This document shows, in pieces, positions 1 to 64,000 of a DNA stretch of 64,000 nt. The stretch is taken from the NCBI RefSeq assembly GCF_030284385.1, contig NZ_CP127221.1:434001-498000 (forward strand). Reading direction: 5' to 3'. The stretch comes from Altererythrobacter rubellus. GTDB lineage: Bacteria > Pseudomonadota > Alphaproteobacteria > Sphingomonadales > Sphingomonadaceae. The notes below the pieces were generated by a model. That model was not told where the DNA came from, did not search any database, and worked only from the letters and a program-made list of their open reading frames with translations. The first letter of the stretch is position 1, and every line of letters begins with the position of its first letter. A program made the position numbers and the translations under genes.

Positions 1-819
1 TGTCAAAGTGCGATTGGCTATTGCTCTGCCATTAGGGTCGCGGATTTGGTCAAGCGTGACAATGCCTGTCTGAGACCCGTAGACAACCACTTGCTTTTCT
101 GAATCTTCCAGGCGCTCCTTAAGCGTTGCTAGCCGTTCTTCAAGAAAATCGCGCGCGTCAGCTGTTGAGGCAAACTCTCTTTCCATGCTGAGATCAACAA
201 AGGCCGAGGCCCATTTATTGGCTATCCGCGAGGATAGCTCAGGATCGCGGCTTGTGTAATTGATATCAACGAGCTTCGACATTCTAATTGGCGCGATCTC
301 GACATTGTTGCGCAGGACTTGGACGACTAAGCGCCGGCGCTCCTCGTCCATTTGCGCTGTGCTTTTGCCTTCGTCTTCCTGTTCGAGAATGTCGGGATTA
401 ATGCCGTGCGCCTCAAGAAAGGCTGCATTGTCATATAAATTTAGCTCTGATGCGACGCGCTCGGCGAGCGGCCTTGCCTCTAGGAGCTCATATTGCGTCG
501 CATAAAACTCCATGTCCTGGCCCGGCAATTCTGCCTCCAGGCCATCGACATTGGTGATCTGTTTTTGCTGCCTGTCTATCTGAAGCTGCGTTGAAGCGGT
601 ATAAAGTGGGGCCATCAGCAAGGTGACAGTCACGCCGAGAATGACGCAAGCCGCAACGATACCAGCCATCAGCCAGCGCCACCGCACAACCGTGTGCCAA
701 TACTGTATTAGTATCGGCGGAAGCTGGAAGCCCTCGTCTTCGTCATGCCCCTGCAAATTACTCCCGCGCGGGTCGCGGTAGCCGTCGCTTTCAAATTCAT
801 TCATTACCTGAGAAGCCAT
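1..819 (-). CDS. Wzz/GumC-type polysaccharide chain-length determinant (3' end outside window)
   Basis: Inner-membrane polysaccharide co-polymerase that controls chain length and couples synthesis to the outer-membrane export channel. I read it directly from the minus strand: ATG at 819, then 273 open codons to the window edge. There is a charged cytoplasmic N-terminus, a membrane segment at about residues 50-70 (WLMAGIVAACVILGVTVTLL), then a long periplasmic helical region containing LEERLATLKERLEDSEKQV near the edge, as in GumC/ExoP proteins. The next gene upstream (export lipoprotein) ends 12 bases before it, so the two are probably one transcript. Whether a C-terminal tyrosine-kinase domain follows cannot be seen. 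The family call is firm; the subfamily is open. Confidence 0.85.
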   Translation of the reverse strand, partial: MASQVMNEFESDGYRDPRGSNLQGHDEDEGFQLPPILIQYWHTVVRWRWLMAGIVAACVILGVTVTLLMAPLYTASTQLQIDRQQKQITNVDGLEAELPGQDMEFYATQYELLEARPLAERVASELNLYDNAAFLEAHGINPDILEQEDEGKSTAQMDEERRRLVVQVLRNNVEIAPIRMSKLVDINYTSRDPELSSRIANKWASAFVDLSMEREFASTADARDFLEERLATLKERLEDSEKQVVVYGSQTGIVTLDQIRDPNGRAIANRTLT

Positions 820-831
820 GTCTTTTGCCGC

Positions 832-1563
832 CTAACGGTTGCTGTCGAGGAGCAGAACGGCCGGCGCCAGGAGCGGCGTCGCTGCCAGGAAGTCACGGAA
901 AATCCGCCTGCTGTTTGAATCGCCTACAATAACGATGTCACTCGCGAAAATTTCCGGGTCGCCATACTGGCCCTTCTCAATCGCGCGCACGTCGTAAAGT
1001 GCAGCATAGTCCTGGTCGCCCACTGTGCGTAAGACCACGACCTCACCCTTCTTGGAAAATTCTGTCCAGCCTTCCGCGGACGCAATCGCTGTCATAAGCG
1101 TCATCCGGCCAACGATTGGATAGACGCCCGCCCTTTTAACTTCCCCGCTGATGGTGACGGTCTGACTGAAAATCTCTTTCAGATTGACGGTTATTTGCGG
1201 GTCTTTGATGAACCGTCCGCGGAAGCGGTCAGCCATCATCTCGCCCACTTCGCCTGGCGTTTTGCCTGCCACCTCGAGTGTGCCAATAAGGGGGAAGGTA
1301 AGCCGCCCGCTTGCGTCAACCTGTATTTCCTTTTTGGAAAGCTCCTCGCTGCCAAAGACGTCGATATTAAGAACGTCAAATGGCCCCACTCTATAGGCCC
1401 TCTCATTGGCAGAAAGATCCGCCACCGTGGGCTCAGGCAAGGCATTGCCTTCAACCACTTCCAGTCCCGGCGCGCCGCCAATATCCGTAGACGTCGACGC
1501 GCAGCCGCTAAGGGCAATAGCAAGCGGCGCCAGCGCAAATTTGAGGAAAATAGTCAGCTTCAT
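832..1563 (-). CDS. Polysaccharide export outer-membrane lipoprotein (Wza/GumB-like)
   Basis: Outer-membrane lipoprotein of the Wza/GumB family, which forms the export pore partner of the Wzz-like protein downstream. The start chosen is ATG 1563, which gives a clear lipoprotein signal (MKLTIFLKFALAPLAIALSG then Cys) and a 4-bp ATGA overlap with the preceding membrane gene; a longer open frame to 1716 would bury the signal peptide. Residues about 55-135 form the Poly_export domain (YRVGPFDVLNIDVFGSEELS, then VDASGRLTFPLIGTLEVAGK), followed by an SLBB-like region (VTISGEVKRAGVYPIVGRMT). About 243 residues is short compared with Wza but normal for GumB-type proteins. No C-terminal amphipathic helix is obvious. 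Confidence 0.9.
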   Translation of the reverse strand: MKLTIFLKFALAPLAIALSGCASTSTDIGGAPGLEVVEGNALPEPTVADLSANERAYRVGPFDVLNIDVFGSEELSKKEIQVDASGRLTFPLIGTLEVAGKTPGEVGEMMADRFRGRFIKDPQITVNLKEIFSQTVTISGEVKRAGVYPIVGRMTLMTAIASAEGWTEFSKKGEVVVLRTVGDQDYAALYDVRAIEKGQYGDPEIFASDIVIVGDSNSRRIFRDFLAATPLLAPAVLLLDSNR

Positions 1564-2954
1564 GAAGCTTCTGGCTTTCTTTTGTGAGTGTTGTCCGTTT
1601 CCGGGCTCCAAGCCCATACCGCAGCAATGGCGAATAGGGCTGAAAGGATTGGGGTGCGCAAGGGATAGTCGCTGAGACTGGCAAAGGCCAGCACAAGAAT
1701 GACGATGATGCCGCACTTGCGCAAATGGCCTGCGACGCCGCGTGCCGCAAGGGCAGACTTGGCGCCAAGCGCGAACATAATGAGCGCAGCCAACGCCAGC
1801 ACAGCGCCCGGTATGCCTGACGTCAGCGCAATATCTATCCAGTCATTATGCGCCTGATTGAAATAGCCTGGGATAAGAAGTTTGGGCGGCTCGTGTATTT
1901 GATAGATTGGCACAAAAGAGCCTATCCCCGAACCCCAGGGCATATATTGAGGGATAAATTCAAGCATACTCTCCCACACCGGCATGCGCAGCTCATTTTC
2001 GGTGCCCGCAGCCATCCTGTCTAACGCCTTGTCGCGTGCCAAAAAGACCGATCCTGCCGCCATGCCAGCTGCAATAAGCGCGCCTGCGCCCGCCTGCATT
2101 GCGCCGCTAAGCGCAAAACCCTTGCCGCCTGCATCCCTCGAGAAACGCATAAAGATAAGGCAAGAGAACCCTATAAGGCCGACGACAAGGCCCATCCTTG
2201 AGCCCGTCACCATAATGAGCGGAACGAGCGCTATCATTCCTGTGGCCGCGACTAGGCGGACAGGCCTTGTATGCTTGGTATAAGCGCTGGCGCAAAGCGC
2301 GAGCGCTGCGATCATAGGGAACATTGCCCCTAGCATCGCTGCCTGATGATTGCGATTGGCAAATAGCCCTGCCGTTTCTGAGGACACTCTATAAAAGCGC
2401 ACATCTGTGCCGGCCGCCTGCAATACCCCAACCATACCGCTGACAAGGCAAAGCAAAATAACGAGCGCGAGAAGTCGCACTCGATCCTTCTCATTAAGCT
2501 GCACGGCAAGAAGAAGCGCGGCTAATGGAACGCTCATCGCGTAAAGCGCATTCCATGTCCCCTCAGGAAACATGCTTAAGGGACGCCACTGGCCTTCAAG
2601 CCCCGCAACCTGATCTATCTCGGCGATAATCTCGCGGCCAGGAAGCGACTGCCAAACCCCAGGAGGCAGGGGCATAAGGTGAAGCGCTGTAAGTACCAGC
2701 GAGGCGAGCGCTAAAAGCAGAAGGGGGCGATAGGCGCGCCAATGCTCTGAGGTAAAGTTTATTAGCGCAAAGCCCGCCGCCAGAATTGCCGCGGGGCGCA
2801 AAAGCATAATGTGCGGCGTGTCATAGCGAGACGTTCCGCCCGTAACGAAAATGAGCACTAAGAGTACCGTGAGCACGCCAAGGGGGATGCTCCAATCTCT
2901 CAGATTGAGAAGCGAATAGGTGCGCCTGACACTACGAGATCCTGACTTCGACAC
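1560..2954 (-). CDS. O-antigen ligase/polymerase family (Wzy/ExoQ-like) membrane protein
   Basis: Multi-spanning inner-membrane protein of 464 residues with about 12 hydrophobic segments. The Wzy_C-type region around residues 330-400 (MPWGSGIGSFVPIYQIHEPP, then FNQAHNDWIDIALTSGIPG) has the H-N-D pattern typical of O-antigen ligase and ExoQ/GumE-type polymerases. In this export operon it most likely polymerises lipid-linked repeat units. It is a second polymerase candidate besides the AT-rich gene at 25344, which suggests that two separate polysaccharides are encoded. Its stop overlaps the start of the export lipoprotein gene by 4 bp. Confidence 0.85.
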   Translation of the reverse strand: MSKSGSRSVRRTYSLLNLRDWSIPLGVLTVLLVLIFVTGGTSRYDTPHIMLLRPAAILAAGFALINFTSEHWRAYRPLLLLALASLVLTALHLMPLPPGVWQSLPGREIIAEIDQVAGLEGQWRPLSMFPEGTWNALYAMSVPLAALLLAVQLNEKDRVRLLALVILLCLVSGMVGVLQAAGTDVRFYRVSSETAGLFANRNHQAAMLGAMFPMIAALALCASAYTKHTRPVRLVAATGMIALVPLIMVTGSRMGLVVGLIGFSCLIFMRFSRDAGGKGFALSGAMQAGAGALIAAGMAAGSVFLARDKALDRMAAGTENELRMPVWESMLEFIPQYMPWGSGIGSFVPIYQIHEPPKLLIPGYFNQAHNDWIDIALTSGIPGAVLALAALIMFALGAKSALAARGVAGHLRKCGIIVILVLAFASLSDYPLRTPILSALFAIAAVWAWSPETDNTHKRKPEAS

Positions 2955-3154
2955 TTAAAATTTAGTCGCCCGATATATCAGCCCATAAATCATCTGAAAA
3001 AACGCATTTTTAAAGGCCATGAAGCCCTTCCTGCGCGCCTCAAATTTTTTGGCAGCCGCGCCGGCGAAGGTCAACCTGCTTTGACACGAATTTCTATCAG
3101 AACCCCTCACCCTTTAAGGCGTCGGTTCGAGGACTGTCTTCGAGGCGCGGGTTC

Positions 3155-3190
3155 AAAGAAAAAGGGCGGCGCCTCGCAAGGCCCGCCCCT
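3155..3190 (-). terminator. Rho-independent terminator after the 69-residue mini-protein
   Basis: On the minus strand a GC stem (GGGCGG paired with CCGCCC, plus inner GCC/GGC pairs) is followed directly by a T-rich run (TTTTTCTTT). It lies just past the stop of the small gene at 3213-3422 and separates it from the polymerase operon, so that small gene is probably a monocistron. Confidence 0.7.
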
Positions 3191-3212
3191 CTTTCAATAA
3201 AATCCGTAAGGC

Positions 3213-3422
3213 TTACGGACTTACTGGCTCATCATCATCTGTTACGGCAATGATGATGCCTGCAACAGCGGCTGCTCCCACGAGAATCAGGACTGTGGAG
3301 ATGCCAGCCAGTTCGTTTTCATCTTCTGCAGGTGCTATCGCCCGAGCAGTAGAGATTTCCGCCATCGCTGGCGTAATAGCGAGCGAAAGAACCGCTGCTG
3401 CTGCAAAAAATTTCTTTACCAT
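3213..3422 (-). CDS. Small secreted or membrane-anchored protein with acidic tail (69 aa)
   Basis: Unrecognised mini-protein. Starting at ATG 3422 gives a textbook signal peptide (MVKKFFAAAAVLSLAITPAMA) followed by a short linker, one hydrophobic segment (STVLILVGAAAVAGIIIAV) and a terminal TDDDEPVSP. It is a clear relative of the next upstream gene (3684-3935), which shares the AAVLSLA..P..A leader and the D-rich xPVS ending. Both sit inside the polysaccharide export region and each is closed by its own terminator. A role as a small envelope component of the export machinery is inference only. The longer frame to 3470 is rejected because it disrupts the signal peptide. Confidence 0.75.
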   Translation of the reverse strand: MVKKFFAAAAVLSLAITPAMAEISTARAIAPAEDENELAGISTVLILVGAAAVAGIIIAVTDDDEPVSP

Positions 3423-3621
3423 TTTCAAATTCCTCAAAAAGCGATTCTTCTCATAAATGAAACAGTACAACCCTTTTGCTGCAATGCAAGCACATTCTGG
3501 GACGGCACCCCCGTTAATGACTTGCTGGCCGCAAAAAGGTTTACACCGTAAGCGTCCATAGACCTTGGTTATGACGATTTAATTAATAAACCGCTCAATC
3601 AGGCTAAAAAGGGGGCAGGCT

Positions 3622-3660
3622 ACAAAAGGGGGGCAGCCTTTAAGCCGGCCAGCCCCCTTG
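3622..3660 (-). terminator. Rho-independent terminator after the Asp-tail mini-protein
   Basis: On the minus strand a strong GC hairpin (GGGGGCTGGCC pairing imperfectly with GGCTGCCCCCC) is followed by TTTTG. It lies 24 bases past the stop of the 83-residue gene and ends that transcript. Confidence 0.65.
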
Positions 3661-3683
3661 TTTTGCGATCAAGACCAAGAGCC

Positions 3684-3935
3684 TTAAGAGCTTACGGGGT
3701 CGTCATCGTCATCATAATCGTCGTCATCATCGTCATCGTCGCCATCAAGGGCGATAAAGATGGTGGCGGCTAGACCCACAGCGCCTGCAATGGGAAGCAG
3801 CAGGTCGCGAAATCCGCTTTCGCCCTCCTCTTGCACAGCTGCCTCGGGTGCAGCTGGCTCATTAGCCACCTGCGCAAGAACCGGGCCCACCGCTAAAGAA
3901 AGGACTGCCGCTGTCGCAAAAAGGCGTGATATCAT
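3684..3935 (-). CDS. Small secreted or membrane-anchored protein with poly-aspartate tail (83 aa)
   Basis: Paralogue of the 69-residue gene at 3213. ATG 3935 gives MISRLFATAAVLSLAVGPVLA as signal peptide, a Pro/Ala/Glu linker, one hydrophobic span (LLPIAGAVGLAATIFIAL) and then an uninterrupted acidic tail, eight Asp, Tyr, five Asp, ending PVSS. The tail would be strongly anionic and could bind divalent cations, but no function is established. The frame runs further upstream to 4001 but only the 3935 start leaves a proper leader. A hairpin terminator follows, so the gene is probably transcribed alone. Confidence 0.72.
   Translation of the reverse strand: MISRLFATAAVLSLAVGPVLAQVANEPAAPEAAVQEEGESGFRDLLLPIAGAVGLAATIFIALDGDDDDDDDDYDDDDDPVSS
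3696..3748 (-). repeat. In-frame aspartate-codon microsatellite
   Basis: About 50 bases built of GAT/GAC triplets on the minus strand encode the Asp tail of the small protein at 3684-3935. Slippage in threes would change tail length without breaking the frame. No other role is visible. Confidence 0.7.
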
Positions 3936-4472
3936 TAGGTAAAATCCAAAAATCTCGAAAAAAGTAATGCGCCGGCTAAGTGCGTAAGCGAAATTAGTCA
4001 AGAGCCACCCAAGCTCCCCCTCATATTGGCTGCGGCTTGAGGGCGAGGTTGTTTTTGCGCGAGCCGCTAGGCAAGCGCCCGTGCAATAAATATGCGCATG
4101 GGGTCTGGACCTGCGCCTCTTCCACTTCTAACTGCAGCCAGGCAAAAATAATCACCAACGCCCTATTTGAAGATATAGCTAACCGACGCGATGATAAACT
4201 TTCTTGTCAAAATTTGGGGCCTGATAGCGCTCTGCCCGAGGGGTATACACAAGCGCAGCGGCTCAAAAATTAGGAAGCATAAAGACACCTACACGTCTGC
4301 TTGCCGCTCCTGCGGCAGGCCCATGATCCGTGTCGCTAAACGCCGCTGGAAACTGATCGACGAAGCCTAAATGGCAAGCGCCTTGAGAGCCAGGCGATTG
4401 CAGTGACTGCGCCTTGGCAAAAATTTGGCTTTCGTAAAAGTAAGGCGGCGCAGAGCCAGATTTAATGGCGCC
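3936..4472. other. Intergenic stretch holding one small plus-strand gene
   Basis: No large gene is present between the Asp-tail protein and the sugar-phosphate transferase. The only credible coding content is the 59-codon plus-strand gene at 4191-4370. A 78-codon plus-strand frame at 4037-4273 shows no family features and overlaps it, so it is not called. Promoters for the minus-strand mini-protein gene should lie near 3940-4030. Confidence 0.6.
4191..4370 (+). CDS. Small CxxC protein, probable zinc ribbon (59 aa)
   Basis: I found this by reading the gap: ATG 4191 to TAA 4370. The protein begins MINFLVKIWGLIALCPRGIH, continues through a basic stretch, and has a core CRSCGRPMIRVAKRRW ending LIDEA. 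The CxxC pair plus Cys15 and His20 could make a small zinc site, and the Arg/Lys-rich pattern after the cysteines looks constrained rather than random. It lies on the opposite strand to its neighbours in the polysaccharide region. No ribosome-binding site is obvious. It may be a nucleic-acid-binding or regulatory mini-protein; function unknown. Confidence 0.55.
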   Translation: MINFLVKIWGLIALCPRGIHKRSGSKIRKHKDTYTSACRSCGRPMIRVAKRRWKLIDEA

Positions 4473-5777
4473 TCACTTCGCCCCGATCCCACCTAAAACC
4501 ACTCTGATTGTCTTAAGCGCGATGAGCAGGTCCAGCCACAGGGACAGGTTTTTAATATAATAGAAGTCAAGCCTGAGCTTGGCGTGCACTTCATCGACAT
4601 CAGCTACATGCCCCTGATTGACCTGTGCCCAGCCCGTAATTCCTGGGCGCACGATATGCCGATAGGCGTAGAAGGGTATTTGCTCTTCGTACCAATTCGC
4701 GAGCTCAGAGGCCTCAGGGCGCGGACCAATCCAGCTCATCTCGCCCTTGAGGATATTCCACGCCTGCGGCAATTCATCGAGGCGGGTCTTTCTTAAAAAA
4801 CGCCCCACGCGCGTGATCCTGTCATCACCATCGCGCGTCACTGCATCTAATCGGCGAGCATCATCACTGTCTTCTACAGACCTCTCGTGCATGGTTCTGA
4901 ACTTGACCATCTTAAAATATTCGCCGCGATGACCAAGCCGCTTCTGATAAAATAAAATTGGCCCCCGCCCGTCCAATTTGATTAGCAAGGCGATCAGGCT
5001 AAGGGCCGGCAATAAGAATGGCGCGAGCGCAATCACAGACGCGACATCGATGACTCTCTTTGCCAACCGGTAGGGTATGTTGGGTATGAGCGAGCCTAAT
5101 TCATTTTCACGCAAATGACTGATCCGCACCTCGCCCGTAATTGCCTCTTCAATCAGGCGGTAGTGGTAGACGGGGACACCTCTAAGGGCTGCCTTGGCGA
5201 GGAGGCGCGCCCACTCATCGCCTTGCTCGTGGTGCAGGTCTGCCACGATGGACCCGCTGATGAGTTTGCTCTCGATCAGATCGTCGAGTTCCCTGGGCGA
5301 CCCCAAACTCAAAAAGCCGGCTTGCTTTAGGAGGCGGCCAACATTGCCTCCCGGCACGACAAAGTGCCTCATTTTTGGATTGGCGTGGCGTATTCTTGCT
5401 GTCACGAGATAGCTGATGGCCAGTGAGCTTGCCGCGCAAATAAGGAGCAGGCTCCAAGGAATACTTGTCCTCAAGAAGGCATTCGCGCTTATCACTGCGC
5501 CAAAGGCGATTGAGTTGACGGGCAGGACATAGGATAAAATCCGCGCGCGAGAATAGCTGCGCAATTTTGCGATCACGAACCAGGCCGCCAGATTGGCAAG
5601 TAGGATCTGGGAAAGCCACAGCAGGTTTGCCGAAGTATCAAGTGGTATGCCGCGAATAGCAGACCAGGACACCGCAGGTATCACAACTCCTGCAGAGACG
5701 TAAAATGCGACCTGTTCTATGTTGGATAAGGCGGACCCAGTTTGGGCTGTTGCTAAATTGAGCGGGTTTCTCCTCAT
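4473..5777 (-). CDS. Undecaprenyl-phosphate sugar-1-phosphate transferase (GumD/WbaP/ExoY family)
   Basis: Initiating enzyme that moves a sugar-1-phosphate from a nucleotide sugar onto undecaprenyl phosphate to start the repeat unit. The 434 residues have four N-terminal membrane helices (about 20-145), a CoA-binding-like cytoplasmic domain, a fifth hydrophobic hairpin (IALAPFLLPALSLIALLIKL) and the catalytic bacterial_transf domain: GPILFYQKRLGHRGEYFKMV, KFRTM, RKTRLDELPQAWNILKGEMS, WIGPRPE, and YRHIVRPGITGWAQVNQGH. All hallmark motifs are intact. It overlaps the upstream VanZ-like gene by 4 bp (ATGA). The donor sugar cannot be read from sequence; the GumD-like length suggests glucose or galactose rather than GlcNAc. 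Confidence 0.92.
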   Translation of the reverse strand: MRRNPLNLATAQTGSALSNIEQVAFYVSAGVVIPAVSWSAIRGIPLDTSANLLWLSQILLANLAAWFVIAKLRSYSRARILSYVLPVNSIAFGAVISANAFLRTSIPWSLLLICAASSLAISYLVTARIRHANPKMRHFVVPGGNVGRLLKQAGFLSLGSPRELDDLIESKLISGSIVADLHHEQGDEWARLLAKAALRGVPVYHYRLIEEAITGEVRISHLRENELGSLIPNIPYRLAKRVIDVASVIALAPFLLPALSLIALLIKLDGRGPILFYQKRLGHRGEYFKMVKFRTMHERSVEDSDDARRLDAVTRDGDDRITRVGRFLRKTRLDELPQAWNILKGEMSWIGPRPEASELANWYEEQIPFYAYRHIVRPGITGWAQVNQGHVADVDEVHAKLRLDFYYIKNLSLWLDLLIALKTIRVVLGGIGAK

Positions 5778-6157
5778 GAGCCCTTGGCCCTTCCAGACTT
5801 GAGCGACAATATCGCGTCAATTAAAATGACGCCTATCGTGGCCGCAATAACATCGACAGCCAAGTCCTGTAGGCTCGCATCGCGCCCAAGCAAGGGCCAG
5901 GCCTGCGCGCACTCGATGCCCGCGCCAAGTGCTAAGAGGGCGAGGATAATTGTTGCGGCGCGCGCGTAAGGAAATGCCAGGCGCGAGGCTAAGGCAAGAC
6001 TAATAAACGCCGCGGCATGGAGTAAGACGTCACTTGGATTTCCCGGCAGGAGAGGGGGCTTGGGCATAAGCGCAAGCGTCACGCAGCCGCTTACCGCGCC
6101 AACAAGGGCAATGCGCCACAGCAATGCCCCTGGGTGCAGTGGAGCAAGCCTGCTCAC
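5774..6157 (-). CDS. VanZ-like membrane protein
   Basis: 127 residues with four hydrophobic segments: one around 14-30, DVLLHAAAFISLALASRLAF, a third near 66-80 and DVIAATIGVILIDAIL near the end. The PLLPGNPSDVLLHAAAF pattern and the overall layout match the VanZ-like family often found in exopolysaccharide loci. It overlaps genes on both sides by 4 bp (NusG-like upstream, sugar-phosphate transferase downstream), so all three are translationally coupled. The biochemical role of VanZ-like proteins in these loci is not known. Confidence 0.75.
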   Translation of the reverse strand: MSRLAPLHPGALLWRIALVGAVSGCVTLALMPKPPLLPGNPSDVLLHAAAFISLALASRLAFPYARAATIILALLALGAGIECAQAWPLLGRDASLQDLAVDVIAATIGVILIDAILSLKSGRAKGS

Positions 6158-6672
6158 AGGCTGCTCGCCCGCCTCACGCCATCAAGCGGCATTTTGACGC
6201 GCGTTGCTTGCCCCATGATGTCAAGCAGAAGCCACGCCCTTTCATTGGGGGCCAGTCCCTCAAATCTTCCGATAAAGCCCACAAAGGCGCCTTGTGCCAC
6301 TCTTACAGCCTCGCCTACCTTATATGCAACGTGCGGCGATGTGACGACGCCCTCCACACAATTTGACTGTATCTCTTGAATTAAACGCGCATCGACCTGC
6401 TGAGGCGTGCCTCCAAAGCTCACCAACTGCGCCACGCCATGCGTCGACCTAATCGCGCGCCAAGGGCTTGAGGATGCATCTGCGCCAACAAAGAAGTATC
6501 CCGCAAAATAGGGTCTGAGTGCCTCGACGAAGCGCCCGCCTCTTCTCTGCGTATATCGCTCCATTGGCATGAAGATATGAAAGCCCTGCGCCTCAAGATT
6601 GCGCGCCGCAATGCGCGTCGCATTGGGCTTTGCCTTTGCAGCAAACCAATCTTGGTGCCTTGGCCCTTCCAT
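6154..6672 (-). CDS. NusG/RfaH-like transcription antiterminator
   Basis: 172 residues: an N-terminal NGN domain (DWFAAKAKPNATRIAARNLE, then FHIFMPMERYTQRRGGRFVE, then RPYFAGYFFVG) and a C-terminal KOW-like region (YKVGEAVRVAQGAFVGFIGR, then FEGLAPNERAWLLLDIMGQ). Such specialised NusG paralogues travel with elongating RNA polymerase and suppress premature termination in long polysaccharide operons. It is the first gene of the minus-strand unit and faces the MarR-like regulator across about 260 bases, which fits a regulator pair controlling the export genes. A JUMPstart/ops element was looked for in the upstream region and not recognised. Confidence 0.85.
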   Translation of the reverse strand: MEGPRHQDWFAAKAKPNATRIAARNLEAQGFHIFMPMERYTQRRGGRFVEALRPYFAGYFFVGADASSSPWRAIRSTHGVAQLVSFGGTPQQVDARLIQEIQSNCVEGVVTSPHVAYKVGEAVRVAQGAFVGFIGRFEGLAPNERAWLLLDIMGQATRVKMPLDGVRRASSL

Positions 6673-6794
6673 TGCCTACCCGTGTCCTTTAATTTCTCGC
6701 CATTAAGAGCCGGCCTAAACCTCAAAGAACTCTCGCCTGCAAGCACTATCATTTCATTTTTGATAAAATTGTTGCAATTGATCAGGCCGAGTCT

Positions 6795-6814
6795 ATTGCT
6801 CAAAATTGAGCAAT
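6795..6814. promoter_or_regulatory. Perfect palindrome, candidate operator in divergent promoter region
   Basis: Arms ATTGCTCAA and TTGAGCAAT flank a 2-base AA centre: 9 of 9 pairs match. The site lies between the NusG-like gene (start 6672, minus) and the EPS-type MarR gene (start 6932, plus). MarR-family proteins bind palindromes of this size, so it is the best candidate operator for that regulator, possibly controlling both directions. Confidence 0.55.
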
Positions 6815-6931
6815 GCAAATGCGATTGCAAAAGCCCTACCAAAACCTGCGTCAGGAGCAATGCGCTTCTTATGCCGTGCGGCAGCCTGCCTTAATTGCGC
6901 GCCAAACCGATAAATCGAAGGGTATGATGCC

Positions 6932-7306
6932 GTGACAAACTCGCGGCAACTCATGCAGGAGGACGCCAAAACGCGTGTCTTGCGCTTGATTGCAGAAAAT
7001 CCTGAGGTCACGCAGCGCGAGCTGTCGCAAGCTGTGGGGATTAGTACAGGCAGTGTGCACTACCTCCTTAATGCCCTATTAGAGATGGGTCTCATAAAAT
7101 TCGGTAATTTTAGCGCCAGCAAAGACAAGCGGCGCTACGCCTATATTCTAACGCCTCAAGGCATGGCTCAAAAGGCTGAACTTACGCGCCGCTTCTTGGC
7201 GCGCAAACTTGAAGAATACGAAGACTTGTCCCGAGAAATAGCAGCCCTCGAAGGCGAGCTCGCGGATAGCAGCGCAGGGCGTAAGGCTAAGGGTCTATCC
7301 AAGTGA
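6932..7306 (+). CDS. MarR family EPS-associated transcriptional regulator
   Basis: 124 residues with a winged helix-turn-helix: VLRLIAENPEVTQRELSQA, then VGISTGSVHYLLNALLEMGL, then a wing (FSASKDKRRYAYILTPQGMA), followed by a coiled-coil tail (RKLEEYEDLSREIAALEGEL) for dimerisation. This is the EPS-associated MarR subfamily commonly adjacent to exopolysaccharide genes. The start is GTG 6932, preceded by GAAGGG about 9 bases upstream. It overlaps the mannose-1-phosphate guanylyltransferase start by 4 bp (GTGA). The palindrome at 6795-6814 is its likely operator. Confidence 0.88.
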   Translation: MTNSRQLMQEDAKTRVLRLIAENPEVTQRELSQAVGISTGSVHYLLNALLEMGLIKFGNFSASKDKRRYAYILTPQGMAQKAELTRRFLARKLEEYEDLSREIAALEGELADSSAGRKAKGLSK

Positions 7307-8343
7307 CTGAACTTATAACGCCTCTCATACTCTCTGGGGGTGCGGACACGCGCCTGTGGCCCCTCTCAACGCCAGAGCGACCCAAGCAATTCCTCAATCT
7401 TCACGGCGAAGGCACGATGATCGCTCAGACGATCCAGCGCGTTAACGATGAGAGCATGTTCACCTCGCCGATTGTGCTTGGCACTGCCTCGCACGAGGCC
7501 CACTTAAGGACAGCCATCTCTGAGGCTGGCGAAAAAACTGCCTCGATTATTTTAGAGCCCTGCGCGCGCAATACCGCGCCTGCCATTGCCTTAGGCGCCT
7601 TTTATGCAGGGGAAGATGCGCTTCTTCTCGTAATGCCAAGCGACCATGTCATCCGAGATAATGACGCCTTTCTTGCAGCCTTAAAGCGCGCACTGCCAGT
7701 GGCGATAAGCGGGCACTTGGTCACCTTCGGCATTGAGCCAACAGGCCCTGACACAGGCTTTGGCTACATTCGCGCAGGCGAAGCATTAGGCAGCGCACCT
7801 GGCGCATTTGATGTAGAGGCCTTTATTGAAAAGCCCGACGATGCGCGCGCCCGCGCTATGCTTAACGAGGGCGGGCATTGCTGGAATGCCGGCATCTTCC
7901 TTTTTAAGTCTGGCGTCTTTTTGGAGGAGCTTGAGCGGCATCAGCCGCAAGTTTTTGCCGCCGCAAAGGCCGCCATTGAGCGCGCCTCATCTTGGCGCAA
8001 CATTACCTCGCCTCAGGCTGAAAAATTCGAAACCTCACCCTCCATTTCTGTCGACTACGCCGTCATGGAATTATCAGACAAGGTTGCTGTCGTGCCGATG
8101 TCTTGCGGCTGGTCTGATCTTGGCAGCTGGGATGCCCTGGCTGAGATTGGCGAGAAGGACGAGGCTGGCAATGTTATTGTTGGCGAAGTGCGCGTGAAGG
8201 ATGGCTTTGGTAATCTCATTAAGACAACCGGTCCGCGCGTGAGCACCATTGGCATGCGCGATACGATTGCAGTTGTATCAGATGAGGAAGTTTTGATTAT
8301 GCCTCGCGGCTCCTCGCAGCGTGTGAGGCATTTTGCCTCGTGA
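7303..8343 (+). CDS. manC: Mannose-1-phosphate guanylyltransferase (GDP-mannose pyrophosphorylase)
   Basis: Makes GDP-mannose from GTP and mannose-1-phosphate. 346 residues cover only the nucleotidyltransferase domain, without the C-terminal isomerase domain of bifunctional AlgA/ManC proteins, so the isomerase must lie elsewhere. Seen: LILSGGADTRLWPLSTPERP, RPKQFL, EPCARNTAPAIALGA, VMPSDHVI, GYIRAG, FIEKPD, CWNAGIFLFKS. The N-terminal signature is normally GGxGTRLWP; here the Gly before Thr-Arg is Asp (codon GAC, one base from GGC). It starts with GTG overlapping the MarR stop. Its end coincides with the acyltransferase fragment that begins the next region. Confidence 0.88.
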   Translation: MTELITPLILSGGADTRLWPLSTPERPKQFLNLHGEGTMIAQTIQRVNDESMFTSPIVLGTASHEAHLRTAISEAGEKTASIILEPCARNTAPAIALGAFYAGEDALLLVMPSDHVIRDNDAFLAALKRALPVAISGHLVTFGIEPTGPDTGFGYIRAGEALGSAPGAFDVEAFIEKPDDARARAMLNEGGHCWNAGIFLFKSGVFLEELERHQPQVFAAAKAAIERASSWRNITSPQAEKFETSPSISVDYAVMELSDKVAVVPMSCGWSDLGSWDALAEIGEKDEAGNVIVGEVRVKDGFGNLIKTTGPRVSTIGMRDTIAVVSDEEVLIMPRGSSQRVRHFAS

Positions 8344-8555
8344 TGCGCGGTGTTGGATATCCGATAGTTGGGGATATCAGCTACTCTCTTTACTTAACAC
8401 ATTGGATAGCAAACGATGTCACACGGCTTTTGCAATTGCCACAGCTTGTACAGTGGGGCGCGTACATCGGAACAGCTATAACCGGTGCTTACATCAGCTA
8501 CAGACTGTTTGAACTGCCGGTGCGGGACAGATTGCGCGCCAAGACTAAGCCCTAA
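8340..8555 (+). pseudogene. Acyltransferase-3 family (OafA-like) C-terminal fragment
   Basis: 71 codons that match only the last membrane segments of acyltransferase-3 proteins, which O-acylate surface sugars: VGDISYSLYLTHWIANDV, two hydrophobic helices, then SYRLFELPVRDRLR. Members of the family normally have 350 or more residues and ten membrane helices, and the catalytic N-terminal His-Arg part is absent. The open frame happens to start with GTG over the manC stop, which is a joining artefact rather than evidence of a gene. The fragment marks the left junction of the O-antigen cassette. Confidence 0.75.
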
Positions 8556-8647
8556 CCTTGGTTGATCTTTGACGAGCGAGCCCATTACTGATTTCGGTCT
8601 GGGTAGATCGGGCCTGTGCCTGCACCTCGGGACGATATGGAACTTTT

Positions 8648-9952
8648 ATGCACAATCGATTGATTGATCTGATCAAGGCCAAAAAAGCTGTAGTTGGTAT
8701 TGTTGGTCTCGGCTATGTGGGGCTGCCGCTTGTCCTGCGCTTCCATGAAGTAGGTTTTCGCGTCGTCGGGTTTGATATCGATACGCGGAAGGTCGCGATG
8801 CTCAACGCCGGGCGGAGCATGATCGAGCATATTCCAAGTGATGGTCTCGCGCGCGCCTGCGCTGGTGGTTTTGAAGCGACCGATGATTTTGCGCGTGCGA
8901 GAGAGGTGGACATCCTGATTCTGTGCGTGCCGACGCCGCTAAACAAATTTCGGGAGCCCGACCTGAGCTATGTGATCAACACGGTGGAAAGCTTGATGCC
9001 CTATATTCGTGTCGGTCAGATGATGTCACTTGAAAGCACGACGTACCCCGGGACGACCACCGAGGAACTGGCAACGCGGATCTCTGCGCATGGCTTCACT
9101 GTGGGCGTAGATTATTTTCTCGTTTATTCACCCGAGCGGGAAGATCCGGGTAACCCCGGCTTCACCACTCGCACTATTCCCAAGGTGTGCGGCGGCGAGA
9201 CCCCGGCTTGCCTTGCTACCGGCGTCGCGCTCTATGGTGAGGTCATCGACCAAGTTGTGCCGGTCAGCTCGACGCAGGTCGCCGAACTCACCAAGCTACT
9301 CGAAAATATTCACCGCGCGGTAAACATCGGCCTCGTCAACGAGATGAAGGTCGTCGCTGACAAGATGGGGATCAACATTCGAGAGGTGATCGACGCGGCG
9401 GCGACGAAGCCCTTCGGGTTTGTGCCTTATTATCCGGGGCCGGGTCTCGGAGGTCATTGTATTCCAATCGACCCCTTTTACCTCACGTGGAAGGCGCGCG
9501 AGTATGGCGTGAGTACGCGCTTTATTGAGCTGGCAGGCGAAGTAAACAGCGCGATGCCGGACTATGTCGTCGACAAGATCAAAATTGCTCTGAACAACCG
9601 CTTTAAATCTGTGCGCGGGTCGAAGATCCTCGTCCTCGGAATTGCCTACAAACCAAATGTCGACGATGTTCGCGAGTCGCCCTCGGTATTCATCATGGAA
9701 CGGTTGCGTGATCTGGGCGCGGTCATCGACTACCACGACCCGCACGTCGCACGCTTCCCTAAAATGCGCGAGCATTTCTTCGATCTGGACAGTGTTGCCC
9801 TAAGCGCCGAAGCGCTCGCTTCGTATGATTGTGTGCTGGTTGCGACCAATCACCAACGTATCAATTTCGAGACCGTAAGGCAGCATGCGAAACTCATCGT
9901 TGATACGCGCGGCGTCTTTCGAGACAAAGCCGATCACATCGTCAACGCCTAA
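8648..9952 (+). CDS. wbpA: UDP-N-acetylglucosamine 6-dehydrogenase (WbpA family)
   Basis: Oxidises UDP-GlcNAc at C6 to UDP-N-acetylglucosaminuronate using two NAD. 434 residues: Rossmann motif [20 protein letters not shown], conserved [11 protein letters not shown], catalytic Cys in [20 protein letters not shown], and C-terminal domain [20 protein letters not shown]. The length and motifs fit WbpA rather than UDP-glucose dehydrogenase. It is the first intact gene of the O-antigen cassette and is followed 16 bases later by a wbpD-like acetyltransferase, but the wbpB and wbpE steps are not in this window. No strong ribosome-binding site is visible before ATG 8648. Confidence 0.9.
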
Positions 9953-9968
9953 AAGTTGAGGTTCGAAT

Positions 9969-10637
9969 TTGACCATCCAAATCCATCCAAGCAGTGTCGT
10001 CGACGAAGGCGCCATCATCGGCGACTTCACGAAAATCTGGCATTTCTGCCATGTCGAGCCGGGTGCGGCGATCGGCGAGAACAATAATCTCGGCCAGAAT
10101 GTCTATATAGGTAACGATGCCGTTGTCGGAAACGGTTGCCGAATCGGCAATTCGGTGTCGGTCTTCGCTAACATCATCCTCGAGGATTTCGTTTTCTGTG
10201 CCCCCTTCATGGTGTTTACCCATATCTATTACCCCCGCGCTGGGATCACTAGGCGCGATGTGTTCACGAAAACCTATGTGCGCACCGGCGCGACGATCGG
10301 CGCGAATGCGACGGTGGTGCCGGGCGTCGACATTGGCCGGGGGGCGTTCATAGCGGCTGGCGCAGTGGTAACGACCGATTGCCGCGAATGGGCGCTGATG
10401 GTCGGTTCGCCCGCTCGTCAAGTCGGCTGGGTGTCAGCCTATGGCGATAAAATCCCGCTGCCGCTGGAGGGCGAGGGCGAGTGGCACTGTGAGGCAACGG
10501 GCGACCGCTATCGCTTGGAGGGCAAAACGATGCACCGCGAAGCTGGTGAGGTCGACATATTGGCCTATGTTCCCGGCCGGCCACTTGAGCGAATTTTGGC
10601 TGCACGCGACGGGCAGAAGCTCGTCGCCGGAGGATGA
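9969..10637 (+). CDS. WbpD-like sugar N-acetyltransferase (left-handed beta-helix)
   Basis: 222 residues of hexapeptide repeats (about 5-145): VDEGAIIGDFTKIWHFCHVE, GAAIGENNNLGQNVYIGNDA, VVGNGCRIGNSVSV, TIGANATVVPGVDIGRGAFI. Then GSPARQVGWVSAYG and a short C-terminal module (CEATGDRYRLEG) as in WbpD/WlbB, which acetylate the 3-amino group of a UDP-GlcNAc3N uronate. The start is TTG 9969, supported by GAGG seven bases upstream and by the first repeat starting at once. Next to wbpA this points to a diacetamido-uronic acid, yet the oxidase (wbpB) and aminotransferase (wbpE) are missing here. It overlaps legB by 4 bp. Confidence 0.82.
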   Translation: MTIQIHPSSVVDEGAIIGDFTKIWHFCHVEPGAAIGENNNLGQNVYIGNDAVVGNGCRIGNSVSVFANIILEDFVFCAPFMVFTHIYYPRAGITRRDVFTKTYVRTGATIGANATVVPGVDIGRGAFIAAGAVVTTDCREWALMVGSPARQVGWVSAYGDKIPLPLEGEGEWHCEATGDRYRLEGKTMHREAGEVDILAYVPGRPLERILAARDGQKLVAGG

Positions 10638-11653
10638 CCGGAATGGACCTTTCCAAGAAGAAAATCCTGGTTACCGGTGCCGATGGCTTCATCGGGTCGC
10701 ATCTGGTCGAGCATCTGGTCGCGCAGGGATTCGATGTCCGCGCATTTGTCCTCTACAACAGTTTCAACACCTGGGGCTGGCTAGATCATGCCTCGCCGGA
10801 AGTGCGCCGGTCAATCGAGGTAATCGCCGGTGACATCCGCGATCCCTATGGCGTGAAGGCGGCGATGCGCGGCTGCGACGTCGTGCTACACCTCGCGGCG
10901 CTTATCGCTATCCCCTACAGCTATCATTCGCCCGACACCTATGTGGACACCAACGTCAAAGGCACGCTGAACATCGTTCAGGCCGCGCGAGAGCTGGGCA
11001 TTGAGCGCGTGGTGCACACTTCGACTAGCGAAGTCTATGGTACGGCGCTTTTCGTGCCCATCACGGAAGATCATCCGCTGCAGGGCCAGTCGCCTTATTC
11101 GGCAAGCAAGATCGGTGCCGATCAGATTGCGCTGAGCTTCTTCAGTTCGTTTGAGACGCCGGTTACGGTAATCCGTCCGTTCAATACCTACGGCCCCCGG
11201 CAGTCGGCGCGCGCGGTCATACCAACGATCATCACCCAGATCGCCTCGGGGATGCGCGAGATCAAGTTGGGTGCAACGCACCCGACGCGCGACTTCAATT
11301 TCGTGAAGGACACGGTGCGCGGCTTCGTGAGCGTTGCGGAGAGCGATGCGGCGGTCGGGCAGATTGTCAATGTCGCGAGCAATTTCGAGATTTCCATCGC
11401 CGACACTGCGGTGTTAATTGCTGAAGCGATGAGCGCTGACGTCGAGTTCGTTTGCGATGCCGAACGATTGCGCCCTGAAGCGAGCGAAGTTGAACGGCTG
11501 TTTGGATCATACTCTAAGGCACTTAAGCTGACGGGTTGGCAGCCCGAATACGGCGGGGGCGAAGGCTTTCGTCGCGGCCTAAGCGAGACCGCCGAATGGT
11601 TCACCAATCCTGCCAACCTCGCCATGTACAAGGCCGGACAGTACAATATCTGA
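10634..11653 (+). CDS. legB: Nucleotide-GlcNAc 4,6-dehydratase of legionaminic acid synthesis
   Basis: First committed step of legionaminic acid (Leg) synthesis: 4,6-dehydration of an NDP-GlcNAc. 339 residues of extended short-chain dehydrogenase type: KKKILVTGADGFIGSHLVEH nucleotide motif, HLAALIAIPYSYHSPDTYVD, TSTSEVYGTA, YSASKIGADQ (Tyr-x3-Lys), VIRPFNTYGPRQSARAVIPT, and the long C-terminal QYNI tail typical of LegB. Start ATG 10634 overlaps the acetyltransferase stop; ATG 10643 is an alternative. The Leg aminotransferase gene begins 2 bases after its stop. Confidence 0.9.
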   Translation: MTGMDLSKKKILVTGADGFIGSHLVEHLVAQGFDVRAFVLYNSFNTWGWLDHASPEVRRSIEVIAGDIRDPYGVKAAMRGCDVVLHLAALIAIPYSYHSPDTYVDTNVKGTLNIVQAARELGIERVVHTSTSEVYGTALFVPITEDHPLQGQSPYSASKIGADQIALSFFSSFETPVTVIRPFNTYGPRQSARAVIPTIITQIASGMREIKLGATHPTRDFNFVKDTVRGFVSVAESDAAVGQIVNVASNFEISIADTAVLIAEAMSADVEFVCDAERLRPEASEVERLFGSYSKALKLTGWQPEYGGGEGFRRGLSETAEWFTNPANLAMYKAGQYNI

Positions 11654-11654
11654 G

Positions 11655-12854
11655 ATGGTCGCGATCTCCAACGAAACTCGAGCAGCCGCAGGCATAGGGG
11701 CCCAGCTCGTCACCGCTGTCGAAAGCGTTATCGGCCCAGCGCCCAATTTTGTCGCGTTGCACGAACCTGAATTCGCAGGGCGTGAGTGGGAATATGTCAA
11801 GGATTGCATTGACACTGGTTGGGTGTCGTCGGTCGGCAGCTATGTCGATCGGATCGAGATGATGCTCGAGGAGTTGATGCAAGCTAAGGCTGTTGCATGC
11901 GTCAACGGCACCGCCGCGCTTCACATCTGCTATACGCTTGCGGGCATCGCCGCAGGTGACGAGGTGCTGGTACCCAGCCTGACCTTCGTCGCGACGGTGA
12001 ATCCGATCCATTACATCGGCGCGATCCCGCATTTCGTCGACAGTAGCCCGGTGACGCTTGGCGTCGATGCCGGCGCACTCAAGGCCTATCTCGACGAGAT
12101 CGCCGAGCTTCGCGGCGACCGCTGCTTCAATCGCGCCACCAACCGGCCGATCTCAGCGCTGGTCGTCACGCATATCTTCGGCCACGCCGCCGATATGGAC
12201 GCGCTGGTTGAGGTTGCCGGCCGCTGGAATATTGTCGTCGTCGAAGATGCTGCCGAGGCGCTCGGCACCAGCTACAAAGGGCGGCCTGCAGGCTCGATCG
12301 GGAAGATCGCGGCGCTGAGCTTCAACGGCAACAAGATCGTTACAACGGGCGGCGGCGGCGCGATCGTGACTACAGATCAGGTACTGGCACAGCGCGCGAA
12401 GCATCTGACGACCACAGCGAAGCTGCCGCACCGCTGGCGTTTCGACCACGACGAGGTCGCGTATAATTACCGCATGCCCAACCTTAACGCGGCGCTCGGC
12501 TGCGCCCAGCTCGAACGGCTGGGCGATGCGATCGCGCGGAAGGCGCGGCTTGCCGAGGCTTATCGCGCCGCGATCGCGCCGATCGAAGGCGTATCGTTCG
12601 TCGATGCGCCCGACTTCAGCCAGAGCAATCACTGGCTGAATGCACTGACGCTCGACGGCGCTACTTTGGAGGATCGCGATGTCGTCCTCGGCCTGCTCAA
12701 CGACGCCAACTATATGAGCCGCCCGATCTGGACGCTTTGCCACCGGTTGCCAATGAACGCGAGCTCCCCTTCTGCGCCGCTGCCTTTGGCGACGCGGTTG
12801 GAGTGCGAAGTCATCAACATCCCAAGCTCGGCTCAGCTGTCGGTCCTGCCATGA
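11655..12854 (+). CDS. legC: PLP-dependent LegC-type aminotransferase
   Basis: Transfers an amino group to C4 of the 4-keto sugar made by LegB. 399 residues of the DegT/DnrJ/EryC1 fold: FVALHEPEFAGREWEYVKDC, DTGWVSSVGSYVDRIE, VNGTAALHI, PSLTFVATVNPIHYIGAIP, VVVEDAAEALGTSYKGRPAG, PLP lysine in LSFNGNKIVTTGGGGAI, NYRMPNLNAALGCAQLERL. The C-terminal INIPSSAQL replaces the usual NLPSS. It overlaps legG by 4 bp (ATGA), which couples translation. Confidence 0.92.
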   Translation: MVAISNETRAAAGIGAQLVTAVESVIGPAPNFVALHEPEFAGREWEYVKDCIDTGWVSSVGSYVDRIEMMLEELMQAKAVACVNGTAALHICYTLAGIAAGDEVLVPSLTFVATVNPIHYIGAIPHFVDSSPVTLGVDAGALKAYLDEIAELRGDRCFNRATNRPISALVVTHIFGHAADMDALVEVAGRWNIVVVEDAAEALGTSYKGRPAGSIGKIAALSFNGNKIVTTGGGGAIVTTDQVLAQRAKHLTTTAKLPHRWRFDHDEVAYNYRMPNLNAALGCAQLERLGDAIARKARLAEAYRAAIAPIEGVSFVDAPDFSQSNHWLNALTLDGATLEDRDVVLGLLNDANYMSRPIWTLCHRLPMNASSPSAPLPLATRLECEVINIPSSAQLSVLP

Positions 12855-14023
12855 CCCGGCTGAAAATTACCGCCGTCACCGGAAGCCGTGCCGATTTCGG
12901 CATCATGCGGTGGCTGCTTCAGGATATTGCAAACGATGCCGATCTGGAGCTGACGCTCATCGTTACGGGGACACATCTCGAGGTGGCGCATGGAAATACG
13001 GTCGACGAGATCGTGGCTAGTGGCCTGCCGATCGCAGCGCGCGTGCCGATCGCGCTGACCGACGACAGCCCGCGCGGGATCGCGCAGTCGATGGCCCTAG
13101 CGCTGACCGGCATTGCCAATGCGCTCGCAACGCTAAGGTCGGACCTTGTGCTGTTGCTCGGTGACCGATTCGAGATTATGGCGGCAGCCGAGGCGGCGAT
13201 GCTGTGCCGCATCCCGATCGCGCACATCGCCGGCGGCGACGTATCCGAAGGCGCGATAGATGACGTCATCCGCCATGCGATCACAAAGATGGCGCACCTG
13301 CATTTTGTCACCAACAAAGAGTCGGCGGCGAGGGTGCGGCAGATGGGGGAGGAAGACGCCCGGATCTTCGTGACGGGGTCGCCCGCGCTCGATCATTTGC
13401 GACGCAGCCCGCTGGTACCGCGTGACGAGCTGGAGGTGCTACTCGATGCGCGGCTAGGGCAGCGTAATATACTTGCGACCTTTCATCCCGAGACGCTCGC
13501 CGATGATTTCGGGCTGACGCAGCTGGACGAAATGCTCGCGGCAATTGATGCGGTGTACGCCGTAGGCGACGCAATTTGGTTCACCAAGTCAAACGCCGAC
13601 AGCGGCGGGGTCGAGATCAATCGCCGGGTCGAACAATGGTCGGCGGATCGCGATTGGGTGCGCGTCTATCCCTCACTCGGCCATACCAATTATGTGGCGC
13701 TTCTGGGGCTCGCCGATGTCGTACTCGGGAATTCGTCGAGCGGTCTATACGAGGCTCCTGCGGTCGGGACGGCGACGGTCAATATCGGCGGTCGACAGGG
13801 CGGGCGGCTGACCGCCAATTCGGTCTTCAACGCTGCGCCCGAGCGCACCGCTATCGTAGATGCCATCAGTCAAGCGCTCGCCTTTGACCGGGCGAGCGCG
13901 CGCAGCCCTTATGGGGACGGCCATGCGTCGGAGAAGATCATCACCGCGATCAAGGCCGCGCCACCGCGCGCGGAGTTGCTTCACAAGCGCTTCACGCCAT
14001 TGTGTGTCTCGGGAAGCCTATGA
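12851..14023 (+). CDS. legG: Hydrolysing UDP/GDP-sugar 2-epimerase (NeuC/LegG type)
   Basis: Releases the nucleotide and inverts C2 to give the free 2,4-diacetamido hexose used by LegI. Start ATG 12851 fixes a 390-residue protein beginning with MTRLKITAVTGSRADFGIMR, exactly the NeuC/LegG N-terminus; the longer frame from 12737 lies inside legC and is rejected. Motifs: VLLLGDRFEIMAAAEAAMLC, RIPIAHIAGGDVSEGAIDD, THxxE region ATFHPETLAD, LGHTNYVALLGLADVVLGNS, SSSGLYEAPAVGTATVNIGG, RQGGR. Overlaps of 4 bp on both sides. Confidence 0.93.
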   Translation: MTRLKITAVTGSRADFGIMRWLLQDIANDADLELTLIVTGTHLEVAHGNTVDEIVASGLPIAARVPIALTDDSPRGIAQSMALALTGIANALATLRSDLVLLLGDRFEIMAAAEAAMLCRIPIAHIAGGDVSEGAIDDVIRHAITKMAHLHFVTNKESAARVRQMGEEDARIFVTGSPALDHLRRSPLVPRDELEVLLDARLGQRNILATFHPETLADDFGLTQLDEMLAAIDAVYAVGDAIWFTKSNADSGGVEINRRVEQWSADRDWVRVYPSLGHTNYVALLGLADVVLGNSSSGLYEAPAVGTATVNIGGRQGGRLTANSVFNAAPERTAIVDAISQALAFDRASARSPYGDGHASEKIITAIKAAPPRAELLHKRFTPLCVSGSL

Positions 14024-15090
14024 AGCCGACAATCATCATCGCAGAAGCCGGCGTAAATCATAACGGATCGCTCGATCTGGCGCTGAAGCTGGTCGACGTT
14101 GCCGCCGATGCGGGCGCCGACATCGTCAAGTTCCAGACCTTCGACGCAAAGGCGCTGGTGACCGCGGGCGCGATGCGCGCGCAATATCAGGTCGACAATA
14201 TAGGCGAGGACGGATCGCAGCTCGAAATGCTGCAGGCGCTAAGCCTCGACGAGGCGAGCCACGTTGCGATCGCCGACCATTGTCAGGCGCGCAATATCGC
14301 CTTCATGTCGACGGCGTTCGATTTCTGGAGCTTTGAATTTCTGAAGCGTTTCGACATGCCATATATAAAGATCCCGTCGGGCGACCTGACCTTTGGCCCG
14401 ATGCTGCGGGCGGCGGGTGAAAGTGGGCGGCGCGTGATCCTGTCGACCGGCATGGGCAATCTGGACGAGATACACGACGCGCTGGCGGTGCTCGCCTATG
14501 GCCGGTTGAACCCAGGGCAGCCCGCCAATCTGGCGGCGATGCGCGAGCATTTGGCCAGCAATGCGGCAAGGGCAGCGCTCCGCGACTTCGTCACTGTGTT
14601 GCACTGCGTGACACAGTATCCCTGCCCTGCCGCCTATGCCAACCTTGCGGCGATGGAGACCATCCGCGACACATTCGAACTACCGGTAGGCTATTCGGAC
14701 CATACGCTGGGGATCGCGGTACCGATCGCCGCGGTCGCCCGGGGGGCGTGCATGATCGAGAAGCATGTAACGCTCGACCGGACGATGGCTGGTCCCGATC
14801 ATGCGGCTTCGCTCGAACCGGACCAGTTCGCGGAGATGGTCGCAGCGATCCACGACGTCGAGGTGGCGATCGGCGACGGGTTGAAATTGGCTAATCCAGT
14901 CGAGATCCACAATATCGCCGTCGCGCGGCGCAGCCTAGTTGCGGCGCGCCCGATCCGTGTGGGCGAGCCGCTCGTGGCCGATATGCTGACCGCCAAGCGC
15001 CCCGGAACCGGCCTGTCGCCGATGCAATATTGGGACGTGCAGGGCCAGCCGGCGCACCGCAATTATGCGATCGACGAGATGATCGAATGA
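14020..15090 (+). CDS. legI: N,N'-diacetyllegionaminate synthase (NeuB family)
   Basis: Condenses the LegG product with phosphoenolpyruvate to form legionaminic acid. 356 residues from ATG 14020: NeuB barrel motifs IIIAEAGVNHNGSLDLALKL, DIVKFQTFDAKALV, FMSTAFDFWSFEFLKRF, IPSGDLTF, STGMGNLDEI, LHCVTQYPCPAAYANLAAM, VGYSDHTLGIAVPIAAVARG, IEKHVTLDRTMAGPDHAASL. The C-terminal SAF domain contains AVARRSLVAARPIRVGEPLV. The Leg rather than sialic acid assignment rests on the companion legB/legC genes. Overlaps of 4 bp join it to legG and legH. Confidence 0.92.
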   Translation: MKPTIIIAEAGVNHNGSLDLALKLVDVAADAGADIVKFQTFDAKALVTAGAMRAQYQVDNIGEDGSQLEMLQALSLDEASHVAIADHCQARNIAFMSTAFDFWSFEFLKRFDMPYIKIPSGDLTFGPMLRAAGESGRRVILSTGMGNLDEIHDALAVLAYGRLNPGQPANLAAMREHLASNAARAALRDFVTVLHCVTQYPCPAAYANLAAMETIRDTFELPVGYSDHTLGIAVPIAAVARGACMIEKHVTLDRTMAGPDHAASLEPDQFAEMVAAIHDVEVAIGDGLKLANPVEIHNIAVARRSLVAARPIRVGEPLVADMLTAKRPGTGLSPMQYWDVQGQPAHRNYAIDEMIE

Positions 15091-15734
15091 TGGGTCGGCC
15101 GCACTATCTTGTCATCGGTGCGGGCGGCCATGCGAGGGTTGTTGCCGATGCGCTCATTGCGGGCGGAGGTGAGGTGATCGCCTTCATCGACCGCGAGCCG
15201 GGCGCGGAGCTGCTCGGGCGCCCAGTGCTAAGCGAATCGCGCGATCTTGTGGAGTTCGACCGCGCGGCGATCCAGCTAGCGATCGGCGTCGGTGGAACGC
15301 GCGGCGGGGCGCCGGGCATCCTACGCGCGGGGCTGATCGAGCGCCTTTCGCGCGAGGGTTGGATGATTGCGGACGTGATCCATCCGGCGGCGGCGATATC
15401 GCCGAGTGCACGGTTGGGTGAAGGTGTCCAGGTATTGGCGCGCGCCGTGGTGCAGCCGAATGCGTTGATCGGCGACGGCACGATTGTAAATACTGCGGCG
15501 GTCGTTGAGCATGACGCGATCGTGGGCAGCCATTGCCACATCTCGATTGGCGCGATCCTGTCCGGCGGCGTCACCGTCGGCGCGAACAGTCATATCGGCG
15601 CGGGCGCGTGCATTCGCGAAGGCGTCACTATCGGGCGGGATGTCACCATTGGTATGGGAGCAGTCGTTCTTGGCGACTGTCCCGGCGGCTCGGTCTTTTT
15701 CGGAAATCCTGCACGCGAGGCCAATCGGACATGA
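15087..15734 (+). CDS. legH: NeuD/PglD-type acetyltransferase, probable LegH
   Basis: 215 residues: a small Rossmann-like N-terminus (HYLVIGAGGHARVVADALIA), a DREPGAELLGRPVLSE linker, then hexapeptide repeats of a trimeric left-handed beta-helix (ISPSARLGEGVQVLARAVVQ, NTAAVVEHDAIVGSHCHISI, GAILSGGVTVGANSHIGAGA). This is the PglD/NeuD fold, and in a Leg operon it is the expected C4-amino acetyltransferase (LegH). The order between legI and ptmE and the 4-bp overlaps at both ends support that role. An O-acetyltransferase acting on finished Leg is the alternative. Confidence 0.85.
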   Translation: MMGRPHYLVIGAGGHARVVADALIAGGGEVIAFIDREPGAELLGRPVLSESRDLVEFDRAAIQLAIGVGGTRGGAPGILRAGLIERLSREGWMIADVIHPAAAISPSARLGEGVQVLARAVVQPNALIGDGTIVNTAAVVEHDAIVGSHCHISIGAILSGGVTVGANSHIGAGACIREGVTIGRDVTIGMGAVVLGDCPGGSVFFGNPAREANRT

Positions 15735-16780
15735 CTAGTTGGGAACACACGCTTGTTCTGGAGGGTCAAAAGCTGCGCGAAGTGTTGTCGGTGATCGACC
15801 GCAGCGGGCGTCAGATAGCGCTCGTCGTCGATAGCAAGCGGCGTTTGATCGGCACATTGAGCGACGGCGACATTCGGCGCTGGCTGATCGGTGGCGGCAC
15901 GATCGACGATTTTGCGGGGGAGGTGTGCAATCGGTTGCCGCGCACGGCATTTGAAGGGGTCGGCCGCGCCGCACTGCGCAAGCTGCTGCACGATCATGGC
16001 GTTAATCACATGCCGGTGATCGCCGCCGACCGACGCGTTGTGGGCCTCGTCGGCCTTGAGGATCTGCTCGTCTTTCCTGAGCGCCCGGAGACGGTCGTCA
16101 TTATGGCAGGAGGGCTCGGGTCGCGGATGGGATCACTGACGCATGAGACACCGAAGCCAATGCTGCCGATCGATGGACGCCCGGTGCTCCAGATCATCCT
16201 CGAACAGTTCCGCCGTCAGGGGTTCCGCCGCTTTTTGATAGCGGTCAATTATCTCGCAGACCGTATCACCGACCATTTCGGCGACGGTCGCGGCTACGAT
16301 GTCGAGATCGAGTATCTGCGCGAGAAAAAGCGGCTCGGTACTGCGGGCGCATTGGGGCTAATCGAGCGCGCGCCCGAGCATCCCTTCATCGTCACCAATG
16401 GCGACGTGCTGATGAATGAATTTTTCTGCGACATATTAGACGAACACCGATTGCAGGCTTCTGACCTCACGGTAATGGTGCGCGATTACGAGATGCAGGT
16501 GCCCTATGGGGTCGTAGAGGAGAGAGGCGGCAACGCCGCGTCGATCGTCGAAAAGCCCGTGCATAATTTCAAGGTCAATACCGGCGTCTATTGCCTGTCG
16601 CCGGCTGTGCTGCGCCTCGTACTCAAGAACAGCTATCTCGATATGCCCGACTTGTTCAACGCTGCGGCCGCTACCGGCATGAAGGCGCGGATCCAGCGGA
16701 TCAACGGCTACTGGATCGATATCGGCCGCGTCCCTGACTATGAGCGGGCAAAGATGGAAATCGGCCGGATCGGACTATGA
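15731..16780 (+). CDS. ptmE: CBS-domain nucleotidyltransferase (PtmE-like)
   Basis: 349 residues from ATG 15731. Two N-terminal CBS motifs (about 10-120: IALVVDSKRRLIGTLSDGDI; NHMPVIAADRRVVGLVGLED) precede a sugar nucleotidyltransferase domain: VVIMAGGLGSRMGSLTHETP, KPMLPIDGRP, TNGDVLMN, VPYGVV, KPVHNFKVNTGVYCLSP, YWIDIGRVPDYERAK. In Campylobacter jejuni PtmE activates glucosamine-1-phosphate as the GDP form for legionaminic acid, so this gene suggests a GDP-linked early route here too. The longer frame from 15533 is a shadow of legH. The CBS pair may sense nucleotides. Confidence 0.88.
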   Translation: MTSWEHTLVLEGQKLREVLSVIDRSGRQIALVVDSKRRLIGTLSDGDIRRWLIGGGTIDDFAGEVCNRLPRTAFEGVGRAALRKLLHDHGVNHMPVIAADRRVVGLVGLEDLLVFPERPETVVIMAGGLGSRMGSLTHETPKPMLPIDGRPVLQIILEQFRRQGFRRFLIAVNYLADRITDHFGDGRGYDVEIEYLREKKRLGTAGALGLIERAPEHPFIVTNGDVLMNEFFCDILDEHRLQASDLTVMVRDYEMQVPYGVVEERGGNAASIVEKPVHNFKVNTGVYCLSPAVLRLVLKNSYLDMPDLFNAAAATGMKARIQRINGYWIDIGRVPDYERAKMEIGRIGL

Positions 16781-17472
16781 AAGCCCGGGTCGCCGCTCTT
16801 ATAACTGCGAGGGGGGGCTCTAAGGGCCTACCAGGGAAGAACATCAGGCTTCTCGGCGGCAAGCCGCTTCTTGCGCACAGCATCGAAGTGGCGCTCCAGA
16901 GTTCGATGGTCGATGCAGTCTATCTTTCGACTGACAGCAGAGAGATCGCTGATTTGGCTCGTGCGCATGGTTGCGAGGTACCGTTCCTGCGCGCCGCAGA
17001 ACTTGCGACCGACGAGGCGACGTCGATCGACGTTGTATGTGATGCGCTCGACCGGTTGCCGCCGTATGAGATCTGGCTACTGCTGCAGCCAACTTCGCCG
17101 TTGCGTACGGCTGAAGATTTAGACGGCGTTGTCACAATGATGGAGCGGACTGGTGCATATAGCTGCGTGTCGGTGACCGAAGCGCAGGATCATCCATGGC
17201 TGACCTTTGCAATTGGCGACGATGGAGCGATGACGCGCTTCTGTTCCGACGATCCCATACACATGGCGCGGCGGCAGGACATGCCGCGTGCTTTTGTGCT
17301 TAACGGAGCGGTCTATGGTTTCCGACCCGACTGGCTACGGCGGGGACGGGTGTTTGTTGACGCCAAATCTTTGGCTTGGGTTATGCCCGCCGAACGATCG
17401 GTTGACATTGACGATCTGTGTGATTTCGAGCGGGCTGAAGCGTTATGGCTGACAGTTCATGGGTGCGACTAA
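16777..17472 (+). CDS. legF: CMP-legionaminate synthetase (NeuA family)
   Basis: Activates legionaminic acid with CTP to the CMP donor. 231 residues of the cytidylyltransferase family: ALITARGGSKGLPGKNIRLL, GKPLLAHSIEVALQSS, LSTDSREIADLARAHG, FLRAAELATDEATSIDVV, LLQPTSPLRTAEDLDG, NGAVYGFRPDWL, DIDDLCDFERAEAL. All NeuA landmarks are present. Last gene of the overlapping Leg run; it is followed by a 174-base gap with an inverted repeat before the first amidation set. Confidence 0.92.
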   Translation: MKARVAALITARGGSKGLPGKNIRLLGGKPLLAHSIEVALQSSMVDAVYLSTDSREIADLARAHGCEVPFLRAAELATDEATSIDVVCDALDRLPPYEIWLLLQPTSPLRTAEDLDGVVTMMERTGAYSCVSVTEAQDHPWLTFAIGDDGAMTRFCSDDPIHMARRQDMPRAFVLNGAVYGFRPDWLRRGRVFVDAKSLAWVMPAERSVDIDDLCDFERAEALWLTVHGCD

Positions 17473-17476
17473 TTTA

Positions 17477-17515
17477 GGTATCGAAAAGCAAATATATCAA
17501 AATTCGATCGATACC
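17477..17515. repeat. Inverted repeat in the gap after legF
   Basis: GGTATCGA (17477-17484) and TCGATACC (17508-17515) are perfect 8-base arms around an AT-rich 23-base loop, starting 4 bases after the legF stop. There is no T-run, so it is not a standard terminator; it could be a weak stem that trims or pauses the Leg transcript, or a regulator site. The rest of the gap to 17646 shows nothing recognisable. Confidence 0.4.
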
Positions 17516-17646
17516 GCACAATATGGCAGCCTAATTGATCTACACTTCTTTCCCCCTTGACTGATCTGGAGCGTGTTTATGTTTTACGCTTCCGCCATCC
17601 ATTGGCGATTCTTCCCACTCCTTCCCGCAATTGAAAGCTAACATTA

Positions 17647-18960
17647 ATGAAACTCACGCCCAGCAGCGCCGTCGATCTTTCGCGCTACAGTCGTCCGGCT
17701 CACGAACTCGAAACCTTCTACGGTCTGCCGCGAGATGTAAGATTTTGCGTCAAATGCAACATGTCGAACCAGCAGCCGATGTCGAGCAATGAGTATGAGC
17801 ATGGCGCGCACTCGATCAAAACGACATTAAGCTTCGATGACGAAGGCGTCTGCCACGCTTGTCGCTTCAACGCGTTAAAGCAAGATGGTGAAATCAATTG
17901 GGATGAGCGCGAGCGCGAACTGATCGAACTTTGCAACCAGCACCGCAGGACAGACGGCAGCTACGACTGCATTGTCGGCGGTAGCGGCGGCAAGGACAGT
18001 GCAATGCAATCGCACCTACTGAAATACAGATACGGTATGAACCCATTAACCGTCACGTGGTCGCCGCACCTTTACACAGACATCGGGTGGAAGAATTTCC
18101 AGAACTGGCTGCACGTCGGCGGCTTCGACAATTTTCTCTACACGCCTAACGGCAAGATCCACCGGCTGCTGACGCGCAACGCGACGATCAACATGCTGCA
18201 CCCTTTCCAGCCGTTCATTCTCGGCCAGAAGACCTTCGTTGCGAAGATGGCGGTGAAGCTCAACATTCCTTTGATCTTTTACGGCGAGATGCCCGGCGAA
18301 TATGGCGAGAAAGTCTCGCACAAGACGTCGAGCTACGCCGCCGGCTCGGACGAGGTGGAAAGCGAAGGCTACAAGCTCGACTATTTCGGTGGCAAGGATG
18401 TGCGCGACGTGCTTCTGGGTGGCAAGTCGGTCGGCGAATATCTGGACGAAGGCATCCAGCTCGCAGATCTGATGAGCTATCTTCCCATGGATGCCGAAAT
18501 CCTTGTCAAGAAGAACATCGACTGGAAGTATCTCGGTTACTATAAAAAATGGGTGCCGCAGGAGGCCTATTATTATGCTGTCGAACATACTGGCTTCGAG
18601 GCGAACCCGGTTCGCACCGAGGGCACTTATTCGAAGTACAACAGCCTCGACGACAAAGTCGATGGTTTCTTCTACTTCACGCGTTGGATCAAGTTCGGCG
18701 TCGGACGCGCAATGATGGACGCGGCGCAGGAAATCCGCAACCACCACATCACCAAGGAAGAAGGCCTTGCGCTGATGTCGCGTTATGAGGGTGAATATCC
18801 GGCGCGGTTCGAACGCGAATTTCTCGACTATATCGGCATGGCGCGGGAAGAATTCCTCGCACTGTGCGATACTTTCCGCTCGCCGCACCTATGGATGGTC
18901 GAGAATGGCGAATGGATGCTGCGCCACACGCCTTGGAAAAGGGGGGGGCAGCGCGCGTGA
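17647..18960 (+). CDS. N-acetyl sugar amidotransferase, set 1 (PseA/PtmG/WbpG family)
   Basis: Converts a sugar acetamido group to an acetamidino group, using ammonia supplied by the HisH-like partner. 437 residues: N-terminal cysteine pairs (VRFCVKCNMSNQQ; GVCHACRFN) that probably bind zinc, then a PP-loop ATP pyrophosphatase motif (CIVGGSGGKDSAMQSHLLKY), then HPFQPFILGQKTFVAKMAVK and YGEMPGEYGE. It is about 58 residues longer than the set 2 enzyme. Position right after the Leg operon makes legionaminic acid (to Leg5Am7Ac) the best substrate guess, by analogy with PtmG and PseA; this is inference. It overlaps the HisF-like gene by 4 bp. Confidence 0.85.
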   Translation: MKLTPSSAVDLSRYSRPAHELETFYGLPRDVRFCVKCNMSNQQPMSSNEYEHGAHSIKTTLSFDDEGVCHACRFNALKQDGEINWDERERELIELCNQHRRTDGSYDCIVGGSGGKDSAMQSHLLKYRYGMNPLTVTWSPHLYTDIGWKNFQNWLHVGGFDNFLYTPNGKIHRLLTRNATINMLHPFQPFILGQKTFVAKMAVKLNIPLIFYGEMPGEYGEKVSHKTSSYAAGSDEVESEGYKLDYFGGKDVRDVLLGGKSVGEYLDEGIQLADLMSYLPMDAEILVKKNIDWKYLGYYKKWVPQEAYYYAVEHTGFEANPVRTEGTYSKYNSLDDKVDGFFYFTRWIKFGVGRAMMDAAQEIRNHHITKEEGLALMSRYEGEYPARFEREFLDYIGMAREEFLALCDTFRSPHLWMVENGEWMLRHTPWKRGGQRA

Positions 18961-19715
18961 GCAACGTCCGCATTATCCCGCGGCTTGACATCAAGGGCCC
19001 CAACCTGATTAAGGGCATTCACCTTGAAGGGCTCCGCGTGATCGGCGATCCGCGCGAATATTCGCAGAAATATTACGCCGAAGGCGCGGACGAACTCCTC
19101 TATGTCGACATTGTAGCGAGCCTCTACGGCCGCAACAGCCTGCATGATATGGTCACTCGCGTTGCGGAGGATGTGTTTGTCCCGCTTACCGTCGCGGGCG
19201 GCATCCGTTCGGTCGACGACGTGCGGCAGATGTTGCGGTCGGGCGCCGACAAAGTCGCGATCAACACCGCAGCGACACACCGCCCTGAATTGCTTCGAGA
19301 GGCGGCCCAAGTTTTCGGCTCGCAATGTATCGTACTGTCGATCGAAGCGAAGCGGGTCGCTCCGGGCAAGTGGGAGGCCTATACCGACAATGGTCGCGAA
19401 AAGACGGGCCGCGATGTCGTCGACTGGGCGAGGCAGGCGGTCGAGCTCGGCGTCGGCGAAATCCTGCTGACCTCGGTCGACCGGGAGGGAACGCGCGCCG
19501 GCTTCGATCTCGATCTGGTTAACGCGGTGGCGTCATCCGTACCCATGACTCCGCTCATCGCCAGCGGCGGCATGGGCAAGCTCGAGGAAATGTCCCAAGT
19601 CGTCAATGGCGGCGCTTCGGCCATCGCCATCGCCGATATGCTTCATTACGGCCGTCAGACGCTCGGCACGGTCAAGGCGTCCGCACGGGACCAGGGACTA
19701 GAAGTACGGATATGA
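18957..19715 (+). CDS. HisF-like subunit of sugar amidation, set 1
   Basis: 252-residue beta/alpha barrel related to imidazole-glycerol-phosphate synthase cyclase. GTG 18957 overlaps the amidotransferase stop (GTGA) and gives the HisF-like N-terminus SNVRIIPRLDIKGPNLIKGI; the ATG at 18864 lies inside the previous gene and is rejected. Also seen: LRVIGDPREYSQKYYAEGAD, VPLTVAGGIRSVDDVRQMLR, GADKVAINTAA, TSVDREGTRAGFDLDLV, PLIASGGMG. The first catalytic Asp of HisF is kept (RLDI). It probably serves as scaffold and ammonia channel for HisH in sugar amidation rather than in histidine synthesis. Confidence 0.85.
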   Translation: MSNVRIIPRLDIKGPNLIKGIHLEGLRVIGDPREYSQKYYAEGADELLYVDIVASLYGRNSLHDMVTRVAEDVFVPLTVAGGIRSVDDVRQMLRSGADKVAINTAATHRPELLREAAQVFGSQCIVLSIEAKRVAPGKWEAYTDNGREKTGRDVVDWARQAVELGVGEILLTSVDREGTRAGFDLDLVNAVASSVPMTPLIASGGMGKLEEMSQVVNGGASAIAIADMLHYGRQTLGTVKASARDQGLEVRI

Positions 19716-20356
19716 TGACGAAGTCGGTTGCGATCGTGGACTATGGCGCCGGCAATTTGCTGAGCGTGCGCCGCGCATTCGAAAAGGTAGGCGCCACCGT
19801 CGCGCTGGCCTCGCGATTTGGCGATATTATGGATGCCGACTATCTGGTTCTGCCCGGCGTTGGAGCGTTCCGTGACGGCATGGCCGGCCTACGACAAAAC
19901 GGCCTCGACGAAGCAGTCCTGCGTTTCGCGGATGCCGGCAAACCGCTGCTCGGCATCTGCCTCGGCATGCAGATGCTGGCAAGCGAGAGCGAGGAATTCG
20001 GCAGCCACAATGGCCTCGACCTGATCCCCGGCAAGGTCCGCGCTATCCCCGCGGCCGGACGAGATGGACCGCTGCACAAGATACCCTTCATCGGCTGGGC
20101 TCGCCTCAATGCGTCGTATCCCGGTGCGTTCGAAGGCTCGCCGCTTGCTGGCCTTGGCGAGGATAGTTTCGTATATCTTGTCCACAGTTTCCATGTCGAA
20201 CCCGAAGATGCAAGAAACGCAAGCGCAACCTATGATTATGACGGGATTAAGGTGACGGCCGCCATCCAGAAAGCCAATATCTTTGGGTGTCAGTTTCACC
20301 CGGAAAAGAGCGGGCCGGTGGGGCTGCACATCCTCCGGTCTTTCCTGGAAAGCTGA
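19712..20356 (+). CDS. HisH-like glutamine amidotransferase, set 1
   Basis: Class I glutaminase of 214 residues that frees ammonia from glutamine for the neighbouring amidotransferase. Catalytic triad residues are visible: Cys in LLGICLGMQML, and His and Glu in GCQFHPEKSGPVG. The N-terminus VAIVDYGAGNLLSVRRAFEK and LPGVGAFRDGM match HisH. ATG 19712 overlaps the HisF-like stop. Together with the two preceding genes it forms a complete amidation set; the order here is amidotransferase, HisF, HisH, whereas set 2 is amidotransferase, HisH, HisF. Confidence 0.87.
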   Translation: MMTKSVAIVDYGAGNLLSVRRAFEKVGATVALASRFGDIMDADYLVLPGVGAFRDGMAGLRQNGLDEAVLRFADAGKPLLGICLGMQMLASESEEFGSHNGLDLIPGKVRAIPAAGRDGPLHKIPFIGWARLNASYPGAFEGSPLAGLGEDSFVYLVHSFHVEPEDARNASATYDYDGIKVTAAIQKANIFGCQFHPEKSGPVGLHILRSFLES

Positions 20357-20390
20357 CAACGATGCCCCGCATCGACCGCCGGGTTGCCGT

Positions 20391-21659
20391 ATGGGATTAA
20401 ACAAATTCCTCGGTCAGGGCACCATCTATCTTTTCGGGTCCATGCTGAGCGCCGCGGTGCCATTTCTGCTGCTGCCCTTTCTCGCGCGCTGGTTGGGGCC
20501 CGCCGATTTCGGTGTCGTCGGCAATTTTGTCTCGCTCGTTGGGGTGTTGGGCGCCGCGATCGGCCTCAGTACGCACGGCTACATCCCCGTCGCCTATTAT
20601 CGCGACGGGCCACAGAGTCTGGGGCAGGTCGTTGGCGGCGTCACTGGCATAAGCTTGATGGGGCTTGGGGGCGCGCTGTTCCTCGTCACGCTGTTCGGCG
20701 GGCCGATCGAGGCATTCAGCCTCATTCCCGCCGAATGGCTGTGGCTCGTTGCACTCGCGGCGGCCGGGCAGTTCCTGATCGCGGCCGCGCTTGCGGTATT
20801 CCAGACGCTGCAAAGGCCTTGGGCCTATATCACGCTGCAAATCAGCTATGCCGCGCTGCTCAGCGCGTTATCGGTGGCCCTGATCCTGTTCACCAAGTTC
20901 GGCTGGGAAGGGCGCGCGATGGGACAGGTTATCGCGGTTTCGCTCGTCGTCGCTGTCGCCTTTCTTTACCTCAGCGTCCGTATTCCGATCGATTGGCGCC
21001 CGTCCTACTGGCCGCTGCGTAAGCTGCTGCGTTTCGGCGCCCCGCTGCTGCCGCACGCAATGGCCGCGATCGCGATGGCGAGCATGGACCGCTTCATACT
21101 GACCTCAGTCGAGGGGGCGCGGCAACTCGGTTTCTATGTCGCGGCGGCTCAGATCGCATCCCTGGTCATTATGGCCGCGACCGCGGGCAACCAGGCATGG
21201 CTGCCTTGGCTCTATGGCAGACTGGCGGCGAACAGCGACACAGCCGACCGCGAGTTGGTGCGCATGACCTATCTCGTATTTGCCTGTCTGCTCGCTACCG
21301 CGCTGGGGCTGATCCTGATCACGCCCTGGCTGATGCCGTTCGTCGCGGGGTCGCAGTTTGTCGGCGCAGTGCCGCTGCTACGCTTACTCGCGCTCGCGAC
21401 TGCAATGAACGCAGCCTATCTCTTCGTCGCGGCGCACCTTTTCTACCATGAGCGGACTGGTCTGCTGTCGGTTGTATCGCTGACGGCGGCAGTCTTTCAA
21501 TTCGCCGTCACCTATGTGCTAGGCAAATGCCTCGGGGTAGAAGGCGTCGCTGGGGGAACAGCAATCGGAGCACTCTTTTATTGGTTGCTGACTTGGACGG
21601 TTGCGGCAAGGCAGCGTCCTTTACCGTGGTTCCGGGCGCTCCGCTCTTTTCGACATTAA
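20391..21659 (+). CDS. wzx: Oligosaccharide flippase (Wzx family)
   Basis: 422 residues with about 12 membrane helices spread over the whole length, starting GLNKFLGQGTIYLFGSMLSA, with the N-terminal LARWLGPADFGVVGNFVSLV typical of polysaccharide-specific MOP-type transporters. It should carry the finished lipid-linked repeat unit across the inner membrane. ATG 20391 is chosen because the membrane domain begins at once; the frame open from 20283 overlaps the HisH gene. It is the only flippase candidate in the window. Confidence 0.87.
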   Translation: MGLNKFLGQGTIYLFGSMLSAAVPFLLLPFLARWLGPADFGVVGNFVSLVGVLGAAIGLSTHGYIPVAYYRDGPQSLGQVVGGVTGISLMGLGGALFLVTLFGGPIEAFSLIPAEWLWLVALAAAGQFLIAAALAVFQTLQRPWAYITLQISYAALLSALSVALILFTKFGWEGRAMGQVIAVSLVVAVAFLYLSVRIPIDWRPSYWPLRKLLRFGAPLLPHAMAAIAMASMDRFILTSVEGARQLGFYVAAAQIASLVIMAATAGNQAWLPWLYGRLAANSDTADRELVRMTYLVFACLLATALGLILITPWLMPFVAGSQFVGAVPLLRLLALATAMNAAYLFVAAHLFYHERTGLLSVVSLTAAVFQFAVTYVLGKCLGVEGVAGGTAIGALFYWLLTWTVAARQRPLPWFRALRSFRH

Positions 21660-21783
21660 CCTTTGTAGACAGGCCATATGGGCAACATCCCATCCGAAAA
21701 ACAGGAGCTTCAATGCCTTTACGCCAAATCTCATCGCCGAGCCAATGATGCCTAAAGCGGAAAAATCTACGGTCCAGGCTCGT
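21660..21783. other. Gap between wzx and IS relic
   Basis: Contains a 25-codon open frame (ATG 21678) that ends at the edge of the IS relic and could be the 5' stub of an interrupted gene; no family is recognisable. Nothing else is seen. Confidence 0.3.
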
Positions 21784-22300
21784 TCAGAGCCAGAATGCGA
21801 CGGCGGCGGCGAGGCTTACGGCTGATAGGAAGTTTCTGGCGAGTTTGTCGTATCGTGTTGCGACACGGCGGAAGTCCTTGAGGCGGCAGAACATGGTCTC
21901 CACGCGCCAGCGGTCCTTGTAGCGGCGTTCGTCATACTGAACCGGGCGCTTGCGGTCGTTCGGCCCCCGGCGAGCTCCTAATGGCATTGGCCCGCGCCCA
22001 CCTTTCGCGCCACCGGCAAAACGGGGGGCCTCGACGTAGCTGCTGTCGATCTGCCCGGTTTCGGCAAGCCAGCCTTCCTCGGTCAGAGCCACAAGGATAC
22101 CAGTCCAGATGCCCCGTCGGCTCCAACGGTTCCAGCCATTATAGACCGTCTTCGAAGGACCGTATTCCGAGGGGCAATCGGCCCAGCGGCCACCGCACTT
22201 GAGCATGTGAATGATGCCAGAGATCACCCGCTGGTCATCAACCCGTCGCGCTCCAGGCTGGTTCTTCGGCAAGTGCGGCTCGATCGCAGCCGGCGCAAGC
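21784..22300 (-). pseudogene. IS5-family transposase, internally deleted
   Basis: The frame keeps the N-terminal part (IEPHLPKNQPGARRVDDQRV, CGGRWADCPSEYGPSKTVYN, WNRWSRRGIWTGILVALTEE, GQIDSSYVEAPRFAGGAKGG) and the C-terminal part (YDERRYKDRWRVETMFCRLK, DFRRVATRYDKLA) of an IS5-type transposase. The middle is gone: the next residues after GGAKGGRG jump to the NDRKRPVQYDE part, removing roughly 70 residues with the central DDE aspartate. It cannot be active. GC-rich imperfect repeats near 21775 (GGCTCGTTCAGAGCC) and 22317 (GGCTCCTGAGCC) may be remains of the ends. The upstream extension to 22407 has no transposase similarity. Confidence 0.8.
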
Positions 22301-22406
22301 GATTTAAGGGCTCCTGAGCCTAGCGGTGCCGTATCAATACTCTCATGAAAAAATGCTGAGCCGCTGAGCGAGCGGCTGAGCAGCACTTCGCAAGGACCAA
22401 TGGGCA

Positions 22407-23942
22407 ATGAATGCTTCCGATCGACCGCTGTCGTCTGATCTTATGAGCGCACTCGCCGCTATCGAGTCCGAGTTTCCAGTCCTCGAATGGTCCTGCGAGG
22501 GGATCGCGATATGGCCGTTACTGCGAGTACGGTGGGCGTTTTCAGAATGGGCAAGGCATTACACGGCACCGCTGGGCGCAACCAATATGAACCCAGCGCT
22601 AAAACTGCTCCGAACTGTCGTGCTCGGACCAATTGAAGCGGCGAGGGCAAACAGCAAAGACCTAAAATGGACTGGGTCCGCCTCGGATAGGCGGGATATA
22701 TTATTCCTTTCAAGTGGCGTTTCATTTACGAAAATCGATACAAGTTGGGTGGAGCGCTTTTGCGACCCCATGATCTCGAACGCAAGAGATTTGGGTTTAA
22801 CAAGCGCTATGCTTACTCCCGGTAACTTGTATCATCGACCACGCTATTCACCATCTTATTTCATCCAGCCTGCACTCGACCGCGCCAATTTATTTGGCGG
22901 AGTACGGTCAATATTTCGCTCTGTTCGTGCCCATTTACCTCAGCATTCGGAGGTCCTTAGGTGCTTGGAGGAACGAGGCTTAGGCACCGCTAGTATGAGC
23001 ATAAGGAAGATACATTCTGATACCCAACGCTTGAAATCTTTGTGTGTGTATTACGAGCGGCACGTGCATCGGATCAGGCCTCGCATCGCAGTTATGGTCA
23101 GTTATTATGGGTTGGAAGGGATGGCTTTCGTTCTTGCTTGTCGAAAAAACGCTGTGCCGGTTATTGAAGTCCAGCACGGCGTTCAAGGCGAGATGCACCC
23201 TGCATATGCTGCCTGGCCCAGCCCACAAGACGGAAACGCTCATATGCTGTTGCCCGATTTTTTTTGGGTTTGGTCCGAATGGGAAGCCTCTGTCATTGGA
23301 CGATGGGCAAGTGGAACATCTCACCACACAATCATTGGCGGCAATCCATGGAATGAAATTTGGAGCGATGGATCACGTTGGGGCGGTGTTGGCGAGGCGC
23401 TTTTGTCGGCTCGCACACTAAAGGACCGCTCCAAGGGTAAGCCGATCGTGCTTGTGACGCTGCAGTATGGGTTCGCACCTGAGCAACAGCTGCTACCCTT
23501 GGCCCAACTCATGCGGCTCGCTTCTAGTGAGATGGCATTTTGGGTTCGATTGCATCCCAGCATGCATATGCGGCGAGCAGAGATCCGCGAATTGCTGGCA
23601 TCGTCAGGCGAGTTCGAATTAGACTACGCAACAGACATCCCGCTACCTGCGCTACTACAATACGCAGATGTACATCTGACACACAGTTCAAGCTCAGTAA
23701 TAGAAGCTGCGCAAGCTGGTGTTCCATCGGTCCTGACAGCAACTTACGGAGCAGAAATATTTTATCCACTCCTCGAGTCCGGTGTGGCACGGCTGGAGAC
23801 TGGGAATGCACAAGCCGTTGCTTCAGCACTGATAAATATGGCTGCTCAAAGGCATTCTCGGCGAAGTAACGTGTATGGTTCAAACGAACAATTAAAAAAA
23901 TGTTTTCAATTTATTTATAGTACAAATCAATCAAATAATTGA
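22407..23942 (+). CDS. Glycosyltransferase-like protein, candidate legionaminyl transferase
   Basis: 511 residues, no firm family. The C-terminal half looks like a GT-B sugar transferase: AVPVIEVQHGVQGEMHPAYA resembles the His-Gly region of capsule and sialyl-type transferases, FWVRLHPSMHMRRAE follows, and YADVHLTHSSSSVIEAAQAG with VPSVLT is the donor-site Ser/Glu pattern seen in CMP-sugar and CDP-polyol transferases. The N-terminal half is unrecognised. It lies downstream of the Leg genes and no other gene in the cassette fits transfer from CMP-Leg, so that role is a reasonable guess. Base composition drifts towards AT near its 3' end. The start at 22407 has AAGGA about 12 bases before it. 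Confidence 0.6.
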   Translation: MNASDRPLSSDLMSALAAIESEFPVLEWSCEGIAIWPLLRVRWAFSEWARHYTAPLGATNMNPALKLLRTVVLGPIEAARANSKDLKWTGSASDRRDILFLSSGVSFTKIDTSWVERFCDPMISNARDLGLTSAMLTPGNLYHRPRYSPSYFIQPALDRANLFGGVRSIFRSVRAHLPQHSEVLRCLEERGLGTASMSIRKIHSDTQRLKSLCVYYERHVHRIRPRIAVMVSYYGLEGMAFVLACRKNAVPVIEVQHGVQGEMHPAYAAWPSPQDGNAHMLLPDFFWVWSEWEASVIGRWASGTSHHTIIGGNPWNEIWSDGSRWGGVGEALLSARTLKDRSKGKPIVLVTLQYGFAPEQQLLPLAQLMRLASSEMAFWVRLHPSMHMRRAEIRELLASSGEFELDYATDIPLPALLQYADVHLTHSSSSVIEAAQAGVPSVLTATYGAEIFYPLLESGVARLETGNAQAVASALINMAAQRHSRRSNVYGSNEQLKKCFQFIYSTNQSNN

Positions 23943-24269
23943 AAGATTTTTATAAAAATCCGATAGCATTGCCATATTTTCTATGATGTGTAGGCGCGTG
24001 CGAGGTTGTGATCTGATTGGCTTCGCACGACTGTGTCTCACGGCCGCCGTGTCGAGTGACGGTGATGATGGCGTGTCAGCGCAGCTTTTCCGATTTATCG
24101 TGTCGTTATGGGGCGCTAATTGCAGCGGGCGATCCGTTGGAGTGGCTTGTTGGCTGTGGCGGTTTCCGAGGCGGTCTGCGGCCTGATGGTGTCAGTGTCG
24201 CGGCGAAGCGATAGCGGCAAGAGGAATCGGCCACCATTCGCCTCAGTGATGATTTTCAGGTTCAGGGGC
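23943..24269. other. Decayed sequence without a gene
   Basis: Starts AT-rich, then turns GC-rich, with short open frames in all phases that show no family features. It is probably the eroded 5' part of the IS5 relic that follows, because the recognisable transposase frame begins at about 24270 without its N-terminal domain. Confidence 0.5.
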
Positions 24270-25010
24270 TGCGGCCACGGTGTGGCTGTTCCGACAGGAA
24301 CTCCTAAAGGCCGAGACAATCGGCAAGCTCTTCGCCCGCTTCGATACAGCATTGACGGACCGCCTTTTTGTGGTGATGGGCCGCCATCTCATCAATAAGA
24401 CTGAGATGTCTGGTGCAAAGCGGCACATTATCGAGGACGAGAATGCCGAACTCAAACAGGGCAATGTCCGTGAACGCTGGAAGGAGATGTATGCCAAGGT
24501 CCGCCAGAAGGACCGCGAGGCGCGGAGGACGGTCAAATGCGCCGAAGGCAAGGTGAAGGAGGGGGCCGATTTCAAAGCGTTCAAGCCAGCGGATCTTTCC
24601 TTCGAGATGATTGGCTGCAAAACCACATCGACAGCGATGCCTTCGTGAGTTAATTCACATGCGGGACGCCCATGCTGCCAATGCATTATGACGAGGCGCG
24701 GCTCCTTGGTCTCATCAGCAATCGGGGCGCCGAGGAGCGTGTTGGCCGACACTGCATACCAATCAAAGAAGAACGAGGCCTTCATCGGGCGCGGCATGTT
24801 CGAGAGCCATATCCATCATACGCTAATGAGCCGCTTACAACTGCTGAAGCGTACCGCCCGAGGCACTGCAAAACATTCCGCGGCGCGCTTGGCGGCCGGG
24901 CAGAAAGCACCGCGCGGGCCCTTTCATCAGCACCATCGGTATCGCCTACTAGCTATTGACATCAAGGCGGTCAGCATGGCCTATAACTTTCAACCTCACG
25001 CATGAGGCGA
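24270..25010 (+). pseudogene. IS5-family transposase (second type), frameshifted
   Basis: A degraded transposase of a different IS5 subgroup from the relic at 21784. Frame 1 holds TVWLFRQELLKAETIGKLFA, RFDTALTDRLFVVMGRHLIN, KMYAKV-like and RQKDREARRTVKCAEGKVKE, and stops at 24648 after GCKTT where GYKNH is expected. The next frame continues with VLADTAYQSKKNEAFIGRGM and ESHIHH, and a third shift gives IKAVSMAYNFQPHA, the normal C-terminal end. At least two frameshifts and a missing N-terminus make it non-functional. Confidence 0.75.
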
Positions 25011-25343
25011 TGGCGAGGCGTGCGCGAGCATAAGCCGAAAACGGCGTGCAGGCCGGCGCTACTACGAAGAAACTCAAGGCAAGCGGGCCCAAAAGGCCAA
25101 TTCCACACTCAAAGACTGTTATCCGATCCCTCGCGACGCCTTCATGTCGAGAATAGCCGGATCTTTGAGGTATCGAACTAATGCTCTGCCGCCAGCCAAA
25201 TTTCATCAACCCTTTCCTTGATACTGGCAACGATCGAACTACCGATCCCATGTGCAGAAGCCTTCGAGAAATTTTGGAAGGGGATCAATATTTGACAAAG
25301 CGGAATTCCAGATTCAAAATATTAGGCTGAACAGGATTATAAA
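25011..25343. other. Gap before the AT-rich membrane gene
   Basis: No credible gene. The first part may be the eroded downstream end of the IS5 relic; the last 80 bases become strongly AT-rich and probably carry the promoter and ribosome-binding region of the gene at 25344. Confidence 0.4.
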
Positions 25344-26459
25344 ATGGGACAAAAATTCATTCAGCGTGATCTAAAAACCAATCAATTCATCATGCCAATT
25401 GTATTGGGCGCCATTCTTTTCTTTATGGGATCCATTTTTTTAAAAACAGTCGGATATGATGCAATTTTTAATAATAGTTTCTTTCAATTTTTTGCAGATT
25501 CAAATACCTATCACGAACTATATGAAACAAAGTCATATGACGTCGCATCTCTTATAGGCGTGCAAAATAACCTTGTCGGGCCCTTATTAATTTTATCAAT
25601 AGCGCAAGGAAATTTATACGCGGTTCTTTTTCAAAATATAATTATTTTTATTGCATCTATTATTCTTATTTGTAAATCATATTCCATCAACACTTCAAAA
25701 ACTGCAATATTGATATTATTGCTTTCTCCAATGATGGTTTCATCATTATTGTCTGTAAACAAAGAAATTATTTCTTTTCTTGTGATATCAATAATAATTT
25801 ACTCATTGAGGTTCCAAAAAGTACAATATTTTGCCATAGCCTTAATTATTTCATTGATGGTACGGTGGCAAATGAGTGCTTTTTGTATATTACTGGCCAT
25901 TGCAGTATTGTTAAAAAATTATAGACGCGTTTATTTCACATTACTTATGTTAATTTTGTTATCATTAATATTTTATTATTCCCAGAGTTTTTTGTCTCCG
26001 GTGCTGGATAGAGTCGATTTTTACAATCTCCAATACACCGATGGTAGTGGGGTTTTTGAGGCGCTCGGAGAATTACAGAAGAATGGATTTTATTTTATTG
26101 TTTCAGCACTAAAGGCCGCCCACCTATTATTTTCAATGGGTACAAAGTTATCACAAATTATTAATCCATATAACTTTTACAACGACACAATTCAAGGACT
26201 CCACAGCCTCTCGAACATATTTTTATTTTTTTTACTCTTGGTAAGACGTAAAATAGATATAAATAACGATCTCATTTTTATATCTATTATATACTGTGCA
26301 GTGTTCTGTCTTACTCCAGTGTATGCTCCAAGGTATTTATTTCCGGTAACAATTTTGTGGATCCTTGCGCTTATTGTCGACAAGTCCAAGGCTGACATCC
26401 TATTCAATGGGCAGAGTGTGGTCACAGGACGCTGTCGCCTTCCTGCGTCCGCTCAGTAG
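25344..26459 (+). CDS. wzy: AT-rich polytopic membrane protein, candidate O-antigen polymerase (Wzy)
   Basis: 371 residues, about ten hydrophobic segments, e.g. FIMPIVLGAILFFMGSIFL, NIIIFIASIILICKS, TAILILLLSPMMVSSLLS, VYFTLLMLILLSLIFYYS and a large periplasmic-type loop at about 215-275. Wzy proteins share little sequence, so the call rests on topology, size and position with wzx. Base composition and codon use (AAT, ATA, TTA, TTT) are strikingly different from both neighbours, indicating separate origin. The last about 15 codons return to GC-rich sequence (VVTGRCRLPASAQ) and are probably read-through past a junction near 26395, so the natural C-terminus may be lost. Confidence 0.65.
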   Translation: MGQKFIQRDLKTNQFIMPIVLGAILFFMGSIFLKTVGYDAIFNNSFFQFFADSNTYHELYETKSYDVASLIGVQNNLVGPLLILSIAQGNLYAVLFQNIIIFIASIILICKSYSINTSKTAILILLLSPMMVSSLLSVNKEIISFLVISIIIYSLRFQKVQYFAIALIISLMVRWQMSAFCILLAIAVLLKNYRRVYFTLLMLILLSLIFYYSQSFLSPVLDRVDFYNLQYTDGSGVFEALGELQKNGFYFIVSALKAAHLLFSMGTKLSQIINPYNFYNDTIQGLHSLSNIFLFFLLLVRRKIDINNDLIFISIIYCAVFCLTPVYAPRYLFPVTILWILALIVDKSKADILFNGQSVVTGRCRLPASAQ

Positions 26460-26496
26460 TTTGCGCCGCTTGGCCCCGTCAGAAAAAGATTTGGTG

Positions 26497-27786
26497 ATGC
26501 TCCGACCCTGTGCCCCTATCCCTGAGTGCCAACCAAACTTGCGTGTTCTAATCATAGATGGTGTCGGTCTGTTCGGCGGTGCCTCGCGAAGCTTGTTCGA
26601 ATCGATGCGCGGCTTTCGCGAGCCGGTTGAGCGCCTCTTCTTCGTTCAGAAGGGGACTGCGAACGCCTATTACCGTCCCTATGGCCGTGACATGATCGCG
26701 GTGCGCGGCATCACCCGTTTCGACAATTCGCGCGCGTCGCACTATCGCGGTGTGCGATGGCTCGTTCTCGGACGAGAGCTCGCATATCTGCCCTCGACGA
26801 TCCTAGGCCTTCTGAAGGCGAAGCTCCGCTGGCGATCGGTCGACCTAATCCACGTCAATGAAGTGACGGAGATTTTTCCGGGCCTACTAGCGAAATTCTT
26901 ATTTCGCGCGCCGATGATCGTCCATGTCCGCTCGCTCATCTGGAACGACCGATCGAAGCTGCGGGTCAGGATTCTCGACCGGCTGCTGCACCGCTATGCC
27001 GATGCGGTCGTTGCGATCGACGAGGACAATCGCGTCCGGTTCGATCCGGCGTTGAATGTTGAGGTCATTCACAACAGTCTCGATTACAAGAATATGCCGC
27101 CGGGCAGCGACGTTCCTACCGATGCACTTGCGCAAATTCCTGCTAAGGCTTTCGTCGTCGGCTTCATTGGCAATCTGCACGCGGGCAAGGGCGTGTTCGA
27201 GCTGCTCGAAGCAGCCGATCTTGTCCGCAAGGCGGGGGCGAATATCCATTTCTTGATCGTCGGCAGCTCAGAACGTTCGGACAGGGGGCTGGTTTGGTCG
27301 GTGTTGAACCTGCTTGGGCTAGCTCAGGAGCAGCAATCGGCCTTCGTCGCGAAGCTCGAGGAAAAGAATTTGACCTCCTGTTTCCATTTCGCCGGCCACA
27401 CCGCCAATATCGCCCCTTGGATCGAGGCAATGGATGTCGTGGCCTTTCCGTCGCATTTCGATGCGTGCGGGCGCCCAGTGTTTGAGGCAGCCTTCTTCGG
27501 CCGGCCCAGCATCGTCGCGCTATCTTCGCCGAAGGACGATACGCTGCAAGACGGGGTCACGGGGATTGCGATCGAACGCCCCGATCCGCGGCTACTTGCC
27601 GATGCCATCCTCACGATGGCGGCAGATCCCGAGCGGACCCGTAAGCTGGGTGAGGCGGCGCGCAAACTTGCCCATGCAAACTTCACGCCGGAGGTCAATT
27701 CGCAGAAACTGCTCGATCTCTACAAGCGCGTCGCCGCCGGGCAAACCCAGCCAGATCGCGAACCATCCGATCGTTCGTCATTGTGA
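26497..27786 (+). CDS. Family 4 glycosyltransferase (GT-B)
   Basis: 429 residues from ATG 26497. N-terminal domain: NLRVLIIDGVGLFGGASRSL, LIHVNEVTEIFPGLLAKFLF, APMIVHVRSLI, DAVVAIDEDNR. C-terminal donor domain: FVVGFIGNLHAGKGVFELLE, HFLIVGSSER, FAGHTANIAPWIEAMDVVAF, PSHFDACGRPVFEAAFFGRP (Glu-x7-Glu type), LGEAARKLAHANF. It transfers a nucleotide-sugar residue to the lipid-linked acceptor on the cytoplasmic face; donor unknown. The open frame reaches back to 26365 into the previous gene, and the first 132 bases of it are out of family, so the internal start is preferred. Confidence 0.85.
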   Translation: MLRPCAPIPECQPNLRVLIIDGVGLFGGASRSLFESMRGFREPVERLFFVQKGTANAYYRPYGRDMIAVRGITRFDNSRASHYRGVRWLVLGRELAYLPSTILGLLKAKLRWRSVDLIHVNEVTEIFPGLLAKFLFRAPMIVHVRSLIWNDRSKLRVRILDRLLHRYADAVVAIDEDNRVRFDPALNVEVIHNSLDYKNMPPGSDVPTDALAQIPAKAFVVGFIGNLHAGKGVFELLEAADLVRKAGANIHFLIVGSSERSDRGLVWSVLNLLGLAQEQQSAFVAKLEEKNLTSCFHFAGHTANIAPWIEAMDVVAFPSHFDACGRPVFEAAFFGRPSIVALSSPKDDTLQDGVTGIAIERPDPRLLADAILTMAADPERTRKLGEAARKLAHANFTPEVNSQKLLDLYKRVAAGQTQPDREPSDRSSL

Positions 27787-27837
27787 CCTCACTAAGCCCC
27801 AGCTAAGGGCAGTGTTTGCAAGTTTTGGAGTTGATTT

Positions 27838-28977
27838 GTGCCTTTAATACCTTACCAAATTTGCCAGAATTGTATAATGGACACGAGTGACTCCCTGATC
27901 GCGTTCGACGAGCGGGGGTGGTGCGATTATTGCAATAATTATCACGAAAACATAGTGCCTTACTGGCATACCGACGAACGCGGCGAACGCGAGGTCATGG
28001 CCCAAATCGACAAGATCAAGGCCGACGGCAGAGGGCGTGATTTCGATTGTCTGATCGGCCTGTCAGGCGGTATCGACAGTAGCTATCTGACCTACATCGC
28101 AAAGGAGAAGTTCGGCCTACGCCCTCTACTTTATCACGTCGACGCCGGCTGGAATTCCCAAGAGGCAGTCAATAATATCGAAAAGTTGGTCGATGGACTG
28201 GAGCTTGACCTTTACACTGAAGTCGTGAACTGGCCAGAAATGCGAGACCTGCAGCTTGCATTCTTTAAGGCAGGAGTGCCACACCTCGACACACCTCAGG
28301 ATCATGCCTTCTTTGCTGGGCTATATAATTTTGCTGCAAAAAATAAGGTGAAGTATATCCTCACGGGGGCAAACTACTCGACAGAGTGCGTGCGTGAGCC
28401 GCTCGAATGGCATTATCACGCTTCCGATCTGAGGCAATTGCACGACATCCACCGCCGTTTTGGAACGCGTCCCTTGAAATCGTTCCCGCTAGCCGGGATC
28501 CTAAAATTTAAAGTCTTCTATCGGTTCGCAAAAGGCGTGCGGGTGATTAAGCCTCTCAACTACATTCCTTATTACAAGGAAGCGGCAATGCAGGAACTCG
28601 TGCAACGTTTTGGATGGCAGCGTTATCCGCACAAGCACTATGAGTCCCGCTTCACTCGATTCTACGAAGGGTTCTGGTTGCGGAAGAAATTCGGTTACGA
28701 CAAGCGTCGCGCCCATTTTTCCAGCCTGATCCTGACCGGACAACTAAGTCGGGCAGAAGCGCTCGAGCGGATCGCTCAGGACCCTTATTCTCCTGAGCAG
28801 GTAAAGCAGGACTTCGAGTACATTGCGGCCAAGCTTGGCATAACCGAAGCTGAACTGCAGGCCATGTTCGATGCACCAAACAAAACCTATCGCGACTATG
28901 CGAACATGATGCCGGTGATGGACCTCGGCGCCAAGGTGTTCCGTGTTCTTGGTCTCCAGCGAGCGGTGATGCGTTGA
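27838..28977 (+). CDS. wbuX: N-acetyl sugar amidotransferase, set 2 (WbpG/WbuX)
   Basis: 379 residues, typical WbpG/WbuX length. Cysteine pairs YQICQNCIMDTSD and GWCDYCNNY near the N-terminus, PP-loop DCLIGLSGGIDSSYLTYIAK, then PLLYHVDAGWNSQEAVNNIE, LDTPQDHAFFAGLYNFAAK, ILTGANYSTECVREPLEWHY, PLNYIPYYKEAA, KHYESRFTRFYEGFWL. It starts with GTG 27838. The gene order that follows (hisH-like, hisF-like, fnlA, fnlB, fnlC, wbuB) is that of E. coli O145-type clusters making L-FucNAm, so it probably amidinates L-FucNAc. The stop overlaps the next start. Confidence 0.9.
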   Translation: MPLIPYQICQNCIMDTSDSLIAFDERGWCDYCNNYHENIVPYWHTDERGEREVMAQIDKIKADGRGRDFDCLIGLSGGIDSSYLTYIAKEKFGLRPLLYHVDAGWNSQEAVNNIEKLVDGLELDLYTEVVNWPEMRDLQLAFFKAGVPHLDTPQDHAFFAGLYNFAAKNKVKYILTGANYSTECVREPLEWHYHASDLRQLHDIHRRFGTRPLKSFPLAGILKFKVFYRFAKGVRVIKPLNYIPYYKEAAMQELVQRFGWQRYPHKHYESRFTRFYEGFWLRKKFGYDKRRAHFSSLILTGQLSRAEALERIAQDPYSPEQVKQDFEYIAAKLGITEAELQAMFDAPNKTYRDYANMMPVMDLGAKVFRVLGLQRAVMR

Positions 28978-29588
28978 TCCACGTCGTCGATTATGGGCTC
29001 GGGAATGTTGGCGCATTCCTCACGCTCTACAAAAGATTGGAGATACCCGCGATCGCGGCGACCACATCGACGGAGTTGGTAGGCGCTGATCACATCCTTT
29101 TACCGGGGGTAGGATCCTTCGATCATGCGATGCGGTCGTTGAATGCGTCTGGCATGCGTGAAACGCTAGATCGTCTCGTGGTCGAACAGAAGGTTCCAGT
29201 CTTGGGCGTTTGCGTGGGGATGCAGATTCTCGGTGATAGCAGCGATGAGGGGCGCGACGCCGGTCTTGGTTGGATTTCTGGAAGCATTCGGGATCTGGCC
29301 GGGCGAGGGGCGGCTCATAATGGACTCCCGCTCCCACATATGGGGTGGAACGATGTTCAACCTCAAGGGAATGTGCCATTGCTCGCGGGGATCCCCGACC
29401 CACGTTTCTATTTTCTGCACAGCTTCTACTTCGAAAATCGTGATGCGGCGGACGCAACCGCGACTGTGGAGTATGGTGCTCAGTTCACCTGTATGGTGAA
29501 CCGAGGCAATGTATGGGGGGTGCAGTTCCATCCAGAAAAGAGCCACCGGTATGGAATGGCACTCCTGAAAAACTTCGCGGAGCTCTGA
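28974..29588 (+). CDS. wbuY: HisH-like glutamine amidotransferase, set 2 (WbuY)
   Basis: 204 residues. TTG 28974 overlaps the previous stop (TTGA) and yields the HisH start MIHVVDYGLGNVGAFLTLYK; no ATG fits better. Catalytic Cys in VLGVCVGMQILGDSS, catalytic His and Glu in GVQFHPEKSHRYGM, and oxyanion region LPGVGSFDHAMRSL are intact. Supplies ammonia to the sugar amidotransferase. Only distantly similar to the set 1 HisH, which argues against recent duplication of the set. Confidence 0.9.
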   Translation: MIHVVDYGLGNVGAFLTLYKRLEIPAIAATTSTELVGADHILLPGVGSFDHAMRSLNASGMRETLDRLVVEQKVPVLGVCVGMQILGDSSDEGRDAGLGWISGSIRDLAGRGAAHNGLPLPHMGWNDVQPQGNVPLLAGIPDPRFYFLHSFYFENRDAADATATVEYGAQFTCMVNRGNVWGVQFHPEKSHRYGMALLKNFAEL

Positions 29589-29590
29589 GC

Positions 29591-30370
29591 ATGCTTCGTC
29601 CGCGCATCGTACCCTGCTTGCTGGTTCACGAGGGAGGGCTTGTGAAAACCGTGCGCTTCAATGATCCCACCTACGTCGGTGATCCCATCAACGCAGTGCG
29701 GATATTTAACGAGAAAGAAGTCGATGAACTGGTCGTTCTTGATATTGATGCGACAGCAAAGAGCGTTGAACCCGACTTCAATCTGATCGGAAACCTCGCT
29801 GCAGAATGCCGGATGCCTCTTTGTTATGGTGGCGGCATCACATCTGTTGCTCAAGCCAAAAGAATTATCAGCTTAGGTGTCGAAAAAGTGGCGCTCAGCG
29901 CATCCGCTGTCGCAAATCCGGCGTTGGTATCTGAAATTTCTGCTGAGATCGGACGTCAATCGACGGTTGTGGTTCTTGACGTCCGCAAGCGGACGTTTGG
30001 AGGCCGATATGATGTTTATACGCACAATGGTACCATCAAGACCGGCTTATCGGCCTTGGATTTCGCTAAAGAATTGGAAGTGCGCGGCGCCGGCGAGATT
30101 GTTTTCAATTCGATCGATCGGGACGGAACGACCAAAGGATACGATCTGGATCTAGCGCGCCAGCTGCGCGCGGCGGTTAATGTGCCCATTAGCATGGTTG
30201 GCGGCGCGGGCAGCCTCGAAGACATTGAAGAATTAATTTGTGAAGTTGGCGTGCTCGGCGCTATTGCTGGCAGTCTCTTTGTTTTCAAAGGAAAGTACCG
30301 GGCGGTGCTTATCAACTACCCTCAGCCAGATCTAAAAGAACAATTGGTTCTTCGTTCACTTAAGAAGTAG
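29591..30370 (+). CDS. wbuZ: HisF-like subunit of sugar amidation, set 2 (WbuZ)
   Basis: 259-residue barrel beginning at ATG 29591, two bases after the HisH stop. The N-terminus RPRIVPCLLVHEGGLVKTVR shows Leu-Val where HisF has the catalytic Asp (CLDV), as in the WbuZ/HisF2 branch, so it should not cyclise the histidine intermediate. Further: YVGDPINAVRIFNEKEVDEL, CYGGGITSVAQAKRIISLGV, VVLDVRKRTFGGRYDVYTHN, SIDRDGTTKGYDLDLARQLR. It most likely holds WbuY and channels ammonia to WbuX. Confidence 0.9.
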   Translation: MLRPRIVPCLLVHEGGLVKTVRFNDPTYVGDPINAVRIFNEKEVDELVVLDIDATAKSVEPDFNLIGNLAAECRMPLCYGGGITSVAQAKRIISLGVEKVALSASAVANPALVSEISAEIGRQSTVVVLDVRKRTFGGRYDVYTHNGTIKTGLSALDFAKELEVRGAGEIVFNSIDRDGTTKGYDLDLARQLRAAVNVPISMVGGAGSLEDIEELICEVGVLGAIAGSLFVFKGKYRAVLINYPQPDLKEQLVLRSLKK

Positions 30371-30408
30371 GCGCTTAGGCGTTTTCTGCCTGTCGTTATG
30401 GATAAAAT

Positions 30409-31449
30409 ATGACTGACAAAATTTTCTCCGACCGCACTCTGCTGATCACCGGCGGAACGGGATCATTCGGCAATGCGGTTCTGCGGCGGCTTCTGGACTC
30501 CAGCCTGAAGGAGATCAGAATCTTCAGCCGGGATGAAAAAAAACAGGATGACATGCGCAAGCACTTCAACAATCCAAAGCTGAAGTTTTATATCGGCGAT
30601 GTGCGAGATTACGCATCTGTCGTGAATGTCGTGCGTGGGGTTGACTTTATTTTTCACGCTGCGGCACTCAAGCAGGTCCCTTCATGTGAGTTTTATCCAC
30701 TAGAAGCCGTAAAGACAAACGTTCTGGGCACCGAAAACGTGCTTGAGGCTGCGATTAATTGTGGAGTTAAGCGCGTTATCTGCCTCAGTACGGACAAAGC
30801 CGTCTACCCCATCAATGCCATGGGTATCTCTAAGGCTATGATGGAGAAAGTGGCCGTCGCTAAATCCCGCAGCAGCGAAAACACCGTCATCTGTGCTACC
30901 AGATATGGCAATGTCATGGCCTCGCGCGGCTCGGTCATTCCTCTCTTTGCCAACCAGCTGCGAGCCGATAAGCCGATCACCATCACAGATCCAGAAATGA
31001 CCCGGTTTATGATGACCTTGGACGATGCGGTCGAATTGGTTCTTTATGCTTTCAGGCATGGCAAGCCCGGTGAAATATTCGTTCAAAAGGCTCCTGCAGC
31101 GACCATCTCGACCTTGGCCAAGGCAATGTGCCAGATGTTGGGTAAAACAGCCCATCCGATCAATGAAATCGGCACAAGGCATGGCGAAAAATTGTTCGAA
31201 GTTTTGCTAAGCCGCGAGGAAATGGCAGCGGCCGAAGACCTCGGTGAATATTTTTGCGTCTCCCCGGATCTGCGAGATTTGAACTACGAAAAATTCGTGG
31301 ATCAAGGGGAGCGAAGCATCTCGCTGGCGGAGGATTACAATTCGCATAATACGACTCGACTCGATCTGAAGGGCATGGAGTCGTTGCTGCTGAAGCTACC
31401 GTTCATGCGTGCCATGGTGGCAGGCCAATACATCTCACCGGAGGACTGA
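30409..31449 (+). CDS. fnlA: UDP-GlcNAc 4,6-dehydratase/5-epimerase, L-FucNAc pathway
   Basis: First enzyme of UDP-L-FucNAc synthesis. 346 residues of the CapD/FnlA short-chain dehydrogenase type: LLITGGTGSFGNAVLRRLLD, FSRDEKKQDDMRKHFNNPKL, YIGDVRDYASVVNVVRGVDF, FHAAALKQVPSCEFYPLEAV, LSTDKAVYPINAMGISKAMM (catalytic Met-x3-Lys type centre), RYGNVMASRGSVIPLF, ITDPEMTRFMMTLDDAVELV, RHGEKLFEVLLSREEM. Separated from the amidation set by 38 bases and followed 1 base later by fnlB. Confidence 0.93.
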   Translation: MTDKIFSDRTLLITGGTGSFGNAVLRRLLDSSLKEIRIFSRDEKKQDDMRKHFNNPKLKFYIGDVRDYASVVNVVRGVDFIFHAAALKQVPSCEFYPLEAVKTNVLGTENVLEAAINCGVKRVICLSTDKAVYPINAMGISKAMMEKVAVAKSRSSENTVICATRYGNVMASRGSVIPLFANQLRADKPITITDPEMTRFMMTLDDAVELVLYAFRHGKPGEIFVQKAPAATISTLAKAMCQMLGKTAHPINEIGTRHGEKLFEVLLSREEMAAAEDLGEYFCVSPDLRDLNYEKFVDQGERSISLAEDYNSHNTTRLDLKGMESLLLKLPFMRAMVAGQYISPED

Positions 31450-31450
31450 G

Positions 31451-32557
31451 TTGAAGGTCCTGATCACTGGCGCCGACGGCTTCATAGGAAAAACTTTGCG
31501 TGTCCGCCTCGAGGAGGACCCCGGGTTTGAGGTGAGCACGTTCGTACGCGGCGGATCGATTGCCCTGCTCCACGAACGAGTTCGTGCCTCCGACGCGGTC
31601 GTCCATTTGGCGGGCGAAAATCGGCCCGTCGATCCAACTCAGTTCATGGCTGTAAACGGAGGGCTCACCGAGGAGCTATGCTCCGCGATCAAGGCGGCAG
31701 GGCGGCCGATCCCGCTTATCTACGCATCCTCCATCCAGGTGGAACAAAGCAACCTCTATGGCGCCAGCAAACGTGCGGGAGAGGAGGCGGCTATTGCTTT
31801 GTCTGCGATGCCTGGTCAGGCCTGCGCCATCTTCCGCCTGCCCAATGTGTTCGGGAAATGGTGTAGGCCCAACTATAACTCGGCGGTGGCAACTTTCTGC
31901 CATAACATTGCCAGGGGTTTGCCGATCCAGATCAACGAGCACGGGGCGCCGCTCACTCTGGCGTACGTCGATGATGTAGTTGATGCGATGATCCGCGCAA
32001 TTCAATTGCCCCAGAGCGGTATTAGTTGGCCTGATATCGATCCAACCCATGAGACGACGGTCGGCGCTGTGGCGGATTTGATCCGTTCATTTCGGGACAG
32101 TAGGGATACCTTGATAACTGAGCAGGTAGGGACGGGACTAACCCGCGCACTTTATTCGACCTATGTGAGCTATCTTCCTCCAGAAGAGTTTAGCTACGGC
32201 GTTCCAGTTCATAGTGACGCGCGCGGAATTTTCGTGGAAATGCTCAAAACGAAGGACAGCGGCCAGATTTCTTTCTTCACAGCGCATCCTGGCGTCACGC
32301 GAGGCGGACATTATCATCACAGCAAGACGGAGAAATTTCTCGTCCTCCGAGGGAAGGCGCGCTTCGGTTTTAGGAACATCATCACCGACGAGTTTCACAT
32401 GCTGGAAACGAGCGGAGACGCCCCGAGGATCGTTGAGACTATCCCTGGTTGGAGCCACGACATCACGAATGTCGGCGATGAGGAAATGTTAGTGATGCTC
32501 TGGGCCAATGAGATTTTTGACCGCGAGCGCCCTGATACCATTGCGAGGAGCGTCTGA
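31451..32557 (+). CDS. fnlB: Bifunctional epimerase/reductase with cupin tail, L-FucNAc pathway
   Basis: FnlB/WbjC: C3-epimerises and reduces the FnlA product. 368 residues from TTG 31451, giving MKVLITGADGFIGKTLRVRL; an upstream ATG at 31409 lies inside fnlA. The Rossmann part shows VVHLAGENRPVDPTQFMAVN, YASSIQVEQSNLYGASKRAG and FRLPNVFGKWCRPNYNSAVA. The C-terminal cupin part (about 270-365) shows KDSGQISFFTAHPGVTRGGH, YHHSKTEKFLVLRGKARFGF and PGWSHDITNVGDEE. Both domains are complete. Confidence 0.92.
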   Translation: MKVLITGADGFIGKTLRVRLEEDPGFEVSTFVRGGSIALLHERVRASDAVVHLAGENRPVDPTQFMAVNGGLTEELCSAIKAAGRPIPLIYASSIQVEQSNLYGASKRAGEEAAIALSAMPGQACAIFRLPNVFGKWCRPNYNSAVATFCHNIARGLPIQINEHGAPLTLAYVDDVVDAMIRAIQLPQSGISWPDIDPTHETTVGAVADLIRSFRDSRDTLITEQVGTGLTRALYSTYVSYLPPEEFSYGVPVHSDARGIFVEMLKTKDSGQISFFTAHPGVTRGGHYHHSKTEKFLVLRGKARFGFRNIITDEFHMLETSGDAPRIVETIPGWSHDITNVGDEEMLVMLWANEIFDRERPDTIARSV

Positions 32558-32560
32558 CTT

Positions 32561-33691
32561 ATGACTGAGCTCAGGGTTATGACAGTGGTTGGCACAAGGC
32601 CCGAAATCATCAGACTGGCGCGCGTCCTTTCGAAACTTGATCATTATTGTGACCACATTTTGGTCCATACAGGTCAAAATTACGACTATGAGCTGAACGG
32701 AATATTTTTTGATCAACTCGGCCTTAGGAAGCCGGACCATTTTTTAGAGGCAGCAAGCGCGAGCGGTGCTCAAACCATTGGGCAGGTCATTATTGGTGTG
32801 GACCGGTTGCTCGAGGAATTGAAGCCCGATGCCCTGTTGGTACTTGGTGACACGAACAGCTGCACTGCAGTGATCCCTGCAAAGCGACGCAAAATCCCTA
32901 CGTTTCACATGGAAGCTGGGAATCGCTGTTTTGATCAACGCGTACCTGAAGAGATTAACCGGCGCATCGTCGACCACACTGCCGATATCAACCTCACCTA
33001 CAGCGATATAGCTCGTGAATACCTGTTGCGCGAAGGACTTCCGCCCGATCTCGTTATCAAGACCGGTAGCCCGATGTTTGAAGTTCTCTCGCACTACCGG
33101 TCCGGCATCGAGGAATCGGCTGTGCTCAACCGCTTGGGACTGGCGGAGGGGGAGTATTTCCTGGTAAGCGCTCATCGCGAAGAAAACATTGAACCGGAAG
33201 GTAGCTTCCGGAAGCTTGTCGATATGCTCAATGCGCTTGTCACGGCGTTCGACATCCCGGTCATTGTCTCAACTCATCCGAGGACGCAAAAGCGAATTGA
33301 TGCTGCGGGCATCAAATTTTCCCGACAGGTAAGCCTTCTCAAGCCGCTAGGCTTTCTCGATTACAACCGCCTCCAGATGTCGGCGAGAGCGGTGCTTTCG
33401 GATAGCGGGACGATCAATGAGGAAGCCTCAATCCTCAATTTCCCCGCTCTTAACATCCGTGAGGCGCACGAACGGCCCGAGGGGATGGAGGAGGCGGCGG
33501 TCATGATGGTTGGGCTGTCGACAGAGAGAATTTTGCAGAGCTTGGCGCTGCTCGCGGACCAGCCCCGCGCCTCTGACAGGCTTGTGCGCCTCGTTGCGGA
33601 TTACTCTATGCCGAACGTATCGGACAAAGTCGTGCGTATTATTCACAGTTACGTTGATTATGTGAACCGCGTCGTTTGGAAGAAATATTAG
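32561..33691 (+). CDS. fnlC: UDP-sugar C2 epimerase, L-FucNAc pathway
   Basis: Final step to UDP-L-FucNAc (WbjD/FnlC type, non-hydrolysing 2-epimerase fold). 376 residues: LRVMTVVGTRPEIIRLARVL, LVHTGQNYDYELNGIFFDQL, LVLGDTNSCTAVIPAKRRKI, FHMEAGNRCFDQRVPEEINR, RIVDHTADINLTYSDIAREY, VSAHREENIEPEGSFRKLVD, STHPRTQKRI, LSDSGTINEEASILNFPALN, IREAHERPEGMEEAAVMMVG. Starts 3 bases after fnlB. Confidence 0.93.
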   Translation: MTELRVMTVVGTRPEIIRLARVLSKLDHYCDHILVHTGQNYDYELNGIFFDQLGLRKPDHFLEAASASGAQTIGQVIIGVDRLLEELKPDALLVLGDTNSCTAVIPAKRRKIPTFHMEAGNRCFDQRVPEEINRRIVDHTADINLTYSDIAREYLLREGLPPDLVIKTGSPMFEVLSHYRSGIEESAVLNRLGLAEGEYFLVSAHREENIEPEGSFRKLVDMLNALVTAFDIPVIVSTHPRTQKRIDAAGIKFSRQVSLLKPLGFLDYNRLQMSARAVLSDSGTINEEASILNFPALNIREAHERPEGMEEAAVMMVGLSTERILQSLALLADQPRASDRLVRLVADYSMPNVSDKVVRIIHSYVDYVNRVVWKKY

Positions 33692-33700
33692 GATAACGTC

Positions 33701-34894
33701 GTGAGGCTAGTTCTAGTCGCCGATACCTTCCCGCCCCTGCGGACATCGGGTGCTGTCCAGTTGCGTGATCTGGCGCGTGAATTCGCGCATCAGGGGCACG
33801 AACTGACGGTGTTGCTCCCCTCCTACGATACGCTGAATTACTGGGAACTTGAGGATCGCGATGGCGTACGGATCCTCCGGTTAAGCGCGCCGAAGACCAA
33901 GGACGTTGGTTATGTCCGCCGTACTATCGGCGAGTGGTTGATGCCATATTGGATGGCGCGTAATCTGAGGAAGAGTCCATTGGCCCAGTCGAAATGGGAC
34001 GGTGTCATATGGTACTCACCCTCGATTTTCCACGGGCCTCTTGTGAGGCGACTCAAGCGTGAGAGCGGTTGCAAGAGTTATCTGATCATTAGGGATATTT
34101 TTCCCGAATGGGCGCTCGATTTGGGCCTAATGCGGAAAGGTCCGGCCTATCATTTCTTCAAGGTTATCGCGCGCGGACAATACGATGCCGCGGACGTTAT
34201 CGGTGTCCAGTCTGAAGGGAATTTGAGTTATTTCGAATACTGGACAAGAGGTGCCATGGGGCGTCAACTTGAAATATTACAAAATTGGCTATCGCCCCCC
34301 GCGAACGCTAAATGCTCGCTTGATATCTCGTCCACATCCTTAGCCGGACGCAAAATACTCGTTTACGCTGGCAACATGGGGGTGGCCCAAGGATTGGACG
34401 TCATTGTCGCGCTTGCGGATCGCATGCGCAATAGGCGGGATGTCGGCTTCCTCTTTGTCGGGCGTGGTAGCGAAACCGCGCGCTTAGAACAAATGAGCCG
34501 AGATCTGGCATTGGACAACATCCTCTTCCAACCCGAAATTGATCCGGATGAGATCCCGTCTCTTTACGAGCAGTGCGCCATAGGCATCGTCGCTCTCGAT
34601 GCGCGCCACAAGTCTCACAATATACCCGGGAAGTTCCTCACCTATATGCAAAATGGTTTGCCCGCCCTTGCAGTAGTAAATGCGGGCAACGATTTGGCTT
34701 CGCTTATTAGTAAGGAAGGGGTTGGAAGGGCTTGCGAGACCAGAGATCTTGATCAGCTAGAATGTCTTTGCTCAGATTTGATCGCTGAGATGAATGGAGA
34801 TCTGGCAATGAGAGGGCGATGCAAATCGCTTTTTTTAAACCGGTTCTCCGCGGAACATGCTGTCCGCCAAATCACATCCGCGCTTGCCACATAA
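33701..34894 (+). CDS. wbuB: WbuB-type glycosyltransferase, probable L-FucNAc/L-FucNAm transferase
   Basis: 397-residue GT4 enzyme starting with GTG 33701 (MRLVLVADTFPPLRTSGAVQ). Also AREFAHQGHELTVLLPSYDT, YLIIRDIFPEWALDLGLMRK, KILVYAGNMGVAQGLDVIVA, FLFVGRGSETARLEQMSRDL, PEIDPDEIPSLYEQCAIGIV, HKSHNIPGKFLTYMQNGLPA. Direct linkage to fnlABC matches the WbuB family, which adds L-FucNAc derivatives, often as an early sugar of the unit. Whether it acts before or after amidination is not readable from sequence. Confidence 0.88.
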   Translation: MRLVLVADTFPPLRTSGAVQLRDLAREFAHQGHELTVLLPSYDTLNYWELEDRDGVRILRLSAPKTKDVGYVRRTIGEWLMPYWMARNLRKSPLAQSKWDGVIWYSPSIFHGPLVRRLKRESGCKSYLIIRDIFPEWALDLGLMRKGPAYHFFKVIARGQYDAADVIGVQSEGNLSYFEYWTRGAMGRQLEILQNWLSPPANAKCSLDISSTSLAGRKILVYAGNMGVAQGLDVIVALADRMRNRRDVGFLFVGRGSETARLEQMSRDLALDNILFQPEIDPDEIPSLYEQCAIGIVALDARHKSHNIPGKFLTYMQNGLPALAVVNAGNDLASLISKEGVGRACETRDLDQLECLCSDLIAEMNGDLAMRGRCKSLFLNRFSAEHAVRQITSALAT

Positions 34895-34897
34895 AAG

Positions 34898-35656
34898 ATG
34901 CGAAACTTCAATCTGGAAGAGGCCGCGCGAACCGCAGTGCGAGAGGGGCGCCCAGTTTGCATACTGGACGAACTCATACCGACTGGCGTGATATCGATAA
35001 AGATGGTGCCGCCAGAAGTCGTGCAAGATGTTCCTGAGCGCGTCGACGAAATAGCCAATAAAAACTGGGAAAAAATATGGGCAGATGGGCTATTTAACGG
35101 GATCATCTGTGCCGCCAAATCGATACATACATCAGGTGAATATATAGAGATTGATCTTGTCGAGATCGATTACAAAACCTTCCGTGCGACCGATCTCATA
35201 ATCGAAGGCGTCGAAGGATATTTTCCACCATTGGCGGTTGGCGTTCATGCCCTGCTTTTGGGGAGCCAATCCATTCTGGCGCTAAGGCTCGCAGACGGGA
35301 CGCTTGGTACGCCTGGTGGGGCTGTTGACGTTGATGATTTTGCAGCGGGAGAAGTCCCTTTCGTCAACGCACTTCTGAGAGAAATCGCTGAAGAAGCCGG
35401 GATCCAAACTGAACAGGACGCGGTTAAAATCTGCGGGGCTTATATTGTCCACAACCCACTTCACTTAGTATTTGTCTACGTCGCCATTCTTGAAGACAAA
35501 ATTATAGCGAGCGTTGATGTCGATAGGACCTTAGAGGAAGAAAAAATTGTCGGCATTCAACCCGTCAAAATAAACGAGATATCTTCGCTTCCTAATTCGA
35601 TTCACGACGCTCTCGGGCTGTGTATTTCGTCAGCAAGTCGCCTAGGATATCTTTAA
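34898..35656 (+). CDS. Nudix-domain protein at the end of the cassette
   Basis: 252 residues. The C-terminal half (about 115-225) carries a Nudix box (GTPGGAVDVDDFAAG, then LLREIAEEAGI) with the REUxEExGU core intact, though the acidic residue before it is spaced one residue further than the usual pattern. The N-terminal half is unrecognised. Such proteins hydrolyse nucleoside diphosphates linked to another moiety; here it could act on a nucleotide sugar, but no substrate can be named. It starts 3 bases after wbuB and its stop overlaps the stop of the convergent integrase gene. Confidence 0.75.
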   Translation: MRNFNLEEAARTAVREGRPVCILDELIPTGVISIKMVPPEVVQDVPERVDEIANKNWEKIWADGLFNGIICAAKSIHTSGEYIEIDLVEIDYKTFRATDLIIEGVEGYFPPLAVGVHALLLGSQSILALRLADGTLGTPGGAVDVDDFAAGEVPFVNALLREIAEEAGIQTEQDAVKICGAYIVHNPLHLVFVYVAILEDKIIASVDVDRTLEEEKIVGIQPVKINEISSLPNSIHDALGLCISSASRLGYL

Positions 35657-36597
35657 GCCGGTTCATCCCAAACATTCTGCTCAGCATTCTCCAGGTACCG
35701 CGCGAGCACATTCACCGACTTCCAGCCGCCAGCGCGCATGATTGCCGCGGTATCAAACCCCCGCTTCAACAAATCATGTGCAGCACCCACGCGCATCGAG
35801 TGGCCGCTGAACGAGGCCACTTCGTCAGGTCTTAATTCGCAGCGCTTTGCTGCTTCCTTCACAACCCGCTTTACAGTCGTTGTCTCGAGGCAGCGGTCGA
35901 TGACCTTGCCCTGGTAGATCGGGCAGAACAGCCACTCGATGTCTGGCCCACGGCAGTCGAGCCACTGCTTAAGAAGCTTGGCCGTCCGTGCGGATGTAAA
36001 TGCCACCCGCCCAGCGCCAAAGGGGTCGGCTTTGCTCCTGCGGATAAGCACGCGCAATGTGCCATCGTCGCGTAGGGTAATATCTGAGTTGCGCAGCGCG
36101 ATGAGCTCGGATCGGCGCGTCAGTAATTCGTAGCCAAGCGATAGCATGGCGCGATTGCGCAGGCCCCAAGGGCTGTCGGGCTCACTCTCCAAAAATTGGT
36201 CAAGATATTGACGCGTGAGGCCCTTGGCCTGGCGCGGCCTCACTGCGTTTGCGCGCCGCACGCGGCGGAAGGTCAGATTGATGTCCTCATCATAAGTCGG
36301 GTCTGGCAGGCGCAAAAGCCGGTGCACCTTGCGAATGGCGTAAAGGCGACGCTGGACAGTTGAGGGTGCCTTGCATGCGCCCTCGTCTTCGAGAAAGCGG
36401 CACACGGTTTCAACGCTGGCGGGGAAGGGCCGATCGATGCCTTGCGCAACACACCAATTCTCAAAAGCCTCGACATCTGCGCGGTAACTGCGCATTGTTG
36501 CAGGAGCATAGGCGCCCTCAAGGCGCTTGAATTCGGAGCGCCAGTCCAAGTGCCAAAAATGCCTTTTTCGGATCATAAAGGGCCTTATAAGGGCCAT
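35653..36597 (-). CDS. Tyrosine recombinase/site-specific integrase
   Basis: 314 residues. N-terminal SAM-like DNA-binding domain: ATMRSYRADVEAFENWCVAQ, then FLEDEGACKAPSTVQRRLYA. Catalytic domain: first Arg in LGYELLTRRSELIALRNSDI, Lys in IRRSKADPFGAGRV, HxxR in SFSGHSMRVGAAHDLLKRGF, Trp in RAGGWKSVNVLARYLENAEQ with nucleophile Tyr. All catalytic positions are present, so it may be active. ATG 36597 is used; Met8 at 36576 is an alternative that would place the CCTTATAAGG site upstream of the gene. It lies at the junction of the O-antigen cassette and core genes. No attachment site was identified. Confidence 0.88.
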   Translation of the reverse strand: MALIRPFMIRKRHFWHLDWRSEFKRLEGAYAPATMRSYRADVEAFENWCVAQGIDRPFPASVETVCRFLEDEGACKAPSTVQRRLYAIRKVHRLLRLPDPTYDEDINLTFRRVRRANAVRPRQAKGLTRQYLDQFLESEPDSPWGLRNRAMLSLGYELLTRRSELIALRNSDITLRDDGTLRVLIRRSKADPFGAGRVAFTSARTAKLLKQWLDCRGPDIEWLFCPIYQGKVIDRCLETTTVKRVVKEAAKRCELRPDEVASFSGHSMRVGAAHDLLKRGFDTAAIMRAGGWKSVNVLARYLENAEQNVWDEPA

Positions 36598-36620
36598 ATT
36601 GGGTCAAGTCAATGATTGAC
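36583..36620. promoter_or_regulatory. Two palindromes between integrase and XRE regulator
   Basis: CCTTATAAGG (36583-36592) is a perfect 10-base palindrome over the first codons of the integrase frame. GTCAAT-G-ATTGAC (36608-36620) is a 13-base palindrome spanning the XRE start codon. The genes diverge across only 14 bases, so either site could let the XRE protein control both. Inference from position and symmetry. Confidence 0.4.
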
Positions 36621-36872
36621 GGACGCCAAATCCGAATGGCGCGCGCCGCATTGCGCTGGACAATTGGTGATCTCGCCAAGCGTGCAGGTGTCGGCGAGCG
36701 CACAATAAAGAGACTCGAGTCAGTGGATCAGGTTCAAGCTGCGAACCTAGCGACGATACAAAAACTGAGGTCGTGCATTGCAGCCGCGGGCATCGAGTTT
36801 ATCGGCACGCCAGACGACGCGCCTGGCATCCGCATCCATCAGCCTGCGCCAGAACGCGCGCGAGATCTCTGA
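36612..36872 (+). CDS. XRE-type helix-turn-helix regulator (86 aa)
   Basis: Small DNA-binding protein: QIRMARAALRWTIGDLAKRA then GVGERTIKRLESVDQ form a complete helix-turn-helix, followed by NLATIQKLRSCIAAAGIEFI, the standard end of short alphaproteobacterial XRE regulators, and IGTPDDAPGIRI. It diverges from the integrase with 14 bases between starts and probably represses it. Its 3' end overlaps the convergent gene at 36839. Confidence 0.8.
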   Translation: MIDGRQIRMARAALRWTIGDLAKRAGVGERTIKRLESVDQVQAANLATIQKLRSCIAAAGIEFIGTPDDAPGIRIHQPAPERARDL

Positions 36873-37342
36873 CGCAGCCTGCGTATCGCGTTATCGCGCT
36901 CGGCTCTGAACCTGGCCCCGTAGTATGAGAGCTTTGCCGCTTGCCTGGTGATCGCCAATCGTTCCTTATCGTCGGCTCGATAGACTGACGCCGACATCTC
37001 CATGTCCAGGGAAGCCTGCGCCAGGCTCGCGCGCCAAGCGGCAATAAGCGCCTTCCTGAGCAGATGGCCGTCCGTCGGGTCACTCTCATCAGCCATTGTG
37101 CGCAGCTGATCTGCAAGGGCGAAGAGCCAATCGGGCAAATCAAGGCCCTTATCAAAGCGGCGCTCAATATCCTTGGACATAAGGCCATGCTTTCGCGAAT
37201 TTCGAGACGAAATTCTCTTACCCGCCTCGGTCTTGGGCCCGCCCGTCAGTCTGGACGCCTCGACCTCCTCGATAAAGATCACGGCCTCAGCGAGAAGCTC
37301 CTCCTCGCTCGGATTGTCATTCTTCGGCATTGTCGTCGCCAC
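36839..37342 (-). CDS. Hypothetical protein with GPKTEAGK...RKHGL motif
   Basis: 167 residues, mainly helical. TGGPKTEAGKRISSRNSRKH followed by GLMSKDI is a recurring motif in short proteins of mobile regions, whose function is unknown. The C-terminus is strongly basic (RDNAIRRLRQRSRAR), suggesting nucleic acid contact. The start overlaps the end of the upstream gene (37317) by 26 bases, so they form an operon. Convergent with the XRE gene by 34 bases. Confidence 0.65.
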   Translation of the reverse strand: MATTMPKNDNPSEEELLAEAVIFIEEVEASRLTGGPKTEAGKRISSRNSRKHGLMSKDIERRFDKGLDLPDWLFALADQLRTMADESDPTDGHLLRKALIAAWRASLAQASLDMEMSASVYRADDKERLAITRQAAKLSYYGARFRAERDNAIRRLRQRSRARSGAG

Positions 37343-37904
37343 ATTGTGCGTCGATGATTGTCACTGCAGCGCGCATTTCTTCTTGGCGCTTCCTGCCGAT
37401 CTGGGCGATGATCCTGTCACGCTCGCGCAGGGCCGCGAACTCGAGGCCCATAAAGTCCTCCTCCTTGCTAAGCGAGTTCAGTGAACTTGCCCCTAGCAGC
37501 CTGACGATCGGCAAATTCTCCTCACTGTCATAGACGCCTGGCTTTTTCTTGAGGTCATATGTGTCTGTAAGAATTTCGATGGCCGCAGGCTCTGTTTCCT
37601 CGCTGCTGATATCCCTCGTAAAATGCGCGTTTGAGCGCACTGCGCGCCTTAAAGACACTAATGTCGCTGCCCTGTGGCACTTGCGAAGAAACTCTATCTT
37701 GGCCGTGACCACGGCCACATCATTGACCCACATCGCCTCGATGGGGTCGCGCGGCTCGAAGTGGCGGCACAGCTCTGCATAGAGCTGCTCGCAGCGATTG
37801 GGGTCCTCTCCAGGCATGGCCAGCCTTTGCTTGCGCGTAAATAGGCGCGCGGGGCTTGGCTCTTCTTTGCCTTGTGCTTCATCAAAATTCTTACTCATCG
37901 TCAC
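37317..37904 (-). CDS. Hypothetical island protein (195 aa)
   Basis: Unrecognised soluble protein. Visible parts: DPNRCEQLYAELCRHFEPRD, EAMWVNDVAVVTAKIEFLRK, CHRAATLVSLRRAVRS, then acidic YDSEENLPIVRLLG and an RDRIIAQIGRKRQEEMRAA helix. The pattern of an N-terminal helical block and a charged tail fits accessory proteins next to integrases, sometimes paired with the GPKTEAGK-type protein downstream. Start could be ATG 37904 or Met3. Confidence 0.6.
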   Translation of the reverse strand: MTMSKNFDEAQGKEEPSPARLFTRKQRLAMPGEDPNRCEQLYAELCRHFEPRDPIEAMWVNDVAVVTAKIEFLRKCHRAATLVSLRRAVRSNAHFTRDISSEETEPAAIEILTDTYDLKKKPGVYDSEENLPIVRLLGASSLNSLSKEEDFMGLEFAALRERDRIIAQIGRKRQEEMRAAVTIIDAQCGDDNAEE

Positions 37905-38404
37905 GGCTTTCTGTGTGCGTTAATCCAGATTGCGCCGCCTGTGAGTGCCCACCGGCCTGCCGATTGGGGCAAAGCCAGGCTCCCGCAAGGCGCGGCGCTC
38001 TGGGCTAGGTCGTGACGATTTTTTGCGCGCCAAGGTAAGGCGTGCGCCCTATCCACACCTATCGAAGAGTTTTCCCCGGCGACGCTTTGATGGGGAGGGG
38101 GTTGGGCAAGGCCGCGGCATTTTGCAAAACGAACTGCTGGGCTTTTTGCATCGGCATTGGGGCTGCCTGAAGGGGCGACATGCCAAGAGTATTTGACGCG
38201 CGTGCGCTAAACTCAGTGCGCCATACCCTTACCGTAACCTTCCCGTTTTCAAACGCCTGATAATGCGCATGATCGACCTTGGAATTCCAGCCGAGGCAAT
38301 CCTTTCACATATGAAAATTTTTAGCTGGTAATTCTCGGCGGCTTGCAGATGACAGACACTAGAATGCCAAAAATTGGCTCAATGAGATCCTCTAAATCAG
38401 CCGT
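37905..38404. other. Gap with a start-less minus-strand frame
   Basis: No gene with a normal start. The clearest content is the open frame at 38059-38304. The part nearest the lipoprotein gene (38306-38404) is AT-rich and shows nothing recognisable. Confidence 0.5.
38059..38304 (-). pseudogene. Open frame lacking a start codon, possible gene remnant
   Basis: 81 codons are open between a TGA at 38305 and TAG 38059. The translation looks protein-like: WNSKVDHAHYQAFENGKVTV, RVWRTEFSARASNTL, GMSPLQAAPMPMQKAQQFVL, then a Pro-rich end. There is no ATG, GTG or TTG at its beginning; the first ATG would leave only 40 residues. It lies just upstream of, and on the same strand as, the two island genes, so it may be the tail of a third one lost by deletion. 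Family unknown. Confidence 0.35.
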
Positions 38405-38941
38405 TCAACGATTTGCGGGATAGCGCCCTGCCGGAGGAAGTTCATCGCCTTGCGCCCCAGACGTAGAGGACTGAGGGCTTGGCGCTTCGTTTGCAACCGC
38501 CGCATTCTGGATCCGCCTAAAAGCAAATTCATACATTTGCCTGTCATTGACGATCAGTTCGGCTGTTGAAGAGCCAAAAGCACCTCTGCGAATAACCTGA
38601 ACAATTTTAATCCCTAGCTCGCTACCATCTCTTCTGGGCACCACTAAAGCATAAAATTTTAGGTCTTTATCGGTGGTCGATCCTTTGTCACCGCTGGATC
38701 CTCGCCTACCACTAATTTGCCCTGTTGCTCTGTCAATTACGTCAAGTTTATAGCCCGCGTCTCTGAAGACAGAAACCGCTTGTTCGAATGTGGTTTCAAT
38801 GGGCAGATCGTAAAACTGGCGCTGATAGTTGTTATCGAGACTGAATATTGAGCGGTCTGGCTGAAGGGCTGATCCGCTCGCGCAGGCAGCAAGTGTAAGG
38901 GATAAACAGGCACCCAGCAGTAAGTTTTTGCACTTGCTCAT
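38405..38941 (-). CDS. Predicted outer-membrane lipoprotein (178 aa)
   Basis: Signal sequence and lipobox MSKCKNLLLGACLSLTLAAC, then a folded domain with YDLPIETTFEQAVSVFRDAG, YKLDVIDRATGQISGRRGSS, LKFYALVVPRRDGSELGIKI and VQVIRRGAFGSSTAELIVND, and a Ser/Pro-rich tail. The layout resembles periplasmic lipoproteins with a BamC-like or DUF-type alpha/beta domain, but no family is certain. It is separated from fabI by 92 bases and marks the right-hand limit of the variable region. Confidence 0.7.
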   Translation of the reverse strand: MSKCKNLLLGACLSLTLAACASGSALQPDRSIFSLDNNYQRQFYDLPIETTFEQAVSVFRDAGYKLDVIDRATGQISGRRGSSGDKGSTTDKDLKFYALVVPRRDGSELGIKIVQVIRRGAFGSSTAELIVNDRQMYEFAFRRIQNAAVANEAPSPQSSTSGAQGDELPPAGRYPANR

Positions 38942-39032
38942 GGTCAGGAATCCTACAGTATCTCTCTACAGTCTGAGATTGGAGCACTCAATACATCAGG
39001 CCCAACATTCCACTGCTCAGCTAGAGAAAAAT

Positions 39033-39857
39033 CTAGTCTAACGCAATATCAGGCGCATCTTCCTGCTTCATGCCGACGACATGATAGCCGGCATCGACAT
39101 GATGCGTCTCGCCGGTCACACCGGAGGACAGGTTAGACAGGAAGTAAAGCCCTGCCCCACCCACATCATCGATCGTGACATTGCGCCTTAGCGGCGAATT
39201 CAGCTCGTTCCATTTGAGGATATAGCGGAAGTCGCCGATCCCGCTGGCAGCCAGAGTCTTGATTGGCCCCGCGCTGATCGCGTTGACGCGGATGTTCTTT
39301 GGCCCAAGATCATTGGCTAGATATTTGACGCTGGTTTCCAGTGCTGCCTTCGCAACGCCCATAACATTATAATGCGGCATGACCTTTTCGGCCCCGTAAT
39401 AGGTCAGCGTTACAATCGATCCGCCTCCATTGCCCTCTTCATCGACCGGCGGCATCATTTCGGATGCACGCTGGGCAACTGCAACCAGCGAATAGGCCGA
39501 GATATTCATCGTCAAAAGGAAGTTGTCGAGCGAAGTGTCGAGATATTTCCCGCGCAGCTCGTTCTTGTCGGAATATCCGATGGCATGAACGACAAAGTCG
39601 ATCGTATCCCAGCGGCTTTTCAGCGTATCAAACGCCGCATCCAGCGCCGCCATATCGGACACATCGCAATCGATCAGAAAATCGCTGCCAAGCTCATCAG
39701 CCAGTGGCGCCACGCGCTTCTTCAGCGCGTCGCCTTGGTAGGAGAACGCCAGTTCCGCGCCATGTTCGTGCAGCTTCTTGGCGATGCCCCATGCAAGCGA
39801 TTTATTGTTCGCAAGCCCCATGATGAGACCGCGTTTACCCTGCATCAATCCGTCCAT
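39033..39857 (-). CDS. fabI: Enoyl-[acyl-carrier-protein] reductase (NADH)
   Basis: Last reductive step of fatty-acid elongation. 274 residues: GKRGLIMGLANNKSLAWGIA, cofactor site CDVSDMAALDAAFDTLKSRW, VHAIGYSDKNELRGKYLDTS, catalytic Tyr/Lys in LTYYGAEKVMPHYNVMGVAK, LGPKNIRVNAISAGPIKTLA, DVGGAGLYFLSNLSSGVTGE, HHVDAGYHVVGM. Normal length and all key residues, including the two tyrosines and the lysine. It follows the broken YihY gene by 15 bases, so it was probably cotranscribed with it or has a promoter within that relic. Confidence 0.95.
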   Translation of the reverse strand: MDGLMQGKRGLIMGLANNKSLAWGIAKKLHEHGAELAFSYQGDALKKRVAPLADELGSDFLIDCDVSDMAALDAAFDTLKSRWDTIDFVVHAIGYSDKNELRGKYLDTSLDNFLLTMNISAYSLVAVAQRASEMMPPVDEEGNGGGSIVTLTYYGAEKVMPHYNVMGVAKAALETSVKYLANDLGPKNIRVNAISAGPIKTLAASGIGDFRYILKWNELNSPLRRNVTIDDVGGAGLYFLSNLSSGVTGETHHVDAGYHVVGMKQEDAPDIALD

Positions 39858-39872
39858 GACTGGTCCCTTCCG

Positions 39873-40228
39873 TCAGTCTTCCTGCGCTTCGTCTGCCGCC
39901 TCTTCCTCTTCAGGTGTCACGGCGAGCGCAGCATTCAACTCTGCGCCGATAACCATTCCCAGCCCGATGAGCCAGAAAAAGAACAGGGCAACCATGATCT
40001 TGGCAAGACTGCCATAAGTCAGGTTATAAGTGAAAACGCTGCTCAGGACGTGCAGCAAAACTCTCGTTATAATTAGCCACCGCCCCGTAACAAAGGCAAC
40101 GTCCGGCCATTTGGGATAGCGGCGGCTGCGATGGACCATCGGTATAAGAGTTTAGAACAGCAGATAGAGCGAACTGAACAGGCCTAGCGTGGTGACCGTG
40201 CGTGACAGACGCAATTCGGCCATTGATC
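39873..40228 (-). pseudogene. YihY/BrkB-family membrane protein, C-terminal relic with in-frame stop
   Basis: The minus strand keeps the end of a YihY-type protein: SRTVTTLGLFSSLYLLF, an in-frame TAA, TLIPMVHRSRRYPKWPDVAF, SVFTYNLTYGSLAKIMVALF, FFWLIGLGMVIGAELNAALA and an acidic tail. The family is normally about 280-400 residues with six membrane helices; the N-terminal helices are absent. The last 88 codons remain open and might still be translated, but not as a complete protein. Confidence 0.7.
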
Positions 40229-40342
40229 AGGCCAGTTCGGGAAAGCGAACTTCAATGATGTGCTCTGCTGTACCGATGTCCACTTGCGCAAACAACTATA
40301 GGACCAGCAACACGACCGCACCAAGCGTAAATCCGGCAGAGA

Positions 40343-40492
40343 TCAGGCGGTATTTCCAGAAGGTGCGCGTAGCTTGTGTCCCAGCCGCTCCATCACTGGT
40401 CCTCTCAGGGTCTGTGCTTCGCGTCGTCGGGTCTCCGGCGAAAACGAGTGGATTTCGCGCTCTTTGGGATCGGGTAGATGACCCAGGCTCAC
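40343..40492 (-). other. Short open frame directly after dnaJ-like gene
   Basis: 49 codons from GTG 40492, four bases past the DnaJ stop: SLGHLPDPKEREIHSFSPET, RRREAQTLRGPVMERLGHKL. It is hydrophilic and looks coding. A second minus-strand frame nearby contains a hydrophobic TFWKYRLISAGFTLGAVVLL stretch, as if a frameshift had split one gene. It may be the 5' end of the decayed YihY gene; uncertain. Confidence 0.35.
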
Positions 40493-40495
40493 CTG

Positions 40496-41452
40496 TTAAA
40501 TACCTAGTTTGGTGCGTGGATTGCTATCGTCTTTCCAGCCTTCGAGCCTCTTGGAAAGTTCGTCTGCATCGTCTGGCATTTGAATCTCCAGTGTGACCAG
40601 CTGATCTCCGCGCCCGCCGCTCTTGGTTGACCAGCCCTTGCCTTTCAGGCGCATTACCGTGCCGCCATTGGTGCGCGGTTTGATCGTCAGCATCACAGGG
40701 CCGTCTGCCGTAGGGCATTTGATCTTTGCGCCGTTCAGCGCCTCATCAAGCGTGATCGGTAAATCCATCCGGATGTGGTCGCCATCGCGGTGATAGAATG
40801 GATGCGAGCCGATTTCGACAATAACCAGCCCGTCTCCATTGCCGCCCGGACCGGGCTTGCCTTTGCCTTTCAGGCGCATCTGCGTGCCATCATCGACACC
40901 CGCTGGCAATTTCACACTAATTGTCTTGCCGTCTGCCAGAGTGATCCGTTGATCTTCAAGCGACGCGGCGCTGACGAACGGCACAGTCAGGCGATAATGC
41001 GCGTCCGGGCCCTTTTGCGGAGGCGGTCGCTGCTGGCTGCCGAATCCGCCGCCCAGTCCCGAACTGCGGCGCTGGCCCCCACCACCGAACAGTCCGTCAA
41101 ACAGATCGCTCAGATCCACTCCTTCGGTGCCGAACCCTTCGAAATCCTTAGGCCGGAAGCCCTGTGCGCCACCGCCACCGCCACCGGGCCGTCCGCCGAA
41201 TCCGCCTGCAAAAGGGTTTGTGGGATTGCCTTCTGCATCGATCTCACCGCGATCGAACCGCGCCCGCTTTTCCTTGTCGGACAACAGATCGTAAGCCTTT
41301 GTAACGTCCGAGAAGCGCTCGGATGCATCGGGCTTGCCCTTGTTGCGATCAGGGTGCAGTTCCTTGGCGAGCTTGCGGTACGCGCTCTTGATATCTGCTT
41401 CAGAGGCAGAGCGCGCCACGCCGAGGGTGGAGTAAGGATCAGACATAGCCAT
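40496..41452 (-). CDS. DnaJ C-terminal domain co-chaperone (CbpA-like)
   Basis: 318 residues: J domain at about 1-70 with HPD in LAKELHPDRNKGKPDASERF, a Gly/Phe-rich linker (about 80-145), then two substrate-binding beta domains (DAHYRLTVPFVSAASLEDQR; GVDDGTQMRLKGKGKPGPGG; RMDLPITLDEALNGAKIKCP). The zinc-finger domain of DnaJ is missing, which makes it a class II protein like CbpA. It should stimulate DnaK. Two start candidates, 41452 and 41446; neither has a clear ribosome-binding site. Divergent from pdxH. Confidence 0.9.
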   Translation of the reverse strand: MAMSDPYSTLGVARSASEADIKSAYRKLAKELHPDRNKGKPDASERFSDVTKAYDLLSDKEKRARFDRGEIDAEGNPTNPFAGGFGGRPGGGGGGAQGFRPKDFEGFGTEGVDLSDLFDGLFGGGGQRRSSGLGGGFGSQQRPPPQKGPDAHYRLTVPFVSAASLEDQRITLADGKTISVKLPAGVDDGTQMRLKGKGKPGPGGNGDGLVIVEIGSHPFYHRDGDHIRMDLPITLDEALNGAKIKCPTADGPVMLTIKPRTNGGTVMRLKGKGWSTKSGGRGDQLVTLEIQMPDDADELSKRLEGWKDDSNPRTKLGI

Positions 41453-41654
41453 GGCGTGTTAGCTAGGTGCAACAGTGCTTGCGTGCAAGCGCGAAGCTTT
41501 CCTACCCAATCGCAATTTCCCAAACGGGCCAGGCCATGACTTCCGACAATCCATTGCGCGCCTTTCTTGATATGATGCGATCTCAAGGGGTGAACAGCCC
41601 GATTTTTCGGCTATAGGACTGCGTTCCAAGTGTTCCATGCTGTAGGAAATCATC

Positions 41655-42290
41655 GTGCCACAACCGACTGAAGAACAAATAGCGCGGCTTGCCTTGAGCG
41701 AGATCGCTGACAAGGATCCGATGGGTCTGTTCCAGGCCTGGTTCGAGGACGCGAAGGGGTCGGAACCTAACGATCCCAATGCGATGGCGCTGGCTACCGC
41801 CACGCCTGACGGTGCGCCTTCGGTGCGTATGGTGCTGTTGAAAGGACATGGCCCGGATGGTTTTACCTTCTACACTAATGCACACAGCCGCAAGGGCGGC
41901 GAAATCCGCTCCAACATGCAGGCCTCCCTGCTGTTTCACTGGAAAAGCCTGCGTCGCCAAATTCGCATCGAAGGCCCGTTGACCGAGGTCTCGCCCGAAA
42001 TGGCGGACGCCTATTTCCACTCGCGCCCTTTCGTGAGCCAGGTTGGCTCTGCCGCCAGTGATCAATCGCGTCCGCTTGAAAGCCGAGCCACATATATCCG
42101 CCGGATCGAACAGCTCGAAGAGGCATGCAAGGAGGCCGACGAAGTTCCGCGCCCACCGCATTGGACCGGCTTTACGCTCGCGCCGCAGCGGATCGAATTC
42201 TGGCGCGATCGGGCGAATCGCTTGCATGATCGCCGCCAATTTGACCGTACAGTCGATGGCGGCTGGACCAACACGTTGCTGTATCCATGA
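41655..42290 (+). CDS. pdxH: Pyridoxamine 5'-phosphate oxidase
   Basis: FMN enzyme of the vitamin B6 pathway that forms pyridoxal phosphate. 211 residues: DPMGLFQAWFEDAKGSEPND, PNAMALATATPDGAPSVRMV, LLKGHGPDGFTFYTNAHSRK, GGEIRSNMQASLLFHWKSLR, RQIRIEGPLTEVSPEMADAY, SRPFVSQVGSAASDQSRPLE, RPPHWTGFTLAPQRIEFW, HDRRQF. All standard blocks are intact. It overlaps the cation efflux gene by 4 bp (ATGA). Confidence 0.94.
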   Translation: MPQPTEEQIARLALSEIADKDPMGLFQAWFEDAKGSEPNDPNAMALATATPDGAPSVRMVLLKGHGPDGFTFYTNAHSRKGGEIRSNMQASLLFHWKSLRRQIRIEGPLTEVSPEMADAYFHSRPFVSQVGSAASDQSRPLESRATYIRRIEQLEEACKEADEVPRPPHWTGFTLAPQRIEFWRDRANRLHDRRQFDRTVDGGWTNTLLYP

Positions 42291-43201
42291 GCCGTTCCTC
42301 GCTGACCCGCAGTGCGGCTTTCGCTTCGATCGGGACAGCTCTGTTTCTGGTCGGGTTGAAGCTTTGGGCGGCATGGAAAACCGATTCCACGGCAATGCTG
42401 GGCAGCCTCGCTGATACGGCGCTGGATCTTATTGCCAGCATTGCGACGCTTGTCGGTGTGTGGATTGCTTCCCAGCCCGCTGACCGGAACCACCGTTTTG
42501 GGCATGGCAAGGCAGAGGCGCTGGCTGCTGTCTTCCAAGTGATGCTGATCACTCTGTCTGCTGGCGGGATCGCCTTGCGTGCGATCACACGCTTGATCGA
42601 GGGCGGAGAGACCGCTGCGGCGGAGGAAGGGATTGCGGTATCTGTTATCGCAATCCTTGCGACCTTTGCCCTGCTGGCTTGGCAGCGGCATGTAATCCGC
42701 AAGACAGAATCGATCGCGATCCGGACGGACCATCTGCATTATCAGAGTGATCTGTTCCTCAACATGGCGGTTATCGTGGCGCTGGTGCTTGACCAATACC
42801 TCGGCCTAAGTCTGGCGGATCCGTTATTCGGGCTGGCTATAGCTGCATGGCTTGCTTGGGGGGCTTTTCGCGCAGGTGGCGAAGCAATTGACCATTTGAT
42901 GGACCATGAATGGCCTGAAGAACGGCGCGACGAGTTTCTCGCGGTGCTTGCGCGGCATCCTGACATCCGCGGCGTGCATGACTTGCGCACGCGGACCAGC
43001 GGCGCAGATGACTTTGTCCAGTTTCACATGGCCGTGGATCCGCATCTCTCGATCGTTGAAGTGCATGACATGATGGATGAGGTCGAAGCGCGGATCGAAA
43101 AGGAATTTCCCGGTGTTGAAGTGTTGATTCACCCCGATCCGAACGGGCTGGTCAACGAACAGGGGCCCGCCGCAGAAGAGCTATTGCCCGAACGCAACTG
43201 A
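42287..43201 (+). CDS. Cation diffusion facilitator (FieF/CzcD family)
   Basis: Proton-coupled efflux of divalent metals at the inner membrane. 304 residues with six membrane helices (about 12-215) and a cytoplasmic domain. Metal-site pairs are present: Asp-x3-Asp in GSLADTALDLIASIATLVGV and His-x3-Asp in RTDHLHYQSDLFLNMAVIVA; RNHRFGHGKAEALAAVFQVM lies between helices. C-terminal domain: DDFVQFHMAVDPHLSIVEVH with further His/Asp ligands. Metal preference cannot be read; the FieF type suggests zinc or iron. Second gene after pdxH. Confidence 0.9.
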   Translation: MSRSSLTRSAAFASIGTALFLVGLKLWAAWKTDSTAMLGSLADTALDLIASIATLVGVWIASQPADRNHRFGHGKAEALAAVFQVMLITLSAGGIALRAITRLIEGGETAAAEEGIAVSVIAILATFALLAWQRHVIRKTESIAIRTDHLHYQSDLFLNMAVIVALVLDQYLGLSLADPLFGLAIAAWLAWGAFRAGGEAIDHLMDHEWPEERRDEFLAVLARHPDIRGVHDLRTRTSGADDFVQFHMAVDPHLSIVEVHDMMDEVEARIEKEFPGVEVLIHPDPNGLVNEQGPAAEELLPERN

Positions 43202-43203
43202 CC

Positions 43204-43992
43204 ATGCACCAAACGATTGTTTTCATCGATGCCTTCGCAGGCGAGGATGCGCGCGGAAATCTCGCCGCTGTCATAGAGCTGGACAGTTATCCCGACGACG
43301 CGGTGTTACAGGCCCAGGCGACTGAGATCGGCGCCCCTGCAACCGTATTTCTGCGCCCGCGGGATTCGCAAGACGCATTTGATGTGCGCTGGTTCAGTCC
43401 GGAACAGGAGATCGTTCTGTGCGGCCATGGTGCATTGGCCGCAGGGCATGCGGCGCTTTCGCAAACGCAGACCCACAGCGTGAACCTGCATACGGCAACC
43501 GGCAAAGTGCTGGGCATTACGAGCAATGGGCCTGACGCGTCTTATGAGCTGTCATTGCCTGCTCTGCCGACAATGCCGCACGAATGGCACCAACTGGTTG
43601 CGGCGTTGGGGGCAGAGCCGCGCGAGCTGCGCTGGAATCCCGCTGGCTATGCATTGGCGATTTACGACCGGCCTGAACAGGTTGCGGGGTTGAAGCCGGG
43701 CATGAGCGGCCTGGAAACACGCGGCAAAGTGCAGATTACGGCCAGCGCCGCGGGATCTCTTCCGGGCAGGAAATCCGACATTACCAGTCGCGTTTTTTCA
43801 AATGCCGGGCGCGAGGACGCGGCAACCGGGTCTGCCCATGCGGTGTTGACCCCATATTGGACTGAAAGATTTGGCAAGTCGCAACTGCATGCCTTTCAGG
43901 CGAGCGCGCGTGGCGGTGTGTTTGTTTGCCGGATGGATGCCGACCATGTGGTGCTGAGCGGCCGATGTATAGAGGTGCCTGACGCTATCTGA
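43204..43992 (+). CDS. PhzF family isomerase-like protein
   Basis: 262 residues of the PhzF/diaminopimelate-epimerase fold: VFIDAFAGEDARGNLAAVIE, QATEIGAPATVFLRPR, DVRWFSPEQEIVLCGHGALA, and the closing DITSRVFSNAGREDAATGSA then HAVLTPYWTERFGKSQLHAF. The second domain's Gly-Ser-Ala-His block is intact, so an enzymatic role is likely, but the substrate is unknown and it does not imply phenazine production. Third gene of the pdxH transcript, converging with the serine hydrolase gene by 8 bases. Confidence 0.87.
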   Translation: MHQTIVFIDAFAGEDARGNLAAVIELDSYPDDAVLQAQATEIGAPATVFLRPRDSQDAFDVRWFSPEQEIVLCGHGALAAGHAALSQTQTHSVNLHTATGKVLGITSNGPDASYELSLPALPTMPHEWHQLVAALGAEPRELRWNPAGYALAIYDRPEQVAGLKPGMSGLETRGKVQITASAAGSLPGRKSDITSRVFSNAGREDAATGSAHAVLTPYWTERFGKSQLHAFQASARGGVFVCRMDADHVVLSGRCIEVPDAI

Positions 43993-45121
43993 CGGGGTAG
44001 AGCTTCATCACGTCAGCCACTTCCTGCAGCATGGCGATGCGTTCTTCGCGATTGGAGTGGCCCAATCTCACGACTGTCAGGTGCTGCTCGGGTGAGACAA
44101 TCACATATTGGCCCATGTGGCCAATCAGTGAGAACATGGAGTGCGGAGCACGATCTGGGAATAGCGGGTGCTCCGCCTCCGGATCATCGAGAGGATGATT
44201 GAGCCAGGTCTGAAAGCCATAATGCGGGCTGCGCGGGCTTGATGTGATCATGGCATGCACCCAGCGGCTTGGGACCAATTGCTCTCCGCCGGGTGACGAG
44301 CCCTTGCGCCGCAGGAATTCGCCCAGCTTCGCCCAATCACGCGCATTGCCATGGATCAGCGATCCACCAATCAATGTGCCTGAGGCGTCAAATTCCGGCA
44401 CCATGCTATCCATGCCCAGCGGGCCAAACAGCCGGGCTTCCAGGAAATCCGCAACAGCCTGCCGCCGCGCATCGGGATGCTCACTGGTCGTAAGTGCACG
44501 GGCAGCAATATCGGCCAGGATGACGCTGGTGTTGGACGAATATTCAAACTTTGCTCCGGGCTCTTCTTCAAGCGGTTGCTCCTTGGCCCAACGCGCCATG
44601 TCGTCCCGGCCATCCAGAAACAACATGCGCACCTCGCTCGACTGGTACGGGGGATCGCCCGCCTCGGTGTGGCGCAAGCCGCTGCGCATTTGCAGCAGCT
44701 GACGCAATGTGATCTCTCCGCGCGGATCGCCGGGTCGCTGCCACATCGCCACCCGCGCGCTTTCATCCAAGCTCAGACGGCCGTCTGCCACCAGCATGCC
44801 GATCATGATTGCAGAGACAGTCTTGGCCATCGACCAGCTGATCATGCGGGTGTCTGGGCCGTACCCCTCACCATATCGCTCAGCCGCGATCTCACCGTTT
44901 TGCATGACAATAAGAGCGCGGGTTTCGCCAAGCCCATCTCGAGAGAACAGATCGTCGACTTCGCGCGCAAGCTCTTGAGTGGGCGCGCCAGCGTTTTGCG
45001 TAACCGCTGCAAGCGCGGCTTCGTCGAGCGGGGCGGGTTTTTGTGGCACATCCGCGCACGAAGTGAGGGCTGGCAGCAAAGCGAGAGTGGCGATAGGGAG
45101 AAGCGACCGCTTGATATTCAT
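43985..45121 (-). CDS. Class C beta-lactamase-related serine hydrolase, lipoprotein
   Basis: 378 residues from ATG 45121, which gives the lipoprotein signal MNIKRSLLPIATLALLPALT-SC. Catalytic SxxK in RMISWSMAKTVSAIMIGMLV, second motif KFEYSSNTSVILADIAARAL, HGNARDWAKLGEFLRRKGSS, and HMGQYVIVSPEQHLTVVRLG as the third block. It resembles 6-aminohexanoate hydrolase/esterase-type members more than true beta-lactamases. Probably attached to a periplasm-facing membrane; substrate unknown. Divergent from the short membrane protein gene at 45156 with 34 bases between. Confidence 0.88.
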   Translation of the reverse strand: MNIKRSLLPIATLALLPALTSCADVPQKPAPLDEAALAAVTQNAGAPTQELAREVDDLFSRDGLGETRALIVMQNGEIAAERYGEGYGPDTRMISWSMAKTVSAIMIGMLVADGRLSLDESARVAMWQRPGDPRGEITLRQLLQMRSGLRHTEAGDPPYQSSEVRMLFLDGRDDMARWAKEQPLEEEPGAKFEYSSNTSVILADIAARALTTSEHPDARRQAVADFLEARLFGPLGMDSMVPEFDASGTLIGGSLIHGNARDWAKLGEFLRRKGSSPGGEQLVPSRWVHAMITSSPRSPHYGFQTWLNHPLDDPEAEHPLFPDRAPHSMFSLIGHMGQYVIVSPEQHLTVVRLGHSNREERIAMLQEVADVMKLYPVR

Positions 45122-45155
45122 CGCGCCTAATTCGCGCACCGCAATAGGATTGGCA

Positions 45156-45506
45156 ATGGCAAAATCTTCCGCACGAACTGCCTCACGATCATCTGGCCGT
45201 GGTTGGATCGTATTGCTTCTGCTTGCGGCGGTATTAGCAGCCGCCGGATGGTATTTCCGCGAACCAGCGCAGGGTTATGCGCAAACAGCGACCGCCTATT
45301 CCGCGCGTGTGGCATGCTCGTGCAGATTTGTGGCCGGGCGCGATCTGGAAGATTGCGAGAAAGACAAGCTGGCCGGTATGGAGCTTGTTACGCTGACCGA
45401 AGATGTCGCTGCGCAATCGGTTACCGCGCGTTTCCCGCTGATTTCCCATGACACAGCCTCGTTCCGCGAAGGATATGGCTGTGTGCTGGAGAAATGGGAG
45501 AGCTAA
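45156..45506 (+). CDS. Small membrane-anchored cysteine-containing protein (116 aa)
   Basis: ATG 45156 gives a basic N-terminus, one membrane helix (GWIVLLLLAAVLAAAGWYF) and an exported domain: AYSARVACSCRFVAGRDLED, CEKDKLAGMELVTLTEDVAA, FREGYGCVLEKWES. Four cysteines (Cys-x-Cys, one mid, one near the end) suggest disulfides. No family recognised. It diverges from the serine hydrolase gene, and sharing of a promoter region suggests related use. The longer frame from 44979 overlaps that gene and is rejected. Confidence 0.72.
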   Translation: MAKSSARTASRSSGRGWIVLLLLAAVLAAAGWYFREPAQGYAQTATAYSARVACSCRFVAGRDLEDCEKDKLAGMELVTLTEDVAAQSVTARFPLISHDTASFREGYGCVLEKWES

Positions 45507-45512
45507 GCGCGC

Positions 45513-46667
45513 CTACGCCGCGCTAGTTGTGCTTTCGATCCAGCCGCCGCCGACCACGCGCTCTCCGGCGTAGATCACCGCAGCTTGACCAGGCGCAACA
45601 CCAAATTCGGGATTGGCAAAGCGGATCGTCGTGGTGGCGCCGTCTCCCAGTGGCCCGTCCAGAGTAATCGGCACAGGTTTGGCCAGACTGCGCACTTTAG
45701 CCGTCAGCGGCGCATCTGGCAGCGGCCCGATGCGATTTGTCTCGATCACTGTCGCCGAAGATACCGCCAGCATGATCTTAGGGCCGACTTTGACGGCACG
45801 ATTGGCCGCATCAAGCCCTACCACATAAAGCGGTTCGGGCTGTCCGCCAATGTCCAGACCGCGGCGCTGGCCAACTGTGTAATGAACAATGCCCTTGTGT
45901 TCGCCCAGCGTCTCGCCGGTTTGCGCGTGGACGATCGGACCGGAAGCGCCGCCCTCTGGCCGCATCTTCTTCACGATCTTGGCATAGTCACCGTCCGGCA
46001 CAAAACAGATGTCCTGGCTGTCTGGCTTGTTGGCATTGCGCAGCCCAGCCTGTTCAGCCAGTTCGCGGACCTGCGATTTAGGCAAGCCGCCCAATGGGAA
46101 GCGCAGATAGTCGAGCTGGTCTTCGGTCGTTGCGAACAAGAAGTATGACTGATCGCGCGCCGGATCGAGTGCGCGATGCAATTCCGGCCCTGCTGCACCG
46201 ATATGTCGCCGCACGTAGTGGCCGGTGGCGAGGCAATCGGCCCCCAGCTCACGTGCCATCTTGAAAAGATCGGTGAACTTGGGCCCCATATTACAGCGTA
46301 TGCACGGCACAGGGGTGCGCCCGGCAAGATATTCATCGGCAAACTGTTCGACCACGTCTTCGCGAAATGCGCTTTCGTGATCGAATACATAATGCGCAAT
46401 GCCCAGACGATCAGCGACATTGCGCGCGTCGGAAATGTCATCGCCAGCACAGCAAGCGCCCTTGCGCCCGGTTGCCGCGCCATAATCATACAACTGCAAT
46501 GTGATGCCGATGACTTCTGCACCGCTCGCAGCGCCAAGCGCGGCCACAACAGACGAATCAACACCGCCCGACATAGCAACAACTATGCGGCTTTCGCTCG
46601 CCGGTTTTGGCAAGTCGAACAAAGCTTCGGGCGTCAACCCTGCTGAAAGATCCATAGTGATGGTCAT
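45513..46667 (-). CDS. mnmA: tRNA-specific 2-thiouridylase
   Basis: Adds sulfur to U34 of tRNA(Lys/Glu/Gln). 384 residues: PP-loop [31 protein letters not shown]-like block [20 protein letters not shown], catalytic Cys in [67 protein letters not shown], second Cys in [40 protein letters not shown]. Complete. Start 46667 or Met5. It ends 6 bases after the convergent small gene. Confidence 0.95.
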
Positions 46668-46806
46668 GATTGGCAGCGCCCCTACACGTGTTGGTGGCTC
46701 AATTCCAGTGATCTGACATTACACTGCCGGGCGCGGCCTAATCCTAAACACAGGGTAAACCGCGGCTTTACCTAATCTTGAGAAGCTTGGGTTTAAAGCG
46801 CTGATC

Positions 46807-47121
46807 ATGATGTTCGATTCTCGAATCACACCCATTGCCACCAAAGGCGCATCGCAGAGCACAGCCCTGCGCGCATTCGGCTGGCACGAGCTGACTGCTC
46901 GGATCAATGCCGCGCGTGATCTGCGCCATGAACTGTCTGGCGAAGCAACCTTGATGACTTCCAGCTTTGCAGATGCCGCCGCCGGCTATTTTGCTTTCGG
47001 CAAGCAAGGCAAACGGGACGTTAGCGCTAATGCTTTAGAGGCGGGAAAAGCTTGTCATGGCAAAGACATCGTTGACGGTTGTGATGCGAGAACAAGCGAA
47101 GCAAGAGAGATAAATGATTGA
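46807..47121 (+). CDS. Hypothetical protein upstream of sciP (104 aa)
   Basis: Unrecognised. MMFDSRITPIATKGASQSTA, LRAFGWHELTARINAARDLR, HELSGEATLMTSSFADAAAG, YFAFGKQGKRDVSANALEAG. Reads as a small, partly disordered cytoplasmic protein with one amphipathic helix. It overlaps sciP by 8 bases, so the two are translationally coupled, which suggests a cell-cycle-linked or structural role; this is inference. An imperfect palindrome (GTAAACCGCGGCTTTAC) lies 35 bases upstream. Confidence 0.65.
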   Translation: MMFDSRITPIATKGASQSTALRAFGWHELTARINAARDLRHELSGEATLMTSSFADAAAGYFAFGKQGKRDVSANALEAGKACHGKDIVDGCDARTSEAREIND

Positions 47122-47413
47122 GAACCAAGAAATTCGCCCGGTTCAGGTGATTGGCCCCCTCGGGGAGCCGCTGACCACAGATGATCTGCCGTCGCCGGAG
47201 ACCAAGCGATGGGTCGCTCGCCGCAAGGCGGAAGTGGTCGCGGCCGTCAACGGTGGCCTTCTGACAATCGATGAAGTTCTTGATCGCTATGATCTGACGC
47301 TGGAAGAGTTTGCTTCATGGCAACGTGCCGTAGACCGCTCTGGCATGCAGGGCCTCCGGGTGACTCGTGTCCAGCACTACCGCGCTCTGTACGAGCGTCA
47401 GCTCAAATACTGA
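47114..47413 (+). CDS. sciP: DUF1153/SciP-type CtrA inhibitor
   Basis: 99 residues of the SciP family (small CtrA inhibitory protein of Caulobacter), which binds CtrA at promoters and blocks activation. Seen: RPVQVIGPLGEPLTTDDLPS, PETKRWVARRKAEVVAAVNG, GLLTIDEVLDRYDLTLEEFA, SWQRAVDRSGMQGLRVTRVQ. The WVxRRKAEVVAAVxGGLLxxxE core with helix-turn-helix is well preserved. It places the organism firmly in the alphaproteobacteria with a CtrA network. Overlaps the preceding small gene by 8 bases. Confidence 0.92.
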   Translation: MIENQEIRPVQVIGPLGEPLTTDDLPSPETKRWVARRKAEVVAAVNGGLLTIDEVLDRYDLTLEEFASWQRAVDRSGMQGLRVTRVQHYRALYERQLKY

Positions 47414-47690
47414 CTACGCAAATCACTGGAAATACGCACACGGCCTAATAGGCACAGCCTTCTCGCGCTGTTTGTGATTCTGTCGCTGATCAGCGAACCC
47501 GCATAGCTCGCCTTGCTTGGACGAGCCTCTCCGGTCCATTGCTCGACATCTCCGAGAGCGTGCTGGAATTCTCGATTACTGGCCTTGTTGCGGCCCTAGC
47601 AGGCGCCGTCGTGCCAATGGGCATCATGAATCTGATTCAGTGTGCACGCCTGCGCTAAGCCGCATTCTAGCACTAAATTGTTGATTTTAA

Positions 47691-47706
47691 TGAACGTGGC
47701 CGTTCA
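47691..47706. promoter_or_regulatory. Inverted repeat, possible TetR-type operator
   Basis: TGAACG and CGTTCA flank a 4-base TGGC centre, 165 bases upstream of the efflux adaptor start. This size and symmetry is usual for TetR/AcrR regulators of RND pumps. No regulator gene is adjacent. Confidence 0.4.
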
Positions 47707-47820
47707 ATTAGCCTAGCATTTTTCGTGTGCGCGGGAACGAATCTAGAAGCCCCTCGTCGTAACACTATGTCGCTTGTCGAGTGGCACATTGCGACACAGG
47801 ATAGACACGTTTATTGGAAA

Positions 47821-47860
47821 TTGCGCAGGGTGAGTTATACGTATAATACACTTTGCGCAA
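47821..47860. promoter_or_regulatory. 40-base interrupted palindrome before the RND efflux operon
   Basis: The two 20-base halves match at 16 of 20 positions when one is reverse-complemented. Outer arms TTGCGCA/TGCGCAA and inner core TTATACGTATAA are perfect. It sits directly before the ribosome-binding GGGAAG (47861-47866) and ATG 47871, so a protein bound there would cover the leader or the promoter. It could also form an RNA hairpin. Confidence 0.6.
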
Positions 47861-47870
47861 GGGAAGTGCC

Positions 47871-49061
47871 ATGAATTATGAATCCAATTTCAAGTCTGAG
47901 ACGATCGATTCTATCCAGTCAGACTATGATCTCTCTGGTCAAACCGAGCATCCCTCGCGTTTGAAGTGGATCATTGCGGCTACCGTATTGATCGTTGCGC
48001 TCTTGGCCGCGCTGTATGTTTTCCTGACAAGCGGAGATGCGGCTCGCGAAGGGGCGGGCGATGACAGATCGCAGGCCCCTAGTGTGACTGTAATCGCGCC
48101 GGGCCGCACAGAAATGACCGGCTCGCTTGTGGCAACGGGAACTCTGGCTGCACGCCGGGAAATGCCGGTTGGTGTGGTTGGCGAAGGCGGTCGCGTTGTC
48201 TCAGTTCCTGTCGAACAGGGCCAGTGGGTGAAGGCCGGTCAGGTGCTTGCTTCGATTGACCGTTCGGTTCAGTCTCAACAAGCGCGCAGCGCGGAGGCGC
48301 AAATCGAAGTTGCCACAGCTGATGCCGATCTGGCGCAGGCAAATCTCGATCGTTCGCTACAACTGGTCGAGCGCGGGTTTGTTTCGAAAGCTCAGGTAGA
48401 CCAGCTGACCGCGACACGTGATGCAGCGCGGGCCCGCGTTGCGGTGACGCGCGCGCAGTACAATGAATTGCTTGCCCGAAATGCGCGGCTGAACATCATT
48501 GCGCCAGCCGCGGGCCTCTTGCTTGAGCGTAATGTCGAGCCTGGCCAGACTGTTAGTGCCGGTTCGGGCACACTGTTTCGTATCGCCAAGGGCGGCGAGC
48601 TGGAACTCAATGCCCAGGTTGGCGACAGCGAACTTGTGCGTCTCTCGGTTGGGCGCCCGGCTAAGGTTCAGCCCGTCGGTTCGGACGATGTATTCGAGGG
48701 CCAGATCTGGCAGATTGAGCCATTCATCGATGAACGCACGCGCCAGGGGACCGTTCGTATCGCGCTGCCCTATTCGCCAGAATTGCGTCCGGGTGGTTTC
48801 GCGACAGCTGAAATCAGCAGCGGTGTCGTAAATGCGCCGATGCTGCCGGAATCCGCAATACTCTCCGATCAGGAAGGCAGCTTTGTCTATATAGTGGACA
48901 AAGACAACAAGGCGCGTCGCCGCCGTGTCGAAACCGGTCTTGTAACAGACATTGGTATTGCGATAGCATCCGGGCTCGACGGCACCGAGCAGGTCGTTTT
49001 GCGGGCTGGCGGTTTCTTATCCGATGGTGAATCGGTCTCACCGCAATTGCAACAAAAATAA
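47871..49061 (+). CDS. RND efflux periplasmic adaptor subunit (MFP)
   Basis: 396 residues from ATG 47871, supported by GGGAAG 5 bases upstream; the frame open from 47853 begins inside the palindrome. Cytoplasmic N-terminus, one membrane anchor (WIIAATVLIVALLAALYVFL), lipoyl half-motifs (PVGVVGEGGRVVSVPVEQGQ; NIIAPAAGLLLERNVEPGQT), coiled-coil hairpin around LDRSLQLVERGFVSKAQVDQ, beta-barrel and membrane-proximal parts. It links the RND pump to an outer-membrane channel that is not encoded here. 15 bases separate it from the pump gene. Confidence 0.9.
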   Translation: MNYESNFKSETIDSIQSDYDLSGQTEHPSRLKWIIAATVLIVALLAALYVFLTSGDAAREGAGDDRSQAPSVTVIAPGRTEMTGSLVATGTLAARREMPVGVVGEGGRVVSVPVEQGQWVKAGQVLASIDRSVQSQQARSAEAQIEVATADADLAQANLDRSLQLVERGFVSKAQVDQLTATRDAARARVAVTRAQYNELLARNARLNIIAPAAGLLLERNVEPGQTVSAGSGTLFRIAKGGELELNAQVGDSELVRLSVGRPAKVQPVGSDDVFEGQIWQIEPFIDERTRQGTVRIALPYSPELRPGGFATAEISSGVVNAPMLPESAILSDQEGSFVYIVDKDNKARRRRVETGLVTDIGIAIASGLDGTEQVVLRAGGFLSDGESVSPQLQQK

Positions 49062-49076
49062 AGCGAAAGGCTCCTC

Positions 49077-52000
49077 GTGAATTTTCGCAACATCTCAGCA
49101 TGGTCAATCCGTAACCCGACCATTCCTCTCGTCCTGTTTGCATCATTGCTACTGGCAGGAATGCTTAGCTTCTACCGCCTGGATATTGTGAACAATCCTG
49201 ACGTCGAATTTCCCGGCGTCCGTGTAAACATCTCGCAGCCTGGTGCTGCGCCCACCGAAATTGAGAACCAGATTACCCAGCAGGTCGAATCAGCAGTTCG
49301 TTCGCTCAACGGCGTCCGCAATATCAGTTCGACGGCCAGCGAAGGAAACTCGAGCACATTTGTCGAGTTCGAAATCGGCGTAGACCCAAATGTCGCTGTG
49401 GCGGATGTGAAGAACGCGCTCGACACAATACGCGGCAGTTTGCCAGACGGCATTCTTGAACCGCGCGTCAGCCGCGTTGATATCGCTGGCGGCTTCTTGG
49501 GCATTTTTGCTGTTGAAGCCAATGACATGACGATCGAGCAGCTAAGCTGGTTTATCGATGATACTGTCGCCAAGCGTTTGCTCGCCATACCGGGCATGGC
49601 AGAGGTGGGCCGGTTTGGCGGCGTGAACCGCGAAATTGAAGTCACGCTCGACCTCCAAAAGATGCAATCCCTGGGCGTCACCGCAAGCCAGATCAACCAG
49701 GTACTTCGCGTTGACAATATCGACGCAGCGGGCGGCATGGCAGAGGTTGGCGGAACGCGGCAATCGGTTCGCGTCTTAGGCAATGACGCAACCGCATTCG
49801 AACTTTCGCAACGCCAGATCCGCCTAACAAGCGGTGTCACAGTCAAGCTATCTGAGGTAGCGCGTGTGCGCGACGGCTTCTCCGAGCGCACTTCGATCAG
49901 CAAGGTGCGCGGTAAGGAAGTGGTGAATTTTTTCATGTCCCGCGCAAAGGGTGCTTCAGACGTCACCGTTTTCGATCAGGCCAAAGTTGTGATCGAGGAG
50001 GTTCAGGCCGAAAATCCGAATGTGAAGTTCATTCCGCTTTTCAACACGGTCAAATACACTGAAAGCCAATACGAGAGCTCGATTGCAGCGATGGTCGAAG
50101 GCGCGATCCTGGCCGTAATCGTAGTGTTCTTCTTCCTGCGCGATTGGCGCGCGACGATGATTTCCGCGGTTGCTATCCCGCTTTCGGCCATCCCGACATT
50201 CTGGTTCATGGATTTGATTGGGTTCAACCTCAATTTCCTCTCGCTGTTGGCGCTCGGCCTGGTCGCCGGCGTGCTGGTTGATGATGCGATTGTGGAGATT
50301 GAGAATATCGTGCGGCATATGCGGATGGGCAAGTCTGCTTATCAGGCTTCGATTGATGCGGCGGATGAAATCGGGCTGCCGGTTGTGGCCACCAGTTTCT
50401 GTATCGTGGCGGTGTTCCTGCCGGTTGGCCTTATGCCGGGCGTGACCGGACAGTTCTTCAAAAACTTCGGCCTGACGGTTGTGATCGCGGTGCTGATGAG
50501 CCTGGCCGTTGCGCGTATGATCACGCCGATGCTGGCGGCCTATTTCCTGGAGGCAAAGGGCCATGCCGCGCATGGTGAAGGCAAGTGGATGGACCGCTAT
50601 ATGCAGGTCCTGCGCTGGTCGCTGAACCGTGGTACGATGCATGCGCGGCGTGAGGGATTGCCAGGACCAAAGCGTCGTTGGCTCTATGTAATCGCGTTTC
50701 TTTTGCTGATTCCAGTTCTCTTGGTGACGTCGGGCATAGCGGTCTTTGCCTCGTTTGGTGCGATGGATGGTTTGCAAGTCGCCTCGACAATTGCCGGTGG
50801 ACTTACCGGAGGCGAACATTCATTCTTCTACGGCTGGATCCAGCGACCAATTCTCATCCTACAACTTGCTATCGCGACCGCCGTTGGCTTCGTTGCGTTG
50901 CTCCTTATATTTGGTTTGCTTGGTGTTGCGACGCGCCTGTTCGGAACTCGCTTAGCTAAGACATGGCAATATCTTTACGCCCGCTTCTTCGATCACCGCG
51001 TCTGGATGTTGGGCCTCGGCTACTTCTCTTTCTTGCTTACCGTTTTGCTGTTTGGGCAGACACCTTTCCAACTTGAACCGGAAATTGATGACGAGAATGC
51101 GCAGATCGAAATCGAAATGGTGCCAGGCACCACTCTAGAGACCACCGAGCAAGTAGCCGAGCAAGTTGCTGATCTGCTTTACGAACAACAGGAAGTGCTT
51201 CGCGCTTTGGAGCGTGTGCAACAAGGCCAGGCGACGATCTACATCACTTTGAAGGATGACCGTGAGCGCAGCTCGATCGAGTTTGAGCGCGAAATGTCAC
51301 CTATTTTAGCGCGCATTCCCGATGCGCGCGTTCGCTTCCAGAACCAGAATGGCCCCGGCCGCGGCAACGACAGCGGCCGTGCCTTGACCATCATGCTGGC
51401 CGGTTCGGATCCGGTCTTGCTGAGCGAAACAGCTGCACGCTTGGTCGAGGAGATGAAGGGCCTTGACGAGATTGTTGCACCCCGGATCAGCGCGGATATT
51501 CCGCGCCCTGAAATAATCATTCGGCCACGAACCGAATTGCTATCCGAGCTCGGCATTTCGACAGTTGCTTTGAGCCAGACGATCCGGATCGCGACAATGG
51601 GAGAAATCGAGCAAAATTCTGCCAAATTTTCGCTATCTGATCGCCAGATTCCGATTCGCGTGCGTTTGCCCGAGGGGGACCGCCGTGACCTTACCACGCT
51701 GCAGAACATGCCAGTGCCCACCAATGCAGGTACGTCTGTACCGCTTGGGACAGTGGCCGACATCACTTTCGGCGCAGGACCAACCCGTATTCAACGTTAC
51801 AACCAGAATCGCCGTGTTTTCGTTGGCGCCGATTTGGCGAGCGGCGTCCTGCGGGGCGATGCGATGCAACTGGTCAACGCGCTGCCAACATTGCAGGATT
51901 TGCCGCAAGGGGTGATCCGCGATGCTGTTGGCCAGGATGAGCTTCAAGCTGAGCTGCTCGAAAATTTCGCAGCTGCGCTTGTCGCAGGGATATTGCTGGT

Positions 52001-52553
52001 CTTCGGCGTCTTGGTGCTGCTTTATAAACGTTTGATGAGCCCGCTCGTCAACATGACCTCGCTGGCGCTGGCGCCGTTGGGCGGCATCTTCCTGGTGTGG
52101 CTGGTGGGACAACCGCTCTCCATGCCGGTGTTGATCGGCACCTTGCTGTTGCTCGGCATCGTCTCGAAGAACTCGATCCTGCTGATCGATTTCGCGATCG
52201 AAGAGATGGCGAATGGTACGCGTAAACTCGATGCAATCATGGAGGCCGGGCACAAGCGTGCGCAGCCGATTGTGATGACGACCGTCGCCATGACCGCTGG
52301 TATGGTGCCGACTGCCATCTCGCTTACAGGTGACGGCGCGTGGCGCGCACCGATGGGCACCGTGGTGATCGGCGGCCTGATCCTGTCGACGCTGCTGACC
52401 CTGCTGATTGTGCCTGCGGGTTTCAGTCTGGCGGATGGTTTGGAAAAACGGATCGGCCCGTGGATGCGCCAGCGGTTCCTGACCTATCGTCCGGACGAGC
52501 ATGGCGAGGGTACCGGCGGCGACGCTGTTCCAGGGGTGCAACCTGCAGAGTAA
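49077..52553 (+). CDS. RND efflux pump permease (AcrB/MexF-like) with extra membrane insert
   Basis: Proton-driven exporter of 1158 residues; the usual length is about 1020-1060. Typical features: ISAWSIRNPTIPLVLFASLL start, SAVRSLNGVRNISSTASEGN, TM4 acidic pair in GLVAGVLVDDAIVEIENIVR, TM10 block in LLLGIVSKNSILLIDFAIEE, PIVMTTVAMTAGMVPTAISL. At about residues 520-640, between the two halves, an insert brings two or three additional hydrophobic segments (WLYVIAFLLLIPVLLVTSGI; ILQLAIATAVGFVALLLIFG). GTG 49077 is supported by AAAGG. Substrates unknown. Confidence 0.92.
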   Translation: MNFRNISAWSIRNPTIPLVLFASLLLAGMLSFYRLDIVNNPDVEFPGVRVNISQPGAAPTEIENQITQQVESAVRSLNGVRNISSTASEGNSSTFVEFEIGVDPNVAVADVKNALDTIRGSLPDGILEPRVSRVDIAGGFLGIFAVEANDMTIEQLSWFIDDTVAKRLLAIPGMAEVGRFGGVNREIEVTLDLQKMQSLGVTASQINQVLRVDNIDAAGGMAEVGGTRQSVRVLGNDATAFELSQRQIRLTSGVTVKLSEVARVRDGFSERTSISKVRGKEVVNFFMSRAKGASDVTVFDQAKVVIEEVQAENPNVKFIPLFNTVKYTESQYESSIAAMVEGAILAVIVVFFFLRDWRATMISAVAIPLSAIPTFWFMDLIGFNLNFLSLLALGLVAGVLVDDAIVEIENIVRHMRMGKSAYQASIDAADEIGLPVVATSFCIVAVFLPVGLMPGVTGQFFKNFGLTVVIAVLMSLAVARMITPMLAAYFLEAKGHAAHGEGKWMDRYMQVLRWSLNRGTMHARREGLPGPKRRWLYVIAFLLLIPVLLVTSGIAVFASFGAMDGLQVASTIAGGLTGGEHSFFYGWIQRPILILQLAIATAVGFVALLLIFGLLGVATRLFGTRLAKTWQYLYARFFDHRVWMLGLGYFSFLLTVLLFGQTPFQLEPEIDDENAQIEIEMVPGTTLETTEQVAEQVADLLYEQQEVLRALERVQQGQATIYITLKDDRERSSIEFEREMSPILARIPDARVRFQNQNGPGRGNDSGRALTIMLAGSDPVLLSETAARLVEEMKGLDEIVAPRISADIPRPEIIIRPRTELLSELGISTVALSQTIRIATMGEIEQNSAKFSLSDRQIPIRVRLPEGDRRDLTTLQNMPVPTNAGTSVPLGTVADITFGAGPTRIQRYNQNRRVFVGADLASGVLRGDAMQLVNALPTLQDLPQGVIRDAVGQDELQAELLENFAAALVAGILLVFGVLVLLYKRLMSPLVNMTSLALAPLGGIFLVWLVGQPLSMPVLIGTLLLLGIVSKNSILLIDFAIEEMANGTRKLDAIMEAGHKRAQPIVMTTVAMTAGMVPTAISLTGDGAWRAPMGTVVIGGLILSTLLTLLIVPAGFSLADGLEKRIGPWMRQRFLTYRPDEHGEGTGGDAVPGVQPAE

Positions 52554-52583
52554 TTTGCGAATAGTTGTGCTAGGCGGCTGATC

Positions 52584-53879
52584 ATGGCGACCAGCGCTCT
52601 ACCTCACGCATACAAGTTCGGCGGCGAACCGCTGACGGCGGATCGCGCACGGCGCATGCGCTGGACGGCCACAGGCCTGCTCGGCGTTATGGCGGTGCTG
52701 TTCTTCACCACGCATGGTCTGGTGGGCGATCACTGGGCCTGGGGCTATGTCAATGCCTTTGCGGAAGCGGCCATGGTCGGCGGACTGGCAGACTGGTTCG
52801 CGGTGACCGCACTGTTCCGCCATCCGCTGGGCATTTCTATTCCGCACACTGCGATTATTCCGGAAAACAAAGACCGGATCGCGGACACCATGGCACAATT
52901 CCTGCGCGAGAACTTCCTCACGCCCGCCGTTGTTGCGCGGCGCATGGCGGGCATGAATATGGCCAAGGCGGTTGGCGAATACCTCACCAATCCCCGGTCA
53001 AGTCTTGAAGAGGGCGATGGCCCCTCACGACTGACGGGCGGCGTGTCTGAACTTCTCGCCGAAGTACTTGAATCGCTCGATCCGGATCGCTTGGGCAATC
53101 AGGTTCGCGCGGGGCTTGGCAATCAATTTGCCAAGATCGATGTATCACCGCTCGTCGGGCGCATGCTCGAGGGCGCGATTGCCGATGGGCGCCATATGCC
53201 GCTGATGGATGGTTTTATCCGCTGGGCAGGGCTGACGCTTGAAGACAATGAAGGCACGGTCCGTGATATCATCGAATTGCGCGCGAATGCCGTGATGCGC
53301 TGGACTGGGCTGGATGAGCGGATTTCCATCTCTGTTCTCGATGGGCTTTACAAACTGCTGGCCGAAGTTCTGGTCGATCCCGAGCATCCAATTCGCAGCA
53401 AGATTGAAGAGGGCTTGGAAAAACTCGCAAACGATCTTCAGCATGATCCCAAAACGCGCGAGCGGGTGGAATCGATGAAGCGTGACCTGATCGAGAATCC
53501 CGCGCTGGCCGATTGGTGGATGGGTGTTTGGGAGCGTATCCGGCAATCGCTGATCCGCGGCGCGCGTGATCCAAAAAATGTTTTGGGCGAGGAGATGCGC
53601 AAGCTGCTCGGCGAGATGGGCAGCGCGATGCAGCAGGACCTTCGTTTGCAGCTTCAGATCAACAGGCTTGCGCGCCGTACAATGGTCGGCGTTGCTACCC
53701 GATATGGCGGGCAAATCGTGCAGCTGGTGTCAGAAACGGTCAAGCGTTGGGACGCTGTTACCATTACCGGCCGTATCGAAAGCGCGGTCGGTCGCGATCT
53801 GCAGTTCATCCGCATAAACGGCACGATCGTGGGTGGCCTCGTGGGGATGACGCTGCACTTTATTATTGGGTGGATGTGA
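52584..53879 (+). CDS. DUF445 family membrane protein
   Basis: 431 residues: N-terminal membrane helix (GLLGVMAVLFFTTHGLVGDH), the family hallmark VNAFAEAAMVGGLADWFAVT with ALFRHPLGISIPHTAIIPEN, KDRIADTMAQFLRENFLTPA, a long helical middle part, and a C-terminal hydrophobic INGTIVGGLVGMTLHFIIGW. The DUF445 family (YjiN-like) has no proven function; the shape suggests an envelope protein with a long helical domain. It follows the RND pump by 30 bases and may be cotranscribed. Confidence 0.87.
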   Translation: MATSALPHAYKFGGEPLTADRARRMRWTATGLLGVMAVLFFTTHGLVGDHWAWGYVNAFAEAAMVGGLADWFAVTALFRHPLGISIPHTAIIPENKDRIADTMAQFLRENFLTPAVVARRMAGMNMAKAVGEYLTNPRSSLEEGDGPSRLTGGVSELLAEVLESLDPDRLGNQVRAGLGNQFAKIDVSPLVGRMLEGAIADGRHMPLMDGFIRWAGLTLEDNEGTVRDIIELRANAVMRWTGLDERISISVLDGLYKLLAEVLVDPEHPIRSKIEEGLEKLANDLQHDPKTRERVESMKRDLIENPALADWWMGVWERIRQSLIRGARDPKNVLGEEMRKLLGEMGSAMQQDLRLQLQINRLARRTMVGVATRYGGQIVQLVSETVKRWDAVTITGRIESAVGRDLQFIRINGTIVGGLVGMTLHFIIGWM

Positions 53880-53892
53880 GCGGAGCTGCGCT

Positions 53893-54777
53893 TTAGCTAA
53901 CGCGATAGATGATATTGGTCTGATAGAAAGATCGCATCGGATTGCCCCCCTTGTCCAAAGCTGGTTCAAACTCGGCGCGTCGCATTTCTCTACAAGCAGG
54001 GGGGTCAAGCGATTCCGCGATAGTTGCCTTGTCCAAGATACAATCCGAGATGGAGCCGTCTTCTTCCACTGTCACCCGGAGACGGATGATGCCGCTCTCA
54101 CCGCGCCGTAGCGCTTGCAACGGGTAGGTTGCTTTAATGCGCCGCACAACGGCCTGCTCATTCGTCCATCTGGGCAATCGACTCATGGTTTCATGCGCCG
54201 CACGGTCAAGACCCCAAGCTTCGACGAAATTGAGTGCACATTCGTTCATAACCGTGACTGCTTCACCGAGGTCGCCGGTATTGAATACGACATTTCGCTT
54301 GCCATAGCTCACCGAAATCGAGTCGATCTGATTGGCTGCTTCGACATCAAGTCGGGGCAAGGGTGCCTTGCGCCGTTCTTCTTCCGCGTCGCCTTCGGTT
54401 TCGGGCCTGACCCTAAAGTTCATGTTGGAAAAGATCAGAGATGCACCCACACCCTCAGTGTTCCCAAGCATCGGCATTTGATCGGTCATTGGTTCGAATC
54501 CACCAAACTGGATTTCTATGCGATCCGGCCGCCTGAATCGTTCGAATGCCGGTCCAATCGCCATGAATCCAAAGCTCGATTTTGGGCCACCCTGTTCAAT
54601 GAAAAGCAGATGTCTGTCTTCACCTTCGCCAAATGCCCTTGCCAGGCGACACTTCTCTTCGCCGAAATCCACACTCCAATAGCTGCTTGGTTCAAGGATC
54701 ACCGTGTCGTCATCAGCCGTCGCAGGCGCGGCGATGCCGATTGATCCTGCTACCAAGACAAGTCCCAAAGCGCGCAT
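53893..54777 (-). CDS. Secreted protein with TonB C-terminal domain
   Basis: 294 residues: signal peptide MRALGLVLVAGSIGIAAPATA, a middle domain of about 180 residues (YWSVDFGEEKCRLARAFGEG; IGPAFERFRRPDRIEIQFGG) without a known family, and a C-terminal TonB-like domain at about 210-292 (RRIKATYPLQALRRGESGII, RLRVTVEEDGSISDCILDKA, ACREMRRAEFEPALDKGGNP). No membrane anchor replaces the TonB N-terminus, so it is probably a periplasmic sensor or scaffold rather than an energy transducer. Convergent with the DUF445 gene. Confidence 0.8.
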   Translation of the reverse strand: MRALGLVLVAGSIGIAAPATADDDTVILEPSSYWSVDFGEEKCRLARAFGEGEDRHLLFIEQGGPKSSFGFMAIGPAFERFRRPDRIEIQFGGFEPMTDQMPMLGNTEGVGASLIFSNMNFRVRPETEGDAEEERRKAPLPRLDVEAANQIDSISVSYGKRNVVFNTGDLGEAVTVMNECALNFVEAWGLDRAAHETMSRLPRWTNEQAVVRRIKATYPLQALRRGESGIIRLRVTVEEDGSISDCILDKATIAESLDPPACREMRRAEFEPALDKGGNPMRSFYQTNIIYRVS

Positions 54778-54846
54778 AAAACAAAACCTCCGACGTGCTT
54801 CCTAGCCCGCCGAAGGTTCCATTCAACCCTAAGGTTTTCTGTAGTT

Positions 54847-55776
54847 CTAAAGTTTTTCAGTCAGTTCCGGCACAGCCTTGAACAGGTCAGCGACAAGGCC
54901 GATGTCCGCCACCTGAAAGATCGGGGCGTCTTCATCTTTGTTGATGGCGATGATGGTCTTTGAATCCTTCATGCCAGCGAGGTGCTGAATCGCGCCGGAG
55001 ATACCGATCGCGACGTAGACCTCCGGTGCCACGATCTTGCCGGTCTGGCCGACCTGGTAATCATTCGGGACATAACCTGCGTCCACCGCAGCGCGCGACG
55101 CGCCGATGCCAGCGCCCAGCTTGTCAGCAAGCGGCGTGATCGTTGCTTCGAAGGTTTCCGAGTCCTTGAGTGCGCGGCCGCCCGATACGATCACCTTTGC
55201 GCTGGTCAGTTCAGGACGCTCGCTCTTGGCGATCTCGGAGCTGACGAAGCTGGATGTGCCTGCATCGCCTGTGCTTCCAACCGCTTCGACATTGGCTGAG
55301 CCGCCTTCAGGCGCGGCCTTGTCAAACGCTGTGCCGCGAACCGTGATGACGAGCTTTGGATCGCTCGATTCCACAGTGGCAATCGCATTACCTGCGTAGA
55401 TCGGACGGGTGAATGTCTTCTCGCCCTCGACTGACAGAATGTCCGAGATTTGCATCACGTCGAGCAATGCGGCGACCCGCGGCGCGATGTTCTTACCCGT
55501 CGTAGTTGCGGGCGCGAGGAACGCGTCATGGCTATCCATCAGGCCAGCGACCAATGGCGCAACATTCTCTGCCAGCGCGTGCTCGTAAGCTGCGTCGTCT
55601 GCCAGATGCACCGTGCCAACGCCTGCGATCTTGGCGGCTTCGTCTGCCACGCTTGCGCAGCCTGAACCCGCGACCAGCAGATGCACGTCGCCCAGCTTTG
55701 CCGCAGCGGTGACCACCGCCAGCGTTGCGTCCTTAACGCTTGAATTGTCGTGTTCGACCCAAACGAGAGTTTTCAT
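54847..55776 (-). CDS. etfA: Electron transfer flavoprotein, alpha subunit
   Basis: Carries electrons from acyl-CoA and related dehydrogenases to ETF-quinone oxidoreductase. 309 residues: N-terminal domain TLVWVEHDNSSVKDATLAVV, FAD domain SAKVIVSGGRALKDSETFEA, LADKLGAGIGASRAAVDAGY, VPNDYQVGQTGKIVAPEVYV, AIGISGAIQHLAGMKDSKTI, IAINKDEDAPIFQVADIGLV. Complete. Downstream of etfB by 30 bases; one operon. Confidence 0.95.
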   Translation of the reverse strand: MKTLVWVEHDNSSVKDATLAVVTAAAKLGDVHLLVAGSGCASVADEAAKIAGVGTVHLADDAAYEHALAENVAPLVAGLMDSHDAFLAPATTTGKNIAPRVAALLDVMQISDILSVEGEKTFTRPIYAGNAIATVESSDPKLVITVRGTAFDKAAPEGGSANVEAVGSTGDAGTSSFVSSEIAKSERPELTSAKVIVSGGRALKDSETFEATITPLADKLGAGIGASRAAVDAGYVPNDYQVGQTGKIVAPEVYVAIGISGAIQHLAGMKDSKTIIAINKDEDAPIFQVADIGLVADLFKAVPELTEKL

Positions 55777-55806
55777 GGTTCTTTCTACCTTTCCTGTCCG
55801 GGTTTC

Positions 55807-56559
55807 TTACGCGATGCCGAGCGCTTTGATTTTGGCGACCAGAGCATCAACATCTTCGACCTTTTCACCGGCCTGGCGAACCGGCGGCTCGGAGACATTG
55901 GTGGTGGTGAGGCGCGGGGTGATGTCCACGCCGTAGTCAGCCGGGCTCTTCGTATCGAGCGGCTTCTTCTTCGCCTTCATGATGTTCGGCAGCGAAGCAT
56001 AGCGCGGCTCGTTGAGGCGCAAGTCAGTGGTAACAATCGCTGGCAGCGAGAGCTTTACGGTTTCCAGACCGCCGTCGATCTCGCGCTTCACAATCACGCT
56101 GTCGCCATCCACCTCAACGGTATTGGCGAAGGTGCCTTGCGGGCGGCCCATCAGGGCGGCGAGCATCTGACCGGTCTGGTTGCTGTCGTCAGAGATTGAC
56201 TGCTTGCCGAGCATCACGATGCCTGGGCCTACTTCCTCAGCAATGGCTTTGAGGATTTTCGCAACCGCGAGCGGCTCTACATCAACGCCGTCTTCCACCT
56301 CGACCAGAATCGCGCGGTCTGCACCCATGGCGAGCGCGGTACGCAGCGTTTCCTGCGCCTTGGCCGGGCCGACAGAGACTGCAATGATCTCTTCTGCCTT
56401 GCCAGCTTCCTTGATACGAATCGCCTCTTCAACGGCGATTTCATCGAAGGGGTTCATGCTCATCTTGACGTTGGCCAGGTCTACGCCTGAACCATCCGCC
56501 TTGACGCGCGGCTTCACGTTGTAGTCGATCACCCGCTTGACGGGGACGAGGATTTTCAT
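55807..56559 (-). CDS. etfB: Electron transfer flavoprotein, beta subunit
   Basis: 250 residues: [132 protein letters not shown]. All landmarks of the ETF beta signature are present. First gene of the etfBA operon. A 14-base palindrome (CGTTTACGTAAACG) lies about 44 bases before its start and is the likely control site. Confidence 0.95.
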
Positions 56560-56602
56560 GGGATTTCCTTCCTCTTGAATAGCGCGGTGCTCACCTAGCT
56601 TG

Positions 56603-56616
56603 CGTTTACGTAAACG
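56603..56616. promoter_or_regulatory. Perfect 14-base palindrome upstream of etfBA
   Basis: CGTTTACGTAAACG reads the same on both strands. On the minus strand the surroundings read TTGACGTTTACGTAAACGCA, resembling the repeated ACGT-type sites reported for MerR-family LiuR regulators of branched-chain amino acid breakdown, a pathway that needs ETF. Assignment to LiuR is inference from memory of the motif. Confidence 0.55.
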
Positions 56617-56758
56617 TCAAGTCAGGCAAGGCCTCGAGAATCTCTAAAAATGCGCGACTGTCACTCGCCGTCTCAGCGCTTCAGGTCAAGGATTCGTTCC
56701 GCCGAGCTGGACTAGCCATTTGGTCAGGGATAGCCTGCGGAATGATCGGGAGAAGGCG

Positions 56759-57658
56759 ATGAAACTGAGCAAGCGTATGATGCTGGTTATGGCTGCGGCG
56801 CTTTCGGCCGCACCTGTAGCGAGCGAAGAACCGCAGATGGAAACGCGAATAGGCGAGAAGGATTTCGTTTCACCGCCTGCCACAATCGGCCAGCTGGACT
56901 GGCTCGTGGGTCAATGGGCAGGCGAAGGCATTCAAGGCGCGCCCGCTATGGAAAGCTGGCTATCGCCGATTGGCGGCACGATGGTGGGCGCCTTTGTGCA
57001 GGAGACAACCGAAGGCGCGATCATGTTCTCTGAGCACATGTACATTCTGCCTCAGGACGGCAGCCTTGCGCTCAAGCTAAAGCACTTCAATGCCGACTTG
57101 ACGGGCTGGGAAGAGAAGGATGATATGCTCACCTTTCGCCTCGTCGCTATCGAGCCTTGTGCAGCCTATTTCAACGCGCTGACACTGCGCTGTGCCGATC
57201 CGGATAATCCGGGCGAAGGGCTGGTGGCTGCTGTACGGATGCAATCCGGTGGGGAGCTGAGTTTTCGGTTTGACCGAATGGCGGGGCCGGGTGCGTCGTC
57301 CATTGAGCGCTGTCTCGATGCTGTTTCCACCGTAGAAATAAACGAATGCCTTGCGGCGACTCTAACGCGTGCAGACGGCCATCTCGCTCGTTACCTCGCC
57401 GCGGCGATTGAGCGGGCAAAAGACGAATCGGTTCTCGTGGCTAAGATCAAGGCAGGCGACGACACCTTTGTCGCGTATCGTGAAAGTGAATGCGATGCAG
57501 TTTATGAGAATTGGAAAGGTGGAACAATAAGGGGCGCGATGGCTCTTGATTGTAAGATCGCTATGACCGACCGGCGCACGTACACAATCTGGCAAAACTG
57601 GCTGACATACATGGACGGAGCTCCACCAATTTTGCCTGAACCCGGGCCGACGCGGTAG
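56759..57658 (+). CDS. Exported DUF6265-like protein fused to an LprI-like domain
   Basis: 299 residues from ATG 56759, which gives the signal peptide MKLSKRMMLVMAAALSAAPVA. First domain (about 30-170): IGQLDWLVGQWAGEGIQGAP, AMESWLSPIGGTMVGAFVQE, YILPQDGSLALKLKHFNADL, typical of DUF6265. Second domain (about 185-295): CLDAVSTVEINECLAATLTR, YRESECDAVYENWKGGTIRG, AMALDCKIAMTDRRTY, matching DUF1311/LprI with its cysteine pattern, a family that includes a lysozyme inhibitor. The fusion is unusual. A terminator follows. Confidence 0.75.
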   Translation: MKLSKRMMLVMAAALSAAPVASEEPQMETRIGEKDFVSPPATIGQLDWLVGQWAGEGIQGAPAMESWLSPIGGTMVGAFVQETTEGAIMFSEHMYILPQDGSLALKLKHFNADLTGWEEKDDMLTFRLVAIEPCAAYFNALTLRCADPDNPGEGLVAAVRMQSGGELSFRFDRMAGPGASSIERCLDAVSTVEINECLAATLTRADGHLARYLAAAIERAKDESVLVAKIKAGDDTFVAYRESECDAVYENWKGGTIRGAMALDCKIAMTDRRTYTIWQNWLTYMDGAPPILPEPGPTR

Positions 57659-57670
57659 CGCCGCCCAAAA

Positions 57671-57706
57671 GAAAGGCCCCGCCAGCGAATGCCGGCAGGG
57701 CCTTTC
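57671..57706. terminator. Bidirectional Rho-independent terminator
   Basis: GAAAGGCCC-GCC and GGC-GGGCCTTTC form a long stem with an A/T-flanked base on both strands. It lies between the convergent DUF6265-LprI gene (stop 57658) and sucC (stop 57729) and probably serves both. Confidence 0.8.
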
Positions 57707-57728
57707 AAATACTTCGCGAATTTGACGC

Positions 57729-58928
57729 TTAAGCCGCTTGCTTCACCTCAGCCACGATCTTCTTCGCGGCATCGCCCAGATCATCGGCCGGAACGATCGG
57801 CAGGCCGGAATTGGCGAGGATCTCCTTGCCTTGCTCGACATTGGTGCCCTCGAGGCGAACAACCAGAGGTACACTTAGGTCGACTTCCTTGGCCGCAATC
57901 ACGATACCTTCCGCAATCGTGTCGCAGCGCATGATCCCGCCGAAGATATTGACCAGGATGCCTTCGACTGCCGGGTCTTTCAGGATGATCTTGAACGCCG
58001 CAGTGACCTTTTCGGTTGTCGCACCGCCGCCCACGTCAAGGAAGTTCGCCGGGAAGGCGCCGTTCAACTTGATGATGTCCATCGTCGCCATGGCAAGTCC
58101 TGCGCCATTGACCATGCAGCCGATGTTGCCGTCCAGCTTGATGTAAGCGAGGTCATACTCGCTCGCTTCGACTTCAGCGGGATCTTCCTCGGTTACGTCG
58201 CGCAGTTCTTCGACATCCTTGTGACGGAACAGCGCATTGCCATCGAAGCTCATCTTGGTGTCGAGCACCAGCAGCTGGCCATCCTCGGTCTCGACCAGCG
58301 GGTTGATCTCCAGCATTTCCATGTCGAGATCCATAAAGGCTGTGTAGAGCTGCTTGGTCAGCTTCTGGCACTGCTTGTTGAGATCGCCGGTCAGTTTGAG
58401 TGCGAAGGCAGCCGCGCGGCCATGATGCGGCATGAAGCCTTGGGCCGGGTCGATAGTGATCGTGGTGATCTTTTCCGGCGTATTGTGCGCTACATCTTCA
58501 ATGTCCATCCCGCCTTCGGTCGAGACAATCATCGCAACGCGACCCGATGCTCGGTCGACCAGCATCGACAGGTAGTATTCCTTAGCAATATCAACACCAT
58601 CGGTAACGTACAGGCGGTTGACCTGCTTGCCGGCGTCGCCCGTCTGGATGGTCACCAGCGTGTTGCCGAGCATTTCCTTGGCATGCGATTCGACTTCTTC
58701 AATGCTTTTTGCCAGACGAACACCGCCGCCTGCGTCCGGGCCCAACTCCGAAAACTTGCCCTTGCCGCGGCCACCCGCGTGGATTTGCGCCTTCACGACA
58801 TAAAGCGGTCCGGGCAGTTTCTTTGCGCCTTCAACAGCTTCTTCAACTGTGAGCGCAGCGTGGCCGGCAGGGATGCCAATGCCATATTTCGCGAGAAGTT
58901 CTTTTGCCTGGTATTCGTGGATATTCAT
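57729..58928 (-). CDS. sucC: Succinyl-CoA synthetase, ADP/GDP-forming, beta subunit
   Basis: TCA cycle enzyme subunit with the ATP-grasp domain. 399 residues: [46 protein letters not shown]-type linker, [134 protein letters not shown]. Complete. The alpha subunit gene is not adjacent on this side; it may lie elsewhere. Confidence 0.95.
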
Positions 58929-59064
58929 AGGGAGGCCGTTTCCTTTGCTTGAGGCTTTCCGCTGGAATGTTTCGCAAAGCGCCTAAGCATGGTTTCGCCG
59001 CCTTGAAAAGCAGACTTTGGACGTGCAGTGCCAAGACTGACAATTTAAGGGGTAATTCATAGTC

Positions 59065-59862
59065 TTGATCGATAGCGACCGCCTCGAAACCATTGTCCGT
59101 GAAGCTGGCCGGATCGCTTGTGATCTGTGGCCGGGTAATGGACATGCGCTGGACAGTTGGGAGAAGGAACCCGGATCGCCCGTTTGCGAGGCGGATCTGG
59201 CGGTTGATGCATTCCTGAAGCGCGAACTGGGCGCGTTGCTGCCTTCCGCCGGTTGGCTGTCGGAGGAGACCGGAGATGCGCCCGAGCGCCTGAATCGTGG
59301 CTTGATCTGGTTGGTTGATCCGATCGACGGCACGCGTGATTTTGTGCGCGGGCGCACCGGCTGGTGTGTGTCGGTAGCGTTGGTCAGCTCAGGCAAACCG
59401 CTTATCGGCATGTTGTGCGCACCTGCCCGCAAAGAAGAGTGGCTAAGCGTCGCAGGCAAAGGCGCGTGGTGCAACGGAGCGGCACTGCGCGCATCGCGGC
59501 GCGCCATTTTTTCGGGTGCGCGCGTTCCAATTGACCAATTGCCGCAAGCAGACAGCGATCTTGTTATGGTCGACAAGCCAAACTCGATTGCCTTGCGGAT
59601 TGCGATGGTTGCGGCGGACGAGGCGGATCTGGTCGCAACGCTGCGCTGGGGCTATGAGTGGGACATTGCCGCGGCAACCTTGATCGCGCGTGAGGCCGGT
59701 GCAGAAGTCACAGACGCTTTCGGCGGGCCGCTCGCCTACAACAAACGCGATCCGCGCGCCTTTGGCGTTCTGGTTTGTGCCCCTGAGATTCATGGCGATG
59801 CAGTCGCGCGACTAGCGGATCGCGCAGCGGAACTGGCCCCAACAACAAAGGGCCAGCGCTAA
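59065..59862 (+). CDS. Inositol monophosphatase family protein (CysQ-like)
   Basis: 265 residues of the lithium-sensitive phosphatase fold: SPVCEADLAVDAFLKRELGA, GWLSEETGD, metal-binding IWLVDPIDGTRDFVRGRTGW, CVSVALVSSGKPLIGMLCAP, and second signature YEWDIAAATLIAREAGAEVT. CysQ (3'-phosphoadenosine 5'-phosphate phosphatase) is the best guess; inositol-1-phosphatase is possible. TTG 59065 is the likely start, with AAGGGG about 12 bases upstream, a long spacing. A terminator overlaps its stop. Confidence 0.83.
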   Translation: MIDSDRLETIVREAGRIACDLWPGNGHALDSWEKEPGSPVCEADLAVDAFLKRELGALLPSAGWLSEETGDAPERLNRGLIWLVDPIDGTRDFVRGRTGWCVSVALVSSGKPLIGMLCAPARKEEWLSVAGKGAWCNGAALRASRRAIFSGARVPIDQLPQADSDLVMVDKPNSIALRIAMVAADEADLVATLRWGYEWDIAAATLIAREAGAEVTDAFGGPLAYNKRDPRAFGVLVCAPEIHGDAVARLADRAAELAPTTKGQR

Positions 59863-59873
59863 GGCCGGCCCTT
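59848..59873. terminator. Terminator overlapping the phosphatase stop
   Basis: AAGGGCC and GGCCCTT pair as a 7-base stem around a short loop that contains the TAA stop. It lies between the convergent phosphatase and OmpA-family genes. Confidence 0.6.
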
Positions 59874-59896
59874 CGCTTGTTTCAAAAGCTGTAGGC

Positions 59897-60595
59897 TTAG
59901 TAACTCTGCTGGGGTTGCGCCTCCCGCACATCCTGTTCGTCGAACGGAATGATCTTGATCTCGACCCGGCGATTGCGCGCGCGGCCTTCTGCAGTGTCAT
60001 TCGATGCGACCGGCAAAGTCTCGCCAAAGCCCTGCCAGCGGATTCGCGCTTGCGAGACGCCGCGCGACTGAAGGTAGTTGGCAACGGTTTGCGCGCGGCG
60101 CTCTGACAATGTCTGGTTGAATGCATCCGAACCGGTCGAGTCGGTGTGGCCATACACATCGATCAGACTGTTGGGATACTGCACCAGATTTTCCGCTACG
60201 CCGTCTAGCGTGCTACGGAAGCCGGGGTTCAGCGTCGCGCTGCCAACATCGAATGTCACATTGTCAGGCAGGTTGAGCAAGATCGCCTCGCCATTGTCGA
60301 CTTCAGTGACTTCAACGCCAGAGCCTTCGGTCTCTTCTTTCAGCTCCTTGATCTGCTGATCCATTGTGTAGCCGGCGTAACCGCCCGCTGCGCCGCCAGC
60401 CACCGCGCCGACAATACGTCCGGTCTTGCCGCCAATTGCGCCGCCAAGCAGCCCGCCCAGAACTGCACCCCCGACACCGCCAATGGCTGTGCGTGAGACT
60501 TTGCGCTCGCCGGTGTTGGGGTCCGTGACACAGGCACTGGTGCCCAACAGCGATGCCGCCGCCAGGCTCGAAAGCATAATTCGTGATGTTTTCAT
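59897..60595 (-). CDS. OmpA-family lipoprotein with glycine-zipper region
   Basis: 232 residues from ATG 60595, preceded by AGGAGA. Lipoprotein signal MKTSRIMLSSLAAASLLGTS-AC, a glycine-zipper membrane-like stretch (GGVGGAVLGGLLGGAIGGKT, VGAVAGGAAGGYAGYTMDQQ), then an OmpA C-terminal domain that binds peptidoglycan: VTFDVGSATLNPGFRSTLDG, LIDVYGHTDSTGSDAFNQTL, SERRAQTVANYLQSRGVSQA, RARNRRVEIKI. It anchors the outer membrane to the wall. Probable Pal-like accessory, not Pal itself. Confidence 0.9.
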   Translation of the reverse strand: MKTSRIMLSSLAAASLLGTSACVTDPNTGERKVSRTAIGGVGGAVLGGLLGGAIGGKTGRIVGAVAGGAAGGYAGYTMDQQIKELKEETEGSGVEVTEVDNGEAILLNLPDNVTFDVGSATLNPGFRSTLDGVAENLVQYPNSLIDVYGHTDSTGSDAFNQTLSERRAQTVANYLQSRGVSQARIRWQGFGETLPVASNDTAEGRARNRRVEIKIIPFDEQDVREAQPQQSY

Positions 60596-60713
60596 CAAGA
60601 TTCTCCTCTGCATCAAATCGGCGGATTGCCGAATCGGCCCCCAGCGACCGAACTTCCCCCAAAGCAGAGATCGCTAATGCCACAGTTTCTAGGCGCTTAA
60701 GGCTTGCTGCGCA

Positions 60714-62048
60714 ATGAAGCTGGCAAGCGCGCTGATTTGTGCTAGCGGTTTATGCGTGACACCGTTTCCTTGGCCTGAAGCCCTCATTATTGCTTGCCTG
60801 ATCGTGCTCAATGGCGTGTTTGCCATGTCCGAGCTGGCGATTGTATCGGCTAAGCCTGCGCGCCTGAAGGGCAAGCGAGACAAAGGCTCGGCCGGTGCGA
60901 AGGTTGCGCTGCAGTTGGCGGCTGATCCCGGCAAGTTTCTCTCGACCGTGCAGATCGGGATCACACTGGTGGGCATTATCGCCGGTGCCTATTCTGGGGC
61001 GAGTCTGGGCGGGCCAGTGGGCGAGCGGATGTTGGCCTTGGGCGTCCCGCCTGAATGGGCCGGTGATGCCGGGTTTGCGCTTGTGATCGCGCTGACGACA
61101 TATTTCAGCCTCGTGGTAGGCGAGCTTGTGCCCAAGCAGCTGGCCTTGCGGCATGCCGTACCGATCGCGGTAGCAATGTCGCGCCCTATGGCGCTTGTGG
61201 CCAGAATTGCCGCGCCGCTCGTCTGGGTGTTGGATACATCGTCTGGTTTGCTGATTCGTTTGCTGGGCGTGCGTCCGGGTGGGCAGTCGTCTGTGACCGC
61301 TGAAGAACTGCATATGATCTTCGCTGATGCAACGCGTTCAGGCACGATCGAGGAAGATCAGCATCAGATCCTGACCGGTGTTGTGCGTTTGGCAGAACGG
61401 CCAGTACGCGAATTGATGACGCCGCGTACTGAGCTCGACTGGATCGATGTCAGCGCGGACGAAGCAGCGATCCGCCAGGCAATCGAAGACAGCCCGCATT
61501 CTTTGCTGCCAATCGCGGACGGATCGCCCGACAATGTTCTGGGCGTTGTGAAAGTGCGCGAAGTTCTTGGCGCGCTGGTGGCGGGAGAGAAGGTGTCCTT
61601 GAAGCGGCTGATGCGCAAAGCGGAAGTCGTCCCCGATCAGCTTGATGCCATGGACGCGCTGCGCGTGCTCCAACAATCTGAAGTCGCAATGGCGATGGTT
61701 CATGATGAATATGGCCATCTGGATGGTATCATCACACCGGTCGATCTGCTCACCGCAATGGCCGGCGAATTTGCCAGCGATCAGGATGAAGGTGATACGC
61801 CGCTGCTGGTCGAGCGCGAGGATGGATCGCTATTGGTGTCGGGATCGCTATCGGCCGATGCGCTCGCGGACCGTTTGGGCATCGAATATGACGTGAACCG
61901 GGAGTTCGGCACTGCGGCCGGTTACGTATTGTCAGTCCTGAAACAGCTACCTGTCGCAGGAGATCATTTCCACGATCAGGGCTGGCGCTTTGAGGTTGTC
62001 GATATGGACGGTCGCCGGATCGACAAACTCTTGATTAGCCAGGAATAA
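60714..62048 (+). CDS. Hemolysin/CorC-HlyC family membrane protein (DUF21, CBS)
   Basis: 444 residues: DUF21 membrane domain (about 20-200: ALIIACLIVLNGVFAMSELA, LSTVQIGITLVGIIAGAYSG, LTTYFSLVVGELVPKQLALR), a CBS pair (about 215-340: RPVRELMTPRTELDWIDVSA; MAMVHDEYGHLDGIITPVDL) and a C-terminal CorC/HlyC domain (YDVNREFGTAAGYVLSVLKQ). The family is thought to move or sense magnesium or cobalt; it is not a toxin. GTG 60756 is an alternative start to ATG 60714. Its end overlaps the DUF3035 gene by 14 bases. Confidence 0.9.
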   Translation: MKLASALICASGLCVTPFPWPEALIIACLIVLNGVFAMSELAIVSAKPARLKGKRDKGSAGAKVALQLAADPGKFLSTVQIGITLVGIIAGAYSGASLGGPVGERMLALGVPPEWAGDAGFALVIALTTYFSLVVGELVPKQLALRHAVPIAVAMSRPMALVARIAAPLVWVLDTSSGLLIRLLGVRPGGQSSVTAEELHMIFADATRSGTIEEDQHQILTGVVRLAERPVRELMTPRTELDWIDVSADEAAIRQAIEDSPHSLLPIADGSPDNVLGVVKVREVLGALVAGEKVSLKRLMRKAEVVPDQLDAMDALRVLQQSEVAMAMVHDEYGHLDGIITPVDLLTAMAGEFASDQDEGDTPLLVEREDGSLLVSGSLSADALADRLGIEYDVNREFGTAAGYVLSVLKQLPVAGDHFHDQGWRFEVVDMDGRRIDKLLISQE

Positions 62049-62445
62049 CGGCAGTCGCTGATGCGCCTGCACCTGAAGGTGCAGCGATGATGTCGCGCGT
62101 AACAGAGCCCTTGGCGACCGTATTGGTCTGCGGGTCACCCACTGAAGAGCGGATGCCGGGCGCCGCTGTGCCCGCGCGGTCCAGCGCGCTGGTTTCTACC
62201 TGACTGCGCGGGGCAGGGCCACCAAACAGGGCTTCCAACGCCTGTTCTTGCGTCGAGCCATCGCCAGGGCGCGGTGCACCCGGAGCTGGCGGAACAAGAT
62301 TGAAGTCTGGCGGAACCACCAAAGGTGCCTGACGTTGCACAGCAAACTCGTCTGGTCGTTCGCGGTTCAAAAAGCCGCCACCGCCGCATCCGGCCAGCAT
62401 GGCGCTGGTCGCGATCAGGAGAATTGGTGTCTTTAGGCTAGGCAT
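62035..62445 (-). CDS. DUF3035 lipoprotein
   Basis: 136 residues. ATG 62445 is preferred because GGAG stands 8 bases upstream; GTG 62454 is possible and would overlap lspA by 4 bp. Lipobox MPSLKTPILLIATSAMLAGC, then GGGGFLNRERPDEFAVQRQA and PLVVPPDFNLVPPAPGAPRP, which is the DUF3035 core shared by alphaproteobacteria, then a low-complexity tail. Function unknown; encoded right after lspA, which processes its class of protein. Confidence 0.82.
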   Translation of the reverse strand: MPSLKTPILLIATSAMLAGCGGGGFLNRERPDEFAVQRQAPLVVPPDFNLVPPAPGAPRPGDGSTQEQALEALFGGPAPRSQVETSALDRAGTAAPGIRSSVGDPQTNTVAKGSVTRDIIAAPSGAGASATAVIPG

Positions 62446-62450
62446 TGTGT

Positions 62451-62996
62451 TCACTCCACGGGCCGCGCACGCGGCCCTTCTTCAGCAATTTGTTCAGCTT
62501 GACGTTCCTTGTCGCTTACGAAGAAGCTTCGCACAAGGATTATCACTACGCCGATGGTGATAGCGGCATCAGCGACATTGAAAATGAGGAATGGGCGGAA
62601 ATCCCCGATATGAAAATCGGCATAGTCGAGCACATAGCCGAACCGCGTGCGGTCCACGATATTGCCCAGCGCGCCGCCCAGGATCATGCCTAGGCCGATA
62701 ATGTCACCCAGCAATCGTTCGCGGAACATCCATACAGCAACGACGATGGCGATCAGCGCAGTCACGCCCACAAGGATCCAGCGCATTTCTTCGCTGGTTG
62801 CTTCGAACAGGCCCAGCGAAACGCCGCGGTTATGAACCCGTGTGAGGTCAAAGAACGGCAGCAAATCCATCTTGTCGAGTTCGCGCGATAGGCCAAGCGG
62901 GCCATCTACCAGCCATTTGATGAACTGGTCGCTGACAAAGATCAGCGCGGCAATGCCAAGCCCGATCATGCGGTTGCGGGTGAGGAATTCGTTCAT
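62451..62996 (-). CDS. lspA: Lipoprotein signal peptidase (signal peptidase II)
   Basis: Cuts the signal peptide of diacylated prolipoproteins in the inner membrane. 181 residues with four membrane helices from ATG 62996: RMIGLGIAALIFVSDQFIKW, DLTRVHNRGVSLGLFEATSE, GLGMILGGALGNIVDRTRFG (first catalytic Asp), YVLDYADFHIGDFRPFLIFN then VADAAITIGVVIILV (second catalytic Asp). Overlaps ileS by 4 bp (ATGA). The longer frame to 63092 lies in ileS. Confidence 0.95.
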   Translation of the reverse strand: MNEFLTRNRMIGLGIAALIFVSDQFIKWLVDGPLGLSRELDKMDLLPFFDLTRVHNRGVSLGLFEATSEEMRWILVGVTALIAIVVAVWMFRERLLGDIIGLGMILGGALGNIVDRTRFGYVLDYADFHIGDFRPFLIFNVADAAITIGVVIILVRSFFVSDKERQAEQIAEEGPRARPVE

Positions 62997-64000
62997 TCCG
63001 CTGCGTCCATTTGGCTGACAGCATCGTCGCACCGCCCGCATAGCTCGCCATCTTCCGAAACTTCGGGAAGCAAGCGCCAGCAACGGCCGCATTTGTGATG
63101 ATTGGTCTTGGTGACAGTCACACTGTCGCTATCGCTGCACGTGACTGACGCTGTGATGAACAATTCGGCCAAATCTGCATCGCTGAAGCCTTCTGGCACC
63201 GCATTGGCAGGCACCCTCACTTCGGCCTCCAGACTGGAACGGATCACTTTCTCGCGGCGCAGTGGCTCGATCGCTTCGTTCACGCGCTCACGCAGATCGC
63301 GAAGCTTCTCCCAACGCTCACCATCAGCGGTCACGCCCGGCACCGCTGGCCATTCGAGCAAATGCACGCTGCCGCCATCGGGATAGCGCGTGCTCCAGAC
63401 TTCCTCTGTGGTGTAAACCAGCACCGGCGCTGCATAGCGCACCAGCGCATGGAACAGCAGGTCCAGCACGGTGCGATAGGCATTGCGCGTCGTCGAGTCA
63501 GGCCCGTCGCAATAGAGCGTGTCTTTGCGGATATCGAAGAAGAACGCGCTCAAGTCTTCATTGCAGAAATCGACCAGCAGCCGCGTGTAGGCGTTGAAGT
63601 CGTAATCATCGACCGCCTTGCGCAGCTTGCCGTCGAGATCCGCCAGCAGCGCCAGCACATAGAGCTCCAGCTCCGGCACTTCTCCGGCATCGCACATATC
63701 GCCAACAAAGCCGTCAAGCGCGCCGAGCAGATAGCGGAACGTATTGCGCAGCTTGCGGTACTGGTCGCCCACACCTTTCAGGATTTCATCGCCGATGCGG
63801 TGATCCTCGGTGAAATCGACCGACAGCGCCCACAGGCGAATGATATCCGCGCCATATTGCTCCATCACCTTTAGCGGGTCGATGGTGTTGCCGAGCGACT
63901 TCGACATCTTCTTGCCCTTGGCATCCATGGTGAAGCCGTGGGTAAGGATTTGGTCGTAAGGTGCACGGCCGCGGGTCGCGCAGCTTTCGAGTAGCGAAGA
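62993..64000 (-). CDS. ileS: Isoleucyl-tRNA synthetase, C-terminal part (5' end outside window)
   Basis: The frame is open to the window edge (…YDQILTHGFTMDAKGKKMSKSL). Seen: KMSKS signature in GKKMSKSLGNTIDPLKVMEQ, YGADIIRLWALSVDFTEDHR, anticodon-binding domain QYRKLRNTFRYLLGALDGFV, DTLYCDGPDSTTRNAYRTVL, RYAAPVLVYTTEEVWSTRYP, and the C-terminal zinc site HHKCGRCWRLLPEVSEDGEL then CGRC. The HIGH region and editing domain lie outside. Adjacent lspA overlap is the standard bacterial order. Confidence 0.95.
   Translation of the reverse strand, partial: SSLLESCATRGRAPYDQILTHGFTMDAKGKKMSKSLGNTIDPLKVMEQYGADIIRLWALSVDFTEDHRIGDEILKGVGDQYRKLRNTFRYLLGALDGFVGDMCDAGEVPELELYVLALLADLDGKLRKAVDDYDFNAYTRLLVDFCNEDLSAFFFDIRKDTLYCDGPDSTTRNAYRTVLDLLFHALVRYAAPVLVYTTEEVWSTRYPDGGSVHLLEWPAVPGVTADGERWEKLRDLRERVNEAIEPLRREKVIRSSLEAEVRVPANAVPEGFSDADLAELFITASVTCSDSDSVTVTKTNHHKCGRCWRLLPEVSEDGELCGRCDDAVSQMDAAE

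Follow-up and report, generated by a model that had tools for sequence, protein, structure and literature searches.

Why a single polysaccharide gene cluster of Altererythrobacter rubellus should carry two complete gene sets for converting an N-acetyl sugar into its acetamidino form was the question raised by this locus. Within the 64,000-nucleotide stretch of DNA that we analyzed (the window), both sets, each comprising an amidotransferase, a HisH and a HisF, were present at 17647-20356 and 27838-30370 with all six genes open, and the flanking genes found by profile searches placed set 1 after the legionaminic acid (Leg) operon and set 2 before fnlABC. The original prediction had described this arrangement and had assigned one set to each of two sugars, legionaminic acid and L-FucNAc (to give L-FucNAm). 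Sequence comparison supports this assignment well, as each amidotransferase went with the expected sugar pathway in the tree and among its neighbors. We propose, with a probability of roughly 0.75, that these are two independent acetamidino-sugar modules in one Wzx-dependent polysaccharide cluster, in which set 1 would lead to Leg5Am7Ac and set 2 to L-FucNAm.

In the proposed mechanism, HisH would act on glutamine to free ammonia, which would be handed on by a HisF-type barrel short of one of the two catalytic aspartates of the histidine pathway, and a PP-loop amidotransferase would use ATP to convert the N-acetyl to an N-acetimidoyl group. Set 1 would act on the 5-acetamido group of CMP-Leg5Ac7Ac to give Leg5Am7Ac, and set 2 on L-FucNAc supplied by FnlABC to give L-FucNAm. 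In NMR spectra the methyl of an acetimidoyl group resonates near 2.2/20 ppm (PMC9912281).

Gene content of the two amidination sets

Set 1 and the adjoining genes predicted to make Leg5Ac7Ac were the following.

10634..11653, + strand: LegB, NAD-dependent 4,6-dehydratase (TIGR04180 528 bits, cut-off 475)
11655..12854, + strand: LegC aminotransferase (TIGR04181 487 bits, cut-off 420)
12848..14023, + strand: NeuC/LegG UDP-sugar 2-epimerase (TIGR03568 407 bits, cut-off 236)
14002..15090, + strand: NeuB/LegI nonulosonate synthase (TIGR03569 444 bits, cut-off 400)
15090..15734, + strand: NeuD/LegH acetyltransferase (TIGR03570 201 bits, cut-off 161; query 15030-15734)
15722..16780, + strand: PtmE-like nucleotidyltransferase, N-terminal stretch like the KpsF/GutQ regulatory part (all models below cut-off)
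16777..17472, + strand: CMP-nonulosonate cytidylyltransferase, LegF/NeuA (TIGR03584 150 bits, below the PseF cut-off of 206)
17647..18960, + strand: set 1 N-acetyl-sugar amidotransferase, LpNASAT type, 437 aa (TIGR03573 308 bits, cut-off 203.2)
about 18954..19715, + strand: set 1 HisF-like ammonia-channel subunit (D11 kept, D130 to E)
19712..20356, + strand: set 1 HisH-like glutaminase (TIGR01855 190 bits; GICLGM and QFHPEKS present)

LegB, LegC, NeuC, NeuB and NeuD thus exceeded their cut-offs, and the PtmE-like protein, so named by its position, and the CMP-transferase did not. The set 1 amidotransferase matched the solved Legionella enzyme LpNASAT (8WEX) at E=2.8e-145, and kept both the tetracysteine Zn motif (Cys34/37/69/72, with a 31-residue spacer) and the PP-loop (SGGKDS at 113). 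LpNASAT resembles it in enzyme type and in the Zn-motif insertion, and two other Legionella species share the HisF/HisH partners and Leg genes; unlike A. rubellus, the Legionella loci L157 and L182 had a single set, with fnl genes absent from the 21 kb covered. The start of the set 1 HisF was chosen at 18954 in an open frame beginning at 18864. This protein scored below the cut-off of every model among the best 25 of 26 matches listed, the best models among those matches being WbuZ (TIGR03572; 279 bits, cut-off 300) and hisF (269 bits, cut-off 295); with the AglZ/HisF2 model NF038364 it reached 195 bits (cut-off 310), and it stood in a separate clade.

Set 2 and the genes downstream of it were the following.

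27838..28977, + strand: set 2 N-acetyl-sugar amidotransferase, WbuX type, 379 aa (TIGR03573 296 bits, cut-off 203.2)
28974..29588, + strand: set 2 HisH-like glutaminase, WbuY (TIGR01855 206 bits)
about 29591..30370, + strand: set 2 HisF2/AglZ-type ammonia-channel subunit (NF038364 366 bits, cut-off 310; D11 to L, D130 kept); start chosen at 29591, open frame begins 29513
30409..31449, + strand: FnlA (TIGR04130 612 bits, below the cut-off of 730; 74% to E. coli O145 FnlA)
31454..32557, + strand: FnlB/WbcJ reductase (NF047837 566 bits, cut-off 500)
32561..33691, + strand: FnlC 2-epimerase (TIGR00236 227 bits, cut-off 210; 70% to the O145 protein)
33701..34894, + strand: GT4-type glycosyltransferase (in the position of the O145 GT4, 33% identical; 61% in Undibacterium and Vogesella), perhaps a candidate L-FucNAm transferase

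The set 2 amidotransferase, which kept the same two motifs (Cys9/12/29/32; SGGIDS at 76), shared 56% identity with its E. coli O145 counterpart. The O145 cluster has the same order (amidotransferase, HisH, HisF2, fnlA, fnlB, fnlC, GT4) and, like that of A. rubellus, includes a nonulosonate locus; it differs in that this locus consists of neu genes, that only one amidination set lies in the 21 kb shown, and that its product is an LPS O-antigen. WbuX has been reported to be involved in L-FucNAm synthesis in E. coli O145, and 5-acetamidino Leg occurs in the Legionella O-chain (PMC10607449, PMC3766260).

The two sets belong to different lineages

As predicted, the two sets differed in gene order (amidotransferase-HisF-HisH in set 1, amidotransferase-HisH-HisF in set 2), in amidotransferase length (437 vs 379 aa) and in overall sequence: blastp aligned the two amidotransferases over no more than 164 aa, at 30% identity (E=1.3e-9). 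We built a tree of 78 amidotransferases and labeled its clades from neighbor genes, with the enzymes of E. coli O145 and Legionella as references. Matches below cut-off, G209:C2 (one stop) and L120 (no open frame recognized) were excluded, 25 of the 37 named-scan rows were left out, L121 stood for L103 from the same genome, and the genome searches left out L126. The two enzymes did not share a branch, and a 100/100 split separated them: two Legionella enzymes accompanied set 1 in a clade of 27 rows (100/99), and the O145 enzyme was among the 17 rows of the set 2 clade (100/100). A recent duplication, which the original prediction had argued against, was ruled out by this split, by the limited identity and by the two HisF lineages described below.

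Neighboring genes followed the same division. Among 64 enzymes that were not selected by neighbors (4 of 68 sampled amidotransferases, on long or odd branches, were dropped before the counts), a NeuC homolog lay within 12 kb of 15/19 set 1-clade enzymes vs 1/45 outside, and FnlB lay within 12 kb of 6/6 enzymes of the set 2 subclade vs 2/58 outside. Homologs of NeuB, NeuC and LegC surrounded all 14 named set 1 relatives of 78-84% identity, and the 31-residue Zn-motif spacer was present in 21/21 rows of the set 1 subclade and absent from all the others in which we read the motif.

The substrate of set 2 is where another sugar could be suspected. WbpG is reported to amidinate ManNAc3NAcA, and set 2 might by this model act on some different sugar instead of FucNAc, such as a product of the enzymes encoded by the following two genes.

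8648..9952, + strand: UDP-sugar 6-dehydrogenase, WbpA-like (TIGR03026 410 bits, cut-off 190)
9969..10637, + strand: hexapeptide acyltransferase, for which "WbpD-like" is our own label (PF00132 71 bits; relatives in two other dual cassettes)

Both recur in the dual cassette of alphaproteobacterium G470 (66% and 62%), and the acyltransferase in that of Undibacterium (68%). Moreover, of 13 enzymes sampled from the wider set 2 clade, 6 had no FnlB within 12 kb (one of these lay at a contig end), and this wider clade is therefore not bound to FucNAc. However, the seven-row subclade closest around set 2 (99/92) was flanked by FnlB in all seven rows, the A. rubellus row included, and set 2 is syntenic with O145. 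The genome's sole match to GFO_IDH_MocA, the domain of the WbpB step, lay 0.3 Mb away at C1:758285. We consider a non-FucNAc substrate improbable, and L-FucNAc the likely one.

Two further observations count against the explanation by two modules: a close dual case, a Sphingosinicella MAG, had set 1 and a 60% set 2 enzyme with no FnlB above cut-off genome-wide, and the CMP-transferase and FnlA of A. rubellus scored below the curated thresholds of the models that they matched best.

HisF partners lost different catalytic aspartates

The partner HisFs split into two clades, each with a different lost aspartate. D11 and D130, the two catalytic aspartates of HisF, were both present in 1h5y and in the housekeeping HisF encoded 0.4 Mb away in the genome (329 bits, cut-off 294.55). 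The active sites of the two set HisFs differed, as had been noted originally: D11/E130 in set 1 and L11/D130 in set 2, so that neither carries the aspartate pair of an imidazole glycerol phosphate synthase. Among the 24 members of the Leg-type HisF clade, two were L/D, one D/D and one E/E, and the six other nonulosonate-side HisFs were L/D (3), I/D (2) or T/P (1); the signature therefore marks the main Leg type rather than all nonulosonates. With three long-branch HisFs left out, both partner types formed a joint clade with support of only 85/59, and a topology uniting the Leg type with housekeeping HisF passed the AU test (p-AU 0.457); either one or two recruitments of HisF would fit these data. 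A topology placing the L094/L100 HisFs with the Leg type, tested with the same three left out, was weakly rejected (p-AU 0.039).

Polymer and envelope

The window also contained the following genes relevant to export and assembly.

832..1716, - strand: Wza-type polysaccharide export protein (PF02563 81 bits)
1560..2954, - strand: Wzy/WaaL-type ligase or polymerase (sole PF04932 match of the genome)
4473..5777, - strand: polyprenyl-phosphate sugar-phosphate transferase (PF02397 207 bits)
20391..21659, + strand: Wzx flippase (PF01943 44 bits, cut-off 28)
21784..22407: IS4/5-family transposase gene, between set 1 and set 2

The transposase gene, together with a genome (G521) in which tandem amidotransferases are accompanied by just one HisF/HisH pair, would fit both sets acting on the same sugar, or a composite cluster in which one set is surplus or in decay. 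We regard this as very improbable, given six open genes with intact motifs and two sets that lie in different clades, each with its own HisH and HisF. No tRNA that could mark an insertion site was found within the 64-kb window.

If one set serves each sugar, the two sugars might nonetheless enter two different polymers rather than one repeat unit, and the PF04932 protein, exporter and sugar-phosphate transferase (832-5777) do lie on the minus strand, apart from the plus-strand cluster. Against this, the flippase gene sits between set 1 and set 2; Undibacterium curvum and G470 show the same succession from Leg genes and set 1 through Wzx to set 2 and fnl; and a single E. coli O145 cluster holds a nonulosonate locus together with set 2 and fnlABC. 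Separate polymers thus appear unlikely, and both sugars would probably share one repeat unit.

The label of O-antigen that the cluster had been given did not hold up as well. Whole-genome searches of A. rubellus returned no match to lpxC or to Kdo-transferase (PF04413), with E. coli and Caulobacter controls positive, and lpxC was found in 0/99 genomes of the same order; an LPS O-antigen is doubtful for these reasons, and a cell-associated polysaccharide or exopolysaccharide is the likelier product. The original prediction had cationic groups on the cell surface, and each set would add a positively charged amidine. The polymer overall, however, is expected to be zwitterionic rather than cationic, because Leg bears a carboxylate and the cluster encodes a UDP-sugar 6-dehydrogenase.

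Recurrence of the pairing

A surface glycan with two different amidino sugars had been called unusual; the pairing of the two gene sets is uncommon, but not unique. Leg genes, set 1, Wzx, set 2 and fnlABC were also found together in Undibacterium curvum (L125/L217), whose set 2 groups with O145 and is 56% identical to that of A. rubellus, and in G470 (L089/L222/L223), whose set 1 amidotransferase is 44% identical to that of A. rubellus and has no Zn-motif insertion; no match to LegB or PtmE was seen in the G470 stretches. Vogesella indigofera also has the pairing, with a more distant second enzyme. Two amidotransferases at most 25 kb apart were common in the class sample, occurring in 15 of 78 positive genomes, A. 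rubellus included, the other 14 pairs being typed by best BLAST match only. Two close relatives (L128 and L130) had the Leg genes, set 1 and fnlABC without a second amidotransferase.

Related combinations are known. Older literature describes, in P. aeruginosa O12 and Salmonella arizonae O61, an 8-epi-Leg alongside FucNAm with a single amidine. Cluster B of Sphingomonas sp. LM7, for a cell-surface-associated polysaccharide, likewise has a WbuX-family amidotransferase, HisF2 and HisH, and differs in that the table of that paper names one set (PMC11340318). The flagellin glycans of C. coli VC167 are also reported to carry two acetamidino sugars, PseAm and Leg5Am7Ac, on one surface structure; unlike those predicted here, the Campylobacter sugars are both nonulosonates and protein-borne, with no 6-deoxyhexosamine (PMC3958885). 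Our searches of open-access papers turned up no description of a polysaccharide with both Leg5Am7Ac and L-FucNAm, and such a two-amidine polysaccharide is what this cluster predicts.

Implications

Each set is of a known kind; their pairing in one cluster is uncommon, and here the genome that carries it lacks the usual lipopolysaccharide genes. Undibacterium curvum and, with its more distant second enzyme, Vogesella indigofera are cultured hosts of a two-set cassette, and L128 and L130 are natural comparators. It is possible, although we hold this only tentatively, that a zwitterionic surface polymer of Leg5Am7Ac and L-FucNAm coats a lipid A-free envelope, and that two residues tell the kind of set, HisF being disabled at D130 in the main Leg type vs at D11 in the hexosamine type. 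These comparisons offer a sequence-based means of telling which acetamidino sugar a cluster probably makes, and the two HisF lineages suggest that one metabolic barrel probably became a mere ammonia carrier by two routes.

Two sets of distinct lineage and neighbourhood

All six genes of the two sets are intact open frames at the positions originally predicted, and the predicted amidotransferase lengths (437 and 379 amino acids) and both gene orders were likewise recovered. The Leg gene set lies upstream of set 1, and fnlABC, the L-FucNAc genes, lies downstream of set 2:

17647-18960, set 1 amidotransferase, followed by HisF-like and HisH genes to 20356
27838-28977, set 2 amidotransferase, followed by HisH and HisF-like genes to 30370

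Both amidotransferases passed TIGR03573 (cut-off 203.2; 308 bits for set 1, 296 for set 2), both HisH proteins passed TIGR01855, and the set 2 HisF passed NF038364 (AglZ/HisF2); the set 1 HisF exceeded the cut-off of no model among those shown in the profile search. The two amidotransferases were 30% identical, over an alignable stretch of only 164 amino acids. We regard one set per sugar, with set 1 serving Leg5Am7Ac and set 2 serving L-FucNAm, as the best reading of this arrangement, with a probability of about three in four.

The careful tree was built from 78 amidotransferases over 389 columns (support as bootstrap/SH-aLRT), and a quick tree of 107 rows agreed with it. A 100/100 split separated 37 rows, including set 2, from 41 rows, including set 1. 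The set 2 enzyme fell in a 17-row clade (100/100) together with its counterpart from E. coli O145; a nested subclade of seven rows (99/92), to which set 2 belongs, has the reductase FnlB encoded beside 7/7 members. The set 1 enzyme fell in a 27-row clade (100/99) shared with two Legionella enzymes, and the solved L. pneumophila amidotransferase 8WEX matched it at 488 bits, versus 29 bits for set 2. The spacer between the cysteine pairs was 31 residues in all 21 rows of the set 1 subclade and 16-18 in the remaining 55 rows with the motif read (2 rows were unread). Segment 55-69 of 8WEX is described in PMC10607449 as absent from other family members.

The E. coli O145 cluster is ordered acetyltransferase, neuB, cytidylyltransferase, neuC, wzx, wzy, one further gene, amidotransferase, hisH, HisF2, fnlA, wbjC, wecB and GT4, and its run from amidotransferase to GT4 is the same as that in the window. 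Both wbuX of O145 and lfnA of P. aeruginosa O12 are reportedly needed for O antigens to carry FucNAm, judging by the title of a 2008 paper.

Order- and phylum-sample loci yielded 68 recognised amidotransferases, and neighbouring genes were counted for the 64 of them that the careful tree included. Homologues of NeuB lay within 12 kb of 24/33 enzymes on the set 1 side versus 3/31 on the other (Fisher p = 2.3e-7), a NeuC homologue (12 kb) beside 15/19 inside the 27-row clade versus 1/45 outside (p = 3.6e-10), and FnlB at at least 50% beside 7/13 inside the 17-row clade versus 1/51 outside (p = 2e-5) and beside 6/6 sampled in the seven-row subclade versus 2/58 outside (p = 3.7e-7), p-values that overstate the significance because related rows were counted and the test was made after the subclade had been noticed. 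One of the three NeuB exceptions, genome G560, also carries a Leg-type set. Against the simple reading of one set per sugar, no FnlB was in view for 6/13 of the wider WbuX clade (one of them at a contig end). Among the best 80 relatives listed by a named-genome scan aimed at set 1, 14 were 78-84% identical to it, and NeuB, NeuC and LegC homologues lay beside 14/14; these 14 came from Brevundimonas, Pseudomonas, Roseateles, Undibacterium, Massilia and others.

HisF partners carry different substitutions

We take positions 11 and 130 (Thermotoga numbering) to be the catalytic places of HisF; the housekeeping HisF of this genome has Asp at both, set 1 HisF has Asp11/Glu130 and set 2 HisF has Leu11/Asp130. 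The scan aimed at set 1 supplied most of the 78 HisFs sharing 50% or more identity with the set 1 HisF. Of the 78, 76 had Asp11 with Glu130 (66) or Gln130 (10), the remaining two were N/E and gap/E, and none was Asp/Asp. The 17 that best matched set 1 at below 50% were mixed (7 L/D, 3 D/Q, 2 I/D, 2 D/D, 1 E/E, 1 D/E and 1 T/P), and those best matching set 2 had Leu11 and Asp130 in 33/33. A 64-row HisF tree placed 22 of the 24 partners of the 27-row amidotransferase clade in one clade of 22 (100/100; 18 D/E, 2 D/Q, 1 E/E, 1 D/D); the two exceptions, at loci L094 and L100, were L/D and lay within the other HisF clade of 39 (98/96), in which 31/31 hexosamine-side partners were also L/D. That different aspartates were lost suggests that cyclase function was lost twice, separately. 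The other two full dual cassettes, in the alphaproteobacterial genome G470 and in Undibacterium, contain the HisFs with which that of set 1 clustered (100/95).

Mixed pairs are infrequent among paired amidotransferases

A genome was scored as having a pair when two amidotransferases above the cut-off lay no more than 25 kb apart on a single contig; such genomes were counted by hand from tables, with the window's genome included each time. The order sample (196 genomes) had 18 positive genomes, 4 of them with a pair; the phylum sample (398) had 41, 6 of them with a pair; and the class sample (385) had 78, 15 of them with a pair (in one of the 15, G759, one gene is split between two matches). 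By best BLAST match, three of the 23 distinct pair genomes (the window's, G470 and G560) mix a set-1-nearer and a set-2-nearer enzyme, and the other 20 hold two of one kind. Of the mixed three, the window's genome and G470 also have fnl genes, and LegC (35%), NeuD, NeuC, NeuB (43%) and NeuA adjoin set 1 of G470.

A second amidotransferase lay within 15 kb in five of the 14 named-genome loci whose enzyme is 78-84% identical to set 1 (L123, L125, L127, L132 and L133; L126 by 10-kb flanks only). Among these five, fnlABC adjoins a WbuX-clade set in Undibacterium curvum (L125) and a more distant second set in Vogesella. Other arrangements were also seen: a Bacteroidetes MAG (L163, G585) has seven over-cut-off amidotransferases, five of them in about 44 kb, and at L087 (G521) two set-1-side amidotransferases lie in tandem, with a single HisF and a single HisH across the 20 kb in view.

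Destination and assembly of the cluster

The original prediction called the cluster an O-antigen cassette, a label that is doubtful. The window's genome, a single contig of 2.30 Mb with a stated completeness of 99.99%, lacked matches to both lpxC and PF04413 (the Kdo-transferase domain), with E. coli and Caulobacter controls positive. Across the order, lpxC matched in 0/99 sampled genomes, a count that takes in the window's own; 85 of the 99 were at least 90% complete. Sphingomonads, the group from which the window probably comes, are described in PMC11165598 as having sphingolipids in place of LPS. The sole PF04932 match of the genome (1560-2954 of the window) lies near a Wza-type exporter. 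The product is therefore best called a cell-associated or exo-polysaccharide; the polymer may be attached to another lipid.

Further features of the region are as follows:

8648-10637, UDP-sugar dehydrogenase and hexapeptide acyltransferase
21784-22407, minus strand, IS4/5-family transposase gene or remnant, between the sets and between the flippase gene and the next ORF
22407-23942, 511-amino-acid ORF, no family above cut-off
25344-26459, 371-amino-acid ORF, no family above cut-off, low G+C stretch (0.43 over 25501-27000)
34898-35656, NUDIX-type protein, end of the cluster
35653-36597, minus strand, phage-type integrase gene, directly after the last cluster gene

Horizontal assembly of the cluster is likely: the amidotransferase had a match in 0/10 same-genus genomes listed in the order sample, the integrase gene follows the cluster and the transposase gene lies between the sets. 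No tRNA gene was found within the window. The two ORFs at 22407-23942 and 25344-26459 might, as guesses, be a glycosyltransferase and a polymerase. The dehydrogenase and acyltransferase genes recur in G470, and the acyltransferase in Undibacterium, hinting at a third, acidic sugar common to dual cassettes.

Searches of an open-access library, covering listings and some passages, turned up no polysaccharide that carries both of the amidino sugars; one may nevertheless be published. The parts described here were already known; what is new is the pairing of the sets and the residue signature. Hydrogenophaga (L128) and Pseudomonas maioricensis (L130) combine Leg genes, set 1 and fnlABC with one amidotransferase match per genome. 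These two are natural comparators, and are predicted to keep plain FucNAc.
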